From a virus: a DNA stretch of 64,000 nucleotides. Every line of letters begins with the position of its first letter. Position 1 is the stretch's first letter. A program made the translations under genes and the position numbers. Under the pieces are notes generated by a model. That model ran no database searches. It had not been told where the DNA came from and was given only the letters and a program-made list of their open reading frames with translations. This document shows, piece after piece, positions 1 through 64,000 of this stretch. Where the stretch lies: positions 1 through 64,000 of the IMG/VR virus record IMGVR_UViG_3300031539_010038. One strand, written 5' to 3'.

Positions 1-79
1 CCTGTTTTGGCAACTGCATTGTAGATCCTGGTTTGTTGCCAGGCGGTTCAGCCAATCAATAAAGAGTTACGATTGTTTA
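1..79. other. Unresolved non-coding lead-in, possible tRNA remnant
   Basis: No ORF is supported here. Bases 27-43 can fold as an anticodon-arm-like hairpin (CCTGG, loop TTTGTTG, CCAGG), which would give a TGT anticodon. TTGGC before it and GCCAA after it can pair. No T-arm with a TTCRANT loop follows, so a normal tRNA cannot be drawn, and the window edge may cut it. It could be a decayed tRNA or a leader of the tRNA cluster. Confidence 0.25.
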
Positions 80-165
80 GGAGTGGTAGACCGATAAAGA
101 GACGAGATGGGCTGTAAACCCATCGCATTCGTGCCCGGGGGGAGCGTTACCCTCACACTCCACCA
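80..165 (+). tRNA. tRNA-Tyr(GTA)-like RNA with degenerate D and T arms
   Basis: The RNA ends in an encoded CCA (163-165). The acceptor is GGAGTG paired with CACTCC, with a mismatch at the seventh pair. The anticodon arm is perfect, with loop CTGTAAA and anticodon GTA at 114-116. A long variable arm (GCA, loop TTCG, TGC) fits the class II form of bacterial tRNA-Tyr, as does the 86-nt length. The D region has no GG pair and no convincing stem. The T-loop reads AGCGTTA instead of TTCRANT, although a GGGGG/CCCTC stem can form. The normal elbow contacts (G18-U55, G19-C56) are therefore missing on both sides. It may be a functional variant, a decoy, or a decaying gene. Confidence 0.6.
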
Positions 166-219
166 CTTATGTTTCATACTATGATTGTGCTAAAAAATAC
201 AGTAAAGGACACATGTAAT

Positions 220-462
220 ATGAATCTTCTTATAGAATATACAAGAGAAAAATATTTCAAAATAACAGATAGACGAACAGCCGTTCCCCTTGTCACAATT
301 GTTGTGACAAGCGTGGAGAATACTAAGATTACTGATTGGTCTGGAAATATAATGTATTCTGAGACAGGTTTTAATAAAGGATTATTTAGTAGTTTTTCCT
401 CGACGACAGAAGATTGCTGGTCTCAAATTTCAAAGAAAGAGGCTGAAGGGTACTGTAAATGA
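220..462 (+). CDS. Tiny paralog family, Y-x-R-E type, copy 1
   Basis: This 80-residue protein is of unknown function. An upstream in-frame ATG exists at 169, but 220 is chosen because from there it matches its neighbours: it begins MNLLIEYTREKYF and ends with a W-x-Q-I-S-K-K motif before a short helix. AAAGG lies about 10 bases upstream. It opens a run of seven related ORFs (220-2434) and overlaps the next by ATGA, so the two are probably translationally coupled. No signal peptide or membrane segment is seen. Confidence 0.7.
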   Translation: MNLLIEYTREKYFKITDRRTAVPLVTIVVTSVENTKITDWSGNIMYSETGFNKGLFSSFSSTTEDCWSQISKKEAEGYCK

Positions 463-704
463 ATCTTATCCTAAAATATAAAAGAGAAAAGTATTTTTTA
501 TACAGTTTTAATGGCCTCTTTACTTTAGTAAAGACGGATCGAGTTAATACCAATCGACATAACTGGATGGGCCGAATATTATTTAGTACTGAGGGCCATT
601 CGAAAGGCTGGGGGCCTTGTTCAAGTACCAAGAGTCACTCTGGTTGGAAACAGCTTGCTAAAAAACAAGCAATAGAGATATTGGAATCTAAGCCTTGCGT
701 CTAA
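459..704 (+). CDS. Tiny paralog family, Y-x-R-E type, copy 2
   Basis: This 81-residue protein has unknown function. It starts MNLILKYKREKYFL and near the C-terminus has GWKQLAKKQA, aligned to the W-x-[QK]-[ILV]-[SA]-K motif of its neighbours. Its start overlaps the stop of the previous gene by ATGA. The middle of the protein shares little with the other copies, so the ends are conserved and the centre is variable. Confidence 0.7.
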   Translation: MNLILKYKREKYFLYSFNGLFTLVKTDRVNTNRHNWMGRILFSTEGHSKGWGPCSSTKSHSGWKQLAKKQAIEILESKPCV

Positions 705-746
705 TAAATATTAATAAATAAAGGATAACAAATCGTAGGAGGTAAT

Positions 747-1034
747 ATGTCTGATGGAACAGCGGCCCAGGTTTTTGGATTAATCTTCGAGCGTATTGGT
801 AAAGATCCGCCAGATGATAGGCGGGCGGAATTGATTAATGATATTCATGACCTTATGAGTGATTATGATTTTGATTATAATGAGATGAATTGTGACGAGG
901 AGCTGATTGAATTTGGTATAGCCAGGTATGGAATTCATAAAGAGAATTCTGAAAATGGCGAGGAAAGCATCATCTATTATCCTTTTGATGATGAGCTAGA
1001 ATTTGATGATGAGGATGATGAGGATGACGATTAA
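747..1034 (+). CDS. Small acidic protein
   Basis: This 95-residue protein is of unknown function. A strong ribosome binding site (GTAGGAGG) lies 6-7 bases before the ATG, better than those of its neighbours, so it is probably well expressed. The last dozen residues are almost all Asp or Glu. Such tails occur in DNA mimics and in proteins that bind basic partners, but nothing here proves that. It does not belong to the tiny paralog family that surrounds it. Confidence 0.75.
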   Translation: MSDGTAAQVFGLIFERIGKDPPDDRRAELINDIHDLMSDYDFDYNEMNCDEELIEFGIARYGIHKENSENGEESIIYYPFDDELEFDDEDDEDDD

Positions 1035-1093
1035 TCTTAATGAGAGATGGGGAATCTCTTATGAGAGCGAGAGCCCTCGCTGGAGGAGACGCA

Positions 1094-1366
1094 ATGAAAC
1101 TATTGATGGAACATGAGAGAGAGCGGTATTTTCTCCAAGCCTCGGGAGAATATTGGAATGTCATAAAGCAGGAGGGGTCTTCCTACGGATATATGATTGG
1201 GTCATCATTTATTGCACCACATCTGTGGTTAAAGTACTCTAAAATTAGTTCCGATATGGTTCAGGTTTCTAAAGAAGTCGCGGAAAACTATATGATAGAT
1301 CATCGAGAGGATATTGAAATTATTAGAGCCGCGCGCCGTGCCGCGAGCCGGCTTCTAAGATCATGA
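1094..1366 (+). CDS. Tiny paralog family, Y-x-R-E type, copy 3
   Basis: This 90-residue protein is of unknown function. The start is set at 1094, not the upstream in-frame ATG at 1040, because GGAGGAG sits just before it and the protein then begins MKLLMEHERERYF like its relatives. It shares EYWNV in the first third and Y-x-IDH-x2-DIE near the end with copy 7 (2168-2434), so these two form a sub-pair. Its C-terminal motif is M-V-Q-V-S-K, with Met in place of Trp. It ends in a basic, Arg-rich tail and overlaps the next gene by ATGA. Confidence 0.75.
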   Translation: MKLLMEHERERYFLQASGEYWNVIKQEGSSYGYMIGSSFIAPHLWLKYSKISSDMVQVSKEVAENYMIDHREDIEIIRAARRAASRLLRS

Positions 1367-1644
1367 ATCTACTGCTTAAATATAAGCGGGAAATGTTCTT
1401 CAGAAATGGAGGAACTATGCTTGCAAAAAGCAACAGTCCCAGCCCCGGCTATGACGCATCTCTAACATATAAAGCATATATGTTATATGAGGGACTTTGT
1501 CCTGAATTACACGAATGTGATTATAGGTTTAATCTTCCAAATGGATCTTGGAGGCAAGTTTCTAGGCGGGATGCGATGGATTATCTATCCTCAGTCCTGG
1601 CTTATTATGAGGCATCAAGAAGAATTAGTGTGGGGCTAGAATGA
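1363..1644 (+). CDS. Tiny paralog family, Y-x-R-E type, copy 4
   Basis: This 93-residue protein is of unknown function. It begins MNLLLKYKREMFF and carries SWRQVSRRDAMDYL, the C-terminal W-x-Q-V-S motif followed by a helix. It overlaps both neighbours by ATGA, so copies 3, 4 and 5 form one tightly coupled unit. The central region holds a family-unrelated stretch with two Cys residues. Confidence 0.7.
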   Translation: MNLLLKYKREMFFRNGGTMLAKSNSPSPGYDASLTYKAYMLYEGLCPELHECDYRFNLPNGSWRQVSRRDAMDYLSSVLAYYEASRRISVGLE

Positions 1645-1886
1645 AATTCCTAATGGAATACGAGAGGGAAGTGTTTTTTCTTTTCTCTGATAAAGAATGT
1701 CTTGCGGTGACAAATCTGCGTGATCCAAAGAAGGGATACGTTTTATATCAAAAGGGCCACGAGCGAAGAAAATGTAGTACATTTGTCTCATTTAACTCAA
1801 AATCATGGACTCAAGTTTCTAAAAAACAAGCCATAGAATTCCTTATTCTTAAGGGTTTGGAAGAAAAGGATACTCTTCCTTCATAA
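1641..1886 (+). CDS. Tiny paralog family, Y-x-R-E type, copy 5
   Basis: This 81-residue protein is of unknown function. It begins MKFLMEYEREVFFLF and has SWTQVSKKQAIEFL near the C-terminus, the clearest version of the shared end motif. It overlaps the previous gene by ATGA. Twenty bases separate it from the next copy, which has its own AGAGAGG site. Confidence 0.7.
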   Translation: MKFLMEYEREVFFLFSDKECLAVTNLRDPKKGYVLYQKGHERRKCSTFVSFNSKSWTQVSKKQAIEFLILKGLEEKDTLPS

Positions 1887-1905
1887 AAGAAGAGAGGTAT
1901 GAATA

Positions 1906-2184
1906 ATGAAATTATTAGCAAAATATGACCGTATTTCCTACTATAGATTAAATGGCGGCTCCATTCTTTTAAAAGAAGTTCATGGAAATGATAAACAAAT
2001 TATTATATTTCGGGACGCGGGAAAACTAACCATACATCAACTAGATGTCAGAAATACAAAAATTTGGACAAAAATATCTTTGCAGCAAGCCAAAGAATAT
2101 CTTCTAGAGAATCTGTCTTCAGAAGAAGCGATGCGCAGGATCAAGCTCTCTTATGAGGATATTCATTATGAAATTACTTTTTGA
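1906..2184 (+). CDS. Tiny paralog family, Y-x-R-E type, copy 6
   Basis: This 92-residue protein is of unknown function. It begins MKLLAKYDRISYYRL, a diverged form of the family start in which the Glu after Arg is replaced by Ile. It keeps IWTKISLQQAKEYLL near the C-terminus. AGAGAGG lies upstream of the ATG. Its end overlaps the start of copy 7 by 17 bases. Confidence 0.7.
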   Translation: MKLLAKYDRISYYRLNGGSILLKEVHGNDKQIIIFRDAGKLTIHQLDVRNTKIWTKISLQQAKEYLLENLSSEEAMRRIKLSYEDIHYEITF

Positions 2185-2434
2185 ATATGAGCGAGAGATC
2201 TATTTTGTTGATAGATCCAATGAGTATTGGAATGTTTTTGTTTCAAGTTCCCCTCCAATTTCTGGAGGGGACAAAAAGGTGATAGCGTCATCATATTCAT
2301 TCAACAAAACACGCTGGATTTTTCTGGCGAAAGAATCTACTGCATATTTTAATATGAAACAAATCTCGAAAAGAGACGCCTTGAACTACTCAATAGACCA
2401 CATCAAAGATATTGAGAGAAATCTTTCGAGATAA
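2168..2434 (+). CDS. Tiny paralog family, Y-x-R-E type, copy 7
   Basis: This 88-residue protein is of unknown function. The ATG at 2168 (not 2153) gives the family start MKLLFEYEREIYF. It shares EYWNV and the C-terminal Y-x-IDH-x2-DIE with copy 3, and ends with M-K-Q-I-S-K-R-D-A. It is the last member of the first tandem array. A tRNA gene follows 24 bases later. Confidence 0.7.
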   Translation: MKLLFEYEREIYFVDRSNEYWNVFVSSSPPISGGDKKVIASSYSFNKTRWIFLAKESTAYFNMKQISKRDALNYSIDHIKDIERNLSR

Positions 2435-2458
2435 TTCTTTAATAATTAGAATTAATAT

Positions 2459-2544
2459 AAGGGAGTAACTCAGCCAGGTCAGAGTGCCGATTTTGGGGAT
2501 CGGAAGCCAGTAGGTATACGCAGGTTCGAATCCTGTCTCCCTTA
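2459..2544 (+). tRNA. tRNA-Pro(TGG)
   Basis: The cloverleaf is complete: acceptor AAGGGAG/CTCCCTT, a D-loop containing GG, anticodon stem CCGAT/ATCGG with anticodon TGG at 2494-2496, and T-arm GCAGG/CCTGT with the standard TTCGAAT loop. No CCA is encoded. The variable region is about 16 bases, unusually long for tRNA-Pro, which normally has a short one. TGG reads CCA and, with wobble, other Pro codons. Confidence 0.9.
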
Positions 2545-2578
2545 CGAAGTTTAAATCTTATCAGTTAGACTAATAGAA

Positions 2579-2809
2579 ATGACAGAAATGACAGAATTTA
2601 AATGTCCCTGGTGGCTTGGCCCATGTAATTTTATTCTATTACAGTGGTTCTTTGTAAGATTAGTAGCCGCGTTCCATGATGATGGGATAATAAGTAACTT
2701 TTACTTATGGAAAGGAGTTTTCCCTTTAACAGGATGGTTTGGATTAAAATATTGGCTACCATTTAATAAAGCTGGCAATAGAGCCGGCCCCCCTTGGAAA
2801 ATTGATTAA
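2579..2809 (+). CDS. Small conserved-type phage protein, Trp/Phe-rich
   Basis: This 76-residue protein is of unknown function. It is rich in Trp and Phe. The pattern LQWFFVRL, then a DDG turn, then V-F-P-L-T-G-W resembles small proteins often seen in large phage genomes, but no function is known to me. There are two close ATG choices (2579, 2588) and no clear Shine-Dalgarno site. It follows tRNA-Pro directly and may be read from the same transcript. Confidence 0.6.
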   Translation: MTEMTEFKCPWWLGPCNFILLQWFFVRLVAAFHDDGIISNFYLWKGVFPLTGWFGLKYWLPFNKAGNRAGPPWKID

Positions 2810-2852
2810 CGATTAAAATCGTTTCGTAAGAAAGAAAGAAAGAAGTGAATAA

Positions 2853-3368
2853 ATGTTAAAAAACATATCCAATATAGAAACCAAGATTAGCAACACAATT
2901 GCTTCGTATAAGGATTTGTATAAGTTTTCGTATATTGACCCAAATACTGATAGAAAAATCATTCTTGAAAGAATGGGACCTATTGGAAAAGATGATGAGA
3001 TGTTTTGTGAGCATAAAACATACTCTGATGAAGCAGAGGCAAATTTGCCCTGTGATGGATTTTATGGTTGGTTTTGTGCAGGTTCTAATTGTATTAGAAT
3101 GGGCGTACAGGCGAGGTATGAATATGAAACCAATGATGATTGGTACGGAGGCCTTCTGACAGGATTTGATATTGTGAAAATTGGCTTCGATGATTCATTT
3201 ATATACCATAAAATAGGATATGCTGAACCAAAATATGAAAAAGGCAGGCTGATAGGATTGAAACAAGACAGCATAATATGCGGAATCCCGGTTATTAGTG
3301 ATATCCTTAGGGATGGCCGATTCATTTATTGGAATAAAGAAACTTTCCTATCAGATTTTGACTTATAG
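2853..3368 (+). CDS. Hypothetical protein, 171 aa
   Basis: This is a soluble-looking protein of unknown function with no recognised domain. It contains several Gly-Trp/Tyr-rich loops around residues 65-110 (DGFYGWF, DDWYGGLL), which suggest a beta-rich fold. GAAAGAAAG precedes the ATG in place of a strong Shine-Dalgarno site. Its composition matches its neighbours. Confidence 0.7.
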   Translation: MLKNISNIETKISNTIASYKDLYKFSYIDPNTDRKIILERMGPIGKDDEMFCEHKTYSDEAEANLPCDGFYGWFCAGSNCIRMGVQARYEYETNDDWYGGLLTGFDIVKIGFDDSFIYHKIGYAEPKYEKGRLIGLKQDSIICGIPVISDILRDGRFIYWNKETFLSDFDL

Positions 3369-3380
3369 TCAACCGTGAAG

Positions 3381-3575
3381 ATGCATATAAAATATTCCAG
3401 GCTTATTGGAAAAAGAGTTTTTCATAGGAGTAACGGCTTGATATACATGATGATTGAAAAAGGAACCTACACCGAGCTGGTCGAGGCGTGGCCTATGCTC
3501 CCAGCCTCGCCGCAACCCTCTAAGAAGGTTGGGCGTAGAACATGCCTGAAGCTTTCTGATTTTAATATAGATTAA
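3381..3575 (+). CDS. Tiny protein of the M-x-I-K-Y type
   Basis: This 64-residue protein is of unknown function. A GTG at 3375 is in frame, but the ATG at 3381 gives a start, MHIKYSRL, that matches other tiny ORFs in the window (12821, 26110, 37914, 38198, 58875). The central part is Pro-rich and the end is basic. It lies just upstream of a promoter and the tRNA-Asn gene. Confidence 0.55.
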   Translation: MHIKYSRLIGKRVFHRSNGLIYMMIEKGTYTELVEAWPMLPASPQPSKKVGRRTCLKLSDFNID

Positions 3576-3620
3576 AATGCAGAGAAAATATCTCTCTAGA
3601 CCCAACACGGTAGAAAGGCC

Positions 3621-3649
3621 TTGACCTCGGTAGAGCATGCGGCTATACT
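3621..3649 (+). promoter_or_regulatory. Sigma70-type promoter before tRNA-Asn
   Basis: TTGACC (3621-3626), a 17-base spacer and TATACT (3644-3649) form a near-consensus sigma70 promoter. The predicted start at about 3656 lies 9 bases before tRNA-Asn, so it should drive the tRNA and the HNH gene behind it. The GC before the -35 and the GGC before the -10 recur at other promoters in the window. Confidence 0.85.
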
Positions 3650-3664
3650 GAAGCTGTAAGACAT

Positions 3665-3737
3665 TCCGTGATAACTCAGATGGGAGAGTGGCGTCCTGTT
3701 AAGTCGCAAGTCGCAAGTTCAAGTCTTGCTCACGGAG
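3665..3737 (+). tRNA. tRNA-Asn(GTT)
   Basis: The cloverleaf is complete: acceptor TCCGTGA/TCACGGA, D-arm CTCAGATGGGAGAG, anticodon loop CTGTTAA with GTT at 3698-3700, and T-arm GCAAG/CTTGC with loop TTCAAGT. The anticodon stem GCGTC/GTCGC has one T-T mismatch. No CCA is encoded. Unlike the Tyr-like RNA at 80-165, the elbow elements are intact. Confidence 0.9.
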
Positions 3738-3758
3738 CTAAAGTATATGAAGGGATAA

Positions 3759-4400
3759 ATGAGTGAGAATGTAAAGGCCTGGAGAAAAAGGACCAGGTGG
3801 AGAATTATTGAGGCTATGGGAGGAAAGTGTGTCTGCTGTGGTTATGCAGAATGTTATTCTGCTATGGCATTTCATCATATAAATCCAGACGAAAAAGATT
3901 TTACTATAAGTAATATGAGATCTAATCCCAAGTCTTGGACTAAAATAGTAGAAGAGCTAAGGAAGTGTGTATTAGTTTGTCATAATTGTCATAGTGAGAT
4001 CCATCATGGAATGGGGATTTTACCATCGGACGCAATAAGATTTAATGAAGCATATTCTTCTTATTCTAATTTAGACAAAATTAAATCTAAGAAATTATTT
4101 CCATTCTCTTGGAGCTTTCTTAATGGAAAAGAATGTGAAAATTGTCGAAAAATTACCACTCATAAAAAGTATTGCACACTAAAGTGTGCTGCTGCTGGTA
4201 AAAAAAAGATATGGATTAAGATTCCTATTCGAAGACCAGAGGGATTAGGAAGATATAAAAAAGACTGGCCATCAAATGAAAAATTGATCGAATCACTTAA
4301 AACGCTAAGTTATGATCAATTGGCTATTAAATTAGAAGTATCGGATAATGCTATCCGGAAGCGACTATCGCGTCAAAGAATAAAGGATGCAAAAAAATGA
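3759..4400 (+). CDS. HNH endonuclease with zinc-finger and C-terminal helix-turn-helix
   Basis: This 213-residue protein looks like a free-standing homing-type endonuclease. Residues 24-82 hold a zinc-bound HNH fold: CVCC, then AFHHINPDEK (the HH pair), then CHNCHSEIHHG. A second Cys cluster (CENC, later CTLKC) lies near residues 126-147. The end, LSYDQLAIKLEVSDNAIRK, reads as a helix-turn-helix that could bind DNA. Such genes spread between phages by cutting related genomes, and its position beside a tRNA is typical. AGGGAT precedes the ATG. Confidence 0.85.
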   Translation: MSENVKAWRKRTRWRIIEAMGGKCVCCGYAECYSAMAFHHINPDEKDFTISNMRSNPKSWTKIVEELRKCVLVCHNCHSEIHHGMGILPSDAIRFNEAYSSYSNLDKIKSKKLFPFSWSFLNGKECENCRKITTHKKYCTLKCAAAGKKKIWIKIPIRRPEGLGRYKKDWPSNEKLIESLKTLSYDQLAIKLEVSDNAIRKRLSRQRIKDAKK

Positions 4401-4507
4401 GCAAGATTTATAAACTCTATAATGAAAACCGATACTTTATAATAAGTCGAATTATTATATATGTAGCATGCGTTGCATTTGGATATTTCGTTATAGCTGA
4501 ATTATAG
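4397..4507 (+). CDS. Tiny single-span membrane protein
   Basis: A 36-residue ORF overlaps the HNH stop by ATGA. After a short polar start with Tyr and Arg, residues 14-36 form one hydrophobic segment (IISRIIIYVACVAFGYFVIA), so it is probably a small inner-membrane peptide. Its role is unknown. The 116 bases after it (4508-4623) hold no ORF I can support. They include a weak GCAGA/TCTGC pairing and a GTGT/ACAC hairpin. Confidence 0.55.
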   Translation: MSKIYKLYNENRYFIISRIIIYVACVAFGYFVIAEL

Positions 4508-4623
4508 AGGAGCAGACAAGCTGATTTAATGTTGGCCTTCTCAGTGTGATATATAGACACATGATGGGGTCTTTCTGCCAATTTTCTTAATCTAATAATA
4601 CCACATTACTAAAGGAGACAAAT

Positions 4624-5136
4624 ATGTTTGATAGAGTAAAGAACAGTTTTCCGGCACAATATATGGCCTTTAAGGTTAAGAATATGAAAAATCCCCTTAA
4701 GAATGTGAAAAACCCCTTCAAGAAAGAAGAAAAGGAGAAAGAAATGGACGATACGCAAGATACGACTGATAATTTTGATTATGCTGTGGCCCCTAAGCAG
4801 GATCAAGAGGAAGATAAGCCTACGCCTGGCATGATTGATAATCTCAAGGCTGAGGTAAACTCTGCCATGGTCGGCATGGCAGCCGATGAGATTAGCGGGC
4901 AAACCAAGAAGTTTATTGTCGATAAGATTCTAAAGCGAGTCTCTGACGACAATAGAATCAAGAAGGTTCTTGTAGGTCCTCTTGGAGACTCTATTGTTTG
5001 TGCCACCATGGGCCGTGCTATGGATCAGGTTCCTCTCAATGATGAGAAGTTTAAGCGAGTAGCCAATACTCTGCGCATTATGGGCATGTCCCGCGGCATT
5101 ATGGCTGTTAAGAAGATGATCTTCAAGCGTAAGTAA
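4624..5136 (+). CDS. Hypothetical charged protein, 170 aa
   Basis: This is a protein of unknown function with a strong ribosome binding site (AAAGGAGA). The first 60 residues are rich in Lys, Asn and Pro, with a short internal repeat (KNMKNPLKNVKNPFK), then a charged linker. The C-terminal 100 residues look globular and helical and end in a very basic stretch. Codon use has more G and C at third positions than its neighbours, which suggests strong expression or a different origin. Non-coding RNA elements follow it. Confidence 0.75.
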   Translation: MFDRVKNSFPAQYMAFKVKNMKNPLKNVKNPFKKEEKEKEMDDTQDTTDNFDYAVAPKQDQEEDKPTPGMIDNLKAEVNSAMVGMAADEISGQTKKFIVDKILKRVSDDNRIKKVLVGPLGDSIVCATMGRAMDQVPLNDEKFKRVANTLRIMGMSRGIMAVKKMIFKRK

Positions 5137-5178
5137 TAATCAGCAGAAATATAATCTTGCTTGCAATGAGCAAGATAT

Positions 5179-5224
5179 GTCCCCATGGTCTAGTCCAGCA
5201 TCAGTTCGAATCTGATTGGGGACA
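5179..5224 (+). ncRNA. Miniature tRNA-like RNA with no anticodon arm
   Basis: Bases 5179-5185 (GTCCCCA) pair perfectly with 5217-5223 (TGGGGAC) as a 7-bp acceptor stem. A perfect T-arm follows the usual geometry (5200-5216: ATCAG, loop TTCGAAT, CTGAT). TGGTCTAGTCCA lies where a D-arm should be. Nothing remains that could be an anticodon arm, and the whole RNA is 46 nt. Acceptor and D-arm start resemble bacterial tRNA-Glu (GTCCCC..., GTCTAG), so it may be a decapitated tRNA-Glu. An 8-bp hairpin (5154-5176) sits 2 bases upstream. It could be a decaying gene or a functional tRNA mimic. Confidence 0.6.
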
Positions 5225-5259
5225 CGATTGCTAGGCTGAAGATCTCGTCTGCTCAGACA

Positions 5260-5372
5260 TTAGACTATTAGGATTGAGTTTCTAGTAGTCTAACTTTTGC
5301 ACGGGCCAAAAGCTTGTGCGATTCGCTGCTCATGGCAATTAGATCATCAGGATTGATTTCTTGATGGTCTAA
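5260..5372 (+). ncRNA. Twin covarying RNA hairpins with a conserved loop
   Basis: Two copies of one hairpin lie in tandem. Copy A is 5260-5293 (12-bp stem) and copy B is 5339-5372 (11-bp stem). Both keep the loop core GGATTGA and TTAGA/TCTAA at the base. Stem differences are compensated: T-A becomes C-G at pairs 7 and 10, and pairs 6 and 9 switch between Watson-Crick and G-T. GGGCC follows each copy. A third hairpin (GGCCCC/GGGGCC, 5458-5480) lies before tRNA-Ile. This 5225-5518 stretch therefore looks like structured RNA. A minus-strand ORF (5268-5492) exists but has no ribosome binding site. Confidence 0.6.
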
Positions 5373-5518
5373 CAGAGTATTTTGGGCCACCAGAAATATT
5401 CTCATCTTGTTCTTGATTCGTTGGGATGCTGCTGTTTTTGCTATGGTGGCAACTTTTGGCCCCATCATCTGGTTGGGGCCGCACACACACAAAGGAATTG
5501 GTAAACGTATATAAATTT

Positions 5519-5593
5519 AGACTCGTAGCTCAGTCGGCTTAGAGCAACATTCTGATACAATGTGTGTCGGTGGTTCGAATCCACCCGGGTCTA
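5519..5593 (+). tRNA. tRNA-Ile(GAT)
   Basis: The cloverleaf is complete: acceptor AGACTCG/CGGGTCT with one G-T pair, D-arm CTCAGTCGGCTTAGAGC, anticodon stem ACATT/AATGT with GAT at 5554-5556, and T-arm GGTGG/CCACC with loop TTCGAAT. No CCA is encoded. It closes a stretch of RNA elements and is followed by an intrinsic terminator. Confidence 0.93.
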
Positions 5594-5605
5594 CTAAAAT
5601 ATGGC

Positions 5606-5625
5606 GAGCAGGCTTGCTCTTTTTT
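5606..5625 (+). terminator. Intrinsic terminator after tRNA-Ile
   Basis: GAGCA (5606-5610) pairs with TGCTC (5615-5619) across a 4-base loop and runs into a tract of six T. The stem is short, but position and T-run fit a rho-independent terminator for the tRNA/RNA transcript. Confidence 0.65.
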
Positions 5626-5642
5626 CTTAAAGGCTAAGGCAA

Positions 5643-5849
5643 ATGAATTTATTGTTATGTGTTCTTATTCCTGGCGAATACTATATGCTCAAGGCTAGCT
5701 TTAAAGAGTATAGAAGATACCTACGCCTGGATAGTGACGGCGTTCCACTTTTTGAAGATGTGAACCAACGGCGGTTCTGCGATCAAGGAATACCCATTCA
5801 TAGAGTGGCCGAAGTTTATGATTACCTAGGAAAGGAGCTTCCAAAATGA
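5643..5849 (+). CDS. Tiny paralog family, L-L-x-x-x-I-P-G type, copy 1
   Basis: This 68-residue protein is of unknown function. It begins MNLLLCVLIPGEYYML, closely matched by the next ORF (MNLLLNVFIPGEIWEC). AAGG lies upstream. It overlaps the next gene by ATGA. The start resembles the Y-x-R-E group at 220-2434, which suggests one larger superfamily. Confidence 0.7.
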   Translation: MNLLLCVLIPGEYYMLKASFKEYRRYLRLDSDGVPLFEDVNQRRFCDQGIPIHRVAEVYDYLGKELPK

Positions 5850-6106
5850 ACCTTCTTCTTAATGTATTTATTCCTGGAGAAATATGGGAATGCAAACCGC
5901 TTAATTCTTTTAGAAAATATATAGGATTATCTACACATGATAATCCTATTATGGGTACCTTCGGAGTATCCTGTGGCGATGGTTTTGTATTCGAGACTAT
6001 TAGTGATCTAACAGATAGTGCTGATACTATAGGAAGAATAGGCGGGGCAAGTTCTAACCTTTTACTTAAAAACTATAAGTATAGTGGGCAGAAGTATGAA
6101 TTATAA
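5846..6106 (+). CDS. Tiny paralog family, L-L-x-x-x-I-P-G type, copy 2
   Basis: This 86-residue protein is of unknown function. Its first 12 residues match the previous copy (MNLLLNVFIPGE), after which the two diverge, as in the first array. Starts and stops overlap on both sides (ATGA with copy 1, 11 bases with copy 3), so the group is one coupled unit. Confidence 0.7.
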   Translation: MNLLLNVFIPGEIWECKPLNSFRKYIGLSTHDNPIMGTFGVSCGDGFVFETISDLTDSADTIGRIGGASSNLLLKNYKYSGQKYEL

Positions 6107-6338
6107 GATAAAGCTGTTGCTTACTCCTCTTATTAGAGGAGAATGTTGGAAAATACAGCATGGCTATGCGCCCCCATTCATAGCCAGGCTACTAAGAAGT
6201 CCAAAGAGTTCCAATGATATTGGCCCGGGGTTATTCCAAATAATTGATGATGATGACGGTAATGACGGTAGTTGGTGCTCGCTAGGGGGCTTTGTTAGAG
6301 ATGGAAAATATCTTGGCATAGAGAAAGATAAAAAATAA
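6096..6338 (+). CDS. Tiny paralog family, L-L-x-P-x-I-x-G type, copy 3
   Basis: This 80-residue protein is of unknown function. The ATG at 6096 is preferred over the in-frame GTG at 6084 because it yields KIKLLLTPLIRGECWKI, matching the later 34-residue copy (KLLLTPIIKGWDYLK). Residues 48-57 hold an acidic Asp/Gly-rich stretch. The stop at 6338 overlaps the next ATG by one base. Confidence 0.65.
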   Translation: MNYKIKLLLTPLIRGECWKIQHGYAPPFIARLLRSPKSSNDIGPGLFQIIDDDDGNDGSWCSLGGFVRDGKYLGIEKDKK

Positions 6339-6586
6339 TGAGACCAGAAAATAAAAAAGCGACGGATCTTAATCATTTGACTGGATATGCGAACCGGATT
6401 CGTAAGTCAATTCTAGGTCTTAATCTTCCACAGAAAGATGTTCCGACATTGAGAGCATTGAAGCGTGCGGTAAATAAGATGTTTTCTGAGGCCAAAGAGC
6501 TTTCGGCAAAAAAAGATATACCATTTCAAATGGCTATAAGCAGCATGGTGATTACATCTTTTGCTGAAAGATGGGAAATCAAATGA
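6338..6586 (+). CDS. Hypothetical helical protein, 82 aa
   Basis: This protein of unknown function is mostly helical and basic in the first 60 residues. It does not share the tiny-family start and sits between two members. Its stop overlaps the next ATG (ATGA). Confidence 0.6.
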   Translation: MRPENKKATDLNHLTGYANRIRKSILGLNLPQKDVPTLRALKRAVNKMFSEAKELSAKKDIPFQMAISSMVITSFAERWEIK

Positions 6587-6687
6587 AACTACTGTTGACC
6601 CCAATAATTAAAGGGTGGGATTACTTAAAGACCATACAAAATTATGGAACATATTTGGGACCGACATATAGTGAAAAGGATAAATAA
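6583..6687 (+). CDS. Tiny paralog family, L-L-x-P-x-I-x-G type, shortest copy
   Basis: A 34-residue ORF starts MKLLLTPIIKGWDYLK, nearly the same as copy 3 at 6096, then stops early. It overlaps the previous gene by ATGA and ends directly at the EF-Ts start, so it may be kept as a coupling leader for EF-Ts or be a truncated paralog. Confidence 0.6.
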   Translation: MKLLLTPIIKGWDYLKTIQNYGTYLGPTYSEKDK

Positions 6688-7263
6688 GTGAATATAGAAA
6701 AACTGAAAGAACTTCGAGAGAAAACGAATGTTTCTATGAATGCTTGCCGGAAAGCTCTAGAGGAATCTTCCGGCGATATGGATAAGGCTATTAAGATCTT
6801 AAAGACCAAAAGTCTTATGGTTGCTGGAGATGTATCGGAAAAATCTACATCAGAAGGTAAGATTTGTTCTTATATCCATCCTGGAAATAAGCTTGCTGTT
6901 TTGCTTGAAGTCCAATGCGAGACAGATTTTGCGGCAAGATCCGAGGATTTTAACCAATTTTGTGAAAGCGTATACCTTCAAATTGCAGGGATGAGCCCTA
7001 TTTATCTATCAAGAGATCAGGTTGATGATGATAAGTATAAAGATCAAAGAGAAATCTTTACAGCTCAGGTCAAGGATAAACCAGAAAAGATTCAAGAGAA
7101 AATTATAGAAGGTAAATTTAATAAATGGTTCGGTGATGTCTGCCTCTTGGAGCAAAAGCTGGTTCAAGATAATGATAAAACCGTTAAGCAATTAAGAGAT
7201 GAACTTATCGGAAAACTTCGAGAGAACGTGGTAATAAAGCGTTTCGTGCGTTGGGAAATATGA
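6688..7263 (+). CDS. tsf: Translation elongation factor Ts homolog
   Basis: EF-Ts reloads EF-Tu with GTP during elongation. This 191-residue protein keeps the N-terminal UBA-like helices (LREKTNVSMNACRKALEE, residues 9-26), the core QCETDF motif (77-81 region) that inserts next to the EF-Tu nucleotide site, and a C-terminal EGKFNKWF...LLEQ segment. It is shorter than the roughly 280-residue E. coli protein, mainly through a reduced dimerisation part. The start codon is GTG, directly after the previous stop. EF-Ts is rare in phages. It joins IF-3, bS21 and other translation genes in this window. Q-beta phage uses host EF-Ts in its replicase, so a non-translation role is also possible. Confidence 0.93.
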   Translation: MNIEKLKELREKTNVSMNACRKALEESSGDMDKAIKILKTKSLMVAGDVSEKSTSEGKICSYIHPGNKLAVLLEVQCETDFAARSEDFNQFCESVYLQIAGMSPIYLSRDQVDDDKYKDQREIFTAQVKDKPEKIQEKIIEGKFNKWFGDVCLLEQKLVQDNDKTVKQLRDELIGKLRENVVIKRFVRWEI

Positions 7264-7493
7264 TTACAAAAGCAATAGAAATGGCATGCGGCTCGGATGC
7301 AGAAGCAGCCGAGCTGCTTTTGCAGGATAAATTGAAAAAAGCAATCATTGCAAGATGTAATGTAATTCAACTATTAGATATCATAAAGTATGATTATACT
7401 AAGATCTCCGATCTAAAAAACCAAAATGCTATTTTGAATGAGAATATTAAAGAAATAATCACAGGCCTTGGATTTACTGAAGCATATGGTTAA
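7260..7493 (+). CDS. Hypothetical helical protein after EF-Ts
   Basis: This 77-residue protein is of unknown function, starting at the ATGA that overlaps the EF-Ts stop, so it is coupled to EF-Ts. It is predicted helical, with an Ala/Glu-rich first half and a possible coiled coil near residues 48-65. It has no match to the C-terminus of EF-Ts, so it is not a split part of that gene as far as I can see. Confidence 0.6.
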   Translation: MITKAIEMACGSDAEAAELLLQDKLKKAIIARCNVIQLLDIIKYDYTKISDLKNQNAILNENIKEIITGLGFTEAYG

Positions 7494-7689
7494 TCCTGCT
7501 GCGACAATTCGACTATTATTGCAAACATCTATTACCGGAGATGTCTGGAACGTAAGTGGATTTGTTCTTACCCAACAATCTTGCGTGGACAAGAGGGGTA
7601 TTGCAAAGTTCAGCCGAAATAGTCTTTCTTCGTTATTGGAGTATAACGTCCCAATGATGTTCACACTTCCTCAATATTTAAAAAAATAA
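7486..7689 (+). CDS. Tiny paralog family, L-L-L-Q-x-x-I-x-G type
   Basis: This 67-residue protein is of unknown function. The ATG at 7486 is preferred over 7468. The segment IRLLLQTSITGDVWNV aligns with IKLLLTPLIRGECWKI at 6096, so it is a further member of the same group, set apart by EF-Ts. Confidence 0.55.
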   Translation: MVNPAATIRLLLQTSITGDVWNVSGFVLTQQSCVDKRGIAKFSRNSLSSLLEYNVPMMFTLPQYLKK

Positions 7690-7699
7690 AAGGCCTTAA

Positions 7700-8797
7700 A
7701 TGAAAATGAGAAGAACAGCAGTATGTCGTGCAGCACCCAGTGTATTTGGCGCCCGCCGAAGGCCCGCGCCCAGACGCCTCCCGGCAGCAAAAAAGATCGC
7801 ACCAAAAAAAACAATCGAAAAAGTTAAAGATATCATAGAATATAAGGAAATGAATCCTGTTATTCATGAGGATGGTGATTGGAAAATTTGTAGAGCCATT
7901 TGCGAACAAGATGCTAGAAAATATCTAGGAAGGGGTATGAGCGTGGAGAGTTTCTGGCACCGTTACAAACCCTCCCATAGTAAATTACAATGGAAGAAAA
8001 CTCACTCTGTAAAGAATAAAATTTATGTTTTGCTAAACAAAAAACATTCAGCGATTAATATGTTTTTTGATGTTACAACTAATAAGTTGTACAACGTACA
8101 TATATCAAGCTTTACCATAAATAAAGGAATAGGAGCAGCTATTATTCCTAAAGAATTGCTACAAAAATGTAGAGAAGATTCTAAGAAAAACTATCCGTCA
8201 TATACTGATTATGAATCATATAGTGATAATGTCCTTAGGGAGTGGATAGAAAAAAATCTAAGTTTGCTCAGCAAGACTGAACATTTTACTGATGGGCTCG
8301 TAGGAAAAGCCTCCGTCCTGTTAGGAGATAATTGTTATACTCACGTTCCTTTTCATAGGAAAAAGTTCTTACTGCATAAAAATAATAGTGAATCTCTTAA
8401 AGAAAAATTATTTTCTTATTCTTTAACTCCCAAATCAAAGATAAATCTAAAGACCTTTATTAAAGTTCATCCAGACTTTTTTCCTAAGGTGCCGAATGCT
8501 GATGTAAGACGTCTTCTTCAGAGCGCTCCAGAGCATATCGGAAAGCTTTCCGCAATTCAAAAAGAAGTTATATTTAAACCCATTCCCACAAATTTAGTTC
8601 TGCTTAAGGCCCTTTTAAAGGCTAAAACAATCAATAAAATTGATAAAGCAAAGGTCGAAGCTTCCATTAAGGAAATATTAAAAATAAATGCCGCTCGAAA
8701 AAAACGAGAGGAGCGCAATAAGGTAATAACTATCAGTGCAGCTAAACTGAGGAAGCTTGTTGCCTCCAAGGTAGAAAGTGCTCTAAAGAATAATTAA
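7700..8797 (+). CDS. Large paralog group, member 1 (365 aa)
   Basis: This protein is of unknown function. The first 35 residues are very basic (Arg/Pro/Ala-rich, then Lys), as in nucleic-acid-binding tails. A middle part (residues 50-190) resembles the GTRWCI domain of the next gene: W-K-I-C-R start, YLGRG, a beta segment and a WIEKNL helix. The C-terminal 100 residues are Lys-rich helices. It has lost the WCI triplet. Together with 8807-10147 and 13782-14873 it forms a three-member family. Confidence 0.65.
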   Translation: MKMRRTAVCRAAPSVFGARRRPAPRRLPAAKKIAPKKTIEKVKDIIEYKEMNPVIHEDGDWKICRAICEQDARKYLGRGMSVESFWHRYKPSHSKLQWKKTHSVKNKIYVLLNKKHSAINMFFDVTTNKLYNVHISSFTINKGIGAAIIPKELLQKCREDSKKNYPSYTDYESYSDNVLREWIEKNLSLLSKTEHFTDGLVGKASVLLGDNCYTHVPFHRKKFLLHKNNSESLKEKLFSYSLTPKSKINLKTFIKVHPDFFPKVPNADVRRLLQSAPEHIGKLSAIQKEVIFKPIPTNLVLLKALLKAKTINKIDKAKVEASIKEILKINAARKKREERNKVITISAAKLRKLVASKVESALKNN

Positions 8798-8806
8798 AGG
8801 TAATCA

Positions 8807-10147
8807 ATGCAGCAAGCAAAAGTTAAGCCAACTAAACAAGCCAAAGAAATAAAAGTTAAAAAACTTTCAAGAACAGAACAAATTGAGAAGGATTTTCCAA
8901 AGATAAAAGTATCGGAGCTTATAAATAAAGATCCGACAGAGAATAATGCTTACATTTATTGGATGGCCAAGCAGCTTGACGCTGGTATTTCTTCAAAGGA
9001 AGATCTTTGGGGTACAATCTTGTCCTTTCATAAGATGAAGGACAGGCTTCCGTCCGATAAGAGAGATATTTATCAATATGAAAGCGTCTCTATTTTAGAA
9101 AATAAGCTTAAAGATCTTGGTGATTCTAAGCGGCAGCAAAAGAGTGTAATTAAGCAGAGCACTCATATCGTATATGAGGATGATACTTGTACTGTTTATA
9201 GAATAGATTCCTTAAAAGCTTGCATGCTTTATGGAAAAGGCACAAGATGGTGCATTTGCATGGGCAATGGTACATACTACCGTCAGTACTATACTGGTGG
9301 AAGTAGAATGTATTTTCTTTTGGATAAAAAGCGTCCAGAGATTAAAATGTGCCTTCAGGTTAAAGGAACAAATTCGGATCCGGAGTATTCATTGTGGTAC
9401 GAGAATGATGCGAATACTCCAATACATTATTTTGAAAGAATGTATGATGATTATAAAACAATTTATGAGAATATAAAGAAAGATCTTCCAAGCTTTCCAT
9501 CATATCAGCAACTCAGAGCAGGAACTGCTGATCAGCAAGTCGCTGTTAGATTTGGAATGCTTAATACATGGATGCTATCAACTGTATTTAGGAAATGTTC
9601 TGTGGTATTAGATCAAGAGATTATCAATATAATTAATGAGCAAGAGTTAAACGATAAAAAAGAGATCATAAAACATATGGGTTATGATGCTTTTAAGAAA
9701 TCTACAATCAAAATAACTGACAAGGCTTTCTTGGATCTTATGGCGACATGTCTCACTGGTAAGAATCTGGCGGAGTTTTCCGTAGATCATCCAGAATATT
9801 TGTCTCAGACTATTAGCAGAATCTATATAGCTCAGTTAACTAAAAAGTACATGGAGAGGTTCTCAGCCGAGATAAAGCTTGATATTTTAAATCAAAAAAC
9901 CGTTCCAGATAAGCTTTTAGTCGTTCTTAGGGTAGATGAGGATGAGGCAGTAAATGATAAGGCTAGAGAAATTTATCTAAAAAACCTTGAAATTAAAAAG
10001 AAAATCGCCGCATCGAAAAAGAAAAAAGAAGCTATCAAGGCAAAATCATATGTAAAAATGTTTAGTCCGTTGGAAATAGAACAAATGATAGATAGCGCTA
10101 TTAAGAAAGCACTTGCTAAAACTAAAGTAGAGGAGAAGAAAATATGA
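8807..10147 (+). CDS. Large paralog group, member 2 (GTRWCI motif, 446 aa)
   Basis: This protein is of unknown function. Its central domain reads VYRIDSLKACMLYGKGTRWCI, then a Tyr-rich NGTYYRQYYTGG segment, then YFLLDKKRPEIKMCLQV. A G-T-[KR]-W-C-I/T motif followed by such a segment occurs in many phage hypothetical proteins. The ends are Lys-rich and helical. The third paralog (13782) has the same order with GTKWCI. Its stop overlaps the groES start. Confidence 0.75.
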   Translation: MQQAKVKPTKQAKEIKVKKLSRTEQIEKDFPKIKVSELINKDPTENNAYIYWMAKQLDAGISSKEDLWGTILSFHKMKDRLPSDKRDIYQYESVSILENKLKDLGDSKRQQKSVIKQSTHIVYEDDTCTVYRIDSLKACMLYGKGTRWCICMGNGTYYRQYYTGGSRMYFLLDKKRPEIKMCLQVKGTNSDPEYSLWYENDANTPIHYFERMYDDYKTIYENIKKDLPSFPSYQQLRAGTADQQVAVRFGMLNTWMLSTVFRKCSVVLDQEIINIINEQELNDKKEIIKHMGYDAFKKSTIKITDKAFLDLMATCLTGKNLAEFSVDHPEYLSQTISRIYIAQLTKKYMERFSAEIKLDILNQKTVPDKLLVVLRVDEDEAVNDKAREIYLKNLEIKKKIAASKKKKEAIKAKSYVKMFSPLEIEQMIDSAIKKALAKTKVEEKKI

Positions 10148-10440
10148 AGATAATTCCAGTAGAAAATAGAGTCCTAGTTCAACTTCCTGAGAAGAAGGAA
10201 AAAACAGAAGGTGGACTCTTCATTCCAGGCAACATAGATGAGAAGAAAGACCTTCTTGATGGGGAGGTTCTGGCCGTAGGCCCTGGGGAAACCATAGATG
10301 GTCAGTATATAAGAACCCCACCTTGCCAGGTAGGACAGGTTGTTCTGTTTGCTAACTTTTCTGGTTCACCCATAAAGGTTAATGACACCGATTGTGTTCT
10401 TCTTCATGGTTCGGAGATAATGGCTATTAAAGAACAATAG
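10144..10440 (+). CDS. groES: Co-chaperonin GroES
   Basis: GroES caps the GroEL chamber. This 98-residue protein has family length and shows the start IPVENRVLVQ, the mobile-loop motif EGGLFIPGN (residues 22-30), GEVLAVGPGE (40-49), and the end VGQVVLFANFSG...LLHGSEIMAI. Phages such as T4 (gp31) carry their own GroES to fold the capsid protein in host GroEL, which is the likely job here. It overlaps the previous gene by ATGA and is followed by a long RNA hairpin. Confidence 0.95.
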   Translation: MKIIPVENRVLVQLPEKKEKTEGGLFIPGNIDEKKDLLDGEVLAVGPGETIDGQYIRTPPCQVGQVVLFANFSGSPIKVNDTDCVLLHGSEIMAIKEQ

Positions 10441-10445
10441 CAGGT

Positions 10446-10498
10446 CCTTTCGGCCTCTTTAAGGATCACATAAAAACCAATCCTTAAAGAGCCAAAGG
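10446..10498 (+). other. Long RNA hairpin after groES
   Basis: Bases 10452-10466 pair with 10480-10493 (14 bp with one bulged C), and CCTTT (10446-10450) pairs with AAAGG (10494-10498) to extend the stem. No T-run follows; the next bases are the -35 box of a promoter. It may protect the groES mRNA 3' end or separate it from the downstream RNA unit. Confidence 0.65.
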
Positions 10499-10500
10499 GC

Positions 10501-10528
10501 TTGACGCTTGGCTCCGGTTGGCTATAAT
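10501..10528 (+). promoter_or_regulatory. Strong sigma70-type promoter for the structured RNA/tRNA unit
   Basis: TTGACG (10501-10506), 16 bases, then TATAAT (10523-10528), a perfect -10. Transcription should start near 10535 and cover a 240-base non-coding stretch and the tRNA-Leu-like RNA. GC precedes the -35 and GGC the -10, as at other promoters here. Confidence 0.88.
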
Positions 10529-10534
10529 ACGGAT

Positions 10535-10775
10535 GTTAGATTGACCAGATGCCGATGAAACAATCGACCAAAGATACGGGAGTAGCTAGCTCTCTCAATA
10601 AGGGATGGAGAGAGTCCCTTTCAGATCCTTTTAGCAAGATCTGATAAGTCTCAAACCTTGGTTTGACCCAGGGTCTTCCCGAGACATCTCCAAATCTCGG
10701 GAGCACTAATGAAAAAGTCTACAAAAAAATTAATTTTATGATAAGATGTAGATGAGTATCTAGTGCTCTCTTTTA
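10535..10775 (+). ncRNA. Promoter-driven structured RNA of unknown family
   Basis: No ORF is supported in these 240 bases. Several perfect hairpins occur: CTCTCTC/GAGAGAG (10590-10614); an alternative AAGGGA/TCCCTT (10600-10620) that competes or pseudoknots with it; TCAGATC/GATCTGA (10621-10644); TCAAAC/GTTTGA with a CTTG tetraloop (10651-10666); TCCCGAGA/TCTCGGGA (10677-10702); and TGCTCT/AGAGCA (10764-10780), which invades the start of the tRNA-like RNA. I see no RNase P, tmRNA or 6S signature. It is probably a small RNA, or a long structured leader processed off the tRNA-like RNA. Confidence 0.6.
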
Positions 10776-10867
10776 GAGCAGTTGGCGGAATTGGCAGACG
10801 CGACAGGGTACTTCGGTATTCTGTTGGCCGCAAGGTCGTCCAGGTTCAAGTCCTGGACTGCTCACCA
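10776..10867 (+). ncRNA. tRNA-Leu-like RNA with a UUCG hairpin instead of an anticodon
   Basis: The acceptor GAGCAGT/ACTGCTC, discriminator A, encoded CCA (10865-10867), Leu-type D-arm (GCGGAATTGGCAGACGC), long variable arm (GGCC, GCAA tetraloop, GGTC) and T-arm (CCAGG, TTCAAGT, CCTGG) are all intact. Where the anticodon arm should be, 10803-10811 pair with 10816-10824 as 9 continuous base pairs capped by TTCG (10812-10815). No register leaves a 7-base loop with T33, so no anticodon is presented. It could be charged or processed like a tRNA but could not decode. Confidence 0.75.
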
Positions 10868-10896
10868 CAAAACAAAAAAAAAAAAAAAGACATGAA

Positions 10897-11622
10897 ATGG
10901 AATATGATAATTATCTAGAAGCGGTAGAGATTACATCTGAAATGAAGAAAGCTGGGAAAGATCCCAGCTTTCTTAGTTTTTGCATCAAATATTTAGACGA
11001 TGATATACTAAAATATCTTAGGCTTTGGAATGATGATCGCTGGAATAATAATCACATTCAAGATCTTAATTATATTTTAGATAAACATGTTTATTTAACA
11101 AAGGCTATGGATTATAGCAGAGCTTTGCGAGAGTGGCTATCGATCAGGTTGAAAAATGGGCAAGAATATCCGACAAATGTCGACCAGCTTCTGGCTGATA
11201 TTGAGCACTCTGCTCTTCTTCCCAGAATATTAAATGGAGATAAAATTTATCCGGAGCCTCCACCTGGTAGTTGGTATGATCTTATAGAAAAAGGAAAAGC
11301 TAAAACCATTTCTCTTAAAGAGTATGGGAAAACATTATTGATTGATCAATCAATATGGAATATAATTGAAAAAGTAAAGGATGGGGAGTGGGTGGCGTCC
11401 TATGAGATAATAGACGCTGAGGCGCTAGAAAAGATAGCAAAGGATCACGAGCGCACATTGGAGGACGTACTGCATGAGATGCAGTATGCTTTGCCAAAGA
11501 GATTAGCTAGCACAAGATGGAAGATATCTTACCTTGGCAAAGAGAATATTTCTACAATCGGTCAACCATATATGGCTGATACCTGGGAAATTTGCAAACT
11601 GTTTTTGAAAATAGGAGAATAA
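10897..11622 (+). CDS. Hypothetical protein, 241 aa
   Basis: This is a soluble, mostly helical protein of unknown function with no recognised domain. The first 120 residues are rich in Asp, Tyr and Leu; near residues 120-135 there is a Pro-rich turn (YPEPPPGSWYD). A run of about 15 A lies 15-25 bases before the ATG, with no clear Shine-Dalgarno site, so translation may rely on A-rich initiation. It follows the tRNA-Leu-like RNA and is probably on the same transcript. Confidence 0.75.
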   Translation: MEYDNYLEAVEITSEMKKAGKDPSFLSFCIKYLDDDILKYLRLWNDDRWNNNHIQDLNYILDKHVYLTKAMDYSRALREWLSIRLKNGQEYPTNVDQLLADIEHSALLPRILNGDKIYPEPPPGSWYDLIEKGKAKTISLKEYGKTLLIDQSIWNIIEKVKDGEWVASYEIIDAEALEKIAKDHERTLEDVLHEMQYALPKRLASTRWKISYLGKENISTIGQPYMADTWEICKLFLKIGE

Positions 11623-11623
11623 A

Positions 11624-11887
11624 ATGAATTTCTTGCCGGTAGCCTTAGTTAAGCTAAATAAGCTAACCAATAAACCATGTTATGCTAAGGCGCATCAATC
11701 TTCTGGCAAATTAGGAGTATTCAGCATCGTAAGATATGATACTCATGAAATATATGATAACGAATTAGGTTCCTATAAGACTAAGGATGTTATTTATATA
11801 ATAGTTGGAGGCAACCAATGGTATATACCTAAAGAATTTTATGAGGAAGTCCCACGGTATCCAGGGCATTTGAATCTAATCTCCTAA
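11624..11887 (+). CDS. Small hypothetical protein (M-N-F-L start)
   Basis: This 87-residue protein is of unknown function. It starts MNFLPVALVKLNKLTNK and has GGNQWYIPKEF at about residues 65-75. It loosely resembles the tiny-ORF template (hydrophobic start, Trp motif near the end), but the link is weak. It starts one base after the previous stop, with GGAGAA upstream. Confidence 0.65.
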   Translation: MNFLPVALVKLNKLTNKPCYAKAHQSSGKLGVFSIVRYDTHEIYDNELGSYKTKDVIYIIVGGNQWYIPKEFYEEVPRYPGHLNLIS

Positions 11888-11921
11888 CGACGTGCCCACC
11901 ACTTTTAATATAAAACCAACA

Positions 11922-12134
11922 ATGAATTATACCAAAGAAGAACTCGAACTACTAGCCTCTTTGGCGACCAGAGAGGGAAACGCGCGGGTCCGCGACAACG
12001 AGGCGCGTGATATGGGGCTGTGCCCAACGATGATGCGGGACCTTGGGCAAGGACCCAGACAGGACGCGGATAGGTGTTTCGAGTTAGCCGGTCGACTCCG
12101 GGCCGGTGGCGCGGGAAAAGCCCCACATCGATGA
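11922..12134 (+). CDS. Doubtful ORF in a GC-rich patch
   Basis: An ORF of 70 residues (80 if the GTG at 11892 is used) crosses a stretch, about 11965-12125, that is far richer in G+C than anything nearby. The first 20 residues (MNYTKEELELLASLA) look natural and helical; the rest is Arg/Gly/Asp-rich. No Shine-Dalgarno site is visible, and both strands are open here (also minus 11927-12304), which weakens the coding call. The patch holds near-perfect hairpins (e.g. GGGACCTTG with CAAGGACCC, one mismatch) and may be structured RNA or a recent insertion. Confidence 0.35.
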   Translation: MNYTKEELELLASLATREGNARVRDNEARDMGLCPTMMRDLGQGPRQDADRCFELAGRLRAGGAGKAPHR

Positions 12135-12177
12135 AATAAATGCATCATAAAAATAAAAGAGCGCGCAAGAGAACGAA

Positions 12178-12417
12178 ATGAATACTGAAGGATGGGCTCT
12201 AATAAAGCTAAGCCAAGGAGTCCCTTATTGGGACTCAGAGAGACAAGATCCACCAACACAATCTGGTGTGTATAGGTTCTGTCGGATTGGATCTTCCACT
12301 TCAATAGAAATTTTATTCTATTCGCAAGGGGAAACCTACTTTAGGATGTTACGAAAAGGTTATTATAAGGTTATCAATTCCCGCAAGGGAATGTTATCAT
12401 TAATAGAGAAATTATGA
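12178..12417 (+). CDS. Small hypothetical protein (A-L-I-K-L start)
   Basis: This 79-residue protein is of unknown function. The start MNTEGWALIKLSQGVPYW recalls other tiny ORFs here (hydrophobic strand, Gly, then aromatic residues), and it ends with YYKVINSRKG. A 13-codon basic mini-ORF (12140-12181) overlaps its start and could couple translation. It overlaps the next gene by ATGA. Confidence 0.65.
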   Translation: MNTEGWALIKLSQGVPYWDSERQDPPTQSGVYRFCRIGSSTSIEILFYSQGETYFRMLRKGYYKVINSRKGMLSLIEKL

Positions 12418-12824
12418 ACTGTCCTAATTGTGGCTACCCGAATTGTTTTGATGGAGTTTCCTACAAGGGAATTTATACACAAGGCAAGCCTTGCAGCCAT
12501 TGTAAAACATTTGCCCCAGACGTTAGATCATGTGATGAATGGAATGAATTTGACAATGTTGGCCCGTCAATAAAACAAGCGTTAAAATCGGATAAAGAAA
12601 CCTCTATCGTTTTTAACGATGAGCTTAAAGACATTTATTCTGCATTTAACGATACATATTTGAAGCTAGATAAGTTTAGCACTCAGCTTGAAGCGGTCTA
12701 TCTAAAGGATAAAAAAGAAGCAAGTATTGATAATCTTTCTGATGAGAGAGTTAATATATCTTATTCTATCTTAAAAAGAATCAAAACAATTATGAGCGAG
12801 ATGAAATCAGAAAATATATTATGA
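12414..12824 (+). CDS. Zinc-finger protein with coiled C-terminal half
   Basis: Residues 3-30 hold CPNC-x(n)-CSHC, a four-Cys zinc ribbon of the type used to bind nucleic acid or protein. The C-terminal 90 residues are helical and charged and may form a coiled coil. The function is unknown. It overlaps both neighbours by ATGA. Confidence 0.7.
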   Translation: MNCPNCGYPNCFDGVSYKGIYTQGKPCSHCKTFAPDVRSCDEWNEFDNVGPSIKQALKSDKETSIVFNDELKDIYSAFNDTYLKLDKFSTQLEAVYLKDKKEASIDNLSDERVNISYSILKRIKTIMSEMKSENIL

Positions 12825-13024
12825 GAAGGATGCACATTAAATATGTCTTGGCTGTGTGCAACTTCTTTATTGAAAGATATTCAGAAGAGGTGTTAAAATC
12901 AATTATGGCCCACAATGTAAAAAACAATAGCCTTCAGATGTGTTTTTGTAGCTCATGTATAATTAATTCTTTTCCTTCTTACCCTCTTACCCGGTCCGTA
13001 TATGAATTATTGCAAAAAATGTAA
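12821..13024 (+). CDS. Tiny protein of the M-x-I-K-Y type, Cys-rich
   Basis: This 67-residue protein is of unknown function. MRRMHIKYVLAV has a second Met at residue 4 that gives MHIKY, as at 3381. A CFCSSC motif lies in the second half. It overlaps the previous gene by ATGA and the next by 23 bases. Confidence 0.6.
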   Translation: MRRMHIKYVLAVCNFFIERYSEEVLKSIMAHNVKNNSLQMCFCSSCIINSFPSYPLTRSVYELLQKM

Positions 13025-13238
13025 AGTAGAGTTAAAGCAGCATTTATGGGACGCTCATTGCCAAAGTCTTGAGCATTCATATTGGCAATGCCCGAATTGC
13101 AACAAAATATATGATACTTGCCATAAGCAATTATGGATTGGCGCCAAATCGATTGGACAGTATTGTTGCAAGCTAGAATATCATAAAGGAGAACACATAA
13201 CAGCCACCGGAACGGTATTCCCAGCATCTTTGGTTTAA
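13002..13238 (+). CDS. Small zinc-ribbon protein
   Basis: This 78-residue protein has CKKC (residues 4-7) and CPNC (30-33) plus a later H/C cluster (TCHK, CCKLEYHKGEH), so it can bind one or two zinc ions. The function is unknown. It starts inside the previous gene in another frame. Confidence 0.65.
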   Translation: MNYCKKCKVELKQHLWDAHCQSLEHSYWQCPNCNKIYDTCHKQLWIGAKSIGQYCCKLEYHKGEHITATGTVFPASLV

Positions 13239-13243
13239 GGCGA

Positions 13244-13501
13244 ATGATAATTAAAACTTTTCTGCACAGAAAATATGCAATATTACTTGATCCTGACATT
13301 TCGAAAGAGACATATTATGCAACCTGTTGTGCATATTGCAAATATTGTCAACATTGGATGACGTCAAAAGAATGTTATGAGACAGTATGCTCGAAAAGAA
13401 AATCATTCTTTTTCAGTAGGGTATCTCATGCTGGGACACAATGTATACAATTGTATACTTCTAGATTAACAAATAATAGGAACAAAAATGTTATTGCTTA
13501 A
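13244..13501 (+). CDS. Tiny Cys-rich protein of the M-I-I-K type
   Basis: This 85-residue protein is of unknown function. The start MIIKTFLHRKYAILL matches the M-x-I/L-x3-K-Y group. The middle has CCAYCKYC and later Cys residues, which could bind metal. It overlaps the next ORF by 14 bases. Confidence 0.6.
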   Translation: MIIKTFLHRKYAILLDPDISKETYYATCCAYCKYCQHWMTSKECYETVCSKRKSFFFSRVSHAGTQCIQLYTSRLTNNRNKNVIA

Positions 13502-13697
13502 TAAGATAGATGCAGGAGCTGTCTACAAGTGGATTTTTACGACAGATCTTGTTAGAGACAATTTTATTGTTAGAAGATTGGAAACAGGAGAATTCGAGGT
13601 AGTAAATGATACAAGGGCGTTTTTCAATCGCGAAAAAGGATCAAAAGGAGTCTTTAATTGTATAACCCAGCCTGACAAATGGATAAAATTGACATGA
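13488..13697 (+). CDS. Tiny paralog family, M-L-L-L-x-K-I type, copy 1
   Basis: This 69-residue protein is of unknown function. It starts MLLLNKIDAGAVYKWI and ends DKWIKLT. The ORF at 21094 has the same frame (MLLLDKIQQEDVYKFI, ending DLWKKLT), so they are clear paralogs. GGAAC precedes the ATG. Confidence 0.7.
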   Translation: MLLLNKIDAGAVYKWIFTTDLVRDNFIVRRLETGEFEVVNDTRAFFNREKGSKGVFNCITQPDKWIKLT

Positions 13698-13699
13698 TG

Positions 13700-13747
13700 C
13701 TGGCGATATGAAAAGAATCTTATTCTTCAATTGTTATAAAGCGCCAG
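13700..13747 (+). other. Two-tier hairpin between genes
   Basis: CTGGCG (13700-13705) pairs with CGCCAG (13742-13747), and inside it AAGAAT (13713-13718) pairs with ATTCTT (13722-13727). No T-run follows. It lies in an 84-base gap and may be an mRNA-stabilising element or part of a leader for the next gene. Confidence 0.45.
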
Positions 13748-13781
13748 AGAGACAGAACTTAAAGTCAAAGAAAAGAAAAAA

Positions 13782-14873
13782 ATGTCTAAAATAAGTGAGT
13801 TAAAGAAAAGATTTCCTGAGTATGATGTTGCTAGAATGTCTAAGATTGATCCGTCTGGAAAGAATTCTTATCTAGACTGGATGCTTAAGCAGAGAAAATG
13901 CAAAATAACAATCAAAAGGATCCAAGAGGCCGTCGAGAGATTCCATAAGATAAAGCCATCACTCACCGAAAAAGATATTCATAAATATAAAGAATTTAAG
14001 GATCTTGAATCTGCAATTAAGGTCACAACAAATTCCGAAATAAAGGTTAGCGGTGGAGTAACAACCGTGGTTGACTCAAAGGCATTTAAGGTTCTGCGGT
14101 TAGATGAATACACGGCAGCAAGCCCGTACCTAAAAGGTACAAAATGGTGTATATCTGATGAGGCAACATTTTATGATTACTTATTTGATGAGAGTCTAGG
14201 CTCAAAAAATGGATTGAATTATTTCTTATTCATAAATAAGAATCCGGTCGGATCAAACTATGATAAGTTTATGATTTTGAGTAATGATTTCAGAAAACTC
14301 TGGGATTTGGTTGATGACGACCAATATATATCTGACATTTTTAGATTCAATAGAGAAACCGAATTTCAAAAAAGCTTAGTTGCTTGTAAAAAAATGAAAC
14401 GAACAACTCTTCAAAAGATGAAACTTGGACTATTTTCAGATGAAATTGCTGCTAAGATAATTAAAGCAAATGTAAATCTTATGTTTTGGAATAAGGTTCC
14501 GAAAAAATACAAGCATTTGATAACAGAGGACACCAAATTATCTTATTCAGCTTTTACCGAGCTTTTGAAAGAAGCCCCAGATAAACTTAAATTTATGAGC
14601 AAAAAAAGAATTCATAATTTTGAAAGTTCATTTAGTATTAAAGTTCAATACTCTGACAGAGATAATACCTATTGTTTTGTCTCGGAACTGCTCAAATATA
14701 TTCCATTCTCAGAATGGAAAAAATTGATGATAAGATCATCATATCTTACGAATTCGTGGATAAGCATGACTAGATCTCAGGGGATAGGTATTGAATCTTA
14801 TAATGCTGCTGGTATCATTAAATATTATGAAACACGCATTGCTTCTGGAGATTTTCCTAGGATAGCCAAATGA
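13782..14873 (+). CDS. Large paralog group, member 3 (GTKWCI motif, 363 aa)
   Basis: This protein is of unknown function. It shares with 8807-10147 the opening (E-x-K-K-R-F-P...V-x2-M-x-K-I-D-P-S-G-K-N-x-Y-x-x-W-M), a central V-L-R-L-D-E...YLKGTKWCI domain and a following F-x-Y-L-F segment, then long Lys-rich helices. The N-terminal D-P-[ST]-x-x-N-[AS]-Y motif is almost identical in both. This copy lies 3.6 kb downstream of the other two. Confidence 0.75.
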   Translation: MSKISELKKRFPEYDVARMSKIDPSGKNSYLDWMLKQRKCKITIKRIQEAVERFHKIKPSLTEKDIHKYKEFKDLESAIKVTTNSEIKVSGGVTTVVDSKAFKVLRLDEYTAASPYLKGTKWCISDEATFYDYLFDESLGSKNGLNYFLFINKNPVGSNYDKFMILSNDFRKLWDLVDDDQYISDIFRFNRETEFQKSLVACKKMKRTTLQKMKLGLFSDEIAAKIIKANVNLMFWNKVPKKYKHLITEDTKLSYSAFTELLKEAPDKLKFMSKKRIHNFESSFSIKVQYSDRDNTYCFVSELLKYIPFSEWKKLMIRSSYLTNSWISMTRSQGIGIESYNAAGIIKYYETRIASGDFPRIAK

Positions 14874-15226
14874 CAGCAATACAAAAGATAATATCAATGC
14901 TTAGCATTCTAGGCATAATGATTGGATTATCGTTCATAGTTTATTCCAAACTGGCATTTGGTCCTATAACTAAGGCCAATAGTTATATCAATGATAGCTT
15001 TCAAAAAATAAAAGAGAGCCAAAGATCAAAGAATAATCTCTGGATGGACCAAAGAATTGGGAAGCAGGCATGCGGGCTCTTTGAGGATGGAGGCCTTTCC
15101 TGGCATATCATTGCCGTCCGCCGACCAGCAGAAAATTTGGTGGAAATAGGATGTATGCAAAATAGAACAGGATTAAAGAGAGGCATTATTTTGACAGAGA
15201 AAGAATTTTCTTCTCTGAAAGAATAA
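14870..15226 (+). CDS. Membrane-anchored small protein
   Basis: This 118-residue protein has one N-terminal hydrophobic segment (about residues 8-28) that would act as a signal anchor, with the rest probably in the periplasm. The outer part is basic and polar with two Cys. Phage lysis or superinfection proteins can look like this, but no known family was recognised. It overlaps the previous gene by ATGA. Confidence 0.7.
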   Translation: MTAIQKIISMLSILGIMIGLSFIVYSKLAFGPITKANSYINDSFQKIKESQRSKNNLWMDQRIGKQACGLFEDGGLSWHIIAVRRPAENLVEIGCMQNRTGLKRGIILTEKEFSSLKE

Positions 15227-15255
15227 AAATGACGCTATATAGATTCATGTAGGGC

Positions 15256-15284
15256 TTGACATTGGCCTCGAAAATCATTACACT
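15256..15284 (+). promoter_or_regulatory. Sigma70-type promoter
   Basis: TTGACA (15256-15261), 17 bases, TACACT (15279-15284). GGC precedes the -35. It would start about 57 bases before the 59-residue ORF at 15349 and drive the lipoprotein and tRNA-Ser block. Confidence 0.75.
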
Positions 15285-15348
15285 ATAGGCGTTATATCGA
15301 TTTTATCGAAAATGGAAAGATGGCAATAATAACAAAAGGAGAAATGTA

Positions 15349-15528
15349 ATGCGATTAATTTCTAAGAACATTGGCGTGCAAGATACCATCTCGGATATTA
15401 TTAAAGCTTGGGGTGTTGAAAAGGTAATTGATGGTGTAATCAGTTTTCTTAGTCAATATGGGTCCTCCTCGAAGGATTCGAGGCTGCAAAGCGATCTTAA
15501 GGAAGCTTTAAAGCGGTATAGAGACTAA
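15349..15528 (+). CDS. Small helical protein, 59 aa
   Basis: This protein is of unknown function, preceded by a good AAAGGAG site. It is a single amphipathic helical protein (SDIIKAWGVEKVIDGVISFL) with a basic end. It is the first gene after a promoter and is probably expressed early. Confidence 0.7.
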   Translation: MRLISKNIGVQDTISDIIKAWGVEKVIDGVISFLSQYGSSSKDSRLQSDLKEALKRYRD

Positions 15529-15531
15529 AAC

Positions 15532-15732
15532 ATGTCAGCTATGCCTGGGCAAAAAAGTAAAAATACGCCAGTAGCAACTGTTAAGTTGGTAAAAATAAAG
15601 ACCCCTCCTCCGATGGAGAAGATAACTCATATCGAGGAGGAGGAGGAAGTAACTGTAGTTTCTTTTCTAAAGAAAAGAAGTAGCACTCAATATTCATTTA
15701 TTGCTCCAAGAAAGAAAAAGAAAAATGATTAA
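15532..15732 (+). CDS. Small Lys/Pro/Glu-rich protein
   Basis: This 66-residue protein has low complexity: a Lys/Pro start, a run of five Glu, and a very basic end (RKKKKND). It is likely disordered. Its end overlaps the lipoprotein start by 8 bases. Confidence 0.55.
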   Translation: MSAMPGQKSKNTPVATVKLVKIKTPPPMEKITHIEEEEEVTVVSFLKKRSSTQYSFIAPRKKKKND

Positions 15733-16105
15733 AGCAATAGGCCTTGCGTGTCTTGTTTTGACAGCGTGCTATCCGGTTTTTCATGGTACATCCTCATTAA
15801 ATCAGGGAGCCCTCGTTATGGGCTCCAAGGACTGGAAATCTAAGGATGTTTGTCTCGATGGTGCAAAAGAATGTGTTCCAATCATTTACGGCCCGGTTGC
15901 TTTAACAAGGTTCTATGCAAGCCTTGGATGCAAAGATCAGGTGGTAATTAATCATTACCATGACGGGATAGCTATTGAATTATATCCTCCCATTACGGTA
16001 ACAAGCGGAGAATTTGTTCTTGGTGTGGGAGATTATTTAGAAGCAGAAACAATAGTAAAACCCAAATATAATAGTCAATGCTTGATTGTTTGGGAAGCTA
16101 ATTAA
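15725..16105 (+). CDS. Phage lipoprotein
   Basis: The ATG at 15725 gives MIKAIGLACLVLTAC: two Lys/Ile residues, a hydrophobic core and a lipobox L-T-A-C with the acylated Cys at residue 15. The mature 112-residue protein would be anchored in a membrane, probably the outer membrane. It has a Cys pair and a beta-rich look. Phage lipoproteins serve in lysis (o-spanin) or in blocking other phages; neither can be chosen here. tRNA-Ser follows. Confidence 0.8.
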   Translation: MIKAIGLACLVLTACYPVFHGTSSLNQGALVMGSKDWKSKDVCLDGAKECVPIIYGPVALTRFYASLGCKDQVVINHYHDGIAIELYPPITVTSGEFVLGVGDYLEAETIVKPKYNSQCLIVWEAN

Positions 16106-16113
16106 ATTAAAAT

Positions 16114-16203
16114 AGAAAGGTGCCCGAGTCTGGTTGAAGGGGGCTGCTTGGAAAGCAGTTGATCGTAAATAGCGATCCGTAGGTTCGAATCCTATCCTTT
16201 CTG
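16114..16203 (+). tRNA. tRNA-Ser(GGA)
   Basis: A class II tRNA: acceptor AGAAAGG/CCTTTCT, D-arm CCGAGTCTGGTTGAAGGG, anticodon loop TTGGAAA with GGA at 16150-16152, a long variable arm (GATCG/CGATC) and a T-loop TTCGAAT. No CCA is encoded. All tertiary elements look normal. Confidence 0.93.
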
Positions 16204-16216
16204 CAAATTGGATAAT

Positions 16217-16528
16217 ATGGATTGGAAAAACAAGATTATTTCAAGATTGAGCGCTGGCCAAGTTGCAATATTCAAAATAACATCACATGATTTAGATCCC
16301 ATAGTACCCTGCAATTCGGAAGTTATCTTGGGGCCAATTGCAAAAACAAGTTGTCTTCAGGTGCAAGATATTGTTTTTGCAACATTAAATGAAAAATCAT
16401 ATCTCTATCAGATTGATGATAAGAAAGATGATTTTTTTGAATTCAGAAGCTTAAGAGGAAGATCATTAGGAACATTCTCAAAAAATATAATTCATGGGTT
16501 GGTAATTCTAATTAAGCATTCGTCATGA
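16217..16528 (+). CDS. Hypothetical protein with S24/S26-peptidase-like layout
   Basis: This 103-residue protein (an in-frame TTG lies at 16208) reads: L-D-P-I-V-P-C-N-S-E-V-I-L-G-P, then LQVQDIVFAT, then YQI, then a GRSLG turn and IHGLVILI. This order resembles the beta fold of LexA/signal peptidases (S-M-x-P-x-I-x-x-G...GDIV...G), but the catalytic Ser and Lys are not evident. It could be an inactive relative. Evidence is weak. It overlaps the next gene by ATGA. Confidence 0.5.
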   Translation: MDWKNKIISRLSAGQVAIFKITSHDLDPIVPCNSEVILGPIAKTSCLQVQDIVFATLNEKSYLYQIDDKKDDFFEFRSLRGRSLGTFSKNIIHGLVILIKHSS

Positions 16529-16803
16529 GACATCGAAAAAAAGGTATAAAGAAACAACACAGCACCATAATGGGGCTGTTTTCTTTTTTGGAGGAAATAT
16601 CAGATTGGGAGGAAATCACAGGCTCAATTCCTGGTAGAATCAATCCAATAAAAGGTAAATACGATGGTGTTTTACAAATTCAGTATATTACTCCAACAGG
16701 AGTAAAGTGCCTCTGGTTTGCGAACTCTGCTACGCAAGAAATATTTCTTATTAGCAATATGAGCAAGCAATTGGAGCTTAGATTAAAAGAAAAGATCAAA
16801 TAG
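16525..16803 (+). CDS. Small basic protein, DUF2103-like
   Basis: This 92-residue protein has MRHRKKGIKKQHSTI, then GSIPGRINPIKG, then ITPTGVKCLWFANSATQEIFLI. This resembles the small predicted metal-binding family DUF2103 as I remember it (RKKG-x-K-x-QH, IPGRI, PTG-x-K, QE-x-F). No reaction is known. It sits in an RNA-enzyme block before Pth2. Confidence 0.55.
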   Translation: MRHRKKGIKKQHSTIMGLFSFLEEISDWEEITGSIPGRINPIKGKYDGVLQIQYITPTGVKCLWFANSATQEIFLISNMSKQLELRLKEKIK

Positions 16804-16804
16804 C

Positions 16805-17266
16805 ATGTATCTTTTATTGATTCGTCGAGATAAGATGTCTTTCATCTTAAAAATTAAGATGAAGAAGGCTCAAGATGATCCGTGGGTGCTGTATTTGGTG
16901 GTCAATAAGGACCTAAATATGGGATTGGGAAAAGTTGCTGCACAATGTGGACATGGCGTTGGGCAGCTCGATATTTATCATGAGAGTATCTTGACGAAGA
17001 GTCTTCAAGGCAAAAAGTTATCGAAGCAGGAGATGGCTCATTTCGATAGAGTTTCTTCTTGGAGAAAAGACTCATTTCGGAAGATAGTTCTTGAGGGGTC
17101 TAATAAGACCTGGAATAGATTAAAAAGCCTAGATTGCAAACATTTTATTGTTAGAGATGCCGGATTCACAGAAGTATCTCCTGGATCTGAAACGGTAATA
17201 GCATATTTGCCTATGCAAAAATCTCAAGTGCCAGAGCTTCTGGCTAAACTTCGACTACTTAAATAA
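16805..17266 (+). CDS. pth2: Peptidyl-tRNA hydrolase, Pth2 family
   Basis: Pth2 cleaves the ester bond of peptidyl-tRNA that drops off ribosomes, which recycles the tRNA. Motifs: LVVNKDLNMGLGKVAAQCGHG (residues 31-51) and FIVRDAGFTEVSPGSETVIA (114-133). Both match the archaeal/eukaryotic-type Pth2 fold, not the bacterial Pth1. About 20 residues precede the usual start; ATG codons at 16835 and 16859 are alternatives. Bacteria use Pth1, so this gene is an unusual acquisition that fits the phage's own translation set. Confidence 0.9.
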   Translation: MYLLLIRRDKMSFILKIKMKKAQDDPWVLYLVVNKDLNMGLGKVAAQCGHGVGQLDIYHESILTKSLQGKKLSKQEMAHFDRVSSWRKDSFRKIVLEGSNKTWNRLKSLDCKHFIVRDAGFTEVSPGSETVIAYLPMQKSQVPELLAKLRLLK

Positions 17267-17691
17267 TGAAATACGAATCATATGGGAGGGTATTTGAGGA
17301 TCATAGCCACAAAAAATGGTGGCTATTCATCAGAGCCGATTCTTCCATTTCTCATTACTATTGCTGGCTTATGTCTCGTTATGGTATTGCGATGAATCCT
17401 GGAAATAGGCATGGCTCACATATTTCTATTGTACAAGGGGAAACTCCAAAAGATAAAGTTTGCTGGGGGGCGCTTATTGGAGCAAAAGTTGAGTTTAAAT
17501 ACTCAAGTCTTATTAAGTACAATGGCCTACATGCCTGGGTTGAGGTTCAATCAAAGCAAATGGAGGAAATAAGAAAGTCGCTAGGCCTATCTGCTACACC
17601 ATGGCATAGATTCCACCTGACAATTGGCCAGTGTCAATTTCCAGTCATTGGAGCAACTAAACAATCAGGAATAATAAAGATTGAGCCATGA
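17266..17691 (+). CDS. 2H phosphoesterase family protein
   Basis: Two H-x-[ST]-x motifs lie 65 residues apart: HISI (His52, Ser54) and HLTI (His117, Thr119). This is the signature of 2H phosphoesterases, which act on 2',3'-cyclic phosphates or on cyclic oligonucleotides. Length (141 aa) and spacing are close to those of the anti-CBASS enzyme Acb1 (T4 gp57B) as I recall it, so it may destroy host cyclic-nucleotide alarm signals. An RNA-end or tRNA-repair role is the other option, given Pth2 directly upstream. It overlaps Pth2 by one base and the next ORF by ATGA. Confidence 0.75.
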   Translation: MKYESYGRVFEDHSHKKWWLFIRADSSISHYYCWLMSRYGIAMNPGNRHGSHISIVQGETPKDKVCWGALIGAKVEFKYSSLIKYNGLHAWVEVQSKQMEEIRKSLGLSATPWHRFHLTIGQCQFPVIGATKQSGIIKIEP

Positions 17692-17852
17692 GTAAAAAGA
17701 AAAAAAAGGAATCTCCTTGGCTTAATACTAGAGAGATTCTCTCATCTGAAATGTATAAGCTTTTTCAATATGGCCCAGCTATGCAGGATGTATTAAAACA
17801 TTATGAAATATATCTCAAAGAGATTAAAAAGAAGAGCAAAGGTTCCGCTTGA
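17688..17852 (+). CDS. Small basic helical protein, 54 aa
   Basis: This ORF overlaps the previous stop by ATGA. It begins with five Lys, has a helical middle and ends with another Lys-rich stretch. The function is unknown. Its stop codon lies inside the -35 box of the next promoter. Confidence 0.6.
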   Translation: MSKKKKKESPWLNTREILSSEMYKLFQYGPAMQDVLKHYEIYLKEIKKKSKGSA

Positions 17853-17876
17853 CATCTGCCGCCAGGCTGCTATCAT
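17849..17876 (+). promoter_or_regulatory. Sigma70-type promoter with near-leaderless start
   Basis: TTGACA (17849-17854), 16 bases, TATCAT (17871-17876). The ATG of the 40-residue ORF is 7 bases after the -10, which is where transcription should begin. The message would then start at or near its ATG. Confidence 0.8.
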
Positions 17877-17882
17877 AGTCTT

Positions 17883-18005
17883 ATGAGCGAAAAGGTTGAA
17901 ACCAACCTGGTTGATGGTAGAAACATTGTGGCCATAATTTCTTTTAAGAATTCTTGTCTAGATATGGAGTGGGACTGGGAGGCCTTTAAGGTTGATGGTG
18001 AATGA
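17883..18005 (+). CDS. Small acidic protein, possibly leaderless
   Basis: This 40-residue ORF has several acidic and aromatic residues near the end (DMEWDWEAF). It has no ribosome binding site because the predicted transcription start coincides with the ATG. The function is unknown. Confidence 0.6.
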   Translation: MSEKVETNLVDGRNIVAIISFKNSCLDMEWDWEAFKVDGE

Positions 18006-18104
18006 TAGATCCTCACAATACAGTGAGCGAACTAGTAAGTTTATCCAAGCGCTAATAAAATGTCATATAATAGTTCTATTAGAACACATAAAGGAGGAGT
18101 ATTA

Positions 18105-18506
18105 ATGAGCAATAAAAAAAGTGGTATCGAGCGCAAGGTGAAGGCTGGCACTGATGCCGTTACTGATACTTATTACAAGGTAAAGAAAGCTGTTGTTCAG
18201 CGCTTTGATGAAACACAAGTTAAGAATAAGACCTCACTGGAAAAGCTGCAAGATTTAGGACTTGTAGATGAGAACGGTAAGACGCAATATAAGAAAAGAC
18301 TCCAAGAGATTTTTTCTGATGCCAGAAAAGTTCCCGAGGTTGCCAAGGAAGCCTTTCACGATTTGGCTGATAAAGTCATAGCGTATGATAATAAGAAAAA
18401 AGGAAAGGATCCACAGAAGAAGGAGCAGTCTTTATTAGACTCAATTGAGCCGGATCATATCATTGAAAAGCATGTCAAAAGAATTCTATCAAGGGTTCAT
18501 CACTAA
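18105..18506 (+). CDS. Hypothetical basic helical protein, 133 aa
   Basis: The ATG at 18105 is chosen over 18060 because AAAGGAGG lies 8 bases upstream, one of the best sites in the window. The protein is Lys-rich and helical throughout, with no recognised domain. It is probably abundant and might bind nucleic acid, which is inference from composition only. Confidence 0.75.
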   Translation: MSNKKSGIERKVKAGTDAVTDTYYKVKKAVVQRFDETQVKNKTSLEKLQDLGLVDENGKTQYKKRLQEIFSDARKVPEVAKEAFHDLADKVIAYDNKKKGKDPQKKEQSLLDSIEPDHIIEKHVKRILSRVHH

Positions 18507-18519
18507 GAAAGAAAAAAAA

Positions 18520-19008
18520 ATGCAAGAACTTTTAGAGTCTTTGAAAAGCTTGAGTGCCGATGAATTACGAAATGTTGTAAGAGAGGCTGTGGAACTTTTG
18601 CCTGAGGAGGTCCCTCCTCCGCCGCCTGAGGAGCCAAAACCGGCAGTATCTGATCAGGATGATGAACTCATAAGGGATGAATTTGGTGACATTTTTGATA
18701 CTACTCAGGAGTATGGTGAGCTAAAAACACAAATGCTTGTAAACCTTCATTACTATCTTTCCTGGCATTTAGATGAGAATAACGATCCTAAAGTTGAGAT
18801 CGATGTGCATGACGTAGATCCTATTACTACAGAAAATGCTCTAGGCTTTCATAAGGTTCCAGATATAGATATGCCAAAAGATCTCTTAGATATTAAGAAA
18901 AATAAATTGGATCTAATCTCTAAATTCTTAGAGAAATGCAAAGAAATTGCATTAAAAAATGATGTGCCTTATGCACAGGTGGTGGAGCACTTCTACTTTA
19001 GTTATTGA
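18520..19008 (+). CDS. Hypothetical acidic protein with a Pro-rich linker
   Basis: This 162-residue protein begins MQELLESLKSLSADELR. Residues 31-42 hold a Pro/Glu linker (PEEVPPPPPEEP), followed by a globular acidic part. ATGs at 18472 and 18445 would extend it into the previous gene; 18520 is chosen because it follows that stop, but no Shine-Dalgarno site settles it. The function is unknown. Confidence 0.65.
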   Translation: MQELLESLKSLSADELRNVVREAVELLPEEVPPPPPEEPKPAVSDQDDELIRDEFGDIFDTTQEYGELKTQMLVNLHYYLSWHLDENNDPKVEIDVHDVDPITTENALGFHKVPDIDMPKDLLDIKKNKLDLISKFLEKCKEIALKNDVPYAQVVEHFYFSY

Positions 19009-19009
19009 T

Positions 19010-19333
19010 ATGCTTGCAAGTATGGATATTCCTAGACGTCTAGACGTCTCTTGGAGCCCAGATGAAGACAATACTATAACCTGTATATGGGGGAGAATTG
19101 TTGTAGAATTTGCTCCGCTAGAGCAAAAGCTGACGCAAAAACTTCATCATATTGTGTCTGTGTCCTTTAAGGACAAAGGATCAATAGATTTAGATTTGGA
19201 TAAGCTAGATTTCCTCTATAGGGGAGAAATGACAGAAGGCTCAAGCCTAGTCTTGACGGCTGATACGATGGCGAAGATAAAGCACTATGCTTTGTCTAAT
19301 ATGTCCTGGACTATATCTGATATTCACTTATAA
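19010..19333 (+). CDS. Hypothetical protein, 107 aa
   Basis: This protein is of unknown function. It starts MLASMDIPRRLDVSW one base after the previous stop. It looks beta-rich, with a DLDLDKLDFLYRG segment. It overlaps the next start by one base. Confidence 0.65.
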   Translation: MLASMDIPRRLDVSWSPDEDNTITCIWGRIVVEFAPLEQKLTQKLHHIVSVSFKDKGSIDLDLDKLDFLYRGEMTEGSSLVLTADTMAKIKHYALSNMSWTISDIHL

Positions 19334-19956
19334 TGAAAAGCTTTCTTAAAGCCTCATTTGAGGTTCAAGTTCCGATCCATCATAACAAGTGGGTCCATAT
19401 GTTTGTTCCATCTATTATAGGATTAGGAATATCTACTGTCTCTCTGATGCAAATAGAGAACCTTAGGTGCTACCAGCTAGTGGTAGCACCTATTATGCTA
19501 TTTGCATTATTTGGTTTTGAGTGGATTGCAAATAAATATTTCTTACATAGAAAGACTCAAATCTTTAGAGAATTATTTGATCTGCATGAAAGGGCTCATC
19601 ATGTTCTTTTTTCTCACAAGGAAATGATAATGAAAGAAAGCTGGGAGAATTATTATGTAATGATGCCTCCATATGCTATAATTCTTATGTTATGTTTTAT
19701 GTCTCCTGTCGTTTTAGGATTCGGTGTTTTATTTGGAACTAATATTGCTTGCATTCTTTTAATTACAGGGATGCTTTCCTTTTTGACATATGAATGGATG
19801 CATTGGATATATCATCAATCCTGGGCTCAAAACTATAAAGCAATAAGATATTTGATGCAATTCCATAAGACCCACCATAACCCCAGTAATATGAATAAAT
19901 ATAATTTTAATGTAGTACTGCCGGTTTTTGATCTTATCTTAAAGACTTTTAAATAA
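19333..19956 (+). CDS. Fatty-acid-hydroxylase / sterol-desaturase-like membrane protein
   Basis: The protein has four hydrophobic spans (about residues 24-42, 48-66, 108-136, 138-155) and His clusters typical of di-iron membrane hydroxylases: H72, HERAHH (85-90), H95, HWIYH (157-161) and HKTHH (178-182). Family members hydroxylate or desaturate lipids in membranes. At 207 residues it is compact but has the full set of His clusters. In a phage it could alter host lipids during infection. It lies between unknown genes and the SpoU enzyme. Confidence 0.85.
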   Translation: MKSFLKASFEVQVPIHHNKWVHMFVPSIIGLGISTVSLMQIENLRCYQLVVAPIMLFALFGFEWIANKYFLHRKTQIFRELFDLHERAHHVLFSHKEMIMKESWENYYVMMPPYAIILMLCFMSPVVLGFGVLFGTNIACILLITGMLSFLTYEWMHWIYHQSWAQNYKAIRYLMQFHKTHHNPSNMNKYNFNVVLPVFDLILKTFK

Positions 19957-19973
19957 TTATCTGGGGCAAATAT

Positions 19974-20489
19974 ATGACCTCCTTAAATGTCATAAACAAA
20001 TATAGAGCTTGGACAAAAGACCTAATTAAAGAAGATTTGGTTAAGCATCCTTATGCTATCTGTCTGGAGCATTGGGATGGAGATTTTAATCTTGGAACGG
20101 CCATTCGTAATGCCAATGCTTTCGGGGCTAAGGAGGTCTTCTATTTAGGAGGCAAGAAGAAATGGGATAGGAGATCTGCGGTAGGTACGCATAATTATAC
20201 TGATGTTAAATTTCTTAATGACAGGGATGATTTAAATAATGTAAGGAAGACATATCCTTATTTAATTGGTATAGATAATATTCCTGGTGCTATCCCGGTG
20301 GAGTCCTATACTTTTCCAAGCAATTGTCTTCTTATATTTGGAGAAGAGGGCCTCGGCCTGACAGATGAGACAATAGCCATGTGCGATCTTCTTATTGAAA
20401 TAACAATGTGTGGTTCGGTGCGCTCATTAAATGCAGGAACCTCAACAGGAATTATTCTTCATAAAATAAACCAACAATATGCAATGTAA
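19974..20489 (+). CDS. SpoU/TrmH-family RNA 2'-O-ribose methyltransferase
   Basis: SPOUT methyltransferases use SAM to methylate a ribose in tRNA or rRNA. All three motifs are present: NLGTAIRNANAFGA (residues 39-52, with the catalytic Arg45), LLIFGEEGLGL (119-129) and ITMCGSVRSLNAGTS (143-157), which form the knotted SAM site. The length (171 aa) fits the TrmH/TrmL subgroup, which acts on tRNA. Target tRNAs could be the host's or the phage's own. It overlaps the next gene by 11 bases. Confidence 0.92.
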   Translation: MTSLNVINKYRAWTKDLIKEDLVKHPYAICLEHWDGDFNLGTAIRNANAFGAKEVFYLGGKKKWDRRSAVGTHNYTDVKFLNDRDDLNNVRKTYPYLIGIDNIPGAIPVESYTFPSNCLLIFGEEGLGLTDETIAMCDLLIEITMCGSVRSLNAGTSTGIILHKINQQYAM

Positions 20490-20880
20490 ATATTGTAAAA
20501 AGCAAAAGCTTGAGGCTATACCAGAATCATGGGAGCTTGCCAAGTATTGCACAGATGAATTGTACTGCAAAAAATGCAAAATGTCTTATATTTTTATGGA
20601 CGATATTGTATTAAAGCAAATTGATGAGATTATGCATGAGGATAGGGCGTATATAATACAATTTTCAGATAAATTTGAACAAGAGATATTTCTAGAATCG
20701 CTCAGAGCTTTTCGTGACTCTTCAAAAGAAGAACTTGTTTCAACAATGTTTAACTTTGCCGACGAATCATCTTCTTTATTGCAAGGGGTAACATTTGCTG
20801 GAATAGATGTCTTGCGAGAGCTGTTGGGCGAATCAGCAGAGTTAACAGAAATAGCGGAAGAGAAAATCAAACCGAACTAA
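20479..20880 (+). CDS. Zinc-ribbon protein with acidic helical tail
   Basis: Residues 3-6 (CKYC) and 31-34 (CKKC) form a four-Cys zinc ribbon. The rest is helical and acidic. The function is unknown; nucleic-acid or partner binding is likely from the ribbon. It starts inside the end of the SpoU gene. Confidence 0.65.
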   Translation: MQCKYCKKQKLEAIPESWELAKYCTDELYCKKCKMSYIFMDDIVLKQIDEIMHEDRAYIIQFSDKFEQEIFLESLRAFRDSSKEELVSTMFNFADESSSLLQGVTFAGIDVLRELLGESAELTEIAEEKIKPN

Positions 20881-20898
20881 GAAAAGGTAATATTAGTC

Positions 20899-21045
20899 AT
20901 GCTTCTTATTAAAAGTTATGGTAACGCTGAGATTTTTCAATCAAAACACACAGGCGCCATCATAAAAACGTTACCCGGCAGCCGTGGGCTATCAGAAGTG
21001 ATTGGTTTAAGCGGTCATCCTGAGAACTGGAAAAAGCTGTCGTGA
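20899..21045 (+). CDS. Tiny paralog family, M-L-L-I-K type (48 aa)
   Basis: The ORF begins MLLIKSYGNAEIF and ends NWKKLS, the same frame as 13488 and 21094 (W-x-K-L-[ST] at the end). AAGG lies 12 bases upstream. The function is unknown. Confidence 0.65.
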   Translation: MLLIKSYGNAEIFQSKHTGAIIKTLPGSRGLSEVIGLSGHPENWKKLS

Positions 21046-21093
21046 TAGTGGATATAAAACTCTTAATCAAATTCATGCAGTAAGGATAGTGTA

Positions 21094-21282
21094 ATGCTTC
21101 TATTAGATAAAATACAACAGGAAGATGTTTATAAATTTATCTCAGCATCCGAGCATCTAATAATTAGAGCTTGTGGTCAAGTGGGAATCTGTTTGGAAAC
21201 CAACAAGAAGTACCGTAATGTTGGCGAGTCCGAACATTACACATTTAACATCCATAAAGATTTATGGAAAAAATTAACTTGA
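21094..21282 (+). CDS. Tiny paralog family, M-L-L-L-x-K-I type, copy 2
   Basis: This 62-residue protein begins MLLLDKIQQEDVYKFI and ends LWKKLT, closely matching 13488-13697. AAGGA lies upstream. It lies just before the Thg1-like gene, again beside an RNA enzyme. The function is unknown. Confidence 0.7.
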   Translation: MLLLDKIQQEDVYKFISASEHLIIRACGQVGICLETNKKYRNVGESEHYTFNIHKDLWKKLT

Positions 21283-21295
21283 TATATAGATTTAT

Positions 21296-22144
21296 ATGGC
21301 AGATTCTCTGGCTGCAAGACAGCAACAATACGAAGAGGTGTCTAATATAGAGCTTACTCGAAGACTTCCGGTCATCATTAGATGTGATGGGCGAGGGTTC
21401 CACAAATTTACCAGCAAGCTGTCAAGACCTTTTAGTCCCTTATTGTTAGATGTTATGGTTCAGGCCATGACATATGCCGTTCAGGAGATGCCAGGAGCCA
21501 TATTTGCATATCAGCAATCAGATGAAATTACCTTTGTATTAAGGAATGACCAAACGTTTGATACAGAGCCATGGCATCAAAATAAGGTGCAAAAACTTGC
21601 CTCTGCATCTGCTGCATTAGTAACATTTGGCTTTAATAAAGCCTTAATGCAATGTGATCCAAAGCTTAGCACGGTAGGAGACGCTTTATTTGATGCTAAG
21701 GTATTTACTCTTCCATACTATAATGAGGTCCTAAATCATCTTATTTGGAGGCAACAGGATTGCATTCATAATGCAGTTTCAGCGGCTGCCTCGACAGAAC
21801 TGACAAAAAAGATTGGAAAAAAGACGGCAAGGAAACTTGTTCACAACAAAAGTATATCTGAAAAAGTAGATCTGCTTCGAACAAATTGCAAAATTGAATA
21901 TAATAAGCATTACCCTTCTCCATTTAGAAGGGGGGTCTTAGCGTGCAAGGTGCCAATAGCTTATCCTACAAAGGAAGGCGAGGTGACTCGTAATAAATGG
22001 ATAATTAATTCTGAAATACCTATATTTTCAGAAGATCGTGATTATATATATAATATTCTGATAAATGGTAGAGACGTGTTTAGAACAGGGATAACTAATG
22101 CAGAAAAAGCTAATATATCTTCAGTTGACAGATCTTCATCTTAA
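21296..22144 (+). CDS. Thg1-like protein (tRNA 3'-5' polymerase family)
   Basis: Thg1 adds G to the 5' end of tRNA-His; Thg1-like proteins repair truncated tRNA 5' ends by 3'-5' addition. The metal-binding palm is visible: PVIIRCDGRGFHKF (residues 25-38, Asp31), YQQSDEITF (72-80, Asp76/Glu77) and WRQQDCIHNAV (151-161), in the place of the Thg1 HINNLYN motif. The length (282 aa) is normal. Bacterial and phage members are usually the repair type. Together with aberrant tRNA-like RNAs in this window it suggests tRNA repair or maturation during infection. Its end overlaps the next gene by 47 bases. Confidence 0.9.
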   Translation: MADSLAARQQQYEEVSNIELTRRLPVIIRCDGRGFHKFTSKLSRPFSPLLLDVMVQAMTYAVQEMPGAIFAYQQSDEITFVLRNDQTFDTEPWHQNKVQKLASASAALVTFGFNKALMQCDPKLSTVGDALFDAKVFTLPYYNEVLNHLIWRQQDCIHNAVSAAASTELTKKIGKKTARKLVHNKSISEKVDLLRTNCKIEYNKHYPSPFRRGVLACKVPIAYPTKEGEVTRNKWIINSEIPIFSEDRDYIYNILINGRDVFRTGITNAEKANISSVDRSSS

Positions 22145-22913
22145 TTACTTATCAGAAGAGAATCTTTCAGATTTTTATAAGCAATTGAATACCTTTGATG
22201 GTGAAGGCTTGTTCATAACAGGAGATACATCAACGGGATCCCAGTTAATCTATCATATAGAACGTCTAGCACAGGAAGTAAGGAAGAATATCTATTTTGT
22301 ACTAGGTAACCATGATTATTATCATTCATCGTTTAAAGAAACTGAAAAAAATATTGCCCGTCTTACGGAGAAATATTCTAATTTAAGGTATTTAACAAAG
22401 GAAAAAGTAACACCAATTTCTCCAAAAACAGCCTTAATTGGTCATGCCGGATGGTATGATGCTCGCTGGAGAGACCCATGGACTTCGATGGTATTTATAA
22501 TAGATTGGTATTACATAAAAGACTTTCGCATATTATATACTTTTGGAGACTGTCTTGCTTTAGCAAGGGAAAGAGCAGATAAGTCTGCAAAGATCATAGA
22601 AAAAAGATTATTAGAAGCATTATCTAAATTTGATACAGTATATCTTTTGACCCACTTCCCTCCCTGGCCAGATAAAAGTTCAACTCTCTGGAGAAAAATA
22701 ACTAAAGATTTTTGGATGCCATACAATTCTTCCAAGGTTATGGCCGAGATGCTTGAAAAGGTAATGAAAAACTATCCCGAAAAGAAGCTAATTATTCTAG
22801 CAGGGCATACTCATAAGAAAAGAGATGAACAAATAGCCCCGAATGTAATATTGAGGGTAGGCCAGGCATCCTTTGGAAAAGTATATTTAGATGATATCTA
22901 TGAAATAGATTAA
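22098..22913 (+). CDS. Calcineurin-like metallophosphoesterase
   Basis: All five metal-site motifs are present: DLHLN (12-16), GDTSTG, GNHDYY, THFPPW and GHTHK near the end. Such enzymes cleave phosphomono- or diesters in nucleotides, nucleic acids or proteins; the substrate cannot be told. It overlaps the Thg1-like gene, so the two are made together, which makes an RNA or nucleotide substrate plausible. Confidence 0.88.
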   Translation: MQKKLIYLQLTDLHLNYLSEENLSDFYKQLNTFDGEGLFITGDTSTGSQLIYHIERLAQEVRKNIYFVLGNHDYYHSSFKETEKNIARLTEKYSNLRYLTKEKVTPISPKTALIGHAGWYDARWRDPWTSMVFIIDWYYIKDFRILYTFGDCLALARERADKSAKIIEKRLLEALSKFDTVYLLTHFPPWPDKSSTLWRKITKDFWMPYNSSKVMAEMLEKVMKNYPEKKLIILAGHTHKKRDEQIAPNVILRVGQASFGKVYLDDIYEID

Positions 22914-22939
22914 TACTCTCATATAATTATAGGAATATT

Positions 22940-23926
22940 ATGAGCAAATTTACCAATATTTTACGATATGCCTCGACATTTGAGAAATTATCTAAAGATC
23001 CCGATCTAAAGCCATATAGGGAAAAGGCGGATAGCGCCGAGGTGGAGGATCTGGCCGCAAAAGCATTGAATGATCATAAAGAAGAAGATGTTGATTTATC
23101 ATTTCATGATCAGCATTATGGCTGGTTTATGTGGGATTCAAAAGAGAAGAGACATAAGCAGACAGATTTAAATGATTTCGAGGCGAATGATACATTGAAA
23201 GATGTTAGAAAGTCTGTTCATTCATTGAAGAAGGTTAAGCTAGAAGATTATAGTGGGATTAGGAGCGAGGCCGCAGATAAGTGGCTCAAAAAGGCTGTAA
23301 AAAAGCCGGATAGCGTCGCGCGCGTCAGTGAAGACAACCTTTCCCTTATGGTGATCTTGGAGAAGAACGGGCACAAGAGAGCCTGGATGACCGAAGCCTT
23401 GGCAGAGGCCCAGCAACTGGCCAAAAAACCAGGTAACGAGAGCTGGTCACTTGAGGATCTCGTTGATGTTATCCTTGAGGATTGGCTGGGCCGGGAGGCT
23501 AGAGAGGAGGCCCATCATGCTCTGAACCTGTTTCAGGCTTTTCTAAGGAACCGCTCTTTTGAACGTCAGTGGTACGCCCAGGTCAAGCGAGACCAAGAAG
23601 TTGTCAAGGTTCTCCGTGGCCCCCTCCACATCGATGAACTTGACCTCAAAATCTATCAGTTCGTTCGGGGGAGGCCCAAGTGGATGACCTGGGTGTTGGA
23701 AGATGCTCGCTCCAGCTTCTCTGAGAACGGTAAGTCTGAAGAGTGGGATTCTACCAACTTGTCCATGGTCGAGGGCTATGTTGAATTTGCGCTTGCTGAG
23801 TTGTTCGACCGCGACCTGCGCGGACACGCCTTTGACTTGATGTGGAAGTTTGTCAAGAGTCCCTCGTTTGAGCCCTCCTGGTATGCTGCTGTTGAGGCTC
23901 TCAGCGGGGTAAACCCGAGCGAATAG
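22940..23926 (+). CDS. Hypothetical protein with internal duplication
   Basis: This 328-residue protein has a charged N-terminal 125 residues and two similar blocks, about 127-215 and 234-325. Both have a W-M-T helix, an acidic E-x(n)-W helix, an A-F-x-L/F-x-x-F-[LV] helix and a close of S-F-E-x-x-W-Y-A-x-V. Codons in the second half are clearly richer in G and C than in the first. It may be a structural or abundant protein. No family was recognised. Confidence 0.75.
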   Translation: MSKFTNILRYASTFEKLSKDPDLKPYREKADSAEVEDLAAKALNDHKEEDVDLSFHDQHYGWFMWDSKEKRHKQTDLNDFEANDTLKDVRKSVHSLKKVKLEDYSGIRSEAADKWLKKAVKKPDSVARVSEDNLSLMVILEKNGHKRAWMTEALAEAQQLAKKPGNESWSLEDLVDVILEDWLGREAREEAHHALNLFQAFLRNRSFERQWYAQVKRDQEVVKVLRGPLHIDELDLKIYQFVRGRPKWMTWVLEDARSSFSENGKSEEWDSTNLSMVEGYVEFALAELFDRDLRGHAFDLMWKFVKSPSFEPSWYAAVEALSGVNPSE

Positions 23927-23955
23927 TCCTTCTTGTCAAGTTCTTCTGGTCTGAA

Positions 23956-24030
23956 ATGAGAGCATTAGCTCTTGGAATAAGAATGAAGGGAGGAGATGTT
24001 CCTGGTGGTAAAAAGAAAAAAGGACTATAA
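23956..24030 (+). CDS. Possible 24-residue basic peptide
   Basis: A short ORF reads MRALALGIRMKGG then a Gly/Lys end (GGKKKKGL). It fills the gap between two genes and has no clear ribosome binding site. It may be chance. Confidence 0.3.
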   Translation: MRALALGIRMKGGDVPGGKKKKGL

Positions 24031-24036
24031 ACCCCA

Positions 24037-24909
24037 ATGAGGACTCTTATTATTGGAGCATCTGGTCAGGTAGGACGCCTGATATTCCATCAATTATATA
24101 AGACGAACAAAACAGTACATGGCACTTATCTTTCTAAGCAAGAAGGAAGTAAAAAATACTGTCATAAATTGGATGTTTCTAAATATAATGACGTAAAAAG
24201 GCTTTTTGAAGAGGTTGCTCCAGAAATAGTATATCTTGCTGGGGCGGCAACCAATGTGGATTGGTGCGAATCTAATTCAAAAGAATCATATAACATAAAT
24301 GTTATCGGTACAAAGAACGTTGTAGACCTTTTACCAGATAATGCTACTTTAGTATTTTTTTCCACCGATTATATTTTTGATGGGGCTGAGGGGCTATACA
24401 ATGAAAAAGCAGCCCCGAATCCTATTTGTCAATATGGTGAACAAAAATTAATAGCAGAACATTATATCCTTTCGCAAGGTAAGCAGGCCTATATATTAAG
24501 AACTCACGGTGTTTTTGGGCATGATATTCAAGGAAAAAATTTTCCGATGAGGCTTGTGTCTAATTTGCTAGCTAACATTGTAATAAAGTTACCGTCTGAT
24601 GAGTATGGAACTCCTACATATAATGAGGATCTGGTAAATTTTGCTGTCAATGGTATTGACTCATGCTCCCCAGGAGTATATCATGTCGCCGGGCCGGATA
24701 ATTTATGCAGATATAAATTTGGGCTAGAACTTGCCAGATTGCATAAGCAGGATGCTTCTTTAATATTTCCGACATATTCCTCAGCTATTTCAAGGCCTGC
24801 TAGAAGGCCATTAAATGGCGGGCTAACTACAATCCATAAGAATCTTATTAAAACAAGATCTTTTTATGAAATTTATGGTGACAAATCAAATTTGCATTAC
24901 GGGATATGA
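24037..24909 (+). CDS. RmlD-like dTDP-4-dehydrorhamnose reductase family protein
   Basis: This extended short-chain dehydrogenase has the NAD(P)-binding GASGQVGR (residues 7-14), an AGAATNVDWCE segment, STDYIFDG and the catalytic Y-x3-K (YGEQK). RmlD makes dTDP-L-rhamnose for surface sugars; the same fold occurs in other reductases. In a phage it may alter sugar nucleotides or host surface glycans. No other sugar gene is nearby. Confidence 0.85.
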   Translation: MRTLIIGASGQVGRLIFHQLYKTNKTVHGTYLSKQEGSKKYCHKLDVSKYNDVKRLFEEVAPEIVYLAGAATNVDWCESNSKESYNINVIGTKNVVDLLPDNATLVFFSTDYIFDGAEGLYNEKAAPNPICQYGEQKLIAEHYILSQGKQAYILRTHGVFGHDIQGKNFPMRLVSNLLANIVIKLPSDEYGTPTYNEDLVNFAVNGIDSCSPGVYHVAGPDNLCRYKFGLELARLHKQDASLIFPTYSSAISRPARRPLNGGLTTIHKNLIKTRSFYEIYGDKSNLHYGI

Positions 24910-24930
24910 GCTAGGCAAGGTCGGAAAGAC

Positions 24931-24959
24931 TTGACCTGGGCGAGCGAATCGCCTATACT
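24931..24959 (+). promoter_or_regulatory. Sigma70-type promoter
   Basis: TTGACC (24931-24936), 17 bases, TATACT (24954-24959). Transcription from about 24966 would give a 38-base leader before the gene at 25005, which has AGGAG. An ATG at 24964 opens an 8-codon mini-ORF ending just at that site, a possible leader peptide. The unit ends at the terminator at 26064. Confidence 0.85.
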
Positions 24960-25004
24960 ACTCATGAAGTTAAATCGCACTTTGTCATAGGAGATGATGT
25001 TATC

Positions 25005-25517
25005 ATGGATTCTGAAAATAAGCCTTTTTTCCCAAATCAAAAGATTCCTTTGAATTCCCGTAAAGATAAAGATGGAAAAACTTTCTTTATTGGAAGAATG
25101 AAAAATTCAACTGTCTTGGATTTTTCTGCTGGTATGGCTGTGTTGGTATTTACTTCCGAGGAGGAAGAAGAGGAATTGCAGCTTGCTCCGCTGGACTCTA
25201 GGCGTCCTACATATGGTAGGTATAGAACCTCATCGGATAGAATCCATTTGAGCCTAGATTCTCGTGAGGATAAAGAAAAGAAAGTGTATTACATTGGCAA
25301 GCTTAAGCTCGACAAGGTAATGTATGCTCACGATGGGATAACCTTTATGGTTTATCTATCTAAAAAGGGTGTGGAAGAAGTTCAACTCGTAGGCAAATAT
25401 GGTCCCGCTCCTGATTGGAAATACCATCAGAGCAGTGCCGAAACAGACGTTCAAGAAATTGAGCAAACACCAGACGAGGTGGAATTAGATTTGCCTCATG
25501 CATCGATGGAGTATTAA
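25005..25517 (+). CDS. Hypothetical protein with two repeats, 170 aa
   Basis: Two blocks of about 50 residues repeat: residues 13-62 and 82-130, each with L-[NS]-[SL]-x-[KR]-x-D-K-x-[GK]-K, then [FY]-[FY]-I-G-[RK], then a beta stretch ending E-x-[EV]-[LQ]. It is likely two small beta domains. The last 40 residues are acidic. It is the first gene of a two-gene unit between promoter and terminator, so probably strongly expressed. The function is unknown. Confidence 0.7.
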   Translation: MDSENKPFFPNQKIPLNSRKDKDGKTFFIGRMKNSTVLDFSAGMAVLVFTSEEEEEELQLAPLDSRRPTYGRYRTSSDRIHLSLDSREDKEKKVYYIGKLKLDKVMYAHDGITFMVYLSKKGVEEVQLVGKYGPAPDWKYHQSSAETDVQEIEQTPDEVELDLPHASMEY

Positions 25518-25518
25518 A

Positions 25519-26043
25519 ATGGATGAGAAAAAACTGAATCGTGTAGAAGCAAAGAGGAATCAAAAAGAAGAGCTTAAAAAGTTGTGGAAACTTCATTTAA
25601 GCAATCCAGGAGGAACTAGGAATGTAATTTTTGGTTACTTCAAAATGGAGACCACAACAGGAGTAGGTCACGCTTGCGTTGCTCTTCTTCGCCCTGAGAA
25701 AGGTTCCCATAGCGCTGAATACAAGGCTGCTGTAGCGTTTGGGTCTCCTTTGGATGTTATGAATCGAAATAAGGCAAGAAAAATTGCTTTCGGTAGGCTG
25801 TTTTCTGATCGAGAAAACCGAAACTTTACCTTCACTTGCAAGGCTGAAACAATCGTTGGAGTTATGCAGGATGCTCTTAGGCATGCCTCAAGTACTGACT
25901 TGATTATCACCAAGGGTGACCGTCAAAGAAAGATGCTTTATTCTCCTAAGTGGTTGCAGGTTGCTTTAGGAGAGAGCAAAATCTTCGAGCCTACCAGAAT
26001 AAGCAAGGAAAAGAAAGAAATCGAAGAAAAGAAGACTGCGTAA
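25519..26043 (+). CDS. Hypothetical basic protein, 174 aa
   Basis: The start at 25519 follows the previous stop by one base. The protein is basic, with Lys-rich helices at both ends and a mixed core. It is the second gene of the promoter-terminator unit. No family was recognised. Confidence 0.7.
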   Translation: MDEKKLNRVEAKRNQKEELKKLWKLHLSNPGGTRNVIFGYFKMETTTGVGHACVALLRPEKGSHSAEYKAAVAFGSPLDVMNRNKARKIAFGRLFSDRENRNFTFTCKAETIVGVMQDALRHASSTDLIITKGDRQRKMLYSPKWLQVALGESKIFEPTRISKEKKEIEEKKTA

Positions 26044-26063
26044 TCTTGGTGTGCAAACCTGGG

Positions 26064-26107
26064 ATGTCCCTAATAGCTGACAGCTATTAGGGACATTTTG
26101 TTATTTT
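26064..26107 (+). terminator. Strong intrinsic terminator
   Basis: ATGTCCCTAATAGCT (26064-26078) pairs perfectly with 26082-26096 across a 3-base loop, followed by TTTGTTATTTT. It ends the 25005-26043 unit. The near-perfect symmetry may also work from the other side. Confidence 0.92.
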
Positions 26108-26109
26108 AA

Positions 26110-26343
26110 ATGTATATTCATCATAAATATATAAAAACCGTTTTCCCGATGGTAAAAAAAGAGGGGGTAATAATTAAAAATTTTACCAAAATCTCTTGGG
26201 TGAAGAACTGCGACCAATGGATGCTCTATAAAACTCCTTACCGTCCCCCATACCGAAGCTCGGTCGATAGATCTTGGCATTATCTTCGTTGGGGATTTTC
26301 CAGCAAATCTGACAGACCTATAAAAGAATCCGTCGTTATATAG
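26110..26343 (+). CDS. Tiny protein of the M-x-I-x-x-K-Y type
   Basis: This 77-residue protein is of unknown function. The start MYIHHKYIKTVFPMV resembles 3381 and 58875 (M-x-I-H-x-K-Y). It is rich in Trp, Tyr, Pro and Arg (YRPPYRSSVDRSWHY). It starts right after a terminator, so it needs a promoter that I could not place. Confidence 0.55.
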   Translation: MYIHHKYIKTVFPMVKKEGVIIKNFTKISWVKNCDQWMLYKTPYRPPYRSSVDRSWHYLRWGFSSKSDRPIKESVVI

Positions 26344-26351
26344 ATATTTAT

Positions 26352-26651
26352 ATGATTCATTTTGAGCAGCTATGGGAACTTGCGGAAAGATTAACTCTTA
26401 AGTATAAAATCTCTCCGGAAGAACAAGATATTCGTCAGCAAAGATTAGCGTCAAAACTGGTGATGTCCTCAGAGGAAGACTGGACGGATGCTAATTTGAT
26501 GGGAGACTTTCTGCTAAACTTAAGCAGAATATCTCAACAAAAGAACATAAATGCCTATCAGGCGCTGAAGCAATCCATGGAAGACTTCGAGAGCGAAAAT
26601 ATAGAAAAAGATGCTGATAAAGGCTCAGGAATCTTCCCAGCAGATACTTGA
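26352..26651 (+). CDS. Hypothetical acidic helical protein, 99 aa
   Basis: This protein is of unknown function, helical, with Glu/Gln-rich segments. Its end overlaps the end of the minus-strand Nudix gene by 27 bases. Confidence 0.6.
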   Translation: MIHFEQLWELAERLTLKYKISPEEQDIRQQRLASKLVMSSEEDWTDANLMGDFLLNLSRISQQKNINAYQALKQSMEDFESENIEKDADKGSGIFPADT

Positions 26652-27074
26652 ATGAAGATTTGATGGAATGTTTTCGATTGGAAACCATTCAAATTCCGTA
26701 TTTTCATACGTATCTAGGTCTATTTTCTCTGTGAAGTCTTTTTTGTCTTTTAGACTCATTGGGCTTAAAAATATGTGATATGTGAACCTACTTCCCTGTG
26801 TCACTGGCCCAGGAGATATCTCTAGCGGAGGTAACACTCCCAGCTCCTCCTCAGCCTCTCGTAAGGCCCCATCACGAGGCTTTTCGTCCTCCTTCAGCGC
26901 CCCACCAGGGAGGTTCCATGAGCCCCCCTCACGGCCATTCTCGGAGCGTTTAAGGAGCAGGACAGTACCATCCTCTGGGCAATGAAAAAGAACACCAGCG
27001 CCCATATCAGTTCTATCCTTAGTGCTGGCCTTTAAATATAAGGTTGCAAGATTAAGATAATAATCATTCATCAT
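26625..27074 (-). CDS. Nudix hydrolase
   Basis: One of three minus-strand genes that look real. A perfect Nudix box (G-x5-E-x7-RE-x2-EE-x-G) reads GALKEDEKPRDGALREAEEE and binds the metal for cleaving nucleoside diphosphates linked to X. Possible substrates are oxidised dNTPs, ADP-ribose, NAD or RNA caps. The start at 27074 (MMNDYY) is chosen; longer forms would run into the plus-strand promoter at 27100-27128. Codons are GC-rich in the middle. It meets the plus-strand gene before it tail to tail. Confidence 0.9.
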   Translation of the reverse strand: MMNDYYLNLATLYLKASTKDRTDMGAGVLFHCPEDGTVLLLKRSENGREGGSWNLPGGALKEDEKPRDGALREAEEELGVLPPLEISPGPVTQGSRFTYHIFLSPMSLKDKKDFTEKIDLDTYENTEFEWFPIENIPSNLHSSICWEDS

Positions 27075-27099
27075 ACTTGAATAATATGTAAGAATATGC

Positions 27100-27128
27100 T
27101 TGACTTTTGAGGGCTTTCTTCGTATCAT
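27100..27128 (+). promoter_or_regulatory. Sigma70-type promoter with leaderless start
   Basis: TTGACT (27100-27105), 17 bases, TATCAT (27123-27128). The ATG of the metallopeptidase gene lies at 27135, 7 bases after the -10, which is the expected first base of the RNA. No ribosome binding site exists. The same layout occurs at 17849-17883. Confidence 0.82.
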
Positions 27129-27134
27129 AATTAC

Positions 27135-27785
27135 ATGAGCAATATTGTGGGGTTGCTGGCCTTTCTTGCATCAATGTCTCTGGCTCTCATGGGTCATGCC
27201 GAGGAAAGAGAGGGTATAATGCCCAAACCTTCTGAGGTATTGCCGGAGCCAATAAAATTAACCAAGTCTTGCAGTAAAATATCTATAATTGAATGGAGGG
27301 GAACCGATCCAAATAAGGAGTCTAGTGATATCCTGGATAAGATTTGCAATGAAGCCTTCAACAAGTTTAGAAGATTTGTTTCTTATAAGGGATATAACTA
27401 TAGCGAGGCTGATTTTTCACTTACGGTGTCTTTAATTCCGGCCCACCCAAATAATGGTGGCTCGGAATATCGCAATTTAAATGATATAAATAAAAGGTTT
27501 GCTAATCGAACAAAGTATTTTACTCCGGAAGGACAAATAATTCCTATCTGGGGTTATTATCATTTTAATAACAATCATATCTTCATAAGAAATGATGTTT
27601 TAAATGAAGATAACAAAGTTAATGATAGATTTGTAACTATATGGGCTCATGAGCTATTCCATGCGATGTCTTATCGTCACGGTATAAGGAGCCAGCATAA
27701 TAGATTTTTTCCAAAACTTTCGCTTGGCATGGCAGAAGAAAAAAGAGCTGAGCAGTTCACTCAATTTCTTGGGCTGGGTATCTAA
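27135..27785 (+). CDS. Secreted zinc metallopeptidase-like protein
   Basis: Residues 1-22 form a signal peptide (hydrophobic LLAFLASMSLALMG, then A-x-A-type cleavage after GHA). HELFH (about residue 176-180) is an H-E-x-x-H zinc site, with a downstream EEKRAEQF helix that may give the third ligand. The mature protein would sit in the periplasm or outside. It is likely leaderless from the promoter at 27100. Its target is unknown; roles in cell-wall attack or in blocking other phages are possible. Confidence 0.75.
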   Translation: MSNIVGLLAFLASMSLALMGHAEEREGIMPKPSEVLPEPIKLTKSCSKISIIEWRGTDPNKESSDILDKICNEAFNKFRRFVSYKGYNYSEADFSLTVSLIPAHPNNGGSEYRNLNDINKRFANRTKYFTPEGQIIPIWGYYHFNNNHIFIRNDVLNEDNKVNDRFVTIWAHELFHAMSYRHGIRSQHNRFFPKLSLGMAEEKRAEQFTQFLGLGI

Positions 27786-28499
27786 ATGTTTAGAAAAATA
27801 TCAATCATGGATTCAACAAAAATAGCAGTTGTTGGAGATATTCATGAACATGAGGAACAATTTGATAAACTAGTGGATCTTTGGAAACCAGGATCTCAAA
27901 GATTAATAGTATTTGTTGGTGATATATATGACAAAGGATATGGGTTTGGTGTAGCTGAATCAATTACTTTTAAGATTAAGAAATTAATTGATAATGGTTT
28001 TGCCTATACCGTTAAAGGTAATCATGAATTAAAGCATATTTATACTTCTCGTCGAGATGGGCTGGCATTATCATCAGGATTAAAGTACTTCGCAAGTCAG
28101 CCGCTTGCCTTAAGCTTTCAATTTAATAACAAAACAACGTTATTGGTAGTACACGCCGGCGTGGCTCCATATCATAAGCTAAATGATTTGGGATATACAG
28201 TAGAAACATCCTATATTAGATATTTAAATAAAAATAACAGGATGATAAACTTAAAAAAGCAAGATGGGGAATATGTCCTTCCTGCGGGGTGTAAGCTTTG
28301 GCATAAGGTATATGATGGAAGGTTCGGCTATATAGCCAGTGGCCATCTAGCGCAATCAGATGGCATGCCAAAGTTTTATAATTACTCTTGTAATTTGGAT
28401 TCTGGTGTTTTTCGTACTGGAAAGCTTGTGGCACAGGTCTTCGGCTCCAAAGGTAGAGAAAATCTCTTAGAGGTTTCGGGACCAAGCTATGTAAAATGA
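27786..28499 (+). CDS. PPP-type phosphatase / ApaH-like phosphoesterase
   Basis: Motifs: GDIHEH, GDIYDKG, KGNHE, a later HAG and a C-terminal GH. These are the metal ligands of the PPP family (protein Ser/Thr phosphatases and Ap4A hydrolases). An internal ATG at 27807 just before the first motif is an alternative start. A second PPP gene is at 41070. Phage lambda has a similar phosphatase of unclear role. It overlaps the next gene by ATGA. Confidence 0.87.
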   Translation: MFRKISIMDSTKIAVVGDIHEHEEQFDKLVDLWKPGSQRLIVFVGDIYDKGYGFGVAESITFKIKKLIDNGFAYTVKGNHELKHIYTSRRDGLALSSGLKYFASQPLALSFQFNNKTTLLVVHAGVAPYHKLNDLGYTVETSYIRYLNKNNRMINLKKQDGEYVLPAGCKLWHKVYDGRFGYIASGHLAQSDGMPKFYNYSCNLDSGVFRTGKLVAQVFGSKGRENLLEVSGPSYVK

Positions 28500-28792
28500 A
28501 TGAGATTTTTTATCCAGACATCTTTCAATATTTAGAAGAAACAGGGCACCAGACCCCAATATCGCTGATTAGATTGGAAGACCTTTTGGCAAAGGTACGC
28601 GCAGATACAGGAGCACATCCAGATGCTATTAAGGCAATATTAACGCTTTTCTTGCAAGAAATAAGAACCTCAATAATAAAAAATCAAAAAATAAATATTC
28701 CCAACTTGGGGACATTTTCATCTTCGCATGGTACTCACTTTAGGCCAAGCGATATGTTAGCTCATAGGATAAATGATGGTAGAAAATATTGA
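28496..28792 (+). CDS. HU/IHF-like DNA-binding protein, divergent
   Basis: This 98-residue protein keeps the family core: helices (LEDLLAKVRADTGAHPDAI, LFLQEIRTSIIK), then INIPNLGTFSSS and a short arm ending F-R-P-S. HU-like proteins bend and coat DNA. The first 25 residues are extra. A second, more typical HU-like gene is at 30250. Confidence 0.7.
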   Translation: MNEIFYPDIFQYLEETGHQTPISLIRLEDLLAKVRADTGAHPDAIKAILTLFLQEIRTSIIKNQKINIPNLGTFSSSHGTHFRPSDMLAHRINDGRKY

Positions 28793-29075
28793 TTTTAAAG
28801 AAATAGCCCCTTCTCTTAAGTCTGATGTACTTGCAGCTCAAGTGGTTATCTATAGAGCTTTGCAATTAAATAAAGATCGTGCAATAGCTTCTATGGAAGA
28901 ATTAGCAAGGCGAAAGAAAAATGGAGAAACATTTGATTATGAATCTTATATTAAGACGGAATTGGCCAAATTTCCAAATATAAAGAATACAACAGAAGAT
29001 ATTCTCAAATCATCTAGAATGATTGAATCAAGCCTAATCGGCTTAGCCAAATTAGGAAAAGGCAATGTTGGATAG
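28773..29075 (+). CDS. Hypothetical helical protein, 100 aa
   Basis: This protein is of unknown function, all helical by eye, charged, with no recognised domain. Two adjacent ATGs (28773, 28776) are possible. It overlaps both neighbours by 11-20 bases, so it belongs to the coupled 28.5-31 kb block. Confidence 0.6.
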   Translation: MMVENIDFKEIAPSLKSDVLAAQVVIYRALQLNKDRAIASMEELARRKKNGETFDYESYIKTELAKFPNIKNTTEDILKSSRMIESSLIGLAKLGKGNVG

Positions 29076-29580
29076 ATTAAATAGAGAGATAATCTTACAT
29101 ATCTTTCAACATCTTGGTATAGCCAAAACCAAACAATTTGGCTCAGTTGGTTTAACAATTCCAGCATTAAAGATAAATAATCTAAGCGTCGAGTTGGAAT
29201 CTAATAATGTTAGAACCAGACACCCGGTTTATGCCGGTCAGGTGAACCCCCCGGAGGGGGGATGTTTTAAGGCCTTGGTCGTAGACCTGACATTAGAAAA
29301 TGAGCCTTGGGAATTTTTGGTGGTCTTTAGAAACCAAGAAATGCCTACTTTTGGTATTCAGCTCATTATGAATGATGATGATAATGGAAGATTTGAAATT
29401 CTCCATCCAGATCCTAAAATATGGATCAAAGTAAATAACTATCAAAAATGCATGAGCCTTGCGGGATTTGAGATGATAACATCTTCTGGTTCATTTTGGA
29501 ATCCGTTAGATGAGACAGAAGCATTATACAATGCTGCTCTATCATTTCTGCAAGAGGGAGAAAAAGAAGATGGCGGATGA
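29065..29580 (+). CDS. Hypothetical protein, 171 aa
   Basis: This soluble alpha/beta protein of unknown function has a middle part that looks beta-rich (PWEFLVVFRNQEMPTFGI). It overlaps the genes on both sides. No family was recognised. Confidence 0.65.
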   Translation: MLDRLNREIILHIFQHLGIAKTKQFGSVGLTIPALKINNLSVELESNNVRTRHPVYAGQVNPPEGGCFKALVVDLTLENEPWEFLVVFRNQEMPTFGIQLIMNDDDNGRFEILHPDPKIWIKVNNYQKCMSLAGFEMITSSGSFWNPLDETEALYNAALSFLQEGEKEDGG

Positions 29581-30082
29581 TTACAGTGAGTACATATCGG
29601 GTGAGTACATATCGACATTTGTGTCTAAATGTATAATAGATGGACAGCTTAAAGCTGCTAAGATAGCAGAATTAGCTCAGGATGAAATCTCATCCTTAGA
29701 AGATGAGATTAAAGTAATAGAATCTCTACGAGAGAAACAGAAAGATCTTAAACAGCTAATTGCTAAATTTAAACCTCAACAGCAAAAACAAGATAAGATT
29801 ATAGATACTTCAATTTCAGAAGAACATCTTTCTTCTTTTCAAAAGAAAACACATACTAATATTTGTGAATTTATAGAGAAGCGTATACCAGATTCGGTGA
29901 CACCAAGAGAGATTTTAAATATATTCATAAATGAGGAGCAATCGGCGTGCTACACTGGTATCAAGTGGTTATTAGAGCATGAGATTATATGTAGGCATGG
30001 AGAAGGTGTATATAGAACTCTAGCCCCAGGTAGTAAATGGGATGAAAGACCTATTAGTACCAATAAAGATGGAAAAAGCTGA
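29570..30082 (+). CDS. Coiled-coil protein, possible winged-helix end
   Basis: The start at 29570 follows a GAGGGAG site. Residues 30-75 form a coiled coil (Glu/Lys/Leu-rich). The C-terminal half (VTPREILNIF...GIKWLLEHEIICRHGEGVYR) reads like a small winged helix, where the last part would be the wing. It may bind DNA; this is inference. It sits next to HU-like and AT-hook genes. Confidence 0.6.
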   Translation: MADDYSEYISGEYISTFVSKCIIDGQLKAAKIAELAQDEISSLEDEIKVIESLREKQKDLKQLIAKFKPQQQKQDKIIDTSISEEHLSSFQKKTHTNICEFIEKRIPDSVTPREILNIFINEEQSACYTGIKWLLEHEIICRHGEGVYRTLAPGSKWDERPISTNKDGKS

Positions 30083-30257
30083 TTACTTAGTAAAATTAAC
30101 GAAAGAAGAGTTGGAATATAACTTATCTCTGCTTAGCTCGCAGAAAAGCAAGCTATCAAGTGAATCAGATAGATTGACATCTTTGATTATAGGAATAAAG
30201 GAAGAGCTGCTTCGTCGTAAGCAGCAGGACGTTGAGTTTATTTCGTACGATGACTAA
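30069..30257 (+). CDS. Short coiled-coil protein, 62 aa
   Basis: This protein is of unknown function. Almost the whole length is one helix with heptad-like Leu spacing (EELEYNLSLLSSQKSKL). It overlaps both neighbours, so it is coupled to the coiled-coil protein before and the HU-like protein after. Confidence 0.6.
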   Translation: MEKADYLVKLTKEELEYNLSLLSSQKSKLSSESDRLTSLIIGIKEELLRRKQQDVEFISYDD

Positions 30258-30558
30258 AACTCAAATCATAGATAAAATCTATGAAAAATATGAGGGTACT
30301 GTATCAAAATGTTTGATATCCGATGTGATAGATTCATTTTGCATTCGGTTATCCACAAAGATCACCGAAGAGCAATCGGTATCTATTCATAATTTTGGAA
30401 CCTTTGCATTGCAGAGTCGTTCTGAATGGGTAAGGTATAACCCGAATTCGAGAGAGCGAGAATCGGTTCCTGCTAAGGAAACGATCAAGTTCATACCTCA
30501 TTTTAACTTTCAACAGCTAAGAAAGCAAGTAAAGAGGAAAGAATGGCAGAAGAAGTAG
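30250..30558 (+). CDS. HU/IHF-like DNA-binding protein
   Basis: This 102-residue protein has the full HU plan: helix 1 (MTKTQIIDKIYEKY), helix 2, the strand turn SVSIHNFGTF and an arm with N-P-N-S-R-E then VPAKETIKFIPHF. It should bend DNA as a dimer. With the copy at 28496 the phage may build its own nucleoid or displace host HU. The ATG at 30250 overlaps the previous stop. Confidence 0.88.
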   Translation: MTKTQIIDKIYEKYEGTVSKCLISDVIDSFCIRLSTKITEEQSVSIHNFGTFALQSRSEWVRYNPNSRERESVPAKETIKFIPHFNFQQLRKQVKRKEWQKK

Positions 30559-31049
30559 CAGAGAAACGTGGAAGAGGACGGCCAGCGGGATATAGTCCAG
30601 GCAAAAGATCTACAGTATGGGGCTGTGCGGCTATAAAAGAAGGGAAAATTATACTAGAAAGGATAACTCCTCCCGATAATACACCAGCGGATTTAAGAGC
30701 CAGTTTTACAATAGCTGATGCTGAAAAGATATTTATGGATCAGCATGGTGTTAAGCCAGAAATCATAGGCCCTTTTCATGATAAAAAGGGAGGGCAGAAG
30801 GCAGAATCCTCTAAAAAGAAAACAATCTCTGTGAATCTTGCAGAGCTAAGCATCTCGGACGAAAAATATCAAGCAATATATCAAAATTGGAAAGGTGTTG
30901 CTCATCTAACAAAGGAAGATAACCAGTGTGTTTTCTTTATTGGCCAATTTCCAATAGATAAAAATGAGAAGGGCTCCCCTCCAATGAAGCTTTTAAATAT
31001 TTCTGATGTAAAGAAAGTGGAAAAAGTTTTAGAAAATACTATTTCCTAA
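30543..31049 (+). CDS. AT-hook protein
   Basis: Residues 8-16 read KRGRGRPAG, a classic AT-hook that enters the minor groove of AT-rich DNA. A YSPGKRS basic turn follows, then about 140 residues of unknown fold, with a Lys-rich linker. It fits an AT-rich genome and the HU-like neighbours, suggesting chromatin-like packing or gene control. It overlaps the HU-like gene by 16 bases. Confidence 0.75.
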   Translation: MAEEVAEKRGRGRPAGYSPGKRSTVWGCAAIKEGKIILERITPPDNTPADLRASFTIADAEKIFMDQHGVKPEIIGPFHDKKGGQKAESSKKKTISVNLAELSISDEKYQAIYQNWKGVAHLTKEDNQCVFFIGQFPIDKNEKGSPPMKLLNISDVKKVEKVLENTIS

Positions 31050-31064
31050 ACATCTAAAGGTGAT

Positions 31065-31101
31065 TGAAGGATCTAGGAAGAATAAAATCCTGGATCCTTC
31101 A
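31065..31101 (+). other. Hairpin before the DksA-like gene
   Basis: TGAAGGATCTAGGA (31065-31078) pairs with TCCTGGATCCTTCA (31088-31101), 14 positions with one mismatch. No T-run follows, so it is probably an mRNA-processing or stability element, or a leader structure 14 bases before the next ATG. Confidence 0.55.
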
Positions 31102-31115
31102 TATTAGGACAACAT

Positions 31116-31496
31116 ATGAAGAAACTAACGAAAACTAAATTAAAAAAGTTCAAAACGTTCTTTGTGAACAAAAGAGAGCGTCTACTTATCTCTTATATGC
31201 AAAAAGTAAATGACTCCATTACAATGGGGTTTCAAGCCTTTGGTGACGAAATTGACCTTGTTCAAATTCGACAATTAAAGGAAATTACAGATCGTCTCTC
31301 TAGTAGAGATAGAGATGGTCTACATAAGATTGATTACGCAATTAAGCGTATAGCCGATGGCTCATTTGGTATTTGTGAAGAATGCGAGGAACCAATTCCA
31401 GAGAAACGATTGGAAGCTATTCCAGACTGCTCATTCTGTATTCAATGCGCTGAGCAAATCGAATTTGATTCAAAACAATATAGACAGATACCCTAA
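31116..31496 (+). CDS. DksA/TraR-type zinc-finger protein
   Basis: The C-terminal part (about residues 65-115) reads AIKRIADGSFGICEECEEPI, then RLEAIPDCSFCIQCAE: the four-Cys zinc finger of the DksA/TraR family. DksA binds RNA polymerase through its secondary channel with a coiled coil that carries acidic tip residues; the N-terminal 65 residues are helical and could form that coil. A phage copy may retune host transcription, as TraR does. Confidence 0.88.
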   Translation: MKKLTKTKLKKFKTFFVNKRERLLISYMQKVNDSITMGFQAFGDEIDLVQIRQLKEITDRLSSRDRDGLHKIDYAIKRIADGSFGICEECEEPIPEKRLEAIPDCSFCIQCAEQIEFDSKQYRQIP

Positions 31497-31500
31497 GTTA

Positions 31501-31528
31501 TTGAAATAATTGAGGTTTTTGCTATTAT
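31501..31528 (+). promoter_or_regulatory. Possible sigma70-type promoter for clpP
   Basis: TTGAAA (31501-31506), 16 bases, TATTAT (31523-31528), with GC before the -10 as in the other promoters. It would start about 22 bases before the ClpP gene. Confidence 0.55.
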
Positions 31529-31556
31529 AATAAATATCTTATCATTTTAGGATATC

Positions 31557-32279
31557 TTGCCATTTAATAGGATGGTAGAAACAACAAAAATGCTTGGATG
31601 TGGACTCCTAGAGATGGAGCAAACAGCTTCGACTATCGGAGATATTTATTCAAAATCGGTGGAATCTCATTCCTTATTCATTAAGGATGAGATAGATTCC
31701 GAGAATGCTACTCATATAGCAGCAAGCATGATTTATTTATCTCAAAAGGATCCTTCAAAGGAAATAACTATTTATATAAACAGTATAGGAGGTACTATCT
31801 TCGGTGGCCTCCTGACTATTTATGATACAATGCAGGCTATCCAAGCTCCAATTAGAACATTCTGTATTGGGGAGGCTTATAGTAGTGCTGCCATCATAAT
31901 GGCCTCAGGCACTCCGGGGAGAAGATTTTTATTTCCTAATTCTAAAGTAATGATCCATGCTATTCAATTATCTGATGTCTCTGGAAGTTCTTCTGAACTT
32001 GAAAGAGAAATGAAGAGGATAAAGATAGAGAACAAAGCATTAATGGAAATAATAGCTAGGCACACCGGCCAACCATTAAACAAGGTTAAAAGAGATTGCA
32101 AAGAGGATTATTATTTAAATGCTGAGGAGGCTATTAAATATGGATTGGCTGATGAAATAGCATCTCCGATCAAGAAAATCCCCAATCTTAGCAAAATATC
32201 AAGAGCTATTAAAAAAAGCAACATAATACAGACCGTTCCTAATAGTTTATTGGTAAACAACTCCAAAAATGAGCAATAA
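31557..32279 (+). CDS. clpP: ClpP-like serine protease
   Basis: The ClpP fold is clear: INSIGG (75-79), GEAYSSAAI with catalytic Ser109, MIHA with His134, and an Asp near 184 in KEDYYLNAEEA. ClpP forms a barrel fed by an unfoldase. At 240 residues it has an N-terminal extension and an extra C-terminal tail. No Clp ATPase is in the window, so it may use host ClpX/ClpA or process phage proteins. Start is the TTG at 31557 after TTAGGA; an ATG at 31572 is the alternative. Confidence 0.9.
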   Translation: MPFNRMVETTKMLGCGLLEMEQTASTIGDIYSKSVESHSLFIKDEIDSENATHIAASMIYLSQKDPSKEITIYINSIGGTIFGGLLTIYDTMQAIQAPIRTFCIGEAYSSAAIIMASGTPGRRFLFPNSKVMIHAIQLSDVSGSSSELEREMKRIKIENKALMEIIARHTGQPLNKVKRDCKEDYYLNAEEAIKYGLADEIASPIKKIPNLSKISRAIKKSNIIQTVPNSLLVNNSKNEQ

Positions 32280-32293
32280 TATCATATATTGGC

Positions 32294-33643
32294 ATGACCG
32301 ATAAGATTGCGCGAAAATCGTCTGAAGATCCAACGCAAGAGGCCTTGCGTGCTAATAAAGATAGTTGGAACAGCGCTACTACTACTTTGATCGCTAAGTT
32401 AATTGCTTTCAAACGTGGCTTGAACGGCCGAGGCGAACCCAAGGCGGGAATCCCTCCCTCTAGTATCAAAGAGCCTCTACCGCCAGAATTAGGCCAGTAC
32501 TTGGCAGATCTGGCGCAGGACTATGTGAGCGTGGTGAATGGGGCTGAGAGTATAATCAAAGAGCAAGAGAGGTATAGTAATTCTCGTAGAAAGTCTGCTT
32601 CAGCGCCAGAGATTGTTTCTGTAGCCTCCTGGTGGGGAAGCCAACAATGGGCAAAGGTTCATCTCTTTACAAGATCCCAAGCCGAAAGAAAACTTCGTCT
32701 TAGTGTCCTTAGCTCAGCAAAAAAATTAGAAAAAGAATTTAGAAAATTAGAATACATATCAACCTCAAAAGGTCTAGAAGGGATTAATGATATATTGAGC
32801 GAAACCTTCATGCATTTAAAGGCTTCTCAAAAACCGTTATTTGAAACGTTAGAAACTTTAATTCTTAATATGGGTGGAGTAAAGACCAAGGAATTAGGAG
32901 AATCCACCTCAGCAAAAGATATAAAACCACAGCAGGGGCCAGACCGGCCTGCCCAAGCTGCTCCAGAATTAAATTCTGAGCCAATACTTGAAGAGGTAAG
33001 GGCTAATATTCAAAATATAGGAGCGTTGTCTAAAAATACAAATAATGCAGATATTAAGAAATTATACGAATCACTTGCTTCCCTGATTGCCCGCATAGAA
33101 ATTGCGGAACGAGATGAGGGTGAACAAAAAGATCCAGAGTATCAGAGTAATGAAGAAAATGCAAAAGCTATAGCCTTAACTTTATTTAAAGCATTGCAAA
33201 GTTATTACAATGCTTTAAATGCTTCATCATTTGATGATATAATGACGCTCGTGGATCTCAAAAAAGCAGGAGATCTATTTGTTTTATCAAAATTTAGTCA
33301 AAGCAAATTTAAGCGCTGGTGGTCCAGAAGGAAATTGAATATTAATTCATCCAATATAGACAAGATGTTTATTCAATTATCTGAAACCTTTTTGGAGGCC
33401 GAGTCGGCATTAAATAAAACGATGGATGTTGTAGAAGATCCGTCTTCCACGGTCGAATATGTTGTAGAAAGCTATAAAATATTATTAGAAAAAATATTAC
33501 AGATAATTCGTCAGTTATCAGAAGTAACCGAAGTGGGTTACATGGACATTAAATTAAAGCCAAGAATAAGAGAAAGCTCAATGAAGGCTTTGCTTAAATT
33601 GCAGGGTTATTTTGAAGAGAAAACAAAACTTCTTGGTTCTTAA
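32294..33643 (+). CDS. Large hypothetical helical protein, 449 aa
   Basis: This protein is of unknown function, mostly helical. Two similar halves may exist, since W-x-S/R-x-x-W-A/K-like segments recur near residues 113-120 and 337-343 (SWWGSQQWAK; KRWWSRRKL), each followed by a helix. A Pro/Gln-rich linker lies near 210-225. It could be structural. Its end overlaps the next ORF in another frame. Confidence 0.65.
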   Translation: MTDKIARKSSEDPTQEALRANKDSWNSATTTLIAKLIAFKRGLNGRGEPKAGIPPSSIKEPLPPELGQYLADLAQDYVSVVNGAESIIKEQERYSNSRRKSASAPEIVSVASWWGSQQWAKVHLFTRSQAERKLRLSVLSSAKKLEKEFRKLEYISTSKGLEGINDILSETFMHLKASQKPLFETLETLILNMGGVKTKELGESTSAKDIKPQQGPDRPAQAAPELNSEPILEEVRANIQNIGALSKNTNNADIKKLYESLASLIARIEIAERDEGEQKDPEYQSNEENAKAIALTLFKALQSYYNALNASSFDDIMTLVDLKKAGDLFVLSKFSQSKFKRWWSRRKLNINSSNIDKMFIQLSETFLEAESALNKTMDVVEDPSSTVEYVVESYKILLEKILQIIRQLSEVTEVGYMDIKLKPRIRESSMKALLKLQGYFEEKTKLLGS

Positions 33644-34682
33644 TCAGATAAGGCTTCCCGTTGTTGTGGCCTTGTCTGAGGCAGAGCAGATTAGAGGATT
33701 GATGTATGTAAAAGCCAATCCTCCAGTAATGGTATTTCCTTATAATAAAGCAGAACCCAGGAAGTTCTGGATGAAAAATACATATTGCCCATTAGACATT
33801 GTATTTTGCAAGAATTCTGAAGTTATTGATATTTGTCATGGAATCCCCTTATCAAAAAAACTTATTGGGCCCAATGATCCGAGCGATCTTGTAGTAGAGT
33901 TCCCACGCGGCATGACCAAAGAGCTTGGAATATCTGTAGGTTCTATTCTAAGGATAGAATATCAGACAAAAACGTTAGCAAAACGTTGGGAAGATTACTT
34001 AAAGTTAGCAAGCGACGAGAAGGAAGATCCTGAAGAAGATATTGAATTAGATATACCTATACCTGATTTTGCGAAGGATTATCCAACTTGGGGGCCGGAC
34101 TCTGTTGAAAAACACACTAAAGACTTTATAAAATATCGAAAAAAAGATCTCAAGTCATACAAAAATCTGTCTGGTAAAGGGATAACGGCCTATCACGGTG
34201 GACGAGAGTTTGATGATGGATTTTCTTTGGACTTTGTTGGTTCAGGCGAAGGAATGGGTATTCTTGGTCCAGGCGTATATTTTATAACAAGTAAAAACAT
34301 TGCAAAAAAATATTGTAAATATGTAGACAGATCTGCCCTATATACTGTAAACATCAAGTCAGATGGATTGTATGAACCAGCTCAGGGCATTCCAAGAGAT
34401 CTTCATAATACTCTAAAAACAATAGTACAAGATTTAAATCTTCCTAAAACCACAGTAATGTCTTTAACGCATGGAAAAGAATATATTGGAAAGCTAAATG
34501 CGGCCTTTGGTCCACATAAGGCAAGACAAATATTAGTGAAGGCAGGAATAAAGGGAGCCTATGAAAAGATAGGCGACCATTATGAGATCAGTGTATTTGA
34601 TCCATCAATTGTTACAATTATTGATAAAGAAAGCTTTCAACCAAACGAACAAGTCGGCAAGGACGAAGATTCTGAGGTATGA
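33612..34682 (+). CDS. DUF192 domain fused to an ADP-ribosyltransferase-like domain
   Basis: Residues 12-118 match DUF192: RGLMYV, FWMKNTYCPLDIVF, DICHGIPL and VVEFPRG. Residues 190-335 match a mono-ADP-ribosyltransferase of the H-Y-E type: ITAYHGG (His195), GPGVYFITSKNIAKKY (Tyr223) and HYEISVFDPS (Glu325). Such enzymes move ADP-ribose from NAD to proteins, nucleic acids or RNA ends. The DUF192 part has no known activity. This fusion is unfamiliar to me. The TTG start overlaps the previous gene by 32 bases and is uncertain. Confidence 0.72.
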   Translation: MKRKQNFLVLNQIRLPVVVALSEAEQIRGLMYVKANPPVMVFPYNKAEPRKFWMKNTYCPLDIVFCKNSEVIDICHGIPLSKKLIGPNDPSDLVVEFPRGMTKELGISVGSILRIEYQTKTLAKRWEDYLKLASDEKEDPEEDIELDIPIPDFAKDYPTWGPDSVEKHTKDFIKYRKKDLKSYKNLSGKGITAYHGGREFDDGFSLDFVGSGEGMGILGPGVYFITSKNIAKKYCKYVDRSALYTVNIKSDGLYEPAQGIPRDLHNTLKTIVQDLNLPKTTVMSLTHGKEYIGKLNAAFGPHKARQILVKAGIKGAYEKIGDHYEISVFDPSIVTIIDKESFQPNEQVGKDEDSEV

Positions 34683-34870
34683 GCAAAAGATTACTTAATC
34701 TAAAGTATGTTAGATTAACAAATATTCATATTCAAGATGTGCCAAAGCACGTTCATTATCCAATGATGAGAAAAAGATTTTATCTTTGCTCGTCCTGCAA
34801 TGAATGGGTAGGCAATATTGGCTATTACTGTTATAAATGCTATAAGTCTGTATATTTTCCAAAACAATAA
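34679..34870 (+). CDS. Small zinc-ribbon protein
   Basis: This 63-residue basic protein has a C-terminal ribbon: CSSC and CYKC. It overlaps the ART fusion by ATGA, so it may be a partner. It starts MSKRLLNLKYVRL, loosely like the tiny-ORF template. Confidence 0.6.
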   Translation: MSKRLLNLKYVRLTNIHIQDVPKHVHYPMMRKRFYLCSSCNEWVGNIGYYCYKCYKSVYFPKQ

Positions 34871-34882
34871 AGTGATGAAAGA

Positions 34883-35746
34883 ATGAATGTACACTTTGAT
34901 TTAGAAACACAAGATCCAGATGATGTCCTGACTCTATGTGTATTGGCAACACATCCAAGAGTTAATCTAAGATCTGTCTCTGTCTTCCCTGGAGGAAAAG
35001 ACCAGATAGGCATTGTTCGAAATGTCCTAAATAGGCTTGACCGCTCTGATGTCAAGGTTGGCGCGGAAGAGGTTCCAGATCCGGATAAACCAAGAGTTAG
35101 CGGATTTCATTATAAATGGCTCGGAAAAGTTCCCAAGGCCGATCCCGATGATGGAGCGGTTAATGTAATTAAGGATACATTAAATAAATATCCTGATTGT
35201 CGTTTGCTTACAGGAGCTGCATTAAGAAATATTAAAAAAGCAGCAAATGGTCTAGATAAAATATTTACTCATTGGACATGTCAGGGAGGGTTCGCTGGAG
35301 ACAATGTAGTCCCAGAGGAAAGACGGCTTCCTAAGTTTAATGGAAAGATAATTTGCCCGACATATAACCTAAATGGGGATCCGAAAGCTGCGCTTCAGCT
35401 TCTTGAGGACAAAAGAATAACTCTTAAGCAAATGGTGTCCAAAAACATTTGCCATGGAGTCTTTTATGACAAGGAATTTCATGCATCTTTATCTCGCGGA
35501 AAGCATGCTGGATTAGATTTGCTAATAGATGCTATGGAGTTATATCTAGCGCGGCACAAGGACGGAAAGGCCTTGCATGATACGGTGGCGGCTGCTATAA
35601 TGATAGAGCCCGAATTGGCTAAGTGGGCCAAGGGAACTCCATATCGTGAGAAGGGCATGTGGGGATTTAATGAAGATAGCCAGGGGCAGGTTTTTATTAC
35701 CACTGGATTTAATAAAGAGAGTTTCTCTAAAGTTTTAGAAGAATGA
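34883..35746 (+). CDS. Nucleoside hydrolase family protein
   Basis: The N-terminus MNVHFDLETQDPDDVLTL matches the calcium-binding D-x-D-x-x-x-D-D start of inosine/uridine nucleoside hydrolases, with one extra residue. LLTGAALRN (106-114 region), an H-W-T-C-Q-G-G-F segment and a late LHDTVAA (His/Asp) match the family order. These enzymes split nucleosides into base and ribose. In a phage it might salvage bases or remove a nucleoside signal. It is 4 bases from the next gene's overlap. Confidence 0.8.
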   Translation: MNVHFDLETQDPDDVLTLCVLATHPRVNLRSVSVFPGGKDQIGIVRNVLNRLDRSDVKVGAEEVPDPDKPRVSGFHYKWLGKVPKADPDDGAVNVIKDTLNKYPDCRLLTGAALRNIKKAANGLDKIFTHWTCQGGFAGDNVVPEERRLPKFNGKIICPTYNLNGDPKAALQLLEDKRITLKQMVSKNICHGVFYDKEFHASLSRGKHAGLDLLIDAMELYLARHKDGKALHDTVAAAIMIEPELAKWAKGTPYREKGMWGFNEDSQGQVFITTGFNKESFSKVLEE

Positions 35747-36366
35747 TACTTGCTCTAAAATATCTGAAATTAATTTCAGATTTTGAACAAATTCAAATTG
35801 GATTTGATGCGCTTAATGCTAGCGCATTATGTCCAATGTTAGCTGGTGCGTTATCTTTATGCAGTGTTAATCTTAGAAATACGCAGCATAATTTTGCAGA
35901 CTTAATACCTCTGATAATTAAAGCAAATACTAATCAAAATCTGACAGAAATTAGAAAATGGATGATAACAGATTGGTATATCAGAAAGCATTTATTTGCT
36001 TGGGCTACTCTCGCAGGACTAGATGCTAACTATTTAAAATACAATTCTGAAATTACCTCATTAGAGGATGCCTTAGAATTAAAGTCAAAATTACAATCTT
36101 ATTGTGCTGAATATAAGCGTCTAATTTATACGGGTGAACTAAGAGATAGTTTAGATAGAATATACTCTTCATCTAAAGGGTCTTGTCCAAATATTGCATT
36201 TATTTTCGACGAACTCTATGGCATACATAGAACCGGGGAGGCCCTAGTAGCCAAAGCTATTGATGGTATACCATCATGTCTTATGAAAGCCCACACGGAA
36301 AACACTAATAAAAAATTACAGGACAGTCTTTTCTTATTATTTAAATGTATGTGTGCGTTAAAGTAA
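35743..36366 (+). CDS. Hypothetical helical protein, 207 aa
   Basis: This protein is of unknown function, Leu/Ala-rich and helical, with seven scattered Cys. It overlaps the nucleoside hydrolase by ATGA. No family was recognised. Confidence 0.65.
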   Translation: MILALKYLKLISDFEQIQIGFDALNASALCPMLAGALSLCSVNLRNTQHNFADLIPLIIKANTNQNLTEIRKWMITDWYIRKHLFAWATLAGLDANYLKYNSEITSLEDALELKSKLQSYCAEYKRLIYTGELRDSLDRIYSSSKGSCPNIAFIFDELYGIHRTGEALVAKAIDGIPSCLMKAHTENTNKKLQDSLFLLFKCMCALK

Positions 36367-36394
36367 AACCATGTGATTTAAATCAATTTGGTGC

Positions 36395-36423
36395 TTGACT
36401 TTTAGCATCATATCAGCTATCAT
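36395..36423 (+). promoter_or_regulatory. Sigma70-type promoter before the FtsK-like operon
   Basis: TTGACT (36395-36400), 17 bases, TATCAT (36418-36423). The predicted start near 36430 leaves a leader of about 9 bases with CAGGAG before the ATG at 36439. Confidence 0.85.
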
Positions 36424-36438
36424 AGCAACAGGAGCGTC

Positions 36439-36864
36439 ATGAGTAAACAAATCGCGAACGAATGGATCAATACGTTGATTCCAAAAGGAATAACGCGGTC
36501 TGCTGCTAAAACAGCAGCCCATCTATTCTTTAATAAATCGAAAAAGGTGCCTGTCAATCAGGCCATAGAAAATGTAAGATTTTGGGTATTTCAAATACCG
36601 AGAATTGAGTGCATTGCTAATTATGCGGTTTATTCTGGAGCAGAAGAAGAAACTTGTAAACAATTACAGGAGTTTAAGACAAGATTCCTATTATCCATAT
36701 TGGATATGACAGTGGATTCTCCAGAATCAGAAAAAGATGAAAAGTATGTAAACACTTACAAGGATTATAAGCAAGCCTTAGATTTGGTTAATAAAACCTT
36801 TCATCTGAGGTCGTCTTCTTTCATCGATGCTTTAAGTAAAATGCACATAAGTGTGGAGATATAA
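36439..36864 (+). CDS. Hypothetical helical protein before the FtsK-like motor
   Basis: This 141-residue helical protein has unknown function. It is the first gene after a strong promoter, and its stop overlaps the FtsK-like start by one base, so it may be a partner of the motor. Confidence 0.65.
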   Translation: MSKQIANEWINTLIPKGITRSAAKTAAHLFFNKSKKVPVNQAIENVRFWVFQIPRIECIANYAVYSGAEEETCKQLQEFKTRFLLSILDMTVDSPESEKDEKYVNTYKDYKQALDLVNKTFHLRSSSFIDALSKMHISVEI

Positions 36865-37907
36865 TGGATAAGATCAAAATGTCCTCAGAGAGCCGCATAG
36901 CACATCTTAATGAGGTTCTGGCCAGCCTCAAGATTCCAGCGGATTGTGTTGCATACAACAATAATAGGCATTTTAGTTATTATGATCTTGAATTAAAGCC
37001 CGGTTGTAGGGTAAAGAAGATTCATAATCTATCCTCAGAGATTGCATTGGCCGTTAAATCTAGAACGGAGCCAATTATTAAGACCATCCCAGAAAAGGGA
37101 ATTGTACGATTGCAAATGATCCATGACGAGCCAGAGACAATTCCGTTGTCAGAGATTATGGAAACACCACCAACCAAGGCTGGCTTACCATTTCTTTTTG
37201 GAATGACGGAGGAAGCGTCCTCTCTTTGGGTTAATATGGTAGATAATCCACATCTGTTGGTTGCAGGAGCCACCAATTCAGGCAAAAGCGTTACTTTGCA
37301 TACTATAATTAAAAATGCGCTAGATAAGTCTAATGTGGATATATATTTAGTGGATACTAAGAAGGTTGAATTTCAAGTTTATACTAATCCTAAAATTAGG
37401 AATAGAATTCACAAGGTGGCTAATAGCCAAACGTCTGCTATTGCAACTCTTTCATTTTTGTGTGACATGATGGAGCAGCGATATGAGACGATGGCTCAAC
37501 TTAACTACGTTAATATAGAACAATGTTCTACTCTTTTCAACAGAACTCTTGTTGTTATGGACGAAGTAGCCGATCTCATGGTCAATGACAAGCAAAAGGT
37601 ATTCGAGAATTACGTGGTTCGGTTGGCTCAGAAGGGACGCGCATGCGGCATATACCTAGTATTAGCCACTCAGAGGCCCAGTGTCAATGTCTTGACCGGA
37701 TTAATCAAAGCTAATTTCCCTGCTCGTATGGCCTGTCGTGTCGCAACAGGGATAGACTCCAAGGTAATCCTTGATCAAACCGGGGCTCAGAACCTGATAG
37801 GGAAGGGAGACGCTCTCTTTCTGTCTCCTGAGCAGGATCTCGTGCGGCTCCAGGTGGCGTTCACAAATCCAGAAGACACCGTAAAGGACTACCTGGCCCG
37901 TGTGTGA
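36864..37907 (+). CDS. FtsK/SpoIIIE-type DNA translocase motor
   Basis: The ATPase core matches FtsK: Walker A GATNSGKS (135-142), Walker B LVVMDEVADL (about 229), then LATQRPSVNVLTGLIKANFP and a final Q-N-L-I-G-K-G-D-A-L-F. It has no membrane domain and no gamma (DNA-sequence-reading) domain, so it is a bare motor of 347 residues with a small N-terminal part. It may pump phage DNA, strip proteins, or help segregation or packaging. The C-terminal third is GC-richer than the rest. Confidence 0.92.
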   Translation: MDKIKMSSESRIAHLNEVLASLKIPADCVAYNNNRHFSYYDLELKPGCRVKKIHNLSSEIALAVKSRTEPIIKTIPEKGIVRLQMIHDEPETIPLSEIMETPPTKAGLPFLFGMTEEASSLWVNMVDNPHLLVAGATNSGKSVTLHTIIKNALDKSNVDIYLVDTKKVEFQVYTNPKIRNRIHKVANSQTSAIATLSFLCDMMEQRYETMAQLNYVNIEQCSTLFNRTLVVMDEVADLMVNDKQKVFENYVVRLAQKGRACGIYLVLATQRPSVNVLTGLIKANFPARMACRVATGIDSKVILDQTGAQNLIGKGDALFLSPEQDLVRLQVAFTNPEDTVKDYLARV

Positions 37908-37913
37908 TTTCTT

Positions 37914-38168
37914 ATGAAAATTTACAATTTTCATAAGAAGTATTTATTAGTAATAATAGACAAAACTTCAGATAAAATACGGACAAAAGGTTGCCATTGT
38001 GAAATGTATGACAGAGCCTTTATAGAAAAATTGCTAGGAAGAATCTATGTAAACTCAAGCTGTTATATTTCTGATAATGATTGGTACTTCGACGCGGGTA
38101 CGTTCCAATACCATCATCATATGGATTTTGTGAACAGAATTCATAGAGCAAATAAAACTATCCCATAG
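37914..38168 (+). CDS. Tiny paralog family, M-K-[IL]-Y-N-x-H-K-K-Y type, copy 1
   Basis: This 84-residue protein is of unknown function. MKIYNFHKKYLLVIIDKT matches the next ORF (MKLYNLHKKYIDILVNKT) over 18 residues with conservative changes; the rest has diverged. It has three Cys and a His-rich stretch. Confidence 0.65.
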   Translation: MKIYNFHKKYLLVIIDKTSDKIRTKGCHCEMYDRAFIEKLLGRIYVNSSCYISDNDWYFDAGTFQYHHHMDFVNRIHRANKTIP

Positions 38169-38197
38169 AGGCGGGGAATCTAAGGGCCTAAAAAGAA

Positions 38198-38485
38198 ATG
38201 AAACTATACAATCTTCATAAGAAGTATATAGATATTCTTGTTAATAAAACAGATTTTTATTTTATGCCCCAGCATTTTTGCTTTTCAAGTTGGAAAAAAG
38301 AAGATGCCTGCCAAAAACAAATTAAGTTGATTTATATTTTTTATGGAAAAGTTAAAATGGTAAGCTGCTGCTTAGACGGAGGACCCACTAGGAAGTATCA
38401 GTGGCCAAGGGATTATGGTTATATTTCTGATATTATCAAAAATAGCAATAAATTATTAGAAAAAAAAAAGAAAAAAAGAGAATAA
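38198..38485 (+). CDS. Tiny paralog family, M-K-[IL]-Y-N-x-H-K-K-Y type, copy 2
   Basis: This 95-residue protein is of unknown function, a clear paralog of the preceding ORF in its first 18 residues. The end is a run of Lys. The shared start and divergent body repeat the pattern of the first array. Confidence 0.65.
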   Translation: MKLYNLHKKYIDILVNKTDFYFMPQHFCFSSWKKEDACQKQIKLIYIFYGKVKMVSCCLDGGPTRKYQWPRDYGYISDIIKNSNKLLEKKKKKRE

Positions 38486-38494
38486 AAGAAAAGT

Positions 38495-39976
38495 ATGAAT
38501 ATAATAGAAAGAATAAATACATATCCGGATAAATTTTCGCCGGAACATATTCCTGAATTAGCGGTCGACTTAGTATCTCACTTTGACGATCGTTTGCGTT
38601 ATTTGTCACAGAAGGCATTTAATTCGGAGGGAACAAGCCGAGACCTGGCTCATCGGGCGTTCCGAGAGATGGCTTACCAGAGCTTCTCAAGAGCTTTAGA
38701 TACCTTTCTGTTTACGTATCAGCACTGGAGGGACAACAGGGACGTAGCGCCCTACATGATGTCCGTAATCAATAGATTACAAACAAAAACCTCCTTAGAA
38801 TTACAAGGAATTTCATTTCAACCAAGATTAATTTGCACTGCGTGTAAACACTTCGGATTAAAAGAGGTGTTATTCTCTGAAGGAGATACTCTACGTTGTA
38901 ATTATTGCGTGCAAAAGGTAGAAATTCTTACAAATGTAATTAAGGATGATTCTCTTAAACCAATTATTCGTTCGAGAATAGAGACAGAATTAGAATTAAG
39001 AAGCAAATTTGCAAGACATTCTAAAAAAGGACATAAATGTCCGGACTGCTCTAAATTTATACCAGAGTCCGTAAAAAAAGAGCACATAATTTGTTGTCCT
39101 TATCCTGACTGTATCTTTTTTGATAATCAAAATGATCTAGAAACGATGAGTCATCCCTCATCTTTAATGTCTTCATCTAATTTATCTTTGGACGAACCAT
39201 TCAAAAAGTCTGGAGATGAGGGAAACGAAGGCTCCTTGTTGGATGTAAAGCTAAATAACATAAGCTTTTCGACAGATAGCCCTGAGGATTTTTTCTCTAT
39301 AAAAGAAGTTCTCCAATTAGAGATTGGGGCGATAAATGATGTCATCAATGAGCAAGTTGCTGCTGTGAATCGTTCTGGGCATACATCAACAATGATTCAA
39401 AAGCTTATAATGTACGAAGCTTTTAAGCAAGCAATAGCTAACGATCCGGAAGGAATGATATCATATTTAGCTCATACAGAATCTCCTCCGCAAAGAACCT
39501 CCATTCAGGCAAGAATATTCCAAGAATATGTAAAGATAATGGAGAACTATCTTCCATTCACAATGAAACGAGGAGATAGATCTATTGATATAGTAGATCT
39601 TACAGACCCTAATTTAGCACTGTTCGAGGGTCTTAGTTCATATGAAGCAACGGTAAATAAAAATAACATTATTCCGAACAATACAAAAGAGCAATATATA
39701 GGTAAAAGAAAGTATAAAAAGTATGGAGCATGCTTTATAGGTAAGCTAATAGATGTAAAAAATAGCAAAGAGCAGTCTTTAATGCCTTATGTTATAGAAT
39801 ATGACTTCAATTCAATAACGATGGATCCCACAGTTACTCCTGGAGAAGAAGTAACTGTAACACATTACAGAATTTTATCTCATTATCAAATGAATTCTAT
39901 GGTCTTCTTGCAAAGAATAAGAAGATCTATAGTAGATAAAGTATATTTTAAGCTTAATAAAAGCAAAAGAAAATGA
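38495..39976 (+). CDS. Large zinc-finger protein, 493 aa
   Basis: This protein is of unknown function. The N-terminal 110 residues are helical (AFREMAYQSFSRAL...YMMSVINRLQTK), which could be a DNA- or RNA-polymerase-binding part. Two zinc-ribbon-like clusters follow: CTACK...CNYC (about residue 110-135) and CPDC...CPYPDC (175-200). The C-terminal half is mixed. A sigma-factor-like role is possible but unproven. Its stop overlaps the next ATG. Confidence 0.65.
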   Translation: MNIIERINTYPDKFSPEHIPELAVDLVSHFDDRLRYLSQKAFNSEGTSRDLAHRAFREMAYQSFSRALDTFLFTYQHWRDNRDVAPYMMSVINRLQTKTSLELQGISFQPRLICTACKHFGLKEVLFSEGDTLRCNYCVQKVEILTNVIKDDSLKPIIRSRIETELELRSKFARHSKKGHKCPDCSKFIPESVKKEHIICCPYPDCIFFDNQNDLETMSHPSSLMSSSNLSLDEPFKKSGDEGNEGSLLDVKLNNISFSTDSPEDFFSIKEVLQLEIGAINDVINEQVAAVNRSGHTSTMIQKLIMYEAFKQAIANDPEGMISYLAHTESPPQRTSIQARIFQEYVKIMENYLPFTMKRGDRSIDIVDLTDPNLALFEGLSSYEATVNKNNIIPNNTKEQYIGKRKYKKYGACFIGKLIDVKNSKEQSLMPYVIEYDFNSITMDPTVTPGEEVTVTHYRILSHYQMNSMVFLQRIRRSIVDKVYFKLNKSKRK

Positions 39977-40266
39977 TAACGGAAGATATTTGGCATGAAA
40001 ACGGTATCGAAAAAAAAGCCTACGCATTTAAAAATGAAAAATCACAGTATCATCGAGTCGATGGACCGGCAATATTTTACTCTGATTGTTTATGCGAAGA
40101 ATACTTCCTAAATGGCAGGCGGCATAATCTCAATGGTCCAGCCAGAAGGTTAGATGCAAAATGCGAATCTGAAGAAGATATGAGAAAAGCACACTATGTA
40201 TATGGAATACAATTAAATAAAAAATATGTAACAGCATTAAAGGAATTATATGAAAACAAAAAGTAG
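39973..40266 (+). CDS. H-R-x-D-G-P-A repeat protein
   Basis: This 97-residue protein has two copies of a repeat common in phage and bacterial proteins: YHRVDGPAIFY and HNLNGPARRL, separated by EYFLNGRR. The repeat resembles MORN-type beta units. The function is unknown. It overlaps both neighbours. Confidence 0.7.
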   Translation: MITEDIWHENGIEKKAYAFKNEKSQYHRVDGPAIFYSDCLCEEYFLNGRRHNLNGPARRLDAKCESEEDMRKAHYVYGIQLNKKYVTALKELYENKK

Positions 40267-40678
40267 TTTTGATATCAGTGATTTTAGCAAGAAATTAGAA
40301 ACCGCAGCAGCGGGAGCTAAGAAGCATATGGAGGCTGATAAGATGAATTGGAGAAATTATTTCCTTCTAAAGGAATTCTCACGTCCAGAAGATCTCTTCA
40401 ATGAAGTAAAACTAGCATTTTTAAATATGGCAGTCAAGACAAATATAAGACTGTATACATCAGTGGTCTACAAAACATTAGCCTCCACATTAGATTGGGA
40501 TAACAATGATACCGTGAAAAATCTGACGACTTATATGTCTTCTAGTAAATGTATTTTTGCGGGGAATAATGACAGCGCAGTCGTCGGAATAATTGATAGT
40601 TACAATCAAGCAAACTACACAATATGGTCTTTAGATAAAGAGCTTAGCGAAAAGTTATGTAAGGAACTTGAAAAATAA
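40250..40678 (+). CDS. Hypothetical protein, 142 aa
   Basis: This protein is of unknown function. The C-terminal 60 residues (SSKCIFAGNNDSAVVGIID...TIWSLDKE) resemble the end of the next ORF (SNSTVILSDKFCCIWSLRDD), so the two may be distant paralogs. It overlaps the next gene by one base. Confidence 0.6.
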   Translation: MKTKSSFDISDFSKKLETAAAGAKKHMEADKMNWRNYFLLKEFSRPEDLFNEVKLAFLNMAVKTNIRLYTSVVYKTLASTLDWDNNDTVKNLTTYMSSSKCIFAGNNDSAVVGIIDSYNQANYTIWSLDKELSEKLCKELEK

Positions 40679-41046
40679 TGCTGATAAATTTAGATCATCC
40701 GACGCTTTCTGACTTCTTTGCAAAAAATACTTATAAGTCAATGTTTATTGATGTAAGTGTTGGTTTTAGAAAGGCCGCGAGTAGCCTAAATAGAAAATTA
40801 CACTATTATAGTTGTCATGGTGATGGCATTAAATTAGAAAGTATGATAAAAGCTTTAGAAGAAGCAGAAGGAAGAGTCATATTATCTAATGATATTTTGG
40901 GAAGTAATCTTAATTTTGTTAGATTTAGCAACTCCACCGTTATTTTATCGGACAAATTTTGTTGTATATGGTCTCTTAGAGACGATGAATATGAAAATTT
41001 ATTAAAAATCGCTGATAGCGAAGGATATATTAATTCAATTAAGTAG
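40678..41046 (+). CDS. Hypothetical protein, 122 aa, likely paralog of the previous gene
   Basis: This protein is of unknown function. It shares with 40250-40678 a C-terminal pattern of small beta strands ending I-W-S-L-[RD]-[DK]-[DE], then a short helix. No catalytic motif is seen. Confidence 0.6.
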   Translation: MLINLDHPTLSDFFAKNTYKSMFIDVSVGFRKAASSLNRKLHYYSCHGDGIKLESMIKALEEAEGRVILSNDILGSNLNFVRFSNSTVILSDKFCCIWSLRDDEYENLLKIADSEGYINSIK

Positions 41047-41069
41047 TAATTCTAGATTTTAGGAGATGA

Positions 41070-41960
41070 ATGTCAAAATGGAGACCAGCGGAATTAAATT
41101 GTTTATATGTAATACCTGATATACATGGACAAGTATCCTTATTAAATAAGGTTTTGAAAAGAATACTTCCATTAAGAAAAAGCGATGGAGGTCAAGACCA
41201 GCTTATTTTTCTAGGTGATTATGTTGATCGGCATGCAGATAGCCATCTTGTTCTTGATAAAATAATAGAACTTAAGAAAAAATATCCAACTCAGGTTCAA
41301 TGCATTCGTGGAAATCACGAAAGCATGATGCAGGAGAACTGTAAATCAGGAAATGATCCGGTTTTAAATGATATTTTTAGAGTCTGGTTAAACAACGGAG
41401 GGTCATTAACCCTCATTGGATATATGGACAGGGTTGGAAAGGCTTCCAACCCTTTTCTTTTGCCCAGAAATCGGGTAAAGGACTATGTTCCAAAAGAACA
41501 TATTGAATTCTTAGAAAATGATTTAATAGATTATTATTGTTATAAAGACTTTATTTTTGTCCATGGTGGAATGAATCCAAACATTGCGCTAGAAGCTCAC
41601 AGCATAGATACGCTTCATTGGGATCGGTCTTTGGTGCGAAATATATTAAAGCATATCGGGTACGCTAAGTCCCCAGGATTGATTCGGAGACATGGAATTG
41701 AAGAACAGAAAGAACCTGAATTTGTTATTGATTGGGAGAAAACAATTATTACAGGTCATAACGGTGGGGTAACTGGAGGCAAGCCTATCATAGCTGATAG
41801 GTATATGATGCTCGATGCTGGGGCTCCAAAACGATTGCTCGTCGCTGAGCTTAATTCTATGGAGGCCTTTATGGCTTACCCAGATAAAGATCGGTTGGTA
41901 AAGTATCCGTTAAATGAGACGACTCGCGAGACTTTAATGAATCCTGAAGAGACTCGATAA
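41070..41960 (+). CDS. PPP-type Ser/Thr protein phosphatase
   Basis: Metal-site motifs are complete: PDIHGQ, GDYVDR, RGNHE, a VHGG and a final GHNGG. GDYVDRHADS and RGNHESM fit the PrpA/PrpB and lambda-phosphatase group. It could remove phosphates from host proteins or split dinucleotides. Its end overlaps the end of a minus-strand gene by 92 bases. Confidence 0.92.
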   Translation: MSKWRPAELNCLYVIPDIHGQVSLLNKVLKRILPLRKSDGGQDQLIFLGDYVDRHADSHLVLDKIIELKKKYPTQVQCIRGNHESMMQENCKSGNDPVLNDIFRVWLNNGGSLTLIGYMDRVGKASNPFLLPRNRVKDYVPKEHIEFLENDLIDYYCYKDFIFVHGGMNPNIALEAHSIDTLHWDRSLVRNILKHIGYAKSPGLIRRHGIEEQKEPEFVIDWEKTIITGHNGGVTGGKPIIADRYMMLDAGAPKRLLVAELNSMEAFMAYPDKDRLVKYPLNETTRETLMNPEETR

Positions 41961-42318
41961 TCACAGGAAATATATCAGCTAGTTCTTCAAATAGGATCCA
42001 TCGCCGCTGCATCAATTTGTAACATTGGTAGTAGCTGCTTTGAGCCAAAGCATCGTAATACTCAGGAGATGCTCCATTCAATGTTGCTGGGAAAATACTA
42101 CGAACAAATAGGATCCAATCGGCCAAATGTTGAAAACTTTGGAATTTATGATCAGATAATGCTTGATAATATTTTAATGTCAAAGAATCTTTAGATAAGT
42201 CATGTTTTACTGGAGTAGCAAAGACGTTCAATATATAGCTTTTTGTTTCCTCCTTACATTTTGGAAATATTATTCGTTCATATAGATAGTATTCTAAAGA
42301 CTCAGAATTGTTTATCAT
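41869..42318 (-). CDS. Minus-strand hypothetical protein, 149 aa
   Basis: This is probably a real gene: it fills the only space between the phosphatase and topA and has sensible composition. The segment YYDALAQSSYYQCYKL then RRWILFEELADIFP is helical and resembles a small family of bacterial and phage proteins of unknown role. It runs opposite to almost everything else here. It overlaps the phosphatase tail to tail. Confidence 0.65.
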   Translation of the reverse strand: MINNSESLEYYLYERIIFPKCKEETKSYILNVFATPVKHDLSKDSLTLKYYQALSDHKFQSFQHLADWILFVRSIFPATLNGASPEYYDALAQSSYYQCYKLMQRRWILFEELADIFPVIIESLQDSLKSRESSHLTDTLPTDLYLGKP

Positions 42319-42353
42319 ATTAACTTGCCGATTTATTGATATTTATGGCATGC

Positions 42354-42390
42354 TTGTTCGAGTCCACGCGCGTGTCTATACATAGACACG
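42354..42390 (+). promoter_or_regulatory. topA promoter overlapped by a perfect palindrome
   Basis: TTGTTC (42354-42359), 17 bases, TATACA (42377-42382). A perfect inverted repeat, CGTGTCTAT/ATAGACACG with a 2-base centre (42371-42390), covers the -10 and ends one base before the ATG at 42392. This is how a repressor operator would be placed. It could also fold as an RNA hairpin at the start codon. Confidence 0.7.
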
Positions 42391-42391
42391 T

Positions 42392-44536
42392 ATGAAAAAA
42401 GCGCTGATCATAGTAGAATCGCCTGCAAAAATTAAAACGATCCAAAAATATCTGGGTCAGGACTATGTTATACGTGCAAGTGTAGGACATATAGCAGATT
42501 TATCTACTGATGGAAAATATGGTTTGGGCGTAGACCTTGATCAAGAATATAAACCAAAATACGTTATTTTATCTGATAAGAAAGATAAGCTTCAGTCTAT
42601 TCTTGATGCAGCCACGGAGGTTGCCGAAATATATTTAGCAACTGATGAGGATAGAGAGGGAGAGGCCATAGCCTGGCATCTTTATGAACGTCTAAAGAAA
42701 TTTAATAAGCCAATTAGACGAGTCTTTTTTAAAGAGATTACCAAATCTGGCATTGAAAAAGGGATGGCTGAGGCCGGTGACTTGAATAAGGACATATTCG
42801 ATGCCCAGCAAGCCCGGAGGGTTTTAGATAGAATCGTAGGATTTCTAGTATCGCCTTTTGTAATTAAATTTCTAGGCCCCAATCTTTCTGCTGGCCGAGT
42901 CCAATCGGTAGCACTCAAGATGGTAGTAGATAGAGAAAAGGATGTTTTAAAATTTAAACCAGAAGAATATTGGAATATATTAGCAAATGTTACCAAGGAT
43001 ATCCCAAAGAATAAATTTATAGTTAAGTATCCAAAAAGAATAAATAATCAGGAAGAGGCCTTCAAGATAAAGAAAGAGCTTGAGTCTGGCAAGTTGATTA
43101 TAACTGATCTTGTTGAGGTAGAAAAAAAGAAGAATCCTTATCCTCCTTTTATAACATATAGTCTTGCAGCTACAGCAGCGGGAAGATACAAGTTTACTGC
43201 CGCTAGAACAATGAAAGCAGCACAGAGCTTATATGAATCTGGTCTCATAACATATATGAGAACAGACAGCTTGAGAACCTCCAATGAGGCCATCGTAAGC
43301 TGCCGTGCGTGGTTAGCTACCAATAAGCATGATATGCCAGACAAGCCTAATATCTACCCTTCAGGCAAGGGACAAGATGCTCATGAAGCTATTCGTCCGA
43401 CAGACATAAATAAACTGCCAAGCGAGATGTACTCAACACCAGATGAGCAAAGATTATACAAACTTATCTGGGAAAGATTTGTGGCATCGCAGATGAATCC
43501 AGCGTTATATGATACAGTAGGGGTTACGATAACAAGCACAGACAAACACATATTAAAAGCCAATGGTAGAGTCTTAAAATATAAAGGATGGCTTGAGATA
43601 TCACAAGATCTAGATAAAAATGATGATGATGATACTCAGTTGCCGGTTCTTAAGATTAATGATAATCTTCTCTTTACTCCACCAGGAGTAAAAGCTGATA
43701 AAAAGAAGACCCAGCCACCTCCTAGATTTAGTGAGAAAACACTTATAAAAGAATTAAAAAATAAAGATATAGGAAGACCTAGCACGTATGCAAGTATTAT
43801 GAGCAAAATTACCGATAGGAATTATGCTACCAGAAAGTCTGACATGCTTATCCCATCTGATCTTGGTATATCTGTAATTGATAAGCTTGGAGATTTCTTT
43901 GATTTCATGGATTACTCTTATACAGCAGAAATGGAAAATAAATTAGATGAGATCGCTGCTGGGAATCTGAAATATGCAGACATGCTGGATGACTTTTATA
44001 AGCCTTTTGAAAAACAGCTCAAAGAAGCCTATGCATCAAATCAAGTAGATTATGGGCATAGATGTAAAAGTTGCCAAAGCAATATGTATCTTCAACATGG
44101 TAAATTTGGTTACTATATGGCTTGTGTCAATTATCCTGCCTGCAAAACCACATTCAGCGTTGAACTTCTTGACGGCAAGCCGGTTCTCCCAGCCTCTCAA
44201 GAGACGGTTCATGGAGTTCATTGCCCAAAATGCAATGACGCCATGAGAAGAAAGGGAGGAGAATTTGGCCCCTTCTTTTCCTGCGTCAATTACCCCAAAT
44301 GTTTTGGATCAAGAAAAATACCGTTTGGCAAGCCTTGCAACAAATGTGGAGAAGATCTATATGCTACAAAATTTGATGGAGAATTAAAATTAGCATGCAT
44401 GGCCTATCCTAATTGTAGAAATGTGGAAGCTCTGCCAGAAGGAGCTAAAGTAGACTGGATTTCTCCAGATAAATTAGATCGGACCAAGGGCCTGAGCAAA
44501 AAGATGAAAAAAATATTAACAAGGAGAAATAAGTGA
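42392..44536 (+). CDS. topA: DNA topoisomerase I (type IA)
   Basis: TopA relaxes negative supercoils by cutting one strand. The TOPRIM domain is intact (IIVESPAK with Glu9; ATDEDREGE with Asp85 and Asp87), and the active Tyr is residue 288 in ITYMRTDS. Three C-terminal four-Cys zinc ribbons (CKSC, CPKC, CNKC and partners) follow, as in E. coli TopA. At 714 residues it is close to bacterial length. The gene has almost no leader after its predicted promoter. It overlaps the next gene by ATGA-type contact (GTG at 44533). Confidence 0.97.
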   Translation: MKKALIIVESPAKIKTIQKYLGQDYVIRASVGHIADLSTDGKYGLGVDLDQEYKPKYVILSDKKDKLQSILDAATEVAEIYLATDEDREGEAIAWHLYERLKKFNKPIRRVFFKEITKSGIEKGMAEAGDLNKDIFDAQQARRVLDRIVGFLVSPFVIKFLGPNLSAGRVQSVALKMVVDREKDVLKFKPEEYWNILANVTKDIPKNKFIVKYPKRINNQEEAFKIKKELESGKLIITDLVEVEKKKNPYPPFITYSLAATAAGRYKFTAARTMKAAQSLYESGLITYMRTDSLRTSNEAIVSCRAWLATNKHDMPDKPNIYPSGKGQDAHEAIRPTDINKLPSEMYSTPDEQRLYKLIWERFVASQMNPALYDTVGVTITSTDKHILKANGRVLKYKGWLEISQDLDKNDDDDTQLPVLKINDNLLFTPPGVKADKKKTQPPPRFSEKTLIKELKNKDIGRPSTYASIMSKITDRNYATRKSDMLIPSDLGISVIDKLGDFFDFMDYSYTAEMENKLDEIAAGNLKYADMLDDFYKPFEKQLKEAYASNQVDYGHRCKSCQSNMYLQHGKFGYYMACVNYPACKTTFSVELLDGKPVLPASQETVHGVHCPKCNDAMRRKGGEFGPFFSCVNYPKCFGSRKIPFGKPCNKCGEDLYATKFDGELKLACMAYPNCRNVEALPEGAKVDWISPDKLDRTKGLSKKMKKILTRRNK

Positions 44537-44820
44537 ATTATAATGAAGCGATAAAGAAAACAACCAAGGAATATTTGGATCATTTCCAGAATTCAATGGA
44601 GGAATGTAATTCTATAGAAGAATATTATGATTTGGTTATGTCAATAATAATATTTAGTAATTTAACTATTCACCATCTTAAAGATCTTTCTAGCCCTGAT
44701 CTTCCCAAAGAAGAAATTGAAATTAAGGTGATGGATTTACTTATAAATGCCAAAGAAATTTCGATAGAAATAATGAATAACTCTAAAGAAGAAGAGGGTC
44801 GAGATCTTCGACTAAACTGA
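44533..44820 (+). CDS. Hypothetical acidic helical protein, 95 aa
   Basis: This protein is of unknown function, starting with GTG that overlaps the topA stop. It is all helical and acidic. It lies between topA and the ribosomal protein gene. Confidence 0.6.
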   Translation: MNYNEAIKKTTKEYLDHFQNSMEECNSIEEYYDLVMSIIIFSNLTIHHLKDLSSPDLPKEEIEIKVMDLLINAKEISIEIMNNSKEEEGRDLRLN

Positions 44821-44846
44821 AAGAACATAAACTGAAAGAACATAAA

Positions 44847-45167
44847 ATGAAAAGTATAAATGAAGAATTGAATCTAAGCCCACTAGAGGTTGTTGTAGTC
44901 GATGGAAGATTCGAAGAAGCCTTCCGAAATTTTAAAGCCCTAATTCAAAAAGAAAAAATTCTTACTCTTTATAAAGAAAAACAGTTTTATGAAAAGCCTT
45001 CGGATAAGAAGCGTAGGAAACGTAAGCAGGCTGCCCAGCGCAGGATGATGATGGAAGCACTAGAAAAGCAGATTCAATCTGGTGAATGGGAAAAGCGTAA
45101 GCAACAAAAAGAAGCCAAAAAGGTTTCGAAAATAGAAAATAAAAAAAATTCAGGATATCATGAATAA
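44847..45167 (+). CDS. rpsU: Ribosomal protein bS21 homolog
   Basis: bS21 sits near the anti-Shine-Dalgarno end of 16S rRNA in the small subunit and affects start-site choice. Residues 13-75 match the family: LEVVVVDGRFEEAFRNFK, then YKEKQFYEKPSDKKRRKR, the signature F-Y-E-K-P followed by Arg/Lys. It has an N-terminal extension and a longer basic C-terminal helix (106 aa against about 70). Phage bS21 proteins are known from very large phages and are thought to steer ribosomes to phage messages. It overlaps the next gene. Confidence 0.92.
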   Translation: MKSINEELNLSPLEVVVVDGRFEEAFRNFKALIQKEKILTLYKEKQFYEKPSDKKRRKRKQAAQRRMMMEALEKQIQSGEWEKRKQQKEAKKVSKIENKKNSGYHE

Positions 45168-45756
45168 TAAAATATTAGAGCAGGCCCAGGCATTTAAAGA
45201 ACAGATACAGCATCGGCAATCTTCTGCTCAATACATGCCAGAGCATGTTAAAATGGGCATTAAACCTATTCCAAGAAATCCAGGGGAGTCATTAGCTCCC
45301 AATTGGTATAATAATACAAGAACTGGTGTCCCCAGAATTCCTCACCAAAATCCAAATCAAGTAATTACATATGATGAGGTTCCTCTCGTTGCTCCAGATC
45401 CTGCTCCATATTATGGAGATCAACATTATCAGCCGCAGCAATCATATCAGCCGCAGCAATATCAAGAACCATATCAAGAACCATATCAAGAACCATATCA
45501 AGAAACATATCAAGAGCAGCAGGCTCAATTTATTCAGCCACCACCGGTTGCGAATCCGGGCCCACTAGAGCCCGGCAATTATTGTTTAATATTTAAAGGG
45601 AAGATTATTAAGACAACATCTTACCTTAGTGAATTAGAAGAATATATTGAATATATTTGTTTAAGTGAGGAATCTCCCTACCCTCAATTGGATGCTAGCC
45701 AACTAATGGTGATGAAAAGGCTAATACTCAAACTTGGCGCAATTGTTCATGAGTAA
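45160..45756 (+). CDS. Gln/Pro/Tyr-rich repeat protein
   Basis: This 198-residue protein has a disordered centre with five copies of a Y-Q-E-P unit (residues about 101-120) and Q-P-Q-Q stretches, then a folded C-terminal 60 residues. Such low-complexity linkers occur in structural or condensate-forming proteins. The repeat is also exact at DNA level. The function is unknown. Confidence 0.65.
   Translation: MNNKILEQAQAFKEQIQHRQSSAQYMPEHVKMGIKPIPRNPGESLAPNWYNNTRTGVPRIPHQNPNQVITYDEVPLVAPDPAPYYGDQHYQPQQSYQPQQYQEPYQEPYQEPYQETYQEQQAQFIQPPPVANPGPLEPGNYCLIFKGKIIKTTSYLSELEEYIEYICLSEESPYPQLDASQLMVMKRLILKLGAIVHE
45460..45519 (+). repeat. 12-base tandem repeat inside a CDS
   Basis: Five units of a 12-base repeat (consensus TATCAAGAACCA), the last two with changes, encode Y-Q-E-P. 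The near identity of the first three suggests recent expansion by slippage, so copy number may vary between relatives. Confidence 0.85.
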
Positions 45757-46279
45757 AACAACAACAGAAATAATATTAGAATTAGATGCAAAGGTCTCAA
45801 AAATTGAGGGCTTACTAACAAATATTGACTTCAATCAAAAGTTAATTCTTAATATGCTTAGAAAGCATAAGGCCACACCAACGCAAGAACTTGATGTCTT
45901 GCCCAAGAGGGCCCTAATGGTTGAAACATTTTCAGATATTAGCCAGTCAATACCAATGGAAGCTAAAGCTTCTCCCAAGCAGGAGGCAGCTAAAACACCA
46001 GCAAATGATAATAAAAGATCTATTTATCAAAAATTACAGCACAAAAGTGGAAGAAATATAGTATTAGCTAACATCATAATATTAGATGAATCAAATAAAC
46101 AATTAAAAAAAACAAGAACAAATTCTGCTGGGAAATGGTCAGTTAGACTTCCTGCTGGAAATTACACAGTTAAGATAGAAAAAGGTCAAACAGAATTTGA
46201 TCCAAGAATTCAAGATGAGTTTACCTTTGAAGCAGTAGAGTCTCTAGAACCACTAGAATTATCAACAAAAATATACTAG
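45749..46279 (+). CDS. Coiled-coil protein with a carboxypeptidase-regulatory-like domain
   Basis: The start at 45749 follows the overlap with the previous gene. Residues 1-40 are a coiled coil; a Pro/Ala/Lys linker follows. Residues 105-175 (GRNIVLANIIILDESNKQ...NSAGKWSVRLPAGNYTV) form a beta sandwich of the CarboxypepD_reg/Ig-like type, common on phage capsids, tails and fibers. It is likely a virion surface part, by inference. Confidence 0.7.
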   Translation: MSKTTTEIILELDAKVSKIEGLLTNIDFNQKLILNMLRKHKATPTQELDVLPKRALMVETFSDISQSIPMEAKASPKQEAAKTPANDNKRSIYQKLQHKSGRNIVLANIIILDESNKQLKKTRTNSAGKWSVRLPAGNYTVKIEKGQTEFDPRIQDEFTFEAVESLEPLELSTKIY

Positions 46280-46287
46280 GAGATAAG

Positions 46288-46692
46288 ATGAAATTATATT
46301 TAGCATCATTTTTGCAATCCCAAAATTTTGGGCCGGGTAGAGTTATTGGAATAGTAGATCCAAAGGGAAAGAAACCACTGGATATTGATGTGGCTCAGTG
46401 CTTTCAGCAATTCACACCAAGCGGTGAAATTATATCTGAATATCATCGCATGCAATATGAGGAACCAAAAAACGCCGGAGAGATGTTTATAACTAAATAT
46501 AAAGAACAACTTGAAATGGTATTGAGTGAATTAGCCACCAAGGCCAAAGAAGAGAAAAAGACAATCCCAGATCTCCTGCCATTTAAAGATGGCGATACTC
46601 TTGCTTCGTGGGAAAGAACAGAATTTACACATTACCGTAACTTGTTAGCCCCTTACTTAGAGAAAATGGGTTACGAAGTAGTCGCGAATTGA
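46288..46692 (+). CDS. Hypothetical protein, 134 aa
   Basis: This protein is of unknown function with a good site (GGAGAT) before the ATG. MKLYLASFLQSQNFGPGRVIGI recalls the start of DUF488-like proteins, but the match is partial. The rest is helical. Confidence 0.6.
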   Translation: MKLYLASFLQSQNFGPGRVIGIVDPKGKKPLDIDVAQCFQQFTPSGEIISEYHRMQYEEPKNAGEMFITKYKEQLEMVLSELATKAKEEKKTIPDLLPFKDGDTLASWERTEFTHYRNLLAPYLEKMGYEVVAN

Positions 46693-46693
46693 A

Positions 46694-47035
46694 ATGGCCG
46701 ATCTAAATTTTAATATTTCTGCTCTAGAGCAAAAAAAAGCTGAGCTTGAGGAAAAAATAGCTGACATATGTCTCATATTTGATGGCAAGTATAAGTCCAG
46801 CAACTTTAATATCGAGAAGCTTCCAATAGAATCATTGAGTGATTTTCATAACTTTAAAGAAGGCAATCTTTCTCTTAGAATGAAAGATATGACTGAACAA
46901 TCAGATCTAAGAAAAAAAAGAAGTCAATATATTGATGAACTTCTTCTAATAGAAGAAGAACTTCATGGATATAAAGTTGACGCTGTATTAAATAAGATTA
47001 ATAATCTATTAGATGGGAAAGATTCCGATGGCTAA
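46694..47035 (+). CDS. Coiled-coil hypothetical protein, 113 aa
   Basis: This protein is of unknown function, with two charged helices (residues 9-25 and 68-95) likely to form a coiled coil. Its end overlaps the methyltransferase start by 8 bases. Confidence 0.6.
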   Translation: MADLNFNISALEQKKAELEEKIADICLIFDGKYKSSNFNIEKLPIESLSDFHNFKEGNLSLRMKDMTEQSDLRKKRSQYIDELLLIEEELHGYKVDAVLNKINNLLDGKDSDG

Positions 47036-47711
47036 ATTTAATATCCTGGTGATAGATCCTCCCTGGAAAATGTCTGATAAGCTGACCATGAGCAGCACCA
47101 AGAGGGGAGCAGCCGCGAATTATACTGAAATGAATGACCAAGATATTATTAATCTTGATGTATCTTCTATTACAGATACAAATGCTTTATTGGCCCTATG
47201 GGTTCCTTCTGCAAAATTAGAAGAAGGAATGAGGACCATGAAGGCTTGGGGATTTAAACAAAAACAAACATGGGTCTGGGTTAAGATTCAGAAACATGGT
47301 TTAGAAAAACTTAGTAAGGAAGCAAAAGCTTTATCAAAAGACAAGTTCACAAAACCTAACGTATCTCAAGTAATTGAAAATTTTGATCTTAATGAGATGA
47401 CTTCCATGTACATGGGGCAGTACTTCCGTCAGTCTCACGAGATTGTTTTAATAGGCATTAAGGGCAAAATGTCTAGTTTAAGAGAAAGCAAAGGGGAAAC
47501 CTCCGTACTTTTTGCTGTTAATCCAAGACATTCACAAAAGCCAGAAGGATTGCAGGATAGATTAGAAAAGATGTATCCTTCTATTAAATATAAGAAAGCA
47601 GAATTATTTGCCAGGAGAGCCAGGGCTGGCTGGAGCTGCGTAGGAAATGAATGCCCAACGACAATGGGCCAGGATATTAGAGATAGTATTAAAGTTCTAG
47701 CGTCATCATGA
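47028..47711 (+). CDS. MT-A70-family adenine methyltransferase
   Basis: Motif IV DPPW is at residues 10-13, followed by NYTEM, an LALWVPS segment and SHEIVLIGIKG, then RHSQKPE, the standard order of MT-A70 enzymes that put a methyl on adenine N6 of DNA or RNA. In phages such enzymes usually mark phage DNA to avoid restriction. Start at 47028 (MAKFNILVIDPPW). It overlaps the HNH gene behind by ATGA, a common methylase-plus-HNH pair. Confidence 0.9.
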   Translation: MAKFNILVIDPPWKMSDKLTMSSTKRGAAANYTEMNDQDIINLDVSSITDTNALLALWVPSAKLEEGMRTMKAWGFKQKQTWVWVKIQKHGLEKLSKEAKALSKDKFTKPNVSQVIENFDLNEMTSMYMGQYFRQSHEIVLIGIKGKMSSLRESKGETSVLFAVNPRHSQKPEGLQDRLEKMYPSIKYKKAELFARRARAGWSCVGNECPTTMGQDIRDSIKVLASS

Positions 47712-48214
47712 AATTACATACATTATTATTAAATTCTACTTATGAATGTATTGGATTTATAGGTTGGAAGAAAGCCGCAAAACTTTTGGCCAAGGATAAG
47801 GTTGAGGTTTTATCTTCTTGGAAAGATCAATATATTAGAAGTGGAAAAAAAGCCTGGCCTCATCCTGCTGTTATTCGTATGAAATATAGAGTTCGCTGGA
47901 TCCCCAAAAAAATGAGATATAGTAAGTACGCTGTCTTCAAAAGAGATCAGTTTATTTGTGGTTATTGTGGGATTAAGTTAAATAATGAAAATGCAACATT
48001 AGATCATATTTATCCAAAGTCTCAAGGTGGTAAGAATTCTTTTAAGAATTGCGTAACATCTTGCTTCCAATGTAACAATTTGAAGCAGGCAAGGACTCCT
48101 GCTCAGGCCGGCATGACCCTAAGGCAGAAGCCCTGCTCTCCTATTCTAACGGCAGCTCATGAAATTCACAGAATTCAACCTGTCCACGAGGCGTGGAAAG
48201 AATATATAGTTTAG
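47708..48214 (+). CDS. HNH endonuclease
   Basis: This 168-residue protein has a zinc HNH core: CGYCG, TLDHIYPKSQGG (the DH pair), NCVTSCFQCNNLK. The N-terminal 70 residues (TLLLNSTYECI...WKKAAKLL) match a widespread HNH subgroup. It may be a homing enzyme or act with the methyltransferase it overlaps. Confidence 0.9.
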   Translation: MKLHTLLLNSTYECIGFIGWKKAAKLLAKDKVEVLSSWKDQYIRSGKKAWPHPAVIRMKYRVRWIPKKMRYSKYAVFKRDQFICGYCGIKLNNENATLDHIYPKSQGGKNSFKNCVTSCFQCNNLKQARTPAQAGMTLRQKPCSPILTAAHEIHRIQPVHEAWKEYIV

Positions 48215-48238
48215 TGGGCAAGCCCTTTTCCAACTACA

Positions 48239-48288
48239 TCTCTATATTCTTCTTCTGAAATTATAGGTAGAGATTGCTGATTTTTTTT
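48239..48288. terminator. Possible terminator between convergent genes
   Basis: TCTCTA (48239-48244) can pair with TAGAGA (48268-48273); eight T follow 7 bases later. The stem is short with a long loop. It lies between the end of the HNH gene and the end of a minus-strand gene, where a terminator is expected. Confidence 0.35.
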
Positions 48289-48300
48289 ATATCATCAACC

Positions 48301-48753
48301 TCATGCCCCATCTCCTCTAGTTGCCCCGGGCTGATCTTGTTTTATCTTAGGCATATCCCACTTTGGAGCAAATGTTGTTAAAGCAATCTTTAGAAAGCGC
48401 AGGTCTTGAGGAACCTTATTCTCATAGATATCTTCCTCATCGGAATGGGTATCAGAAATTTTGCCTTCCATTTTGGTAAGCATAACATTAACATCAGCTA
48501 ACGCATCGTTTCTAAATGTGGAAAGTTCTTGTAATGACGCTCCTGAATGATAGGCCTTGCTAAGAATATAATTAGCCTTATTTCTCAAATTTTGGCCAAG
48601 GACTCGAAGATCTCTATAATATTCGGGATGATCATCCATAAGATCTCCTAAATTTACTGCATATGATCTAATGTCTTGCAGAAGACTATAGTTATTCACA
48701 GCTTCTTTTACAATTAATTTCTCTATTTTCTCAGCTACCTTAATAATGCTCAT
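48301..48753 (-). CDS. Minus-strand hypothetical helical protein, 150 aa
   Basis: This is probably a real gene: AGGAG lies 6 bases before its ATG on the minus strand. It is helical and charged, with no recognised family. It is divergent from the metallopeptidase-like gene at 48814. Confidence 0.75.
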   Translation of the reverse strand: MSIIKVAEKIEKLIVKEAVNNYSLLQDIRSYAVNLGDLMDDHPEYYRDLRVLGQNLRNKANYILSKAYHSGASLQELSTFRNDALADVNVMLTKMEGKISDTHSDEEDIYENKVPQDLRFLKIALTTFAPKWDMPKIKQDQPGATRGDGA

Positions 48754-48816
48754 AAAATCTCCTAGAATAATGCGATACTAGTGATATAGTGTCATATTAC
48801 TATAGGAGATTTTATG
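48751..48816. promoter_or_regulatory. Divergent control region with 14-base inverted start regions
   Basis: The start regions of the two divergent genes are identical: TAGGAGATTTTATG at 48803-48816 and its exact reverse complement at 48751-48764. For the minus gene, ATGACA (48795-48790), 17 bases and CATTAT (48772-48767) could be a promoter. For the plus gene no clear promoter was found. Shared start sequence may give equal translation or be a regulator site. Confidence 0.6.
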
Positions 48817-49371
48817 ATCGCGGATAATTGTGGTGCTTGTGGACAAGAGAAGCCGGCACAAGAACTTGTGGCAGTCAAATTAGGAAAGACGTTTCTTTCT
48901 AATGTAAAAATTTGTCTTAATTGCCGAAGAGAACACAATATTACAAGTGATTATTATAGAGTGGCTCAAATAATCTCACCGGAAGATTCTCAATTGGCCA
49001 GCCCGGATGTTATCGTAGAGCCCGCATATTCTTTGGTTCAGAAGGCTGTAGCTCTTTTAAGGCAAAAGGAGCCAAACTATTTTTCTGGTGTTCGTAAGAT
49101 AGTTGTATCATCATCTTCTCAATTTGGGCATGTAGAATCCGGTCCGGGCAAAGATCCAGCGGTTATTCATGTGAATTTATTTAAAATTCAGGATGAAATA
49201 AATCGATATCAAGATAATAATGTTTCGGAGGACGAGATTGTTAACAGCATAGCTAAGACAATTGCTCATGAGGCCGGACACGTTAAATCTTTTGATTCCG
49301 AGCTAGGCTTTCAAGGAGGAGAGGCTCCAGCCGAAGCTGAGGAAAAAAGAATGTCTAATTTAATAGAATGA
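48814..49371 (+). CDS. Zinc-finger protein with HExxH peptidase-like motif
   Basis: Residues 6-30 hold CGAC...CLNC, a zinc ribbon. HEAGH, about residue 154, with a preceding helix (IAKTIA) and a following E-A-P-A-E-A-E-E helix, fits a minimal zincin peptidase. No signal peptide, so it acts inside the cell. A peptidase with a zinc ribbon could target a host protein. Substrate unknown. It overlaps the HNH gene by ATGA. Confidence 0.65.
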   Translation: MIADNCGACGQEKPAQELVAVKLGKTFLSNVKICLNCRREHNITSDYYRVAQIISPEDSQLASPDVIVEPAYSLVQKAVALLRQKEPNYFSGVRKIVVSSSSQFGHVESGPGKDPAVIHVNLFKIQDEINRYQDNNVSEDEIVNSIAKTIAHEAGHVKSFDSELGFQGGEAPAEAEEKRMSNLIE

Positions 49372-49673
49372 ATGATAGATTTAAAGATCCTCACCATAAG
49401 AAATGGGCCAAGGCAATTAAAGAAAGAGACGGCTTTGCCTGTCAGGTCTGCGAGACGCAGGTAGGATATTTGCATTCTCATCATCTTAATTCGTATGATA
49501 TTTTTATATCTCAAAGATATGAATTAAATAATGGATTGACTCTGTGCAAACATTGCCATTTTTTATTTCATTCCATTTATGGTAGTGGTGGTAATACGTT
49601 CTTTCAATTTAATGAGTTTACTAAAATGCTAAAGCTGATTAAGAATATTGCATTAAAGCTTAATGACTCTTAA
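49368..49673 (+). CDS. Small HNH endonuclease-like protein
   Basis: This 101-residue protein has an HNH core with zinc: CQVCE, SHHLNSYD, CKHCHFLFH. It is shorter than the other two HNH proteins in the window. Its role is unknown; it may be a homing nuclease. Confidence 0.83.
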   Translation: MNDRFKDPHHKKWAKAIKERDGFACQVCETQVGYLHSHHLNSYDIFISQRYELNNGLTLCKHCHFLFHSIYGSGGNTFFQFNEFTKMLKLIKNIALKLNDS

Positions 49674-49707
49674 TTCGAGCAGCGTGGGTGAATAATATAC
49701 TCACAAT

Positions 49708-50241
49708 ATGAGTTATACACCTACGTTTCAATTTGCGCTACGTTCTGACATAGAAGACATATGTTTATCTTTGCCGAAAGATAATAAAATCTTGCCTGAT
49801 GATTTTCTGCCCTGTCAGGCAGACCCTGAGGCAACGGGGTACGATGTTAGATGTGCTGCAAAAGAAGGCGTTTATTATAAAGCTGGTGGATATATGAAAA
49901 TCCCTTTGGGTATCAGGGTATATGCGCCCACTGGCTGGTGGCTAGATTTGGCTCCAAGATCTAGCACGTTTATGAAAAAACATATCCATCCTTTATATGG
50001 GAAAATAGATGAAACATTTGAGCACGAAATATTATTCGTTTGCCAATATATTCCTCCATCCGATTCATTTGAATCTGGAGAGTTTAAGCATATTGAATTT
50101 GGAGAAAGAATAGCTCAGCTCATACCAGTAAGGAGAGAGGTCATGATCGTTCGTTCAACCTCTAATAACGAATTAGAAAAATTATATAATGGTAGGAATT
50201 CTTCTAGAATTGGTGGGCTTGGCTCATCTGGAAAGTACTAA
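49708..50241 (+). CDS. dut: dUTPase-family nucleotide hydrolase
   Basis: dUTPase splits dUTP to dUMP and keeps uracil out of DNA. The five motifs appear in order: EATGYDVRCA, APRSS, GKID, FGERIAQLI and RIGGLGSSG. The motif spacing and 177-residue length fit the dUTPase/dCTP deaminase trimer fold; the last motif supports dUTPase. Confidence 0.9.
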   Translation: MSYTPTFQFALRSDIEDICLSLPKDNKILPDDFLPCQADPEATGYDVRCAAKEGVYYKAGGYMKIPLGIRVYAPTGWWLDLAPRSSTFMKKHIHPLYGKIDETFEHEILFVCQYIPPSDSFESGEFKHIEFGERIAQLIPVRREVMIVRSTSNNELEKLYNGRNSSRIGGLGSSGKY

Positions 50242-51075
50242 ATGCAACCTAAAATAGTAAAACCGCAAATAAGCATCCCTGAAAATATTCCTCCAACAAA
50301 TGTTGAAATTGATTGGGGTATATTGGAAGATAATATATCTTCATTTGAATATAAGTATTATGAGACCCGGCCGAAGATCCCTTCGAATATGAACAAGTCG
50401 GAAGCGTATTTGCTATTCAGGCATAATTTGGAGGATAATCTAAAAACATTTTGTAATGAATATAATTTGGGTTATTTTACAAATAACAATAATCTAAATA
50501 TTAGAGGTGAACTTTCTCCTGTTCATAGAAAATACATCTTGAATGTTTCAAGACATCTTGTGAAGAATTCTGGGAATCTGAAGTATTTTTATACACATCA
50601 GGGAAAAAATGCCGAGGCTGTATTTAGATTATGCGTTAATCATCTATTTAATTTCTTTAGGCTGAAGAAGCGGCTAGAGGTCAGCAGAGAGGTATTTGCT
50701 TATGGGGGAGATGGCGGAGCAGATTTTAGGTTAGGAAGTTCTCTAATAGATATTAAATATAGAGATGATGGACCGGGTGCGGGTCTTATTTTAGATTCTG
50801 CATACTTGGATAAGGCACATCCGGATACGACGTTAGTTTTGGTAACGAACGCTACAAGCACAAAGCTTGGCAATTTAGCTATATCTGATGTCAATACATC
50901 TTCTCTGCCAGTAGCCTTGGCTGGTTGGATTTCCTTAAAAGATTTCCAAGCTAAGAAGACTCTCAGAGGAGGGTCTGAAAATAGATATGTGGTAGATCAG
51001 CTCAATGATATAGTAGAATTGTTGGTGAAGCTTGTCGAAGATCAGATAGTAGGAGAATCGCTCTTCAAATTTTAA
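50242..51075 (+). CDS. PD-(D/E)xK nuclease-like protein
   Basis: Around residues 155-175, GGDGGADFRLGSSLIDIKYR gives an Asp, a short gap and D-x-K, which fits the active site of PD-(D/E)xK nucleases. Flanking helices and strands also fit. The protein is 277 residues and starts right after the dUTPase stop. The target is unknown; a role in DNA recombination or host DNA breakdown is likely. Confidence 0.6.
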   Translation: MQPKIVKPQISIPENIPPTNVEIDWGILEDNISSFEYKYYETRPKIPSNMNKSEAYLLFRHNLEDNLKTFCNEYNLGYFTNNNNLNIRGELSPVHRKYILNVSRHLVKNSGNLKYFYTHQGKNAEAVFRLCVNHLFNFFRLKKRLEVSREVFAYGGDGGADFRLGSSLIDIKYRDDGPGAGLILDSAYLDKAHPDTTLVLVTNATSTKLGNLAISDVNTSSLPVALAGWISLKDFQAKKTLRGGSENRYVVDQLNDIVELLVKLVEDQIVGESLFKF

Positions 51076-51106
51076 CAAAATTTGATTACAAAAGAGGACC
51101 GTGCAA

Positions 51107-51353
51107 ATGAGATTGTTATTAACCTATAATTTTAGATATTTTGTTTGGAGACACTTCGCTTCCACGCAGGCCTAAAAAGATTGCTTTATTCTAAAAAGTA
51201 ACTTTGTTTCTCGCGAAAAAACAGGAGAAATAACAGAGGTTGGGGACGGCATTTTTCGTGAAATTGGAGAATTCGGTACTTTTGGTGTATCAGCCAGGAT
51301 ATGGTTGGGTTGAAGTTTCAAAAGATTACAAAATTACAAAAAAAGGAAATTAA
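51107..51353 (+). pseudogene. Frameshifted copy of the tiny Y-x-R-E family
   Basis: An ATG after GAGGACC opens MRLLLTYNFRYFVW, the family start, but a stop comes after 22 residues. In another frame the same stretch ends GYGWVEVSKDYKITKK, which matches the family C-terminus (W-x-x-V-S-K). So a full-length paralog was broken by a frameshift. It lies 49 kb from the first array. Confidence 0.6.
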
Positions 51354-52421
51354 ATGAGTAAGTTTTTAAATGCAATGAAAGTGGCCCTGAGTTTTCTTTG
51401 GAAAGTATTAGGTTATGTCTGGAACGCGCTAGGCATTGTTTGGAAGGCAATGCCTGTTATTGTTGTTATAGCTCTTGTTATAATGGTATTTGCATTGATT
51501 AAAATGCAATGCAGCTCAGATCAAAGTTTAACAGATATTCAAAAATCTGTTATAGAAATGAAAGAGCTGCAAGATGAGGTCGTAAGAAATCAAGCTAAGT
51601 TTGGAACAAAAGAAGATATAGAAGATTTGGCAAAAAAAGCCAAGGTGGATTTAACTCCAATTATAGAAGATTTAGCAGACCTAAAGGCTGAAATAAAAGG
51701 CATGTCATTAGCAACAGCATCATCTACAGGGTATACGCATCACAATGTTCCGAGCGATAATACTACTCCAGGTGGAGCTGGACCATATGAAATAGAATGT
51801 TCTGATGGAATAAAACCATGCCCGGATCCATATGGATATCTCACAAATGCACAAATCAAAGATATTCATGAGAAGTTTGCTAATTTACAGGTGCCACTTG
51901 GGCAAATAGAATTTCGTGCATGGGAAGAAAACCCCTGGAGTGTTGATATGTATCAGCGCGATTATAACGTGACCACAGTTATAGGACAGGATGATGATGG
52001 ACGACATTATGTGTATAGTAAACTTTCTATTGATGCACAAGGCAAGAGCTATAACATTCCAATAGAGCAAGCTGAATTTATAGAAAAATATCCAGAGTCA
52101 AAGCTGCGATTTAATCCGCAATTATATTTGGGCGTCGATGTTGGATCTCAGATCAGCAATCCTGGACCAGAAATTATGCCCAACTTATCTTTATCTTTCT
52201 TAGCTTATGGAAGAACTAAGGCCGAGTCTGATTGGACATTCTTAGACCTTGGTATTGGTTATGCTGCACAAGCAGAAGAGGCTAACTTGGTTTTGTCTCC
52301 ATTAAATTACAACATTGGTAATATTTTACCATTGGTATCTGATCTTCATGTTGGCCCAACAATTGGATTATCAACCTCTGGGAATATTTTTGTTGGGGGA
52401 GGAATTCGAACTGGGTTATAA
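51354..52421 (+). CDS. Membrane-anchored protein with beta-rich C-terminal domain
   Basis: Residues 1-33 are amphipathic and residues 34-50 form one membrane span (VIVVIALVIMVFALI), followed by a coiled coil (about 60-115), a Gly/Pro/Thr linker and a beta-rich domain with two Cys near its start. The protein could cross the inner membrane and reach into the periplasm, as spanins and cell-surface phage proteins do. No family was recognised. Confidence 0.7.
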   Translation: MSKFLNAMKVALSFLWKVLGYVWNALGIVWKAMPVIVVIALVIMVFALIKMQCSSDQSLTDIQKSVIEMKELQDEVVRNQAKFGTKEDIEDLAKKAKVDLTPIIEDLADLKAEIKGMSLATASSTGYTHHNVPSDNTTPGGAGPYEIECSDGIKPCPDPYGYLTNAQIKDIHEKFANLQVPLGQIEFRAWEENPWSVDMYQRDYNVTTVIGQDDDGRHYVYSKLSIDAQGKSYNIPIEQAEFIEKYPESKLRFNPQLYLGVDVGSQISNPGPEIMPNLSLSFLAYGRTKAESDWTFLDLGIGYAAQAEEANLVLSPLNYNIGNILPLVSDLHVGPTIGLSTSGNIFVGGGIRTGL

Positions 52422-52456
52422 GCATAATTTGGAATTATATAAAGAGGACATTATAT

Positions 52457-52624
52457 ATGAAATCTGTTAAAAAATCTAAAAAAAATGCCAACGCTCAGAC
52501 AGAAACTTTTATACCACAGCATCTCTATATAGAGGATTATATTTGGTATAATAAATCAGAACCAGATGGTTCGAATCAAGACGATAAAGATAGAGGAGTT
52601 ATTGTTATTGATCTAGGTGAGTAG
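52457..52624 (+). CDS. Small charged protein, 55 aa
   Basis: This ORF starts with a Lys-rich stretch and has an acidic end (DDKDRGVIVIDLGE). AGAGG precedes the ATG. It lies before IF-3. The function is unknown. Confidence 0.55.
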   Translation: MKSVKKSKKNANAQTETFIPQHLYIEDYIWYNKSEPDGSNQDDKDRGVIVIDLGE

Positions 52625-52701
52625 ATCCTCGAAAGCCATATCTATGCCTCTCCATATTGGAGAGGACAGGATACATTTACCCAAAACAAAAGGAACGAGC
52701 A

Positions 52702-53241
52702 TTGAGACAGAAGACCGAGAGAAGTTATGTAAATAGACAAATAAAACTACCAGAAGTTTTATGTATTGATATTGAAAATAATAACTTAGGGAAGATACCA
52801 ACAAATCAAGCATTAGAAATAGCTGAGAAGCAGGGGCTTGATTTGGTACAGGTTGGCTTTAATCAGCAATCCAGATTGCCAACGTGCAAAATTATGGACT
52901 ATGGCAAACATCGATATGAAGTTAGCAAGAAGCTGAAAGTGGCTCAAAAAAAGCAGAAAGAGTCTATTGTAAAAAATAAAGAAATAAAGTTGCGCCCAAC
53001 TACGGATATTCATGACTTAAAGGTAAAGGCCAAGAAGGTCGAGACCTTTTTGGATAAGAACTACAATGTTAAGATTGTCTTAATGTTTCGTGGAAGAGAG
53101 ATGTCTCATAAAGAAGTAGGGTTAGAAACATTAAATATGCTTATAAATCTCATTCCAAATGCGTCACTGAATAGTGAAATAAAATCTGAAGGAAAGGTTT
53201 TATCTGTATTATTGGTGAAATCAAATGCTGATCTGTCATGA
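52702..53241 (+). CDS. infC: Translation initiation factor IF-3
   Basis: IF-3 binds the 30S subunit, checks the start codon and initiator tRNA, and blocks early 50S joining. Here the N-domain ends at PTCKIMDYGKHRYE, followed by the Lys-rich linker, KEIKLRPTTDIHD, and VKIVLMFRGREMSHKE in the C-domain. The start is set at the TTG at 52702 with AAGGA 7 bases upstream, which gives 179 residues, near the E. coli length. Bacterial infC also uses a rare start (AUU) for self-control, so a non-AUG start may be meaningful. It overlaps the deformylase gene by ATGA. IF-3 in a phage is unusual. Confidence 0.95.
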   Translation: MRQKTERSYVNRQIKLPEVLCIDIENNNLGKIPTNQALEIAEKQGLDLVQVGFNQQSRLPTCKIMDYGKHRYEVSKKLKVAQKKQKESIVKNKEIKLRPTTDIHDLKVKAKKVETFLDKNYNVKIVLMFRGREMSHKEVGLETLNMLINLIPNASLNSEIKSEGKVLSVLLVKSNADLS

Positions 53242-53753
53242 TAATAACAGATGAAAATCTACTGAGAGCTGAGTGCTCTGAAGTTTCTCCAGAAGAGATT
53301 GCTCCACTGCGAGACCTCTTAGAGAAGGAGCTTCAGGACTCAGCTCGACTTGGACGCATAGGAGTTGGATTGGCAGCTCCACAGATAGGTATTTTTAAGA
53401 AAATGGCCATAGTCAGGCTCCCAGCATCGATGGGAAATTTTAATATTGACTTGGTTAACATCAAGGAGTACAAAGGATATGACAAGGTATTATTTAATAA
53501 TGAAGGATGCTTATCATTTCCAAATTATTATGTAGACAGTTTGAGATATCAGGAAATATATGTAACAAATAATGGAGTAGAACCATTCTCTTTTATTGCA
53601 ACAGGGATGGCGGCTATTTGTTGTCAGCATGAGATAGATCATCTTAGAGGTATTCTTCTAACAGATATTGGAATTCCCACAGATGCAGCCAAGAAAGCAA
53701 TCTTAAAAGCGCGCCAACCTCGCGGATGTCTGGCGCCAAATATTAAAGTATAG
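53238..53753 (+). CDS. def: Peptide deformylase
   Basis: Removes the formyl group from the first Met of new proteins. The three motifs are GVGLAAPQIG (42-51), EGCLSFP (89-95) and QHEIDHLRG (130-138), giving Cys91, His131 and His135 for the metal and Glu132 as catalyst. Phage deformylases are known, mostly in cyanophages. Coupling to IF-3 by a 4-base overlap links start-site choice to processing of the first residue. A terminator follows. Confidence 0.95.
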   Translation: MIITDENLLRAECSEVSPEEIAPLRDLLEKELQDSARLGRIGVGLAAPQIGIFKKMAIVRLPASMGNFNIDLVNIKEYKGYDKVLFNNEGCLSFPNYYVDSLRYQEIYVTNNGVEPFSFIATGMAAICCQHEIDHLRGILLTDIGIPTDAAKKAILKARQPRGCLAPNIKV

Positions 53754-53771
53754 TAAATATACACACACAAT

Positions 53772-53800
53772 AAAATACCAGAAACTCTGGTATTTTTTTT
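53772..53800 (+). terminator. Intrinsic terminator after def
   Basis: AAAATACCAGA (53772-53782) pairs with TCTGGTATTTT (53786-53796) across a 3-base loop, and the T-run goes on to 53800. It ends the IF-3/deformylase unit. Confidence 0.88.
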
Positions 53801-53814
53801 ATTTAGGAAGAAAT

Positions 53815-54003
53815 ATGCATGAATCAAAAAAAGTAGAATTTATTAGTGAACTTTTATTAAGAGTTAAAAATTTGGAAGAATTGTTGATTAAAAACAATGT
53901 TTTGACGCGAGAGGAACTTAATGAAGGTTTTCAGACGTCTGTTCAGCAATTAACTGAAAGAGTTTTGCTATTGGCCGCGGAATCAAAGAAATCAAATAAT
54001 TAG
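53815..54003 (+). CDS. Small coiled-coil protein, 62 aa
   Basis: This protein is of unknown function, one long helix with Leu heptads (LLLRVKNLEELLIKNNVL). AGGAAG lies upstream. It sits between the terminator and the thioredoxin. Confidence 0.65.
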   Translation: MHESKKVEFISELLLRVKNLEELLIKNNVLTREELNEGFQTSVQQLTERVLLLAAESKKSNN

Positions 54004-54010
54004 GAGAAAT

Positions 54011-54322
54011 ATGCTTCACATTACAGAGGATATGAGTTTAGATGTTAGTTCTGGTATTTATGCAATTAAATTTTGGGCTGACTGGTGTGGGCCTTGCAAA
54101 AAGATAAGTCCTCTTTTAACTCAATTAGAAACAGAATTTCCTAGCGTTAATTTCATATCTGTTGATACGGATGAAACGTCTTCATTGGCACAGAAGTATA
54201 AGGTTAGGACTCTGCCAACTGTATTATTCCTCAATGATGGAGAAGAGGTAGAAAGAGTCACCGGAATGGCAATGATGGAGCCTTTACGAACATTATTCAA
54301 GGGTGTTACGTCAAAGCAGTGA
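54011..54322 (+). CDS. trxA: Thioredoxin
   Basis: The active site WCGPCK (residues 26-31) and the cis-Pro segment RTLPTVLF (about 68-75) are clear, and the length (103 aa) is typical. It can reduce phage or host proteins, or supply electrons to ribonucleotide reductase; T7 uses host thioredoxin as a polymerase clamp. AGGAG precedes the ATG. Confidence 0.95.
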   Translation: MLHITEDMSLDVSSGIYAIKFWADWCGPCKKISPLLTQLETEFPSVNFISVDTDETSSLAQKYKVRTLPTVLFLNDGEEVERVTGMAMMEPLRTLFKGVTSKQ

Positions 54323-54335
54323 TATAGAGGTATTT

Positions 54336-54629
54336 ATGACGGAAACTAAGAAAGTAGAAAAAAGTACAGTATCTGATGATATTTGGTTCGAGATTAAAGA
54401 TCTTCAGTTGCAAATGTTTGCCCTGCCTAATCAGAGAGTAAAGAAGCATGCTCAGAGAGTTAAGGTTTTACCCGATGTTTGTCACATTAAGATAGCATTC
54501 CCGGCTGTCCTACCGGCTTTGGAAAATGTATTACTTGATAAGTATAATATTGAACAACATAATGACCTCTTATCTATTACTAGAAAAGAGACCACTAGTA
54601 TGCCAAAACCGGAGCCATTAGAGCAGTGA
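54336..54629 (+). CDS. Hypothetical protein, 97 aa
   Basis: This protein is of unknown function. The ATG at 54336 has AGAGG upstream and is preferred over 54303, which lies inside the thioredoxin gene. Charged start, beta-like middle (CHIKIAFPAVLPALENVLL). Confidence 0.65.
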   Translation: MTETKKVEKSTVSDDIWFEIKDLQLQMFALPNQRVKKHAQRVKVLPDVCHIKIAFPAVLPALENVLLDKYNIEQHNDLLSITRKETTSMPKPEPLEQ

Positions 54630-54630
54630 T

Positions 54631-55089
54631 GTGGAGAATATAGAAAATTTATACTTAGTATTAGGATGCTTTGGACGTAGGGATGGTAAATTTATAAGCT
54701 GTCCTGGAGTGGATAATCCCATTCTGAATATAAATTCAACTGCATTATTTAACTATAATGATATGATGAGTTACCTAGACTCTCATCGATTCTTTGACAA
54801 ACCAATGTTTGATTATAATGGTGTTCGCCATTTGCTATTCAATTTGAGGGATAAATTTGAGCAGCCAGCCAAACCTCTTTGGTCTAATCAAGAATTTGAT
54901 TTATTTCAGAAATTTATTATAAGCCATCGACACTGTGGAACTTTTTTAAAGTTAGTCCTAGCAACAGAGAATGATATTCTTCCGGAAGATGAACCAAAAA
55001 CAATTAGTATTAGTAAAACAGTCAATAAAGAAATTGAAAGGCCAGAGGAGCAGAAAAGCAGTCTAAGGCTTATAAGAGGAAGAAGATGA
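54631..55089 (+). CDS. Hypothetical protein, 152 aa
   Basis: This protein is of unknown function, starting with GTG. The fold looks alpha/beta with a charged C-terminal tail. It overlaps the next gene by ATGA. Confidence 0.65.
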   Translation: MENIENLYLVLGCFGRRDGKFISCPGVDNPILNINSTALFNYNDMMSYLDSHRFFDKPMFDYNGVRHLLFNLRDKFEQPAKPLWSNQEFDLFQKFIISHRHCGTFLKLVLATENDILPEDEPKTISISKTVNKEIERPEEQKSSLRLIRGRR

Positions 55090-55784
55090 TTAGTATTAAT
55101 TCTAAATATTTAGAGATGTTATCTGATAAAGATATATCTAATATTGGTTGGGATAATATATCGAAATTTAATATGTCGAATGGATTTGTAAAAAAACATA
55201 TTGATAAATTAGATTGGATTGAGCTTGAAAAGAAGAATCTAATTTCGGCTGAATTTAGGGAAGAGTGTCCCGACAAATTTAATGAAATGATGCTTTTATC
55301 AAGAGAAAAGGTTGTAAACAATTATATTGAAGAAATGATTAAGGGCAATTTCGGAAAAGACTGTTTATCTCAGCAATCAATATTTAATATCGTTCTTACA
55401 ATGATAAGAAATCATCCGGTCTATTTTAACGAAAGCCTTCCTCTTCTTAAGTGGGAAATTGTTTCTTTAATTCCTAATATTCCTGATTGGTTTCTCAAAA
55501 GGTTTGAACATAAATTAAATTGGGAAACTATGTCTTGGAGCCAGGTCTTATCTGAGAGTTTTATTGAGGAAAATGCTGACAAGCTGAATTGGTCTTGGAT
55601 CTGCCGCAATCAGAAGCTTTCTGAGGAATTTATGAGGAAGAATAGCCATAGGATTGTATGGAAAGAGGTCTCTTGGGCTCAGGATTTATCTGAGCGATTT
55701 TTGGTAGATTTTGCAGGCAAGCTTGAATGGAAGCGAGTATTAAAGTATCAAAACGGCTCTTTTGGTAAGATATTTTCAATATGA
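55086..55784 (+). CDS. Repeat protein with W-x(n)-L-S-E-x-F units
   Basis: This 232-residue protein carries about five repeats of 20-22 residues in its second half, each with K-L-[NE]-W, then [IV], then Q-x-L-S-E-x-F. The first half has degenerate copies (NIGWDNISKF, KLDWIELEKK). Short repeats of this kind stack as helical solenoids and bind proteins; they occur in several giant viruses and phages. No catalytic motif. Function unknown. Confidence 0.65.
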   Translation: MISINSKYLEMLSDKDISNIGWDNISKFNMSNGFVKKHIDKLDWIELEKKNLISAEFREECPDKFNEMMLLSREKVVNNYIEEMIKGNFGKDCLSQQSIFNIVLTMIRNHPVYFNESLPLLKWEIVSLIPNIPDWFLKRFEHKLNWETMSWSQVLSESFIEENADKLNWSWICRNQKLSEEFMRKNSHRIVWKEVSWAQDLSERFLVDFAGKLEWKRVLKYQNGSFGKIFSI

Positions 55785-55806
55785 TAATAATTTGCCATAT
55801 TAAACA

Positions 55807-56043
55807 ATGGATTCTTTTAAATCAGCTCTTCGCAGAATGATCTTGAAAAAACTGGTAAACCAGATAGAGGCTGGCGAATTTAACACTTTAGTTCCGGATA
55901 TAGAGAATATGTATCCTATGCATAAAAGCACCAGACAAGAATATCAAAGCCCATTAGATAGAAGCACTCATAATTATGGATATACTACCATAGGTGATGT
56001 TAGTACAGGGAAGATTGGCCCGGAAAATGAAGGGATTTTTTAA
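55807..56043 (+). CDS. Hypothetical protein, 78 aa
   Basis: This protein is of unknown function, with a helical start and a Pro/Tyr/Gly-rich end. It overlaps the next start by one base. No domain recognised. Confidence 0.6.
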   Translation: MDSFKSALRRMILKKLVNQIEAGEFNTLVPDIENMYPMHKSTRQEYQSPLDRSTHNYGYTTIGDVSTGKIGPENEGIF

Positions 56044-56438
56044 TGAAAACAATTACAGAAAGAATTTACGAGAGATTTCAGCTACAAGCCGATGAGGCCA
56101 GCAAGCAGGGGTTAACCAAGATTGCTCATAACCTTGAGCGGCAGCTCGCTGGAAGCTCAAAAAGAGACACTGAGGCCTCTTACGTCTATCCTGCCTCAGA
56201 GTTCAAGCAGGACATGGAAAGCGCGCTATGGCAGGCTGTAGTCCGTTGCGCGGACTATTATGATGCACCCATTGATGCTGAGTCTGCTCAAGAGGTTGTG
56301 GAGAAGTATGCTGAAGACTTTGTTAGAGATCTCAGAGCAGTGGCCAGAATAAAAGCAGATGTTGGAGCTTATGAGCAAATTCTGGTTGGAGAAAATAGAG
56401 AATATACCACATTAGAGGTATCAGAAGACGATGAGTAA
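56043..56438 (+). CDS. Hypothetical helical protein, 131 aa
   Basis: This protein is of unknown function, all helical, with an acidic end. Codons are richer in G and C than those of its neighbours, which suggests high expression. It overlaps the next gene by 8 bases. Confidence 0.7.
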   Translation: MKTITERIYERFQLQADEASKQGLTKIAHNLERQLAGSSKRDTEASYVYPASEFKQDMESALWQAVVRCADYYDAPIDAESAQEVVEKYAEDFVRDLRAVARIKADVGAYEQILVGENREYTTLEVSEDDE

Positions 56439-56907
56439 TTCAGATCCAGGCCACCTGGCAGATAAAGAGATTGCCCCGAATATCAGGGGGGTAAAATTAG
56501 ATTCCAAAAAATCTAGATTTACTCAAGAAATACAAAAAAAAGAAGAATTTCAAGAGCAAGCACAAAAAACTTTTAATAAATCTCAAGAAAAGAAAATGGA
56601 AGCTTTTGAGCTAACCAAACAGTTTTTAGAGATATTTAGAAAAAAAGTCCTGCCTGAAAATAAAGGACCAATGGAGAAAGAAATTGAAATAGAGGTTCTT
56701 TCAAAATTGGTCCAGTGGGGGCTTGATGCCAATAATGATTCAGATGAGCTTGAGGGAGCCGGTTCCATGGGAATCATCACATTGCTTCTAAAGATTGTTC
56801 TGGTCATTAGAGATAAAAATAACATTTTATCTTATACGACAAATCAATTAGAAGACAAGGTAAAGTCCCTGGAGCTAAGATTAAAAGCGCTGGAGAGGAC
56901 CGAATAA
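56431..56907 (+). CDS. Coiled-coil hypothetical protein, 158 aa
   Basis: This protein is of unknown function, with a Lys/Glu/Gln-rich coiled coil at about residues 25-70, a globular middle, and another coil at the end. Possibly a scaffold or bridge protein; this is inference. Confidence 0.6.
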   Translation: MSNSDPGHLADKEIAPNIRGVKLDSKKSRFTQEIQKKEEFQEQAQKTFNKSQEKKMEAFELTKQFLEIFRKKVLPENKGPMEKEIEIEVLSKLVQWGLDANNDSDELEGAGSMGIITLLLKIVLVIRDKNNILSYTTNQLEDKVKSLELRLKALERTE

Positions 56908-56912
56908 TCCTT

Positions 56913-57143
56913 ATGTCTAAACCAATTAAAGATATCTCTAAAGCATATTTAATGCAATTATTGGTTCGAGAGAAAGAACAGTATCAAGCTTATACACAAG
57001 CATGTGCGCAATATCAAATAAATCCGGATCCGATAGCAAAGTCTCGTTCGACGGGAAAAATAGAGCTGCTGGAAGAGATTTTATATGGGACGAGTTCTCT
57101 GGTGAAGATGAAGGGAAATCTAGAAGATTTCAAGCGAAGCTAA
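56913..57143 (+). CDS. Small protein overlapping the primase-like ORF
   Basis: This 76-residue helical protein is of unknown function. It overlaps the next ORF by 141 bases in a frame one step back. At 57053-57059 the bases G-GGA-AAA sit in frame as a classic -1 slippery heptamer; a slip there would join this protein to the primase domain. Without a slip it ends in helix ELLEEILYG and a basic tail. Confidence 0.6.
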   Translation: MSKPIKDISKAYLMQLLVREKEQYQAYTQACAQYQINPDPIAKSRSTGKIELLEEILYGTSSLVKMKGNLEDFKRS

Positions 57144-57679
57144 TTAAATTAGCTAATAGAAAAGTTCATCTTTCTGATGTGATGCAGAGATATTCTATCT
57201 CTTTTCAGAAAAGATATTCAACGACAGGGTGGAGTCACATAGCGAAGTGCCCCTTTCCTGATCATACAGAAAATACTCCATCCTTTAATTATAATCCTAG
57301 GAATGGGGTATTTAATTGTTTTGGATGCCAAAGGGGCGGCCAAGCCGTCCAATTCTTGGCCGTAATGGATAATGATAGTCAAATTAGTACGGCTAGAAAA
57401 ATATTAGGCTCAAACTTTGATACTCAAGAAATTATAACACGATTAGAGGATGATAATGAAGAAGCTATAGTAAAGAAGCTTTACTCATTTTCGGACGCTA
57501 TCCGTAACTTTAATAAAAAATATGAATTTGCAAAAGATGCTACAGAATATAGTGAGACTATTTCTTGGGTATTAGACCTCTATCTATATAGAGCCGTCCC
57601 GGCCAATCAACTTCATTTAAATGAATTATCAATAAGAATAGATAGGCTTTTAGCCTATTTGGAGATATATGACAACTAG
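57002..57679 (+). CDS. DnaG-type CHC2 zinc-finger primase domain protein
   Basis: Residues 81-120 have the CHC2 zinc motif of DNA primases: CPFPDHTENTPSF, then NCFGC, preceded by DVMQRYSI. No TOPRIM catalytic core follows, so the protein holds only the DNA-binding part plus a helical tail of 100 residues. The start is unclear: the ATG at 57002 has no ribosome binding site and lies in the previous gene, and the next in-frame Met is inside the domain. A -1 frameshift from 56913 is one way to make it. It overlaps the SbcD gene by 11 bases. Confidence 0.8.
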   Translation: MCAISNKSGSDSKVSFDGKNRAAGRDFIWDEFSGEDEGKSRRFQAKLIKLANRKVHLSDVMQRYSISFQKRYSTTGWSHIAKCPFPDHTENTPSFNYNPRNGVFNCFGCQRGGQAVQFLAVMDNDSQISTARKILGSNFDTQEIITRLEDDNEEAIVKKLYSFSDAIRNFNKKYEFAKDATEYSETISWVLDLYLYRAVPANQLHLNELSIRIDRLLAYLEIYDN

Positions 57680-58865
57680 TCTTATAATAGGTGACATACA
57701 CCTAGGAGCAGGCCTCAATCTTGGAAGGCCAGGAATAGGCTCAAGATATAATAGCCGGGTGTCCGATCAAGTCAATCTATTGGAGTGGATAACCTCCGTG
57801 GCTGAGGAAAATTATGTCCATGATGTTATTTTAACAGGAGACATCTTTGAAGACGTAAAGCCAGATTACGTTCTGGTTAATATATTTTTAGAATTTCTTA
57901 ACAAATTGAGAGCACTTAATATTGAAACCCATGTAATTATGGGAAATCATGATCTGAGCAGAATGGGCTCTTATTATTCTTCTGTCTTAGATTTTATCAG
58001 CTCTTCCGAAATACCATTGGTGCATTTCTATAAAAATATAGAAACTCTTAATTATAAAGGAGTTTCGTATACCTTTGCTCCATTCAGAGATAGGCTGTCC
58101 TTAGAGGTTGGCACACTCGGTGAGGCTATAAATAAAGTACAAAAAGTGTTAGGGTATGAGACTATTTTCATTCCGGAGGAAAATGTTAAAGTCCTAATAG
58201 GTCATTTGGCATTAAAGGGTTCTATGCCCGTGGGTGACGAGCTGGGCGATGAAATAAATGAAATCATGTGCCCTATGAGCTTATTCGAAGAGTATGATTA
58301 TGTGTGGATGGGCCATGTTCATAAACCTCAAGTCTTAAATAAGACTCCAAGAATTGCTCATATAGGAAGTTTGGATATTTCTGATTTTGGAGAAACAGAT
58401 CATAAAAAAATAGTGGTTCTATTTAACCCAACATGGGATGAAAAATTTAAGGAGATTGAAGTTCCTTCTCGCCCACTAAGACGTCTGCGTGTAGATATAC
58501 CAGACAACGTTGATGCAACATCTTTTTTAATTGAAAAAATAGATGAAGAGCATAAAAATACTAATCTGAAATCATCCTACACAAAATTAGAGATTAAATA
58601 TCTATCTCCAGACATACCAGGTGTAGATAGGAAAAGAATAGCTGAATATCTAAAAAAGCTTAAAGTATTTCATATCTCTGGATTCGCAGAGACTCGTGCC
58701 CCAGCTAAGCTGATAGTCAATCAGGCTGTATTAAAAGATGATATCCTTCCAAAGGATGCTATCCCGGCCATCGCCAAAACGTTAGGTATTTCTAAGAAAA
58801 AAGAAAAAGACTTTAATGAATATGCATTCCAGATATTGGCAAAATATAATTTAAAGAAAAAATAG
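57669..58865 (+). CDS. sbcD: SbcD/Mre11-type nuclease
   Basis: The phosphoesterase motifs are present: GDIHLG, GDIFED, GNHD, GHLALKG and GHVHKP. A cap region and Lys-rich C-terminus follow. It is the nuclease half of the Mre11-Rad50 pair (T4 gp47), which trims DNA ends for recombination and late replication. The partner gene is at 59070, with one tiny ORF between. Confidence 0.95.
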   Translation: MTTSLIIGDIHLGAGLNLGRPGIGSRYNSRVSDQVNLLEWITSVAEENYVHDVILTGDIFEDVKPDYVLVNIFLEFLNKLRALNIETHVIMGNHDLSRMGSYYSSVLDFISSSEIPLVHFYKNIETLNYKGVSYTFAPFRDRLSLEVGTLGEAINKVQKVLGYETIFIPEENVKVLIGHLALKGSMPVGDELGDEINEIMCPMSLFEEYDYVWMGHVHKPQVLNKTPRIAHIGSLDISDFGETDHKKIVVLFNPTWDEKFKEIEVPSRPLRRLRVDIPDNVDATSFLIEKIDEEHKNTNLKSSYTKLEIKYLSPDIPGVDRKRIAEYLKKLKVFHISGFAETRAPAKLIVNQAVLKDDILPKDAIPAIAKTLGISKKKEKDFNEYAFQILAKYNLKKK

Positions 58866-58874
58866 ATTGGTATA

Positions 58875-59069
58875 ATGAAACACATTCATAGTAAGTATTT
58901 TATGCTTCTTCCAGAAGGTCTACAAAAAAATTACATCAATAGTATCGAGGCCATACAACTCAATACTATTGACGGGCTTATAGTGGATTCATCTAAATCA
59001 TTTATTGTAAAAAAATGGAATAAACAGAGTTATAAGCAATTTACAGATTTGCTTCTGGAAATAAAATAA
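58875..59069 (+). CDS. Tiny protein inserted between sbcD and sbcC
   Basis: This 64-residue protein is of unknown function. MKHIHSKYFMLL matches the M-x-I-H-x-K-Y start at 26110 and 3381, and KKWNKQSYKQF recalls the W-x-K-x-S end motif. It splits a gene pair that is usually adjacent, which suggests recent insertion of an accessory ORF. Confidence 0.65.
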   Translation: MKHIHSKYFMLLPEGLQKNYINSIEAIQLNTIDGLIVDSSKSFIVKKWNKQSYKQFTDLLLEIK

Positions 59070-61217
59070 ATGGATATATTACGAATAGTATTAAAAGATT
59101 TCGCTAGCCATGCTCTAACCGATATTGATTGTACTCAATTTAAAAGTGCAATTATCGTTGGACAACAAGACAATAATCCATGGCTATCTAATGGTGTAGG
59201 AAAAACAAACATTTTCTATGGTATAGACTTTGCTTTGTTTGGCAAATCACCATATACTAATTTAGATAACACTATAAGAGATGGACAAATAAAATGTGAA
59301 GTTACATTGGAATTTAAAATAGATAATAAGATATATAAAGTATTAAGATCCCGGACATTAAAGACTGGAACTGAAATTAAACTTTGGGAAAAGCATGGAT
59401 CGAAATGGGTCTCAATAGCTGAAAGAACAGCGAAGGCCACAACCCAGATCTTGGCAGATATAATTAAGATAGATTATGACACATTTCATAACTCTGTTCT
59501 TTTTGAGCAAGTAGATTTAGATGGGACCAAAGGCCTGGCCTCAGCGTCAGCCACAGGAAGAATCAATATACTTAAGCATGCATTAAATATTGAATTTTAT
59601 GATAAATTGTATAAAATTGCAAAAGATGATGAAAAAGAAATAGTTCATGAATTAAATGAACTATTACAAAAGAAAGAGTCACTAGGAGATCCAAATAAGA
59701 ATATTGAAGAGGATGAATGCGAACTTCTGAAAAATGAAGATATTCTGCGTGAGACAGAGCTTAAAAAAGAGCAATTATTCAATGATATTGAAGATGCCAA
59801 AGCACGACTTTTTCAATCCAAAAATCTTAAAGCCCTGATATGTTCTAAAATAAAATTAGAGAACGATCTTCTCTTATTAGAAGAAAAGATTCAGAAATAT
59901 AATATAGAAGAACTTGATAAGAAGATGATTAATATTCAGAAGGAAATAGGTTCCTTCGAAGAATATTTAGCCGAGGCCAAGTCACAAATAACTTCCCAGT
60001 CAAATATTAACATTGTTGATATTCAAAATCAGGTAAAGGTTCTCTCTGAGCAGGAGAATAAGATTCTATGGAATAGAAATAATCTTTCTCAAGAAATAAA
60101 AAGATTAGATTCACCTCTTCCTACCGATGACGAATGTCCAGTATGTTTTACATCTTTAACTAAAGATTATAAGCTTGAAAAACAACGGGAAAGATTATGT
60201 GCTCAACATGAACTAAGCGAGGAGCTAGCAAAATATAATGTTGAGATATCTAAGATCGGCTCCGAAAAACAAAAGTTAGAAGCCATAAGACTTCAGGCAG
60301 AGCAAGATATCTTTTCTAAAGAAGCCTTAGAGCGTAAGATTAATAAGTATAGCAATCTAATATATAATTATACTACAGATCTTAGTCATGTGAAAGATAG
60401 GAAAAAAGAAGTCCTGATATACCTTAATGAGGATACTAAAGAGCATGACTCCTTAACTAAGGAGTATAATAACCTTCTTAAAAAAGTGACAGAGTATGAC
60501 TTTTCCCAAGAGGAAATGCTTCAATTGGAAAGCAAGGTTGCCTCTTCAGGCGAAAAGCTCACTCAATATTCGAGGGATATAGATTTTTTAAATACAAAAA
60601 AGGGAGCGTATCTTGAAAAGATAAGTCAGGAAAAGTTAAAGATAAATCTATTTGAGGAGCTTGTTCTAAAAATTAAAAAAATAGAGTATAAGCTAGAGAT
60701 ATCTCAAATGGTGAAGCGTGCATTCGGCCCCTCAGGAATTCCCAGCATGATTATTCAAACGGTTTTAGATGATCTCCAGCTTGAAGCTAACTCATTATTA
60801 AATGATCTTAGGCCAGGCATTGAAATCAGATTCTCTCTTGTAAAGGAGAGATCGGATGGAGAATTAGATAATACATTAAATATTATCTATTTCTTTCATG
60901 GAAAAGAAAAAGAATATAAGCAGCTCTCTGGTGGTCAGAAACTTTTGGTGGCACTTTGCCTTAAAATGGCTCTATCTAAGATCATCCAAAATAAACTTGG
61001 GATTAATATACAGTTCTTGGAATTAGATGAAGTGGACCAATCATTGGACAGAGCTGGGACAGAAATGTTAGCAGAGATCATTAAAAAATGGCACAATAAG
61101 TTTAAAATATTCATAATTACTCATAATGATTGGCTAAAGGGAAAGTTTTCCCATGCAATTGTTGTAAACTATGATATGGAGTCAGGCTCAAATGCTGAAT
61201 TAAGGACAACATGGTAA
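59070..61217 (+). CDS. sbcC: SbcC/Rad50-type ATPase
   Basis: This SMC-like ATPase has a Walker A (SNGVGKTN, about residue 43), long coiled coils, a zinc hook CPVC near the centre, an ABC signature LSGGQKLL and Walker B FLELDEVDQSLD. It works with SbcD on DNA ends (T4 gp46). The length (715 aa) is short for the family because the coils are compact. Its end overlaps the kinase gene by 7 bases. Confidence 0.96.
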   Translation: MDILRIVLKDFASHALTDIDCTQFKSAIIVGQQDNNPWLSNGVGKTNIFYGIDFALFGKSPYTNLDNTIRDGQIKCEVTLEFKIDNKIYKVLRSRTLKTGTEIKLWEKHGSKWVSIAERTAKATTQILADIIKIDYDTFHNSVLFEQVDLDGTKGLASASATGRINILKHALNIEFYDKLYKIAKDDEKEIVHELNELLQKKESLGDPNKNIEEDECELLKNEDILRETELKKEQLFNDIEDAKARLFQSKNLKALICSKIKLENDLLLLEEKIQKYNIEELDKKMINIQKEIGSFEEYLAEAKSQITSQSNINIVDIQNQVKVLSEQENKILWNRNNLSQEIKRLDSPLPTDDECPVCFTSLTKDYKLEKQRERLCAQHELSEELAKYNVEISKIGSEKQKLEAIRLQAEQDIFSKEALERKINKYSNLIYNYTTDLSHVKDRKKEVLIYLNEDTKEHDSLTKEYNNLLKKVTEYDFSQEEMLQLESKVASSGEKLTQYSRDIDFLNTKKGAYLEKISQEKLKINLFEELVLKIKKIEYKLEISQMVKRAFGPSGIPSMIIQTVLDDLQLEANSLLNDLRPGIEIRFSLVKERSDGELDNTLNIIYFFHGKEKEYKQLSGGQKLLVALCLKMALSKIIQNKLGINIQFLELDEVDQSLDRAGTEMLAEIIKKWHNKFKIFIITHNDWLKGKFSHAIVVNYDMESGSNAELRTTW

Positions 61218-61810
61218 ATAGAATAGCAATAAGTGGAAAAGCCAACACGGGCAAGACAACGATAGCAAAACATGCTAAATCTTATTTAGAATCAAAAGAT
61301 TCTCAAAAATATAATACAAAACTTGCGAGCTTTGCAGATCCAATGAAGCACATTGCTAAGCTTATGTTTCCTGATATTTTATTGGAAACCCTATGGGGAC
61401 CATCAGAAAATAGAGAACGAATGGTAGTTGGAGCCATGAATATGGAAAAGGGATGTCCATTGGCCGCCCGACAGCTATTGTTAGATCTTGGCAAATTCGG
61501 TAGAGAAAAAAGCATGGATGTCTGGGTGAATGCCACCCTAAAGCCACTAGAGGGGGCAATATCTAAAGACAAAACCATAGTAGCCCTGATAGATGATCTT
61601 AGATTTAGAAATGAATTTGATAAATGTAGGACCATGGGGTATACTTTAATCAGAATACACCGTCCGAATAATCAAAAGATCATTGATGATATTAGTGAAA
61701 CAGACCTTGATAATGTGCCAAACTCAGCGTTCGACCATATTATTTACAATGATGAAGATTTAGATGCCCTTACCCTCAAAATAGAGGGTATATTAGACAG
61801 TATATTGTGA
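61211..61810 (+). CDS. Deoxynucleoside monophosphate kinase
   Basis: The P-loop GKANTGKTT (residues 9-17), SFADPMK, RQLLLDLGKFGRE and the DDLRFRNEFD motif match phage dNMP kinases (T4 gp1, T5). They turn dNMPs to dNDPs for DNA synthesis, including modified bases in T4. It follows SbcC directly. Confidence 0.88.
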   Translation: MVNRIAISGKANTGKTTIAKHAKSYLESKDSQKYNTKLASFADPMKHIAKLMFPDILLETLWGPSENRERMVVGAMNMEKGCPLAARQLLLDLGKFGREKSMDVWVNATLKPLEGAISKDKTIVALIDDLRFRNEFDKCRTMGYTLIRIHRPNNQKIIDDISETDLDNVPNSAFDHIIYNDEDLDALTLKIEGILDSIL

Positions 61811-61835
61811 TGTGTGGATAAAATGACATACGACT

Positions 61836-62156
61836 ATGGCTCCTCCAATATCAAATGCATTAAAAGAAAAATATAGAAAGATGCTTCAGAATGAGGGTGA
61901 AGAAGGGATCTATAAGACTTTCATTGGTGCTGGGATGCTTCATCTTCAGCAATCTATTTCTTCATCTGAAGATAATATAGATGTAGTATTATTGGACCGG
62001 GCGGAAATGTTTTTTGATATTTATAGAAAAACAAATGATGATGACTTTTTTATACTTGGTAAGGCATGTAGACGTGCCGGGCATACCTTATACAGGCTGC
62101 TCTTAAACCAAAATAAAAGAAATCCAAATTTTGAAAGATTTTTAAACGCCGTCTGA
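61836..62156 (+). CDS. Hypothetical protein, 106 aa
   Basis: This helical protein of unknown function looks soluble, with an Arg/Asn-rich end. One base separates it from the next gene. Confidence 0.65.
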   Translation: MAPPISNALKEKYRKMLQNEGEEGIYKTFIGAGMLHLQQSISSSEDNIDVVLLDRAEMFFDIYRKTNDDDFFILGKACRRAGHTLYRLLLNQNKRNPNFERFLNAV

Positions 62157-62157
62157 T

Positions 62158-63144
62158 ATGCCAGTAATTACAATAACAATAGTAGAGTCTAGCAGACAAA
62201 TTGTCTCAGGAATTCCACAAAACGTAACACTAGAGTCGAGCGTGCCTGCTACGATATTCTTTACTTTGGACGGATCCGATCCCGACATGAATTCTGAAAT
62301 TGCCGTGGGGCCCATAGCTATACCAACGAATAAATCTTCTGCCATATTAAAGATATTAGCCACCGATGGGGTGGATTCCTCTGGAATTATTACTCAAATA
62401 TATTCTCCGGACATTACTTCAATTAGAAACTTTTGGGATAAAGTAACGAATACCGGGGGGACATCAAAGGACATTTTCCCATTTGGAAGCCCAACATCTG
62501 GCCCAAACTTTACATACGGAAATGTTGCTGTTCCCCCGGTCGATTCTCTTGAGATAGTTGGTATTCCGGATGGATATGATGGGACAGGGACAGGAACGCA
62601 TTCTAATGAAACTGATAGAGAATTAAGTTCCTATGAAATTGTATTTTCAGAGACCAACTTTAAAGGAGAGCGAGGGCATGGGATAGGAACATTGCCTGCC
62701 CAAATCTATATTAGACCCCCAAATCATCCAGATCAACAATTGCAATCCTCATTAAGCGAAAGATTATTCAATCCGAGAGCAATGGTTATTCTGCAAGATG
62801 CCACGAAATCATCTGAGAATGATGATATTATTCATATAAATAGACAACACTTTTCTTTAGCAGATACGGAAAATGTAAAAGCTGGAGCTTTATTGAATAC
62901 TTCAGGAGAGGATAGCCTTGGGGCGACAGGCACCTTTCTTAAGTCTTATTATAATCCTAAAGAAAATACTATGACTTATTATTATTTTGATAGCGCTACC
63001 CTGAGATGGATTATCTCTAAAGAGCCGTTCACACCGAAGAAACCTGCAATTAATAACTTTGGAAAAATCGTCTTTTCTTCGAGAGGGACTCACTCTAATA
63101 AAGTATTTAAGTGGATGCCTTTTAAGCGCTCAAGACTAATATAA
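62158..63144 (+). CDS. Structural-type protein with CHB_HEX_C-like domain
   Basis: Residues 15-75 match the chitobiase/hexosaminidase C-terminal (CHB_HEX_C_1) beta fold: ATIFFTLDGSDPD, then AILKILATDG, then a strand. Phage virion and tail proteins often carry this domain to bind sugars or as a spacer. The remaining 250 residues are beta-rich and Ser/Thr/Gly-rich. Likely a virion part. Confidence 0.7.
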   Translation: MPVITITIVESSRQIVSGIPQNVTLESSVPATIFFTLDGSDPDMNSEIAVGPIAIPTNKSSAILKILATDGVDSSGIITQIYSPDITSIRNFWDKVTNTGGTSKDIFPFGSPTSGPNFTYGNVAVPPVDSLEIVGIPDGYDGTGTGTHSNETDRELSSYEIVFSETNFKGERGHGIGTLPAQIYIRPPNHPDQQLQSSLSERLFNPRAMVILQDATKSSENDDIIHINRQHFSLADTENVKAGALLNTSGEDSLGATGTFLKSYYNPKENTMTYYYFDSATLRWIISKEPFTPKKPAINNFGKIVFSSRGTHSNKVFKWMPFKRSRLI

Positions 63145-63195
63145 TCAAACACCAAGATTGTTTGGGAATGTCTTTCTGGCAGAAAGAAGAATAGT

Positions 63196-63411
63196 ATGGC
63201 TGATATGGCTGACGGTCGTTGGTGTGATTTATGTGGTGATAATTTCACCATAGATAATATGGTATATGTCTGCTGCGGGACATATATTTGCGATGGCTGT
63301 ATTTTGGTAGAGGCAGATAAAATAAAGCACAAAAGGAATAATATGAATAAGGATCGCCCTGATTGGGATGATGAGGATGTCCGAAAATCCCCAATACATG
63401 GGACTAAATAA
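63196..63411 (+). CDS. Small zinc-finger protein
   Basis: This 71-residue protein has CDLCG, then CCGTYICDGC, a six-Cys set that suits one or two zinc ions of RING or ribbon type. The C-terminus is charged and likely disordered. Function unknown. Confidence 0.65.
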   Translation: MADMADGRWCDLCGDNFTIDNMVYVCCGTYICDGCILVEADKIKHKRNNMNKDRPDWDDEDVRKSPIHGTK

Positions 63412-63441
63412 TTTCTCATAGCAAGAGGCAAAATAAAAATA

Positions 63442-64000
63442 ATGGTAATTAAAGCAAGCTACCTTCTGAAAAAACCAGAAAAAGAATTTCCACAAAGACT
63501 AAGCGTGTCAAAAGTAAAAACTTTTGATTCCTGCAAAGCAAAGTTTAAATACTCCTATATAGAAAAGCTCCCAAGGAAAGACTGGGAACATCTTACTTTT
63601 GGTAAATTATTACATGCTGTTCTAGAAGAATATCATAAGCAAAGATTAAATGGCGATGCGCGGGAAGCGCATGAGCTTATGTCTAGCACCTACAACGATG
63701 AGATAGGATCATGGACCGTTACTAATTCTCAAAAAAATGAATGTATAGATATCCTTCAAAAATATATCCAATATTGGACCGAATTAGAAAAAGAAAACAA
63801 GGCTCCCACTATATTAAGTGTAGAAAAGAATTTCTTTATTGATATAGAGGGTCAGGTTCTACTAAATGGATTTATTGACGTAGTTCAAAGAGACCCCGAT
63901 GGAATTCTTCACGTCGCTGATTATAAGACATCATCGGCGGCAGGAAAGTCTTTCTTAAAGAAAGACGAATTTCAGCTATTAACATACGCTTACGTTATGT
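63442..64000 (+). CDS. RecB-like PD-(D/E)xK nuclease, cut by the window end
   Basis: The ORF runs off the window, with at least 186 residues visible. The start matches RecB/Cas4-family nucleases: LSVSKVKTFDSCKAKFKYSY (about 21-40), GKLLHAVLEEYH, and the active-site pair G-F-I-D-V-V...VADYKTS near the end. Such nucleases act on DNA ends; some T4-like and jumbo phages have them near recombination genes, as here. Confidence 0.85.
   Translation, partial: MVIKASYLLKKPEKEFPQRLSVSKVKTFDSCKAKFKYSYIEKLPRKDWEHLTFGKLLHAVLEEYHKQRLNGDAREAHELMSSTYNDEIGSWTVTNSQKNECIDILQKYIQYWTELEKENKAPTILSVEKNFFIDIEGQVLLNGFIDVVQRDPDGILHVADYKTSSAAGKSFLKKDEFQLLTYAYVM

Follow-up and report, generated by a model that had tools for sequence, protein, structure and literature searches.

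A phage tRNA-Leu-like element with a capped hairpin in place of its anticodon arm, and a wider group of non-decoding tRNA bodies in viral contigs

Phage tRNAs are known to counter defenses that cleave tRNA (PMC11555353, PMC13096335, PMC10264068). The tRNA-Tyr genes of T5 and SP15 act against retron-Eco7 and that of T6 against Septu, in each case by supplying a functional tRNA (PMC11555353, PMC13096335). For retron-Eco7, a phage tRNA-Tyr with altered stem-loops or an altered anticodon no longer gave rescue (PMC11555353); thus, escape in that system is the supply of a functional tRNA. Other phage genes, annotated as tRNA-Pseudo or tRNA-OTHER, have a reduced or aberrant anticodon arm, occur among normal phage tRNAs, and are treated as pseudogenes; one example lies at 61821–61890 of Caulobacter phage CcrColossus. 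These names are annotation labels only and, as far as we could find, nobody has grouped the genes into a structural or functional class. A second "pseudo" entry of CcrColossus resembles a nearly normal tRNA-Leu. Transfer-messenger RNA (tmRNA) also has a tRNA-like end without a decoding anticodon arm, and consists of a tRNA-Ala-like half plus a message. GOLLD and ROOL are large structured noncoding RNAs of phages found near tRNAs, and the linker of GOLLD sometimes contains tRNAs (PMC12286853).

The DNA analyzed here (the window) comprises bases 1–64000 of a 70,933-base IMG/VR virus record. Its predicted genes, which include those for DNA polymerase III alpha, topoisomerase I, an FtsK-like protein, SbcCD, a dNMP kinase, a dUTPase, HNH nucleases, and a Clp/head-maturation protease, identify it as a portion of a large phage genome. 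The record also carries a set of translation and protein-quality genes (EF-Ts, IF3, S21, peptide deformylase, trigger factor, ClpP, Cpn10, Pth2, SpoU, and Thg1). Megablast with 12 kb and protein-based scans revealed no near relative of the phage in the collections searched; the protein-based scans gave distant relatives only (TopA 46%, L007), and no tRNA was found in the records of those relatives.

ARAGORN and Rfam agreed on four tRNAs in the record, all on the plus strand: tRNA-Pro(UGG) at 2459–2545, tRNA-Asn(GUU) at 3665–3738, tRNA-Ile(GAU) at 5519–5594, and tRNA-Ser(GGA) at 16114–16204. An earlier note on this DNA had described these neighbors as normal. All four were indeed called by both programs, but tRNA-Pro has an unusual 16-nt variable region and tRNA-Asn has a T-T mismatch in its anticodon stem. 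Among the HNH matches, a single nuclease gene adjoins tRNA-Asn. In a search of the record for GOLLD, ROOL, tmRNA, and the other Rfam families, only the four tRNAs reached gathering scores, and ARAGORN likewise found no tmRNA. A weak Rfam match to an sRNA at 10927–11016 lies on a terminator-like hairpin.

Three further elements, M1, M2, and M3, are tRNA-derived, and in each of them another module is changed: the elbow in M1, the anticodon arm in M2, and the anticodon loop in M3. On this point the earlier note was borne out, and each element exceeds its shuffled controls. The note had also called all three non-decoding, a description that holds for M2 and M3, which are predicted to be unable to decode, but not for M1, which keeps a Tyr(GUA) anticodon arm. 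None of the three matched RF00005 even at E ≤ 5, and with relaxed thresholds Rfam returned no family for any of them, so assignment to another Rfam family was rejected. They resemble the tRNA-Tyr genes of T5, SP15, and T6 in being phage genes with tRNA bodies, one of them Tyr-like; however, those tRNAs must be intact and must decode, whereas M2 and M3 cannot decode and M1 has no elbow.

M3 (10776–10867, plus strand) was recognized by sequence reading and folding as a tRNA-Leu-like element that encodes its own ACCA. The Leu D arm, the variable arm, the T arm, the acceptor stem (7/7 pairs), and the ACCA end are intact, and the elbow contact between the D-loop GG and the T-loop UUC is present. 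At the position of the anticodon arm there is instead a 9-bp hairpin capped by UUCG, ACAGGGUAC-UUCG-GUAUUCUGU, which includes two G·U pairs, and there is no 7-nt anticodon loop with U33 on a 5-bp stem. The fold has a z-score of −3.45, and none of 200 shuffled sequences was as stable. A perfect 9-bp hairpin with two G·U pairs and a UUCG cap is not expected from random decay. We considered an intron, but by sequence reading removal of the extra 5 nt restores no Leu anticodon loop. Two pattern scans of the viral contigs searched found no true relative of the UUCG-hairpin architecture. Like tmRNA, M3 has a tRNA-like end and no decoding anticodon arm, but it differs in being a complete Leu body without a message.

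M2 (5179–5224, plus strand), identified by sequence reading and a scan against shuffles, consists of an acceptor stem, a small D-like hairpin, and a T arm, with no anticodon arm. The acceptor has 7/7 pairs, the T arm (AUCAG-UUCGAAU-CUGAU) is perfect, the D-like hairpin has 3 bp, and there is no CCA. With anticodon loop and stem both absent and no D-loop GG, the T loop is the only elbow partner left. The 5′ part resembles tRNA-Glu/Asp. A 7-bp acceptor, a 5-bp T stem, a UUCRANY loop, and a discriminator, the features by which we recognize a tRNA-derived element, are all present in both M2 and M3. A strict scan for an acceptor plus T loop gave 0.04 matches per shuffled genome, and none in 150 shuffles was as short with as many G-C pairs as M2; a looser scan for an acceptor plus T arm, which gave 2.4 matches per shuffled genome, was not significant.

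M1 (80–165, plus strand), found by sequence reading and a skeleton scan at the end of the contig, is tRNA-Tyr(GUA)-like with an acceptor of 6/7 bp, a 5-bp T stem (5/5), and an encoded A73-CCA. Its anticodon arm, AUGGG-CUGUAAA-CCCAU, is intact, with the 7-nt loop CUGUAAA containing U33 on a 5-bp stem. GG is missing from the D loop, and the T loop reads AGCGUUA rather than UUCRANY, so that the elbow contacts are lost. A search of the genome for a cloverleaf with CCA returned M1 as its single match, compared with 0.017 per dinucleotide-shuffled genome, under criteria chosen after M1 had been seen. With its Tyr anticodon kept, M1 is set apart from the other two as a probably divergent or decaying tRNA-Tyr.

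The general idea of tRNA mimics that retain only the body gained support from a wider group of phage elements. Viral contigs were scanned with a pattern for tRNA-Leu bodies without U33 and A35, and at least 120 stretches matched. Among the matches listed, the acceptor had 7/7 pairs in 106 of the 125 Leu-bodied elements extracted, 42 of 59 distinct acceptor pairs were fully paired, compared with 3.4 after shuffling, and only 5 of 134 elements had a 5-bp stem at the canonical anticodon position. The majority of the Leu-bodied elements listed escape ARAGORN, and about half have no ARAGORN call within 3 kb; the Rfam tRNA model gave 30–43 bits to several elements of the group. A control pattern with a class-I D arm likewise had many matches, with at least six acceptor pairs in 109 of the 121 listed, some of which may be working tRNAs with odd loops. 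Specificity for leucine was therefore rejected, and the phenomenon, among the matches listed, is not tied to that amino acid. Applied to 84,980 bacterial and archaeal genomes, the same Leu pattern matched 33 stretches; in eight the element contained runs of N, and many of the remainder were in Bacteroidota. We count this virus bias in favor of the interpretation given below, that a tRNA body is kept while decoding is given up.

Acceptor pairing across the group was not accepted alone as proof of selection, because dead tRNAs descended from different living parents would pair too. Stronger evidence came from subfamilies. One with a common replaced middle has seven variants in ten records. In another, of four variants, 100% of the cells are paired and nine pairs are changed on both sides, four of them in a non-canonical 9-bp stem; when the register was slid, few or no such changed pairs were seen. 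The covarying non-canonical stem argues against simple decay, and we conclude that, at least in this four-variant subfamily, an RNA that lacks an anticodon arm is under selection. The replaced middles of the group are a mixture, behind which there may be more than one function or a number of dead genes. No conserved partner gene was found near the group elements, whose neighbors are ordinary phage genes (terminase, portal, repressor, SSB). A search of the open-access literature, a scope that takes in neither subscription papers nor most preprints, found no description of such a group.

M3 has all the defining features of the group: its acceptor, D, and T arms are intact, a canonical anticodon arm is missing, and it is located in a virus. 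M2 differs from it in missing a normal D arm, and M1 does not match this description and stands outside the group. M3 is best read from its sequence as a member of a phage group for which we found no description in the open-access literature. Covariation indicative of selection was seen in one subfamily of the wider group; for M3 itself, selection is a candidate property.

Our preferred interpretation, which we hold tentatively, is that in M3, and probably in M2, the phage keeps a tRNA body and gives up decoding, possibly as a decoy for factors that read the body. By established tRNA biology, the M3 RNA would be cut out by RNase P, would end in CCA, and would be bindable by proteins that read the tRNA body. 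The anticodon is dispensable for bacterial leucyl-tRNA synthetase, and M3 could therefore be leucylated; the elements recognized by that enzyme (A73, the D loop, and the long variable arm) are present in its sequence, the D loop being of Leu type. An M3 decoy would occupy a body-reading tRNA-binding factor, which might be a synthetase, EF-Tu, or a host effector attacking the acceptor or variable arm, and would add nothing to the decoding pool.

A close rival, especially for M2, is that M2 and M3 are minimal substrates for RNase P (and RNase Z), serving to delimit neighboring structured noncoding RNAs. RNase P needs little more than the acceptor/T-arm stack. If acceptor and T arm suffice, the remaining tRNA is free to change. 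Both elements do adjoin strongly structured noncoding segments. M2 and tRNA-Ile bracket a strongly structured noncoding segment of 294 nt (5225–5518, plus strand), which contains two related 36-nt hairpins that are 75% identical and whose stem pairs differ on both sides with pairing kept; 5137–5518 folds with a z-score of −5.54. M3 ends a structured noncoding leader of about 240 nt (10530–10775, plus strand), and leader plus M3 (10530–10867) fold with a z-score of −3.41. Of the three fold windows in the first 17 kb that most exceed their shuffles in stability, two are those at 5281 and 10441. Just upstream of the leader is a candidate σ70-like promoter (10501–10528, plus strand), TTGACG-16-TATAAT, recognized by consensus match only; it fits the consensus at 11 of 12 positions and is the best such site in the first 17 kb. 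Against processing marks, M3 retains D and variable arms, which would be superfluous in such a mark, M1 has a damaged T loop and, lying at the contig end, no structured neighbor of this kind in the record, and the flanking segments are without known relatives: 5225–5518 had no match in Rfam or phages and 10530–10775 none in phages. These segments recall GOLLD and ROOL as structured noncoding RNA near tRNAs, but they are far shorter and without an Rfam match, and the tRNA-like element beside them is non-decoding. On balance, we consider that M2 and M3 are somewhat unlikely to be processing marks.

Next is the possibility that M1–M3 are functionless, broken tRNA genes, left over after indels and recombination in a phage that carries tRNAs. 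M2 has the look of a tRNA-Glu/Asp that has lost an internal part, the elbow of M1 is damaged, and the HNH gene beside tRNA-Asn is of interest here, as homing nucleases act in phage tRNA regions (PMC13096335). The paired acceptors across the group could likewise be inherited from different living tRNAs. Decay is plausible for M1 and M2. The replacement hairpin of M3, fully paired and extended and with its G·U pairs, speaks against it, as do the covariation of a non-canonical stem in one subfamily and the middles that recur in others, and as an account of all three elements we regard decay as unlikely.

The earlier note had proposed that the three mimics form a counter-defense set against host tRNA cleavage together with a Thg1-like protein, Pth2, a SpoU methylase, and a 2H phosphoesterase. 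The first three are real: Pth2 peptidyl-tRNA hydrolase at 16805–17266 (PF01981, E 1.4e-21), a SpoU-family methylase at 19974–20489 (PF00588, E 6.5e-23), and a Thg1-like protein at 21296–22144 (PF04446, E 3.1e-26), which has relatives in 125 phage records. The 2H phosphoesterase is only a possible match below the curated cut-off, at 17266–17691 (PF22547, E 8.2e-4, 20.1 bits vs. a cut-off of 27). All four are on the plus strand. The enzymes are not adjacent to the mimics; they lie 6–10 kb beyond M3 within the general translation and protein-quality gene set, and their co-location with the mimics is therefore uninformative. The co-occurrence check that the note had suggested for related phages was made in the wider group instead, and neither Thg1 nor Pth2 was present in any of 50 phage records carrying non-decoding tRNA-Leu-like genes, records that may be fragments and do not come from relatives of this phage. 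Phage tRNAs do oppose tRNA-cleaving defenses (PMC11555353, PMC13096335, PMC10264068), but a decoy for an anticodon nuclease needs an anticodon loop, which M2 and M3 do not have, and the Eco7 rescue was abolished by stem-loop or anticodon changes (PMC11555353). A joint counter-defense set is thus very improbable.

Least probable of all is that leucylated M3 donates leucine outside the ribosome, in protein tagging or peptide synthesis: the recognition elements for leucyl-tRNA synthetase are intact, but no aminoacyl-transferase was recognized among the protein families listed for the record (the first 25 for some scans).

The interpretation that a tRNA body is kept and decoding given up can be extended from M3 to the group, as a proposal that we hold more tentatively still. 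There may be a widespread, undescribed phage class of non-decoding RNAs under selection, in which complete Leu and class-I tRNA bodies are kept and the anticodon domain is exchanged for other structures. M3 would be a minimal member in which a cap simply closes off the anticodon arm; its function would then have to reside in the body, as a decoy or as a non-translational aminoacyl carrier. Counts of phage tRNAs usually come from programs that require an anticodon, and the failures are discarded or called pseudogenes. If a large share of these are in fact RNAs under selection whose tRNA body works, a portion of the phage tRNA repertoire has never received study, and there are answers other than codon supply to the old question of why phages carry tRNAs.

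The interval between M2 (5179–5224, plus strand), a tRNA-like RNA with acceptor and T arms and lacking an anticodon arm, and tRNA-Ile (5519–5594) is occupied by a strongly structured noncoding segment (5225–5518). Two related hairpins lie within it, at 5259–5294 and 5338–5373; they are 75% identical, have the loop GGATTGA(G)TTTC, and differ in their stems by changes that compensate one another. The segment had no matches in Rfam or in phages, and is possibly a new noncoding RNA. Ahead of M3 (10776–10867, plus strand), which has a tRNA-Leu-like body with a UUCG-capped hairpin in place of the anticodon arm, there is a long, structured noncoding region (10441–10775). It contains a perfect 12-bp inverted repeat (10455–10491) and the top-scoring sigma-70-like promoter of the area, a putative assignment based on consensus match.

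Relatives of the Thg1-like repair protein (21296–22144) were found in 125 phage records; therefore, phage Thg1 is not unusual by itself.

Other viral contigs carry further unusual tRNAs and tRNA-like elements. In L011 (approximately 9025–9137), from a phage carrying at least 16 tRNAs, the anticodon arm of a tRNA-Leu body is predicted to fork into two hairpins, as it is in L013 and L018. A viral tRNA-Leu(UAG) (L329, 1365–1453) has an apparent insertion of approximately 30 nt in its anticodon loop, resembling a small intron. On a single viral contig (L095, 1034–8025), normal tRNAs and GOLLD, tmRNA, and freshwater-1 RNAs accompany a number of aberrant tRNA-Leu-like genes. In a control scan, phage contigs L156, L173, L194, L255, and L259 had in common a class-I tRNA-like gene with the non-canonical middle GTCGCAAGCGTTCATAGCGTAGCGGGTACGCGC, which adjoins a CI-like repressor gene in at least three contigs.

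At the start of the window (169–2434) is a series of small paralogous ORFs with tRNAs in between; their N-termini appear similar (MNLLIEYTREKYF, MNLILKYKREKYF, MKLLMEHERERYF, MKFLMEYEREVFF, and others). The variable region of tRNA-Pro(UGG) (2459–2545) is 16 nt, which is atypical for tRNA-Pro, and the anticodon stem of tRNA-Asn (3665–3738) has a T-T mismatch. Immediately 3′ of tRNA-Asn is a putative HNH nuclease ORF (3759–4400), with the motif CxxC...HH...CxxCH as judged by eye; the protein set that includes this ORF has HNH PHROG matches. HNH or other homing nucleases adjoining phage tRNAs may drive tRNA rearrangement.

What the first reader, a model, noticed from the sequence alone, without database searches (positions are those of the whole stretch)
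5179..5224. 46-nt tRNA mimic lacking the whole anticodon arm
A perfect 7-bp acceptor and a perfect T-arm with TTCGAAT loop are kept, but nothing connects them except a short D-like segment. The start resembles tRNA-Glu. Random decay would be expected to hit the stems too. This RNA keeps exactly the part (acceptor plus T-arm) read by RNase P, CCA-adding enzyme, EF-Tu and Pth.
Basis: seen in the sequence. Interest (0 to 1): 0.8.

Follow-up and report, generated by a model that had tools for sequence, protein, structure and literature searches.

The report
Phage tRNA-like RNA without anticodon arm
A very large bacterial virus carries a 46-base RNA element that keeps only the half of a transfer RNA seen by tRNA-processing enzymes and has lost the codon-reading half; it sits at the edge of a strongly folded non-coding region, and a second tRNA-like gene without a codon-reading loop sits at the edge of another, so such pieces may serve as cutting or capping marks rather than in translation, though a recent broken tRNA gene is not excluded.

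Summary
In detail: 5179-5224 has a 7-bp all-Watson-Crick acceptor, a 14-nt connector, a canonical T-arm and A73, and no anticodon arm. It is not chance: 0 hits in 100 Markov windows, and 0 of 698 T-arms in comparison sequences have a perfect 7-mer acceptor strand that close.

I add four things. (1) The contig is a huge-phage fragment rich in translation genes: EF-Ts, IF-3, peptide deformylase, Pth2-like, Thg1-like, SpoU. (2) It carries a second anticodon-less tRNA-like gene at 10776-10867: an otherwise complete tRNA-Leu with CCA, whose anticodon loop is replaced by a cUUCGg-capped 9-bp hairpin. (3) The two most structured of 96 windows in the first 24 kb are exactly those beside these two elements. 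(4) The folded stretch 5225-5518 lies between the mini-tRNA and a genuine tRNA-Ile.

Best explanation: a tRNA-Glu/Gln-derived element now used as a processing or capping module of a phage non-coding RNA, like plant mitochondrial t-elements. Main rival: a recent one-step internal deletion of a tRNA gene. No close relative was found, so conservation is untested; transcription and cleavage are also untested.

The parts
5154..5176 (+). Perfect 8-bp hairpin (ATCTTGCT-TGCAATG-AGCAAGAT) directly upstream of the mini-tRNA
   Evidence: sequence; forms in the MFE of 5137-5645
5179..5224 (+). 46-nt mini-tRNA: acceptor 5179-5185/5217-5223, connector 5186-5199, T-arm 5200-5216, A73 5224
5225..5518 (+). Predicted structured non-coding RNA (294 nt) between mini-tRNA and tRNA-Ile; z -5.6 for the region, and the 250-nt window 5251-5500 is the most structured of 96 in the first 24 kb
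   Evidence: no Rfam match
5260..5293 (+). Hairpin h1, copy 1 (12 bp)
5339..5372 (+). Hairpin h1, copy 2: all 12 pairs kept, 2 changed on both sides, 3 on one side
5519..5593 (+). Genuine tRNA-Ile (GAT), downstream border of the folded region
5606..5625 (+). Intrinsic-terminator-like hairpin with T-run after tRNA-Ile
10501..10528 (+). Sigma70-type promoter-like site TTGACG-16-TATAAT, best (11/12) in the first 17 kb
10535..10775 (+). Structured non-coding stretch upstream of the second tRNA-like gene (z -3.0; 10441-10775 z -4.6)
10776..10867 (+). tRNA-Leu-like gene with D-arm, long variable arm, T-arm, A73 and encoded CCA; the anticodon arm is a 9-bp hairpin closed by cUUCGg (12 nt in place of the 7-nt loop)
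   Evidence: missed by ARAGORN and Rfam
6688..7263 (+). Elongation factor Ts (context)
16805..17266 (+). Peptidyl-tRNA hydrolase Pth2-like protein (context)
   Evidence: Pfam PTH2 1.4e-21, over cut-off; NCBIfam Pth2 below cut-off
21296..22144 (+). Thg1-like (tRNA-His guanylyltransferase family) protein (context)

Best explanation
A phage-encoded, tRNA-derived element (from a Glu/Gln-type tRNA gene by loss of positions ~17-44) that no longer decodes but keeps the acceptor/T-arm minihelix. It most likely works as a t-element-like processing or capping module for the structured RNA at 5225-5518: RNase P cuts before 5179 and RNase Z (or another 3' nuclease) after 5224, RNase P also cuts before tRNA-Ile at 5519, and the folded ~294-nt RNA is released with defined ends. 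The tRNA-Leu-like gene with a UUCG-capped anticodon arm plays the matching role at the 3' edge of the second folded region (10535-10775). Shown: sequences, predicted pairing, non-chance, positions beside the two most structured windows, translation-rich gene set. Inferred: transcription, cleavage, and that the two elements do one job.
For: Non-chance acceptor/T-arm with all T-loop invariants. Folded region 5225-5518 is bordered by the mini-tRNA and by tRNA-Ile plus a terminator-like site. It contains two hairpin copies whose 12 pairs all survive their sequence differences; the G-U pairs exist only on the + strand. The second anticodon-less tRNA-like gene is independent in sequence and built up rather than decayed (against a normal phage tRNA-Leu), and borders the second most structured window, behind the best promoter-like site. 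In 2.15 Mb with 813 ARAGORN tRNAs, mostly from other phages, no other clear case of either element turned up (some irregular tRNAs in other huge phages were left unresolved). [quoted passage not shown] GOLLD and ROOL phage RNAs lie near tRNAs (PMC12286853).
Against: No homologue of the mini-tRNA or of the folded RNA was found, so there is no conservation test across phages. A single internal deletion suffices to make the mini-tRNA. The strong leader hairpin ending 2 nt before the expected cleavage site is not ideal for RNase P. In some contexts the acceptor pairs compete with other pairings (for the Leu-like gene the acceptor falls to 0.03-0.3 in several contexts). The two-copy covariation is small (116 of 500 shuffles equal it). 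No clear promoter precedes the first element.
Confidence: 0.4

Rival explanations
1. Recent tRNA pseudogene: one internal deletion in a tRNA-Glu/Gln-type gene removed positions ~17-44; stems are intact because it is young; it has no function.
For: The 5' part aligns to the D-arm start of Glu/Gln tRNAs at canonical positions and one event explains all of it. Irregular or shortened tRNAs occur in other huge phages (L014 4617-4690, L021 8269-8343). tRNA fragments are common in prokaryote genomes (PMC9897764).
Against: Does not explain the second, built-up anticodon-less tRNA-Leu in the same contig, nor that both lie beside the two most structured windows.
Confidence: 0.35
2. Decoy or regulator: free anticodon-less tRNA-like RNAs (CCA-tailed; the Leu-like one perhaps leucylated, since E. 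coli LeuRS largely ignores the anticodon, general knowledge) bind EF-Tu, Pth, CCA-adding enzyme or a host tRNA-targeting defence.
For: The recognition module is kept exactly; the phage encodes EF-Ts, Pth2-like and Thg1-like proteins acting in that neighbourhood; the Leu-like gene keeps A73, variable arm and CCA. Phage tRNAs with altered anticodon loops are proposed to resist anticodon nucleases (PMC10264068).
Against: No direct evidence; the mini-tRNA lacks the known minihelix identity element G3:U70, so charging is unlikely; does not explain the neighbouring folded regions.
Confidence: 0.15
3. The minihelix stays attached as a structural domain of one larger phage RNA (mini-tRNA + 5225-5518), in the manner of a tRNA scaffold or of tRNA-like parts of other viral RNAs.
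For: It lies directly against the folded region and forms in the 509-nt MFE.
Against: A minihelix of this form would be expected to be cut by RNase P; no homologues to define domain borders.
Confidence: 0.1

Closest known systems
Plant mitochondrial t-elements
   Same: tRNA-derived structures at transcript borders, dispensable for decoding; cut by RNase P/Z and CCA-tailed, not charged (PMC11658184)
   Different: Organellar; border mRNAs and rRNAs; here in a phage beside a folded non-coding region, cleavage untested
T4 species 1 RNA (rnaC)
   Same: Phage small stable RNA with a tRNA-like end: T-arm CCGGG-TTCGAAT-CCCGG and a 7-bp acceptor-like stem, no recognisable anticodon arm
   Different: 139 nt with large internal hairpins; no sequence relation shown; the window element is a bare minihelix
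mascRNA/menRNA of MALAT1 and MENbeta
   Same: Non-decoding tRNA mimic whose RNase P cleavage defines the end of a long non-coding RNA (PMC11693755, abstract)
   Different: Human nuclear, 3' end only, reduced but present cloverleaf (general knowledge)
GOLLD and ROOL RNAs
   Same: Large folded phage RNAs near tRNA genes (PMC12286853)
   Different: No Rfam match here; the folded region is shorter (about 294 nt)
tmRNA tRNA-like domain
   Same: Acceptor and T-arm without an anticodon arm
   Different: No tag reading frame or split 5'/3' domain seen; no ARAGORN or Rfam tmRNA hit

Membership tests
functional tRNA gene | anticodon arm with a 7-nt loop | tested here: not met
   absent at 5179-5224; replaced by a cUUCGg hairpin at 10776-10867
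functional tRNA gene | 7-bp acceptor, 5-bp T-stem, TTCRANY loop | tested here: met
t-element | tRNA-derived structure at the border of another transcript | tested here: inconclusive
   tRNA-derived 5' part and position beside folded region 5225-5518 fit; that a transcript has its border there is not shown
t-element | cleavage by RNase P/Z and CCA tailing in vivo | not testable with these tools
   no transcript data
tRNA pseudogene/fragment | explainable by deletion or truncation of a tRNA gene | tested here: met
   one internal deletion suffices
tRNA pseudogene/fragment | no conservation or selection | tested here: inconclusive
   no relatives found
GOLLD/ROOL | match to the family covariance model | tested here: not met
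tmRNA | ARAGORN/Rfam tmRNA match | tested here: not met

The most novel reading that the evidence does not exclude
Some huge phages use a set of anticodon-less tRNA-like modules (a bare minihelix; a tRNA-Leu with a tetraloop hairpin in place of the anticodon) as built-in ends or processing sites for large folded non-coding RNAs, a bacterial-virus counterpart of t-elements and mascRNA.
Probability: 0.3. Interest if true: 0.75.

Novelty: new variant of a known kind. Interest (0 to 1): 0.52.

Why it matters
If processed, it would show that a bacterial virus uses the host tRNA-processing machinery as punctuation for its own folded RNAs, and would give two new candidate structured phage RNAs with predicted ends. 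It also shows that anticodon-based tRNA finders miss such genes, so they may be under-counted in large phages.

Tried and rejected
(a) A mini-tRNA in LR756508 looked like an independent homologue sharing GGTCTAG; ARAGORN shows it is the 3' part of a full tRNA-Pro whose anticodon arm repeats the acceptor sequence: rejected. (b) 80 IMG/VR matches to GGTCTAG..GTTCGAATC: ordinary tRNAs, att-site-like tRNA halves or chance; none a 46-nt mini. (c) A hairpin-motif search for the folded RNA gave three unrelated hits without the hairpin. (d) UUCG tRNA-Leu pattern: one chance hit in viral contigs; 31 in GTDB, which were ordinary tRNA-Leu(UAA), coding or other chance matches, and one degenerate Leu-like case (L153). 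(e) L015 tRNA with an abnormal anticodon arm beside a seemingly structured region: z only -1.1, dropped. (f) L079, GAAA hairpin at the anticodon position: could be a degenerate tRNA-Phe(GAA), so not used. (g) A minus-strand ORF across the folded region (5268-5492, 74 aa): no family match. (h) Known Rfam families over the folded regions: none credible.

Full report
What is there. At 5179-5224 of the + strand lies GTCCCCA TGGTCTAGTCCAGC ATCAG TTCGAAT CTGAT TGGGGAC A. It is a tRNA top half: a 7-bp acceptor, all Watson-Crick, directly followed on the 3' strand by a 5-bp T-stem with a canonical T-loop, and A73. Between acceptor and T-stem on the 5' strand are 14 nt instead of the usual 40 or so. 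RNAfold predicts acceptor, a 3-bp mini-hairpin and T-arm (-17.3 kcal/mol). A direct scan for such architecture finds nothing with a short gap in 100 Markov copies of the window, and 0 of 698 distinct T-arms from the comparison loci has a perfect 7-mer acceptor strand that close. Neither ARAGORN nor Rfam reports it.

Origin. U8, A14, G15 and C48 stand where a tRNA has them, and positions 8-16 (TGGTCTAGT) are the start of a Glu/Gln-type D-arm; the best 5' matches among 536 phage and bacterial tRNAs are a tRNA-Glu (13 of 16) and a tRNA-Gln from huge phage LR756511 (9 of 9 at positions 8-16). One internal deletion of positions ~17-44 would make the element in one step. So intact stems do not by themselves prove selection.

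Host. The window belongs to a 70.9-kb virus record. It carries a ClpP-like protease, FtsK, TopA, SbcCD, DNA polymerase III alpha, trigger factor and GroES, and a set of translation genes: EF-Ts, IF-3, peptide deformylase, a Pth2-like protein, a Thg1-like protein and a SpoU methylase. This is the kind of gene content described for huge phages (PMC7162821). No close relative was found in IMG/VR or INPHARED.

A second anticodon-less tRNA-like gene. The same scan found 10776-10867, also missed by the tRNA finders: GAGCAGT TG GCG..CGC G ACAGGGTAC-UUCG-GTATTCTGT, variable arm GGCC-GCAA-GGTC, T-arm, ACTGCTC A CCA. Aligned to a normal phage tRNA-Leu(CAG) (MT835490) it keeps D-arm, variable arm, T-arm, A73 and CCA, while the 7-nt anticodon loop is replaced by 12 nt that extend the anticodon stem to 9 bp under a cUUCGg tetraloop (hairpin pair probability 0.97-1.0). 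This is not what simple decay would look like.

Both elements border folded regions. Of 96 successive 250-nt windows in the first 24 kb, the most structured against dinucleotide shuffles is 5251-5500 (z -7.3) and the second is 10751-11000 (z -5.1), with mean -1.0 and s.d. 1.3. The second of these windows contains the Leu-like gene itself and a terminator-like hairpin, but the stretch upstream of it (10441-10775) alone has z -4.6. Region 5225-5518 (z -5.6) lies between the mini-tRNA and a genuine tRNA-Ile, with a terminator-like site behind it. It holds two 34-nt hairpin copies that differ at 9 of 34 positions yet keep all 12 pairs, two of them by changes on both sides, and whose G-U pairs exist only in the + strand; with two copies this is supportive, not strong (116 of 500 shuffles do as well). 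The second folded region follows the best promoter-like site of the first 17 kb. Neither region matches an Rfam family, GOLLD and ROOL included.

How rare. In 2.15 Mb (205 loci, mostly phage, with 813 ARAGORN tRNAs) the scan gave 414 distinct acceptor/T-arm hits; the only true short-gap mini was the window's. Some irregular tRNAs occur in other huge phages, so irregular tRNA genes do arise there. T4 species 1 RNA, long known and of unknown function, also ends in a tRNA-like acceptor/T-arm without a recognisable anticodon arm.

Mechanism. I favour a t-element-like role: the minihelix is the part that RNase P, RNase Z and CCA-adding enzyme read (general knowledge), it lies at the 5' border of a folded RNA whose 3' border is a real tRNA, and plant mitochondria use such elements for transcript ends; [quoted passage not shown] Transcription and cleavage are inferred. 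The main rival, a young pseudogene, explains the mini-tRNA alone but not the Leu-like gene or the shared setting. A decoy role is possible and untested.

Limits. No expression data, no homologues, one contig; the mini-tRNA fold competes with other pairings in some contexts. The comparison set is not a random sample: many loci were fetched because they carry tRNA-like motifs.

Noticed in passing
window 10776-10867: tRNA-Leu-like gene whose anticodon loop is replaced by a cUUCGg-capped 9-bp hairpin; invisible to ARAGORN and Rfam.
   Followed up: yes
window 16805-17266, 19974-20489, 21296-22144, 52657-53753: Translation and tRNA genes of the phage: Pth2-like, SpoU methylase, Thg1-like protein, IF-3 and peptide deformylase, besides EF-Ts at 6688.
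   Followed up: partly
window 2459-2544: tRNA-Pro(TGG) with an unusually long variable region.
   Followed up: no
L079 9576-9655 (IMGVR_UViG_3300020084_000003): tRNA-like gene with an extended acceptor stem and a CCC-GAAA-GGG hairpin at the anticodon position in a 285-kb phage contig; missed by ARAGORN, perhaps a degenerate tRNA-Phe.
   Followed up: partly
L015 1318-1403 (IMGVR_UViG_3300034025_000011): tRNA-like gene (Rfam 43.5 bits) with an enlarged anticodon loop containing CCUUCGGGG, in a phage contig with a terminase-like gene.
   Followed up: partly
L153 (uncultured Clostridiales RUG060, OMXI01000071.1): Degenerate Leu-like tRNA without variable arm and with GCUUCGGG at the anticodon position.
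   Followed up: no
L203 12878-13102 (LR756508): HEARO RNA in a huge phage genome (Rfam 144 bits).
   Followed up: no
window 10945-10974: Strong terminator-like hairpin inside the start of ORF 10897-11622, suggesting a later true start or attenuation.
   Followed up: no
window 169-2434: Run of short tandem ORFs with similar starts (MNLL.EY.REKYF, MKLL.EYERE..F), probably paralogues.
   Followed up: no

Follow-up and report, generated by a model that had tools for sequence, protein, structure and literature searches.

The virus DNA analysed here, a stretch of 64,000 nucleotides (the window) taken from a virus record 70,933 bases long, encodes a tRNA-Leu-like RNA in which a hairpin capped by a UUCG tetraloop occupies the place of the anticodon arm. 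We tentatively favor, at a probability of about 0.45, the reading that this element is a selected, non-decoding tRNA that can probably be leucylated and that acts in trans, perhaps as a decoy.

A first, sequence-only reading had described a tRNA-Leu-like RNA with a UUCG tetraloop replacing the anticodon, and both direct reading of 10776–10867 and folding confirm it. The 5′ half runs GAGCAGU-UG-GCGGAAUUGGCAGACGC-G-ACAGGGUAC[UUCG]GUAUUCUGU-U and the 3′ half GGCC[GCAA]GGUC-GU-CCAGG-UUCAAGU-CCUGG-ACUGCUC-A-CCA (Table 1). The predicted fold has an energy of −40 kcal/mol (z −3.45), which is matched by 0/200 shuffles; two of the nine pairs of the UUCG hairpin are G.U (G31.U39 and the pair next to it), and an extra G26.U44 pair is possible beside it. 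The 7-bp acceptor, 5-bp T stem, long variable arm and A73 are those of a tRNA-Leu body, and a 7-nt anticodon loop with a leucine anticodon, as a decoding tRNA-Leu would carry, is absent. The acceptor, D and T arms and the encoded CCA show no visible decay, as had been claimed. Closure of the variable arm on GCAA is nothing unusual in a tRNA-Leu. The sequence CTTCGG is likewise not rare in the window (16 occurrences observed, 14.5 expected), and what is unusual is its placement within an intact tRNA, not the motif itself.

Table 1. Positions of the tRNA-Leu-like RNA, its surroundings in the window, and related RNAs in other records.
Feature	Position	Strand	Evidence or remark
Whole tRNA-Leu-like RNA, 92 nt, CCA encoded	10776–10867	+	sequence read, fold, body and identity checks
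Acceptor stem 5′ strand GAGCAGU	10776–10782	+	7/7 pairs with 10857–10863
D arm GCGGAAUUGGCAGACGC with A14, A15, G18G19, A20a	10785–10801	+	
9-bp hairpin at place of anticodon arm	10803–10824	+	fold
UUCG tetraloop, closing pair C10811–G10816	10812–10815	+	
Variable arm GGCC-GCAA-GGUC	10826–10837	+	fold
Nucleotide 48, U, giving A15–U48	10839	+	
T arm CCAGG-UUCAAGU-CCUGG	10840–10856	+	stem 5/5 paired
Acceptor 3′ strand ACUGCUC, discriminator A73, CCA	10857–10867	+	
Likely promoter TTGACG-16-TATAAT	10501–10528	+	11/12 consensus positions
Structured non-coding leader, promoter to tRNA-like	10535–10775	+	fold z −3.08
A15 tract directly after CCA, longest A tract of window	10874–10888	+	
Downstream ORF, 241 aa, no known family	10897–11622	+	first codons score as coding
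13-bp terminator-like hairpin, then AGTTTTTG	10945–10974	+	in codons 17–26 of ORF 10897–11622
EF-Ts, PTH2, SpoU methylase, Thg1-like, IF-3, peptide deformylase	6688–7263, 16805–17266, 19974–20489, 21296–22144, 52657–53753		
UUCG-capped anticodon-less type I body (not Leu), L210	5018–5098		
Same, L189	109–182		
Same, L251	9558–9632		
Same, L273	1785–1859		
Same, L267	4536–4615		
Same, L195	6724–6808		
Class A members L130, L094, L105, L107, L110, L141, L148, L155, L158, L374, L426, L411			

The conservation of this body extends to single positions. Seventeen body positions are at least 90 per cent conserved among 164 ordinary tRNA-Leu drawn from the loci fetched in this analysis, and the element matches all 17, with a profile score at the 7th percentile of ordinary tRNA-Leu, in range though not typical. 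The combination of A15–U48, A20a and A73, which it also carries, is found in 204 of 225 ordinary leucine tRNAs and in only 1/88 serine and 1/40 tyrosine tRNAs. In Escherichia coli, leucine identity resides in A73, A15–U48, G18G19, A20a and contacts between the D and T loops, and a tRNA-Leu without its anticodon arm is still charged (PMC9976931). Judged by leucyl-tRNA synthetase identity elements taken from that work, the element has A73, A14, A15–U48, G18G19 and A20a. Given that the identity set is kept and that the armless E. coli tRNA-Leu is charged (PMC9976931), leucine charging of the element is likely, and the earlier suggestion that charging would be independent of the anticodon is plausible. 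Among the five tRNA-type genes of the phage it alone encodes CCA, the four ordinary tRNAs of the window being without it, and no further tRNA was found within the last 7 kb of the virus record.

Standard tools do not report the element. ARAGORN called tRNA-Pro, Asn, Ile and Ser in the window, and Rfam found the same four, neither making a call at 10776–10867; relaxing Rfam to E ≤ 5 on the local stretch gave no tRNA match to it. As a tmRNA it drew neither an RF00023 match nor an ARAGORN call.

No close or syntenic relative of the locus was recovered by blastn, by tblastn of the neighbors or by a related-locus search, the matches being ordinary tRNA-Leu bodies, and the flanks of L027, which holds a distant relative of the 446-aa neighbor (29 per cent identity), had no tRNA call. 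The element is thus a single copy without a homologous locus, so that no covariation is available for it. Viral pattern scans, however, found similar UUCG- and GAAA-capped tRNA-likes in other phages, where the sequence-only reading had proposed to look for the same arm. These scans were pattern-based, with fixed D-arm and T-loop words, and covered viral contigs that are incomplete. A pattern that required a leucine D arm, a T loop and, in the anticodon arm, cUUCGg retrieved L011/L012, a tRNA-Leu-like from within a tRNA array in which UUCG caps a 5-bp stem, together with L009 and L010, whose middles are odder. Among the matches listed from a scan for type I tRNAs, the counts of which are lower bounds, were UUCG-capped bodies that are not Leu (e.g. 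L210, L267, L195), and leucine charging is therefore not common to all capped cases; the capped tRNA-like of L251 lies directly between two genes. A scan for GAAA caps gave, among the matches listed, the Leu-like L399. Two Leu-like cases, L112 and L173, have broken acceptors and could be decaying tRNAs. A looser TTCG pattern was discarded, its matches being mostly ordinary tRNAs in which TTCG falls within a stem or the variable arm.

Cellular genomes gave a different picture. The leucine pattern run over 84,980 cellular species genomes returned 59 stretches and no UUCG-capped case: all but two were ordinary tRNA-Leu with CCTTCGG after the anticodon, and the two exceptions, L036 and a rearranged second copy in L063, are not UUCG-capped in the manner of the element. 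The L036 stretch (6103–6167) is a tRNA-Leu-like body from a Lachnospiraceae MAG, in which ARAGORN reads a UUU anticodon with C33. Named phages searched with one class A example (see below) and one type I example gave short tRNA 3′-end matches or none, and searches of an open-access library turned up no description of a tetraloop-capped phage tRNA. The scans also brought up two other kinds of sequence: tRNA 3′ parts that seem to follow a group I intron-like end (L118 at 3723–3793 and 4975–5044, L149, L159, L171, L097, L120), and tRNA-Leu-like bodies with a second T-arm-like hairpin at the place of the anticodon arm (L014 at 103–188, L018, L024).

A looser viral scan with a cloverleaf filter exposed what is apparently an undescribed phage RNA family, here termed class A, with at least 12 distinct sequences and one copy in each of 12 records; L374, L426 and L411 were among the matches listed from the GAAA-cap scan. 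The members are tRNA-like and combine a tetraloop-capped arm (UUCG or GAAA) with a long two-part variable arm and CCA, and Rfam gave no family above threshold for them. Two-sided compensation occurs in 7 of 16 tested pairs compared with a shuffle mean of 2.8, and 0/500 shuffles reach 7, although this shuffling does not remove the relatedness among the 12 sequences. The capped arm is nearly invariant in most members, so that covariation there is weak, and its length and cap vary. All 12 carry the leucine identity set, in which the search pattern itself partly dictated A20a, but neither A15–U48 nor A73. In every one a predicted promoter (−35/−10, 17-nt spacer) ends 6 nt before nucleotide 1, with the predicted transcription start exactly at nucleotide 1; the −35 box is weak in L426 and L411. 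We rejected the idea that the class A arm (CCUCC/GGAGG) mimics a Shine–Dalgarno sequence, as L426 and L411 carry other bases there.

The element shares with class A the tetraloop hairpin in place of the anticodon arm, the leucine identity set and CCA, whereas the different D arm, the long two-part variable arm and the start site at nucleotide 1 belong to class A alone. On the class A covariance model it scores 27.5 bits, no better than an ordinary tRNA-Leu, where members score 87–114 and ordinary tRNAs as much as 48; nor does a promoter adjoin its nucleotide 1, the best upstream site matching 8/12 positions (p 0.78). It is therefore similar in design to class A and not a member, and class A speaks for it by analogy only. 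Standard tools miss or misname such genes, reporting class A as Arg, Pro or nothing and the element as nothing, and for this reason the class could easily have been overlooked.

On the reading that we tentatively favor, a tRNA-Leu body would have been kept working while a stable structural hairpin substituted for the anticodon loop. The RNA would be transcribed together with the adjoining phage genes and processed as the phage's other tRNAs are, and the host leucyl-tRNA synthetase, for which A73 and the elbow are needed and the anticodon is not, would probably charge it. Since it cannot pair with a codon, it would stand outside decoding and work in trans, its most likely role being that of a decoy or competitor for host factors recognising tRNAs by their body, CCA tail or leucyl group. 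The sequence-only reading had proposed, besides a possible sensor, primer or means of sequestering leucyl-tRNA synthetase, a decoy for host tRNA nucleases, and for anticodon nucleases this is the least likely form of decoy, given that the loop they recognise and cut is missing. Targets that act on the tail or body fit better. The tail-cutting immunity enzyme Cas12a3 requires the CCA end and not the tRNA loops (PMC12851939), and thus a non-decoding tRNA ending in CCA could absorb it without cost to translation. Whether this extends to a general phage class, in which leucylatable code-blind tRNAs are counter-defence decoys against immune enzymes attacking the body or CCA tail, the element being one case of convergence and class A another family with an evolutionary origin of its own, is in our view doubtful.

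Alternatively, a captured tRNA-Leu may have lost its anticodon loop to an insertion, the rest of the gene not yet having drifted. The single copy without relatives, the 7th-percentile body score and the broken acceptors of other Leu-like examples would agree with such decay. However, the loop, 5 nt longer, forms a perfect extension closed by cUUCGg, and we estimate the probability that a random 12-nt loop would add three pairs onto cUUCGg at ∼1e-5, rising to a few times 1e-4 when every stable tetraloop counts. No conserved body position is changed and both long stems pair fully, and the design recurs in phages and was seen in none of the 84,980 genomes. Code-blind tRNA mimics in many other phages make the element look selected rather than broken, and decay is accordingly unlikely.

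A role in cis is about equally unlikely. On this account the tRNA-like fold, lying in the 5′ part of a transcript, would direct RNase P cleavage or would stabilise or regulate the mRNA of ORF 10897–11622. The surroundings lend it some appeal: a strong, near-consensus promoter is predicted 248 nt upstream of the tRNA-like, only 29 nt, including the A15 tract, separate CCA from the start of the ORF, the first codons of which hold the strong terminator-like hairpin with its T-rich tail, and class A RNAs likewise closely precede ORFs. The leader between promoter and tRNA-like has no Rfam family match, and its first 178 nt fold with a z of only −1.66. The arms of an inverted repeat within it, at 10701–10768 (GAGCACTA/TAGTGCTC), are similar to the acceptor strands of the tRNA-like, and an alternative UGCUC/GAGCA pairing between the repeat and the acceptor is possible. 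Against a cis role, ordinary tRNAs of the same phage also lie 3–20 nt ahead of ORFs (3738 to 3759; 16204 to 16208), so that the location of the element is that of a tRNA gene and its position alone is no argument. Class A RNAs, moreover, are present in one copy per record and precede at least three different genes, and a bare processing signal would need neither leucine identity elements nor an encoded CCA.

Translation genes are plentiful in the phage (EF-Ts, IF-3, peptide deformylase, peptidyl-tRNA hydrolase 2, a Thg1-like enzyme and a SpoU methylase), which also encodes ClpP, GroES, TopA and SbcC/SbcD-like proteins. The presence of ClpP and EF-Ts, and the retention of a leucine identity set without decoding, are consistent with a charged RNA that is used off the ribosome, for example by an N-degron leucyl transferase, or that occupies leucyl-tRNA synthetase or EF-Tu. 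Leu/Phe-tRNA transferases read mainly the aminoacyl end, and Staphylococcus aureus has a non-proteinogenic tRNA-Gly (PMC4052509). No transferase was found, however, among the part of the phage ORFs that was searched against family libraries, and a sink would require very high expression; use as a leucine donor or sink is thus quite improbable. That the sequence or its assembly is wrong, or that an ordinary tRNA-Leu has an unrecognised intron in its anticodon loop, is far more improbable still: the locus is known from one read-out, but a 9-bp UUCG hairpin is not expected from error, the same design stands in independent contigs, and we know of no bacterial intron type of ∼5 nt.

The usual explanations for phage tRNA genes, codon supply and the replacement of tRNAs cut by defences, both need an anticodon. 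That a tRNA unable to decode is retained suggests that selection can act on the tRNA body itself, and the class allows body- or tail-directed immunity, and charged tRNA use outside translation, to be tested directly. Relative to bacterial tRNA-Leu (RF00005), the element has the cloverleaf, long variable arm, A73, A15–U48, G18G19, A20a and CCA in common, and differs in having no anticodon loop and in escaping the tRNA model. Some phage tRNAs evade anticodon nucleases through loop mutations (PMC10264068) or are supplied against retron effectors (PMC11555353). The element is likewise phage-encoded and possibly part of the tRNA-directed arms race, but those tRNAs keep a decoding loop and replace a lost tRNA, whereas the element cannot decode. 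The non-proteinogenic tRNA-Gly of S. aureus is also a natural tRNA, thought to be charged, that is kept off translation, through weak EF-Tu binding (PMC4052509) where the element has lost its anticodon. A tmRNA (RF00023) similarly pairs a tRNA-like acceptor end with the lack of an anticodon, whereas the element has no mRNA-like domain, a normal D arm and the Leu rather than the Ala type.

Two further regions of the window stand apart from this locus. A G+C-rich patch without a clear gene lies at 11890–12150 in a phage that is otherwise A+T-rich, and eight small adjacent ORFs at 169–2434 are mostly paralogue-like, with a motif near LLxKYxRExYF.
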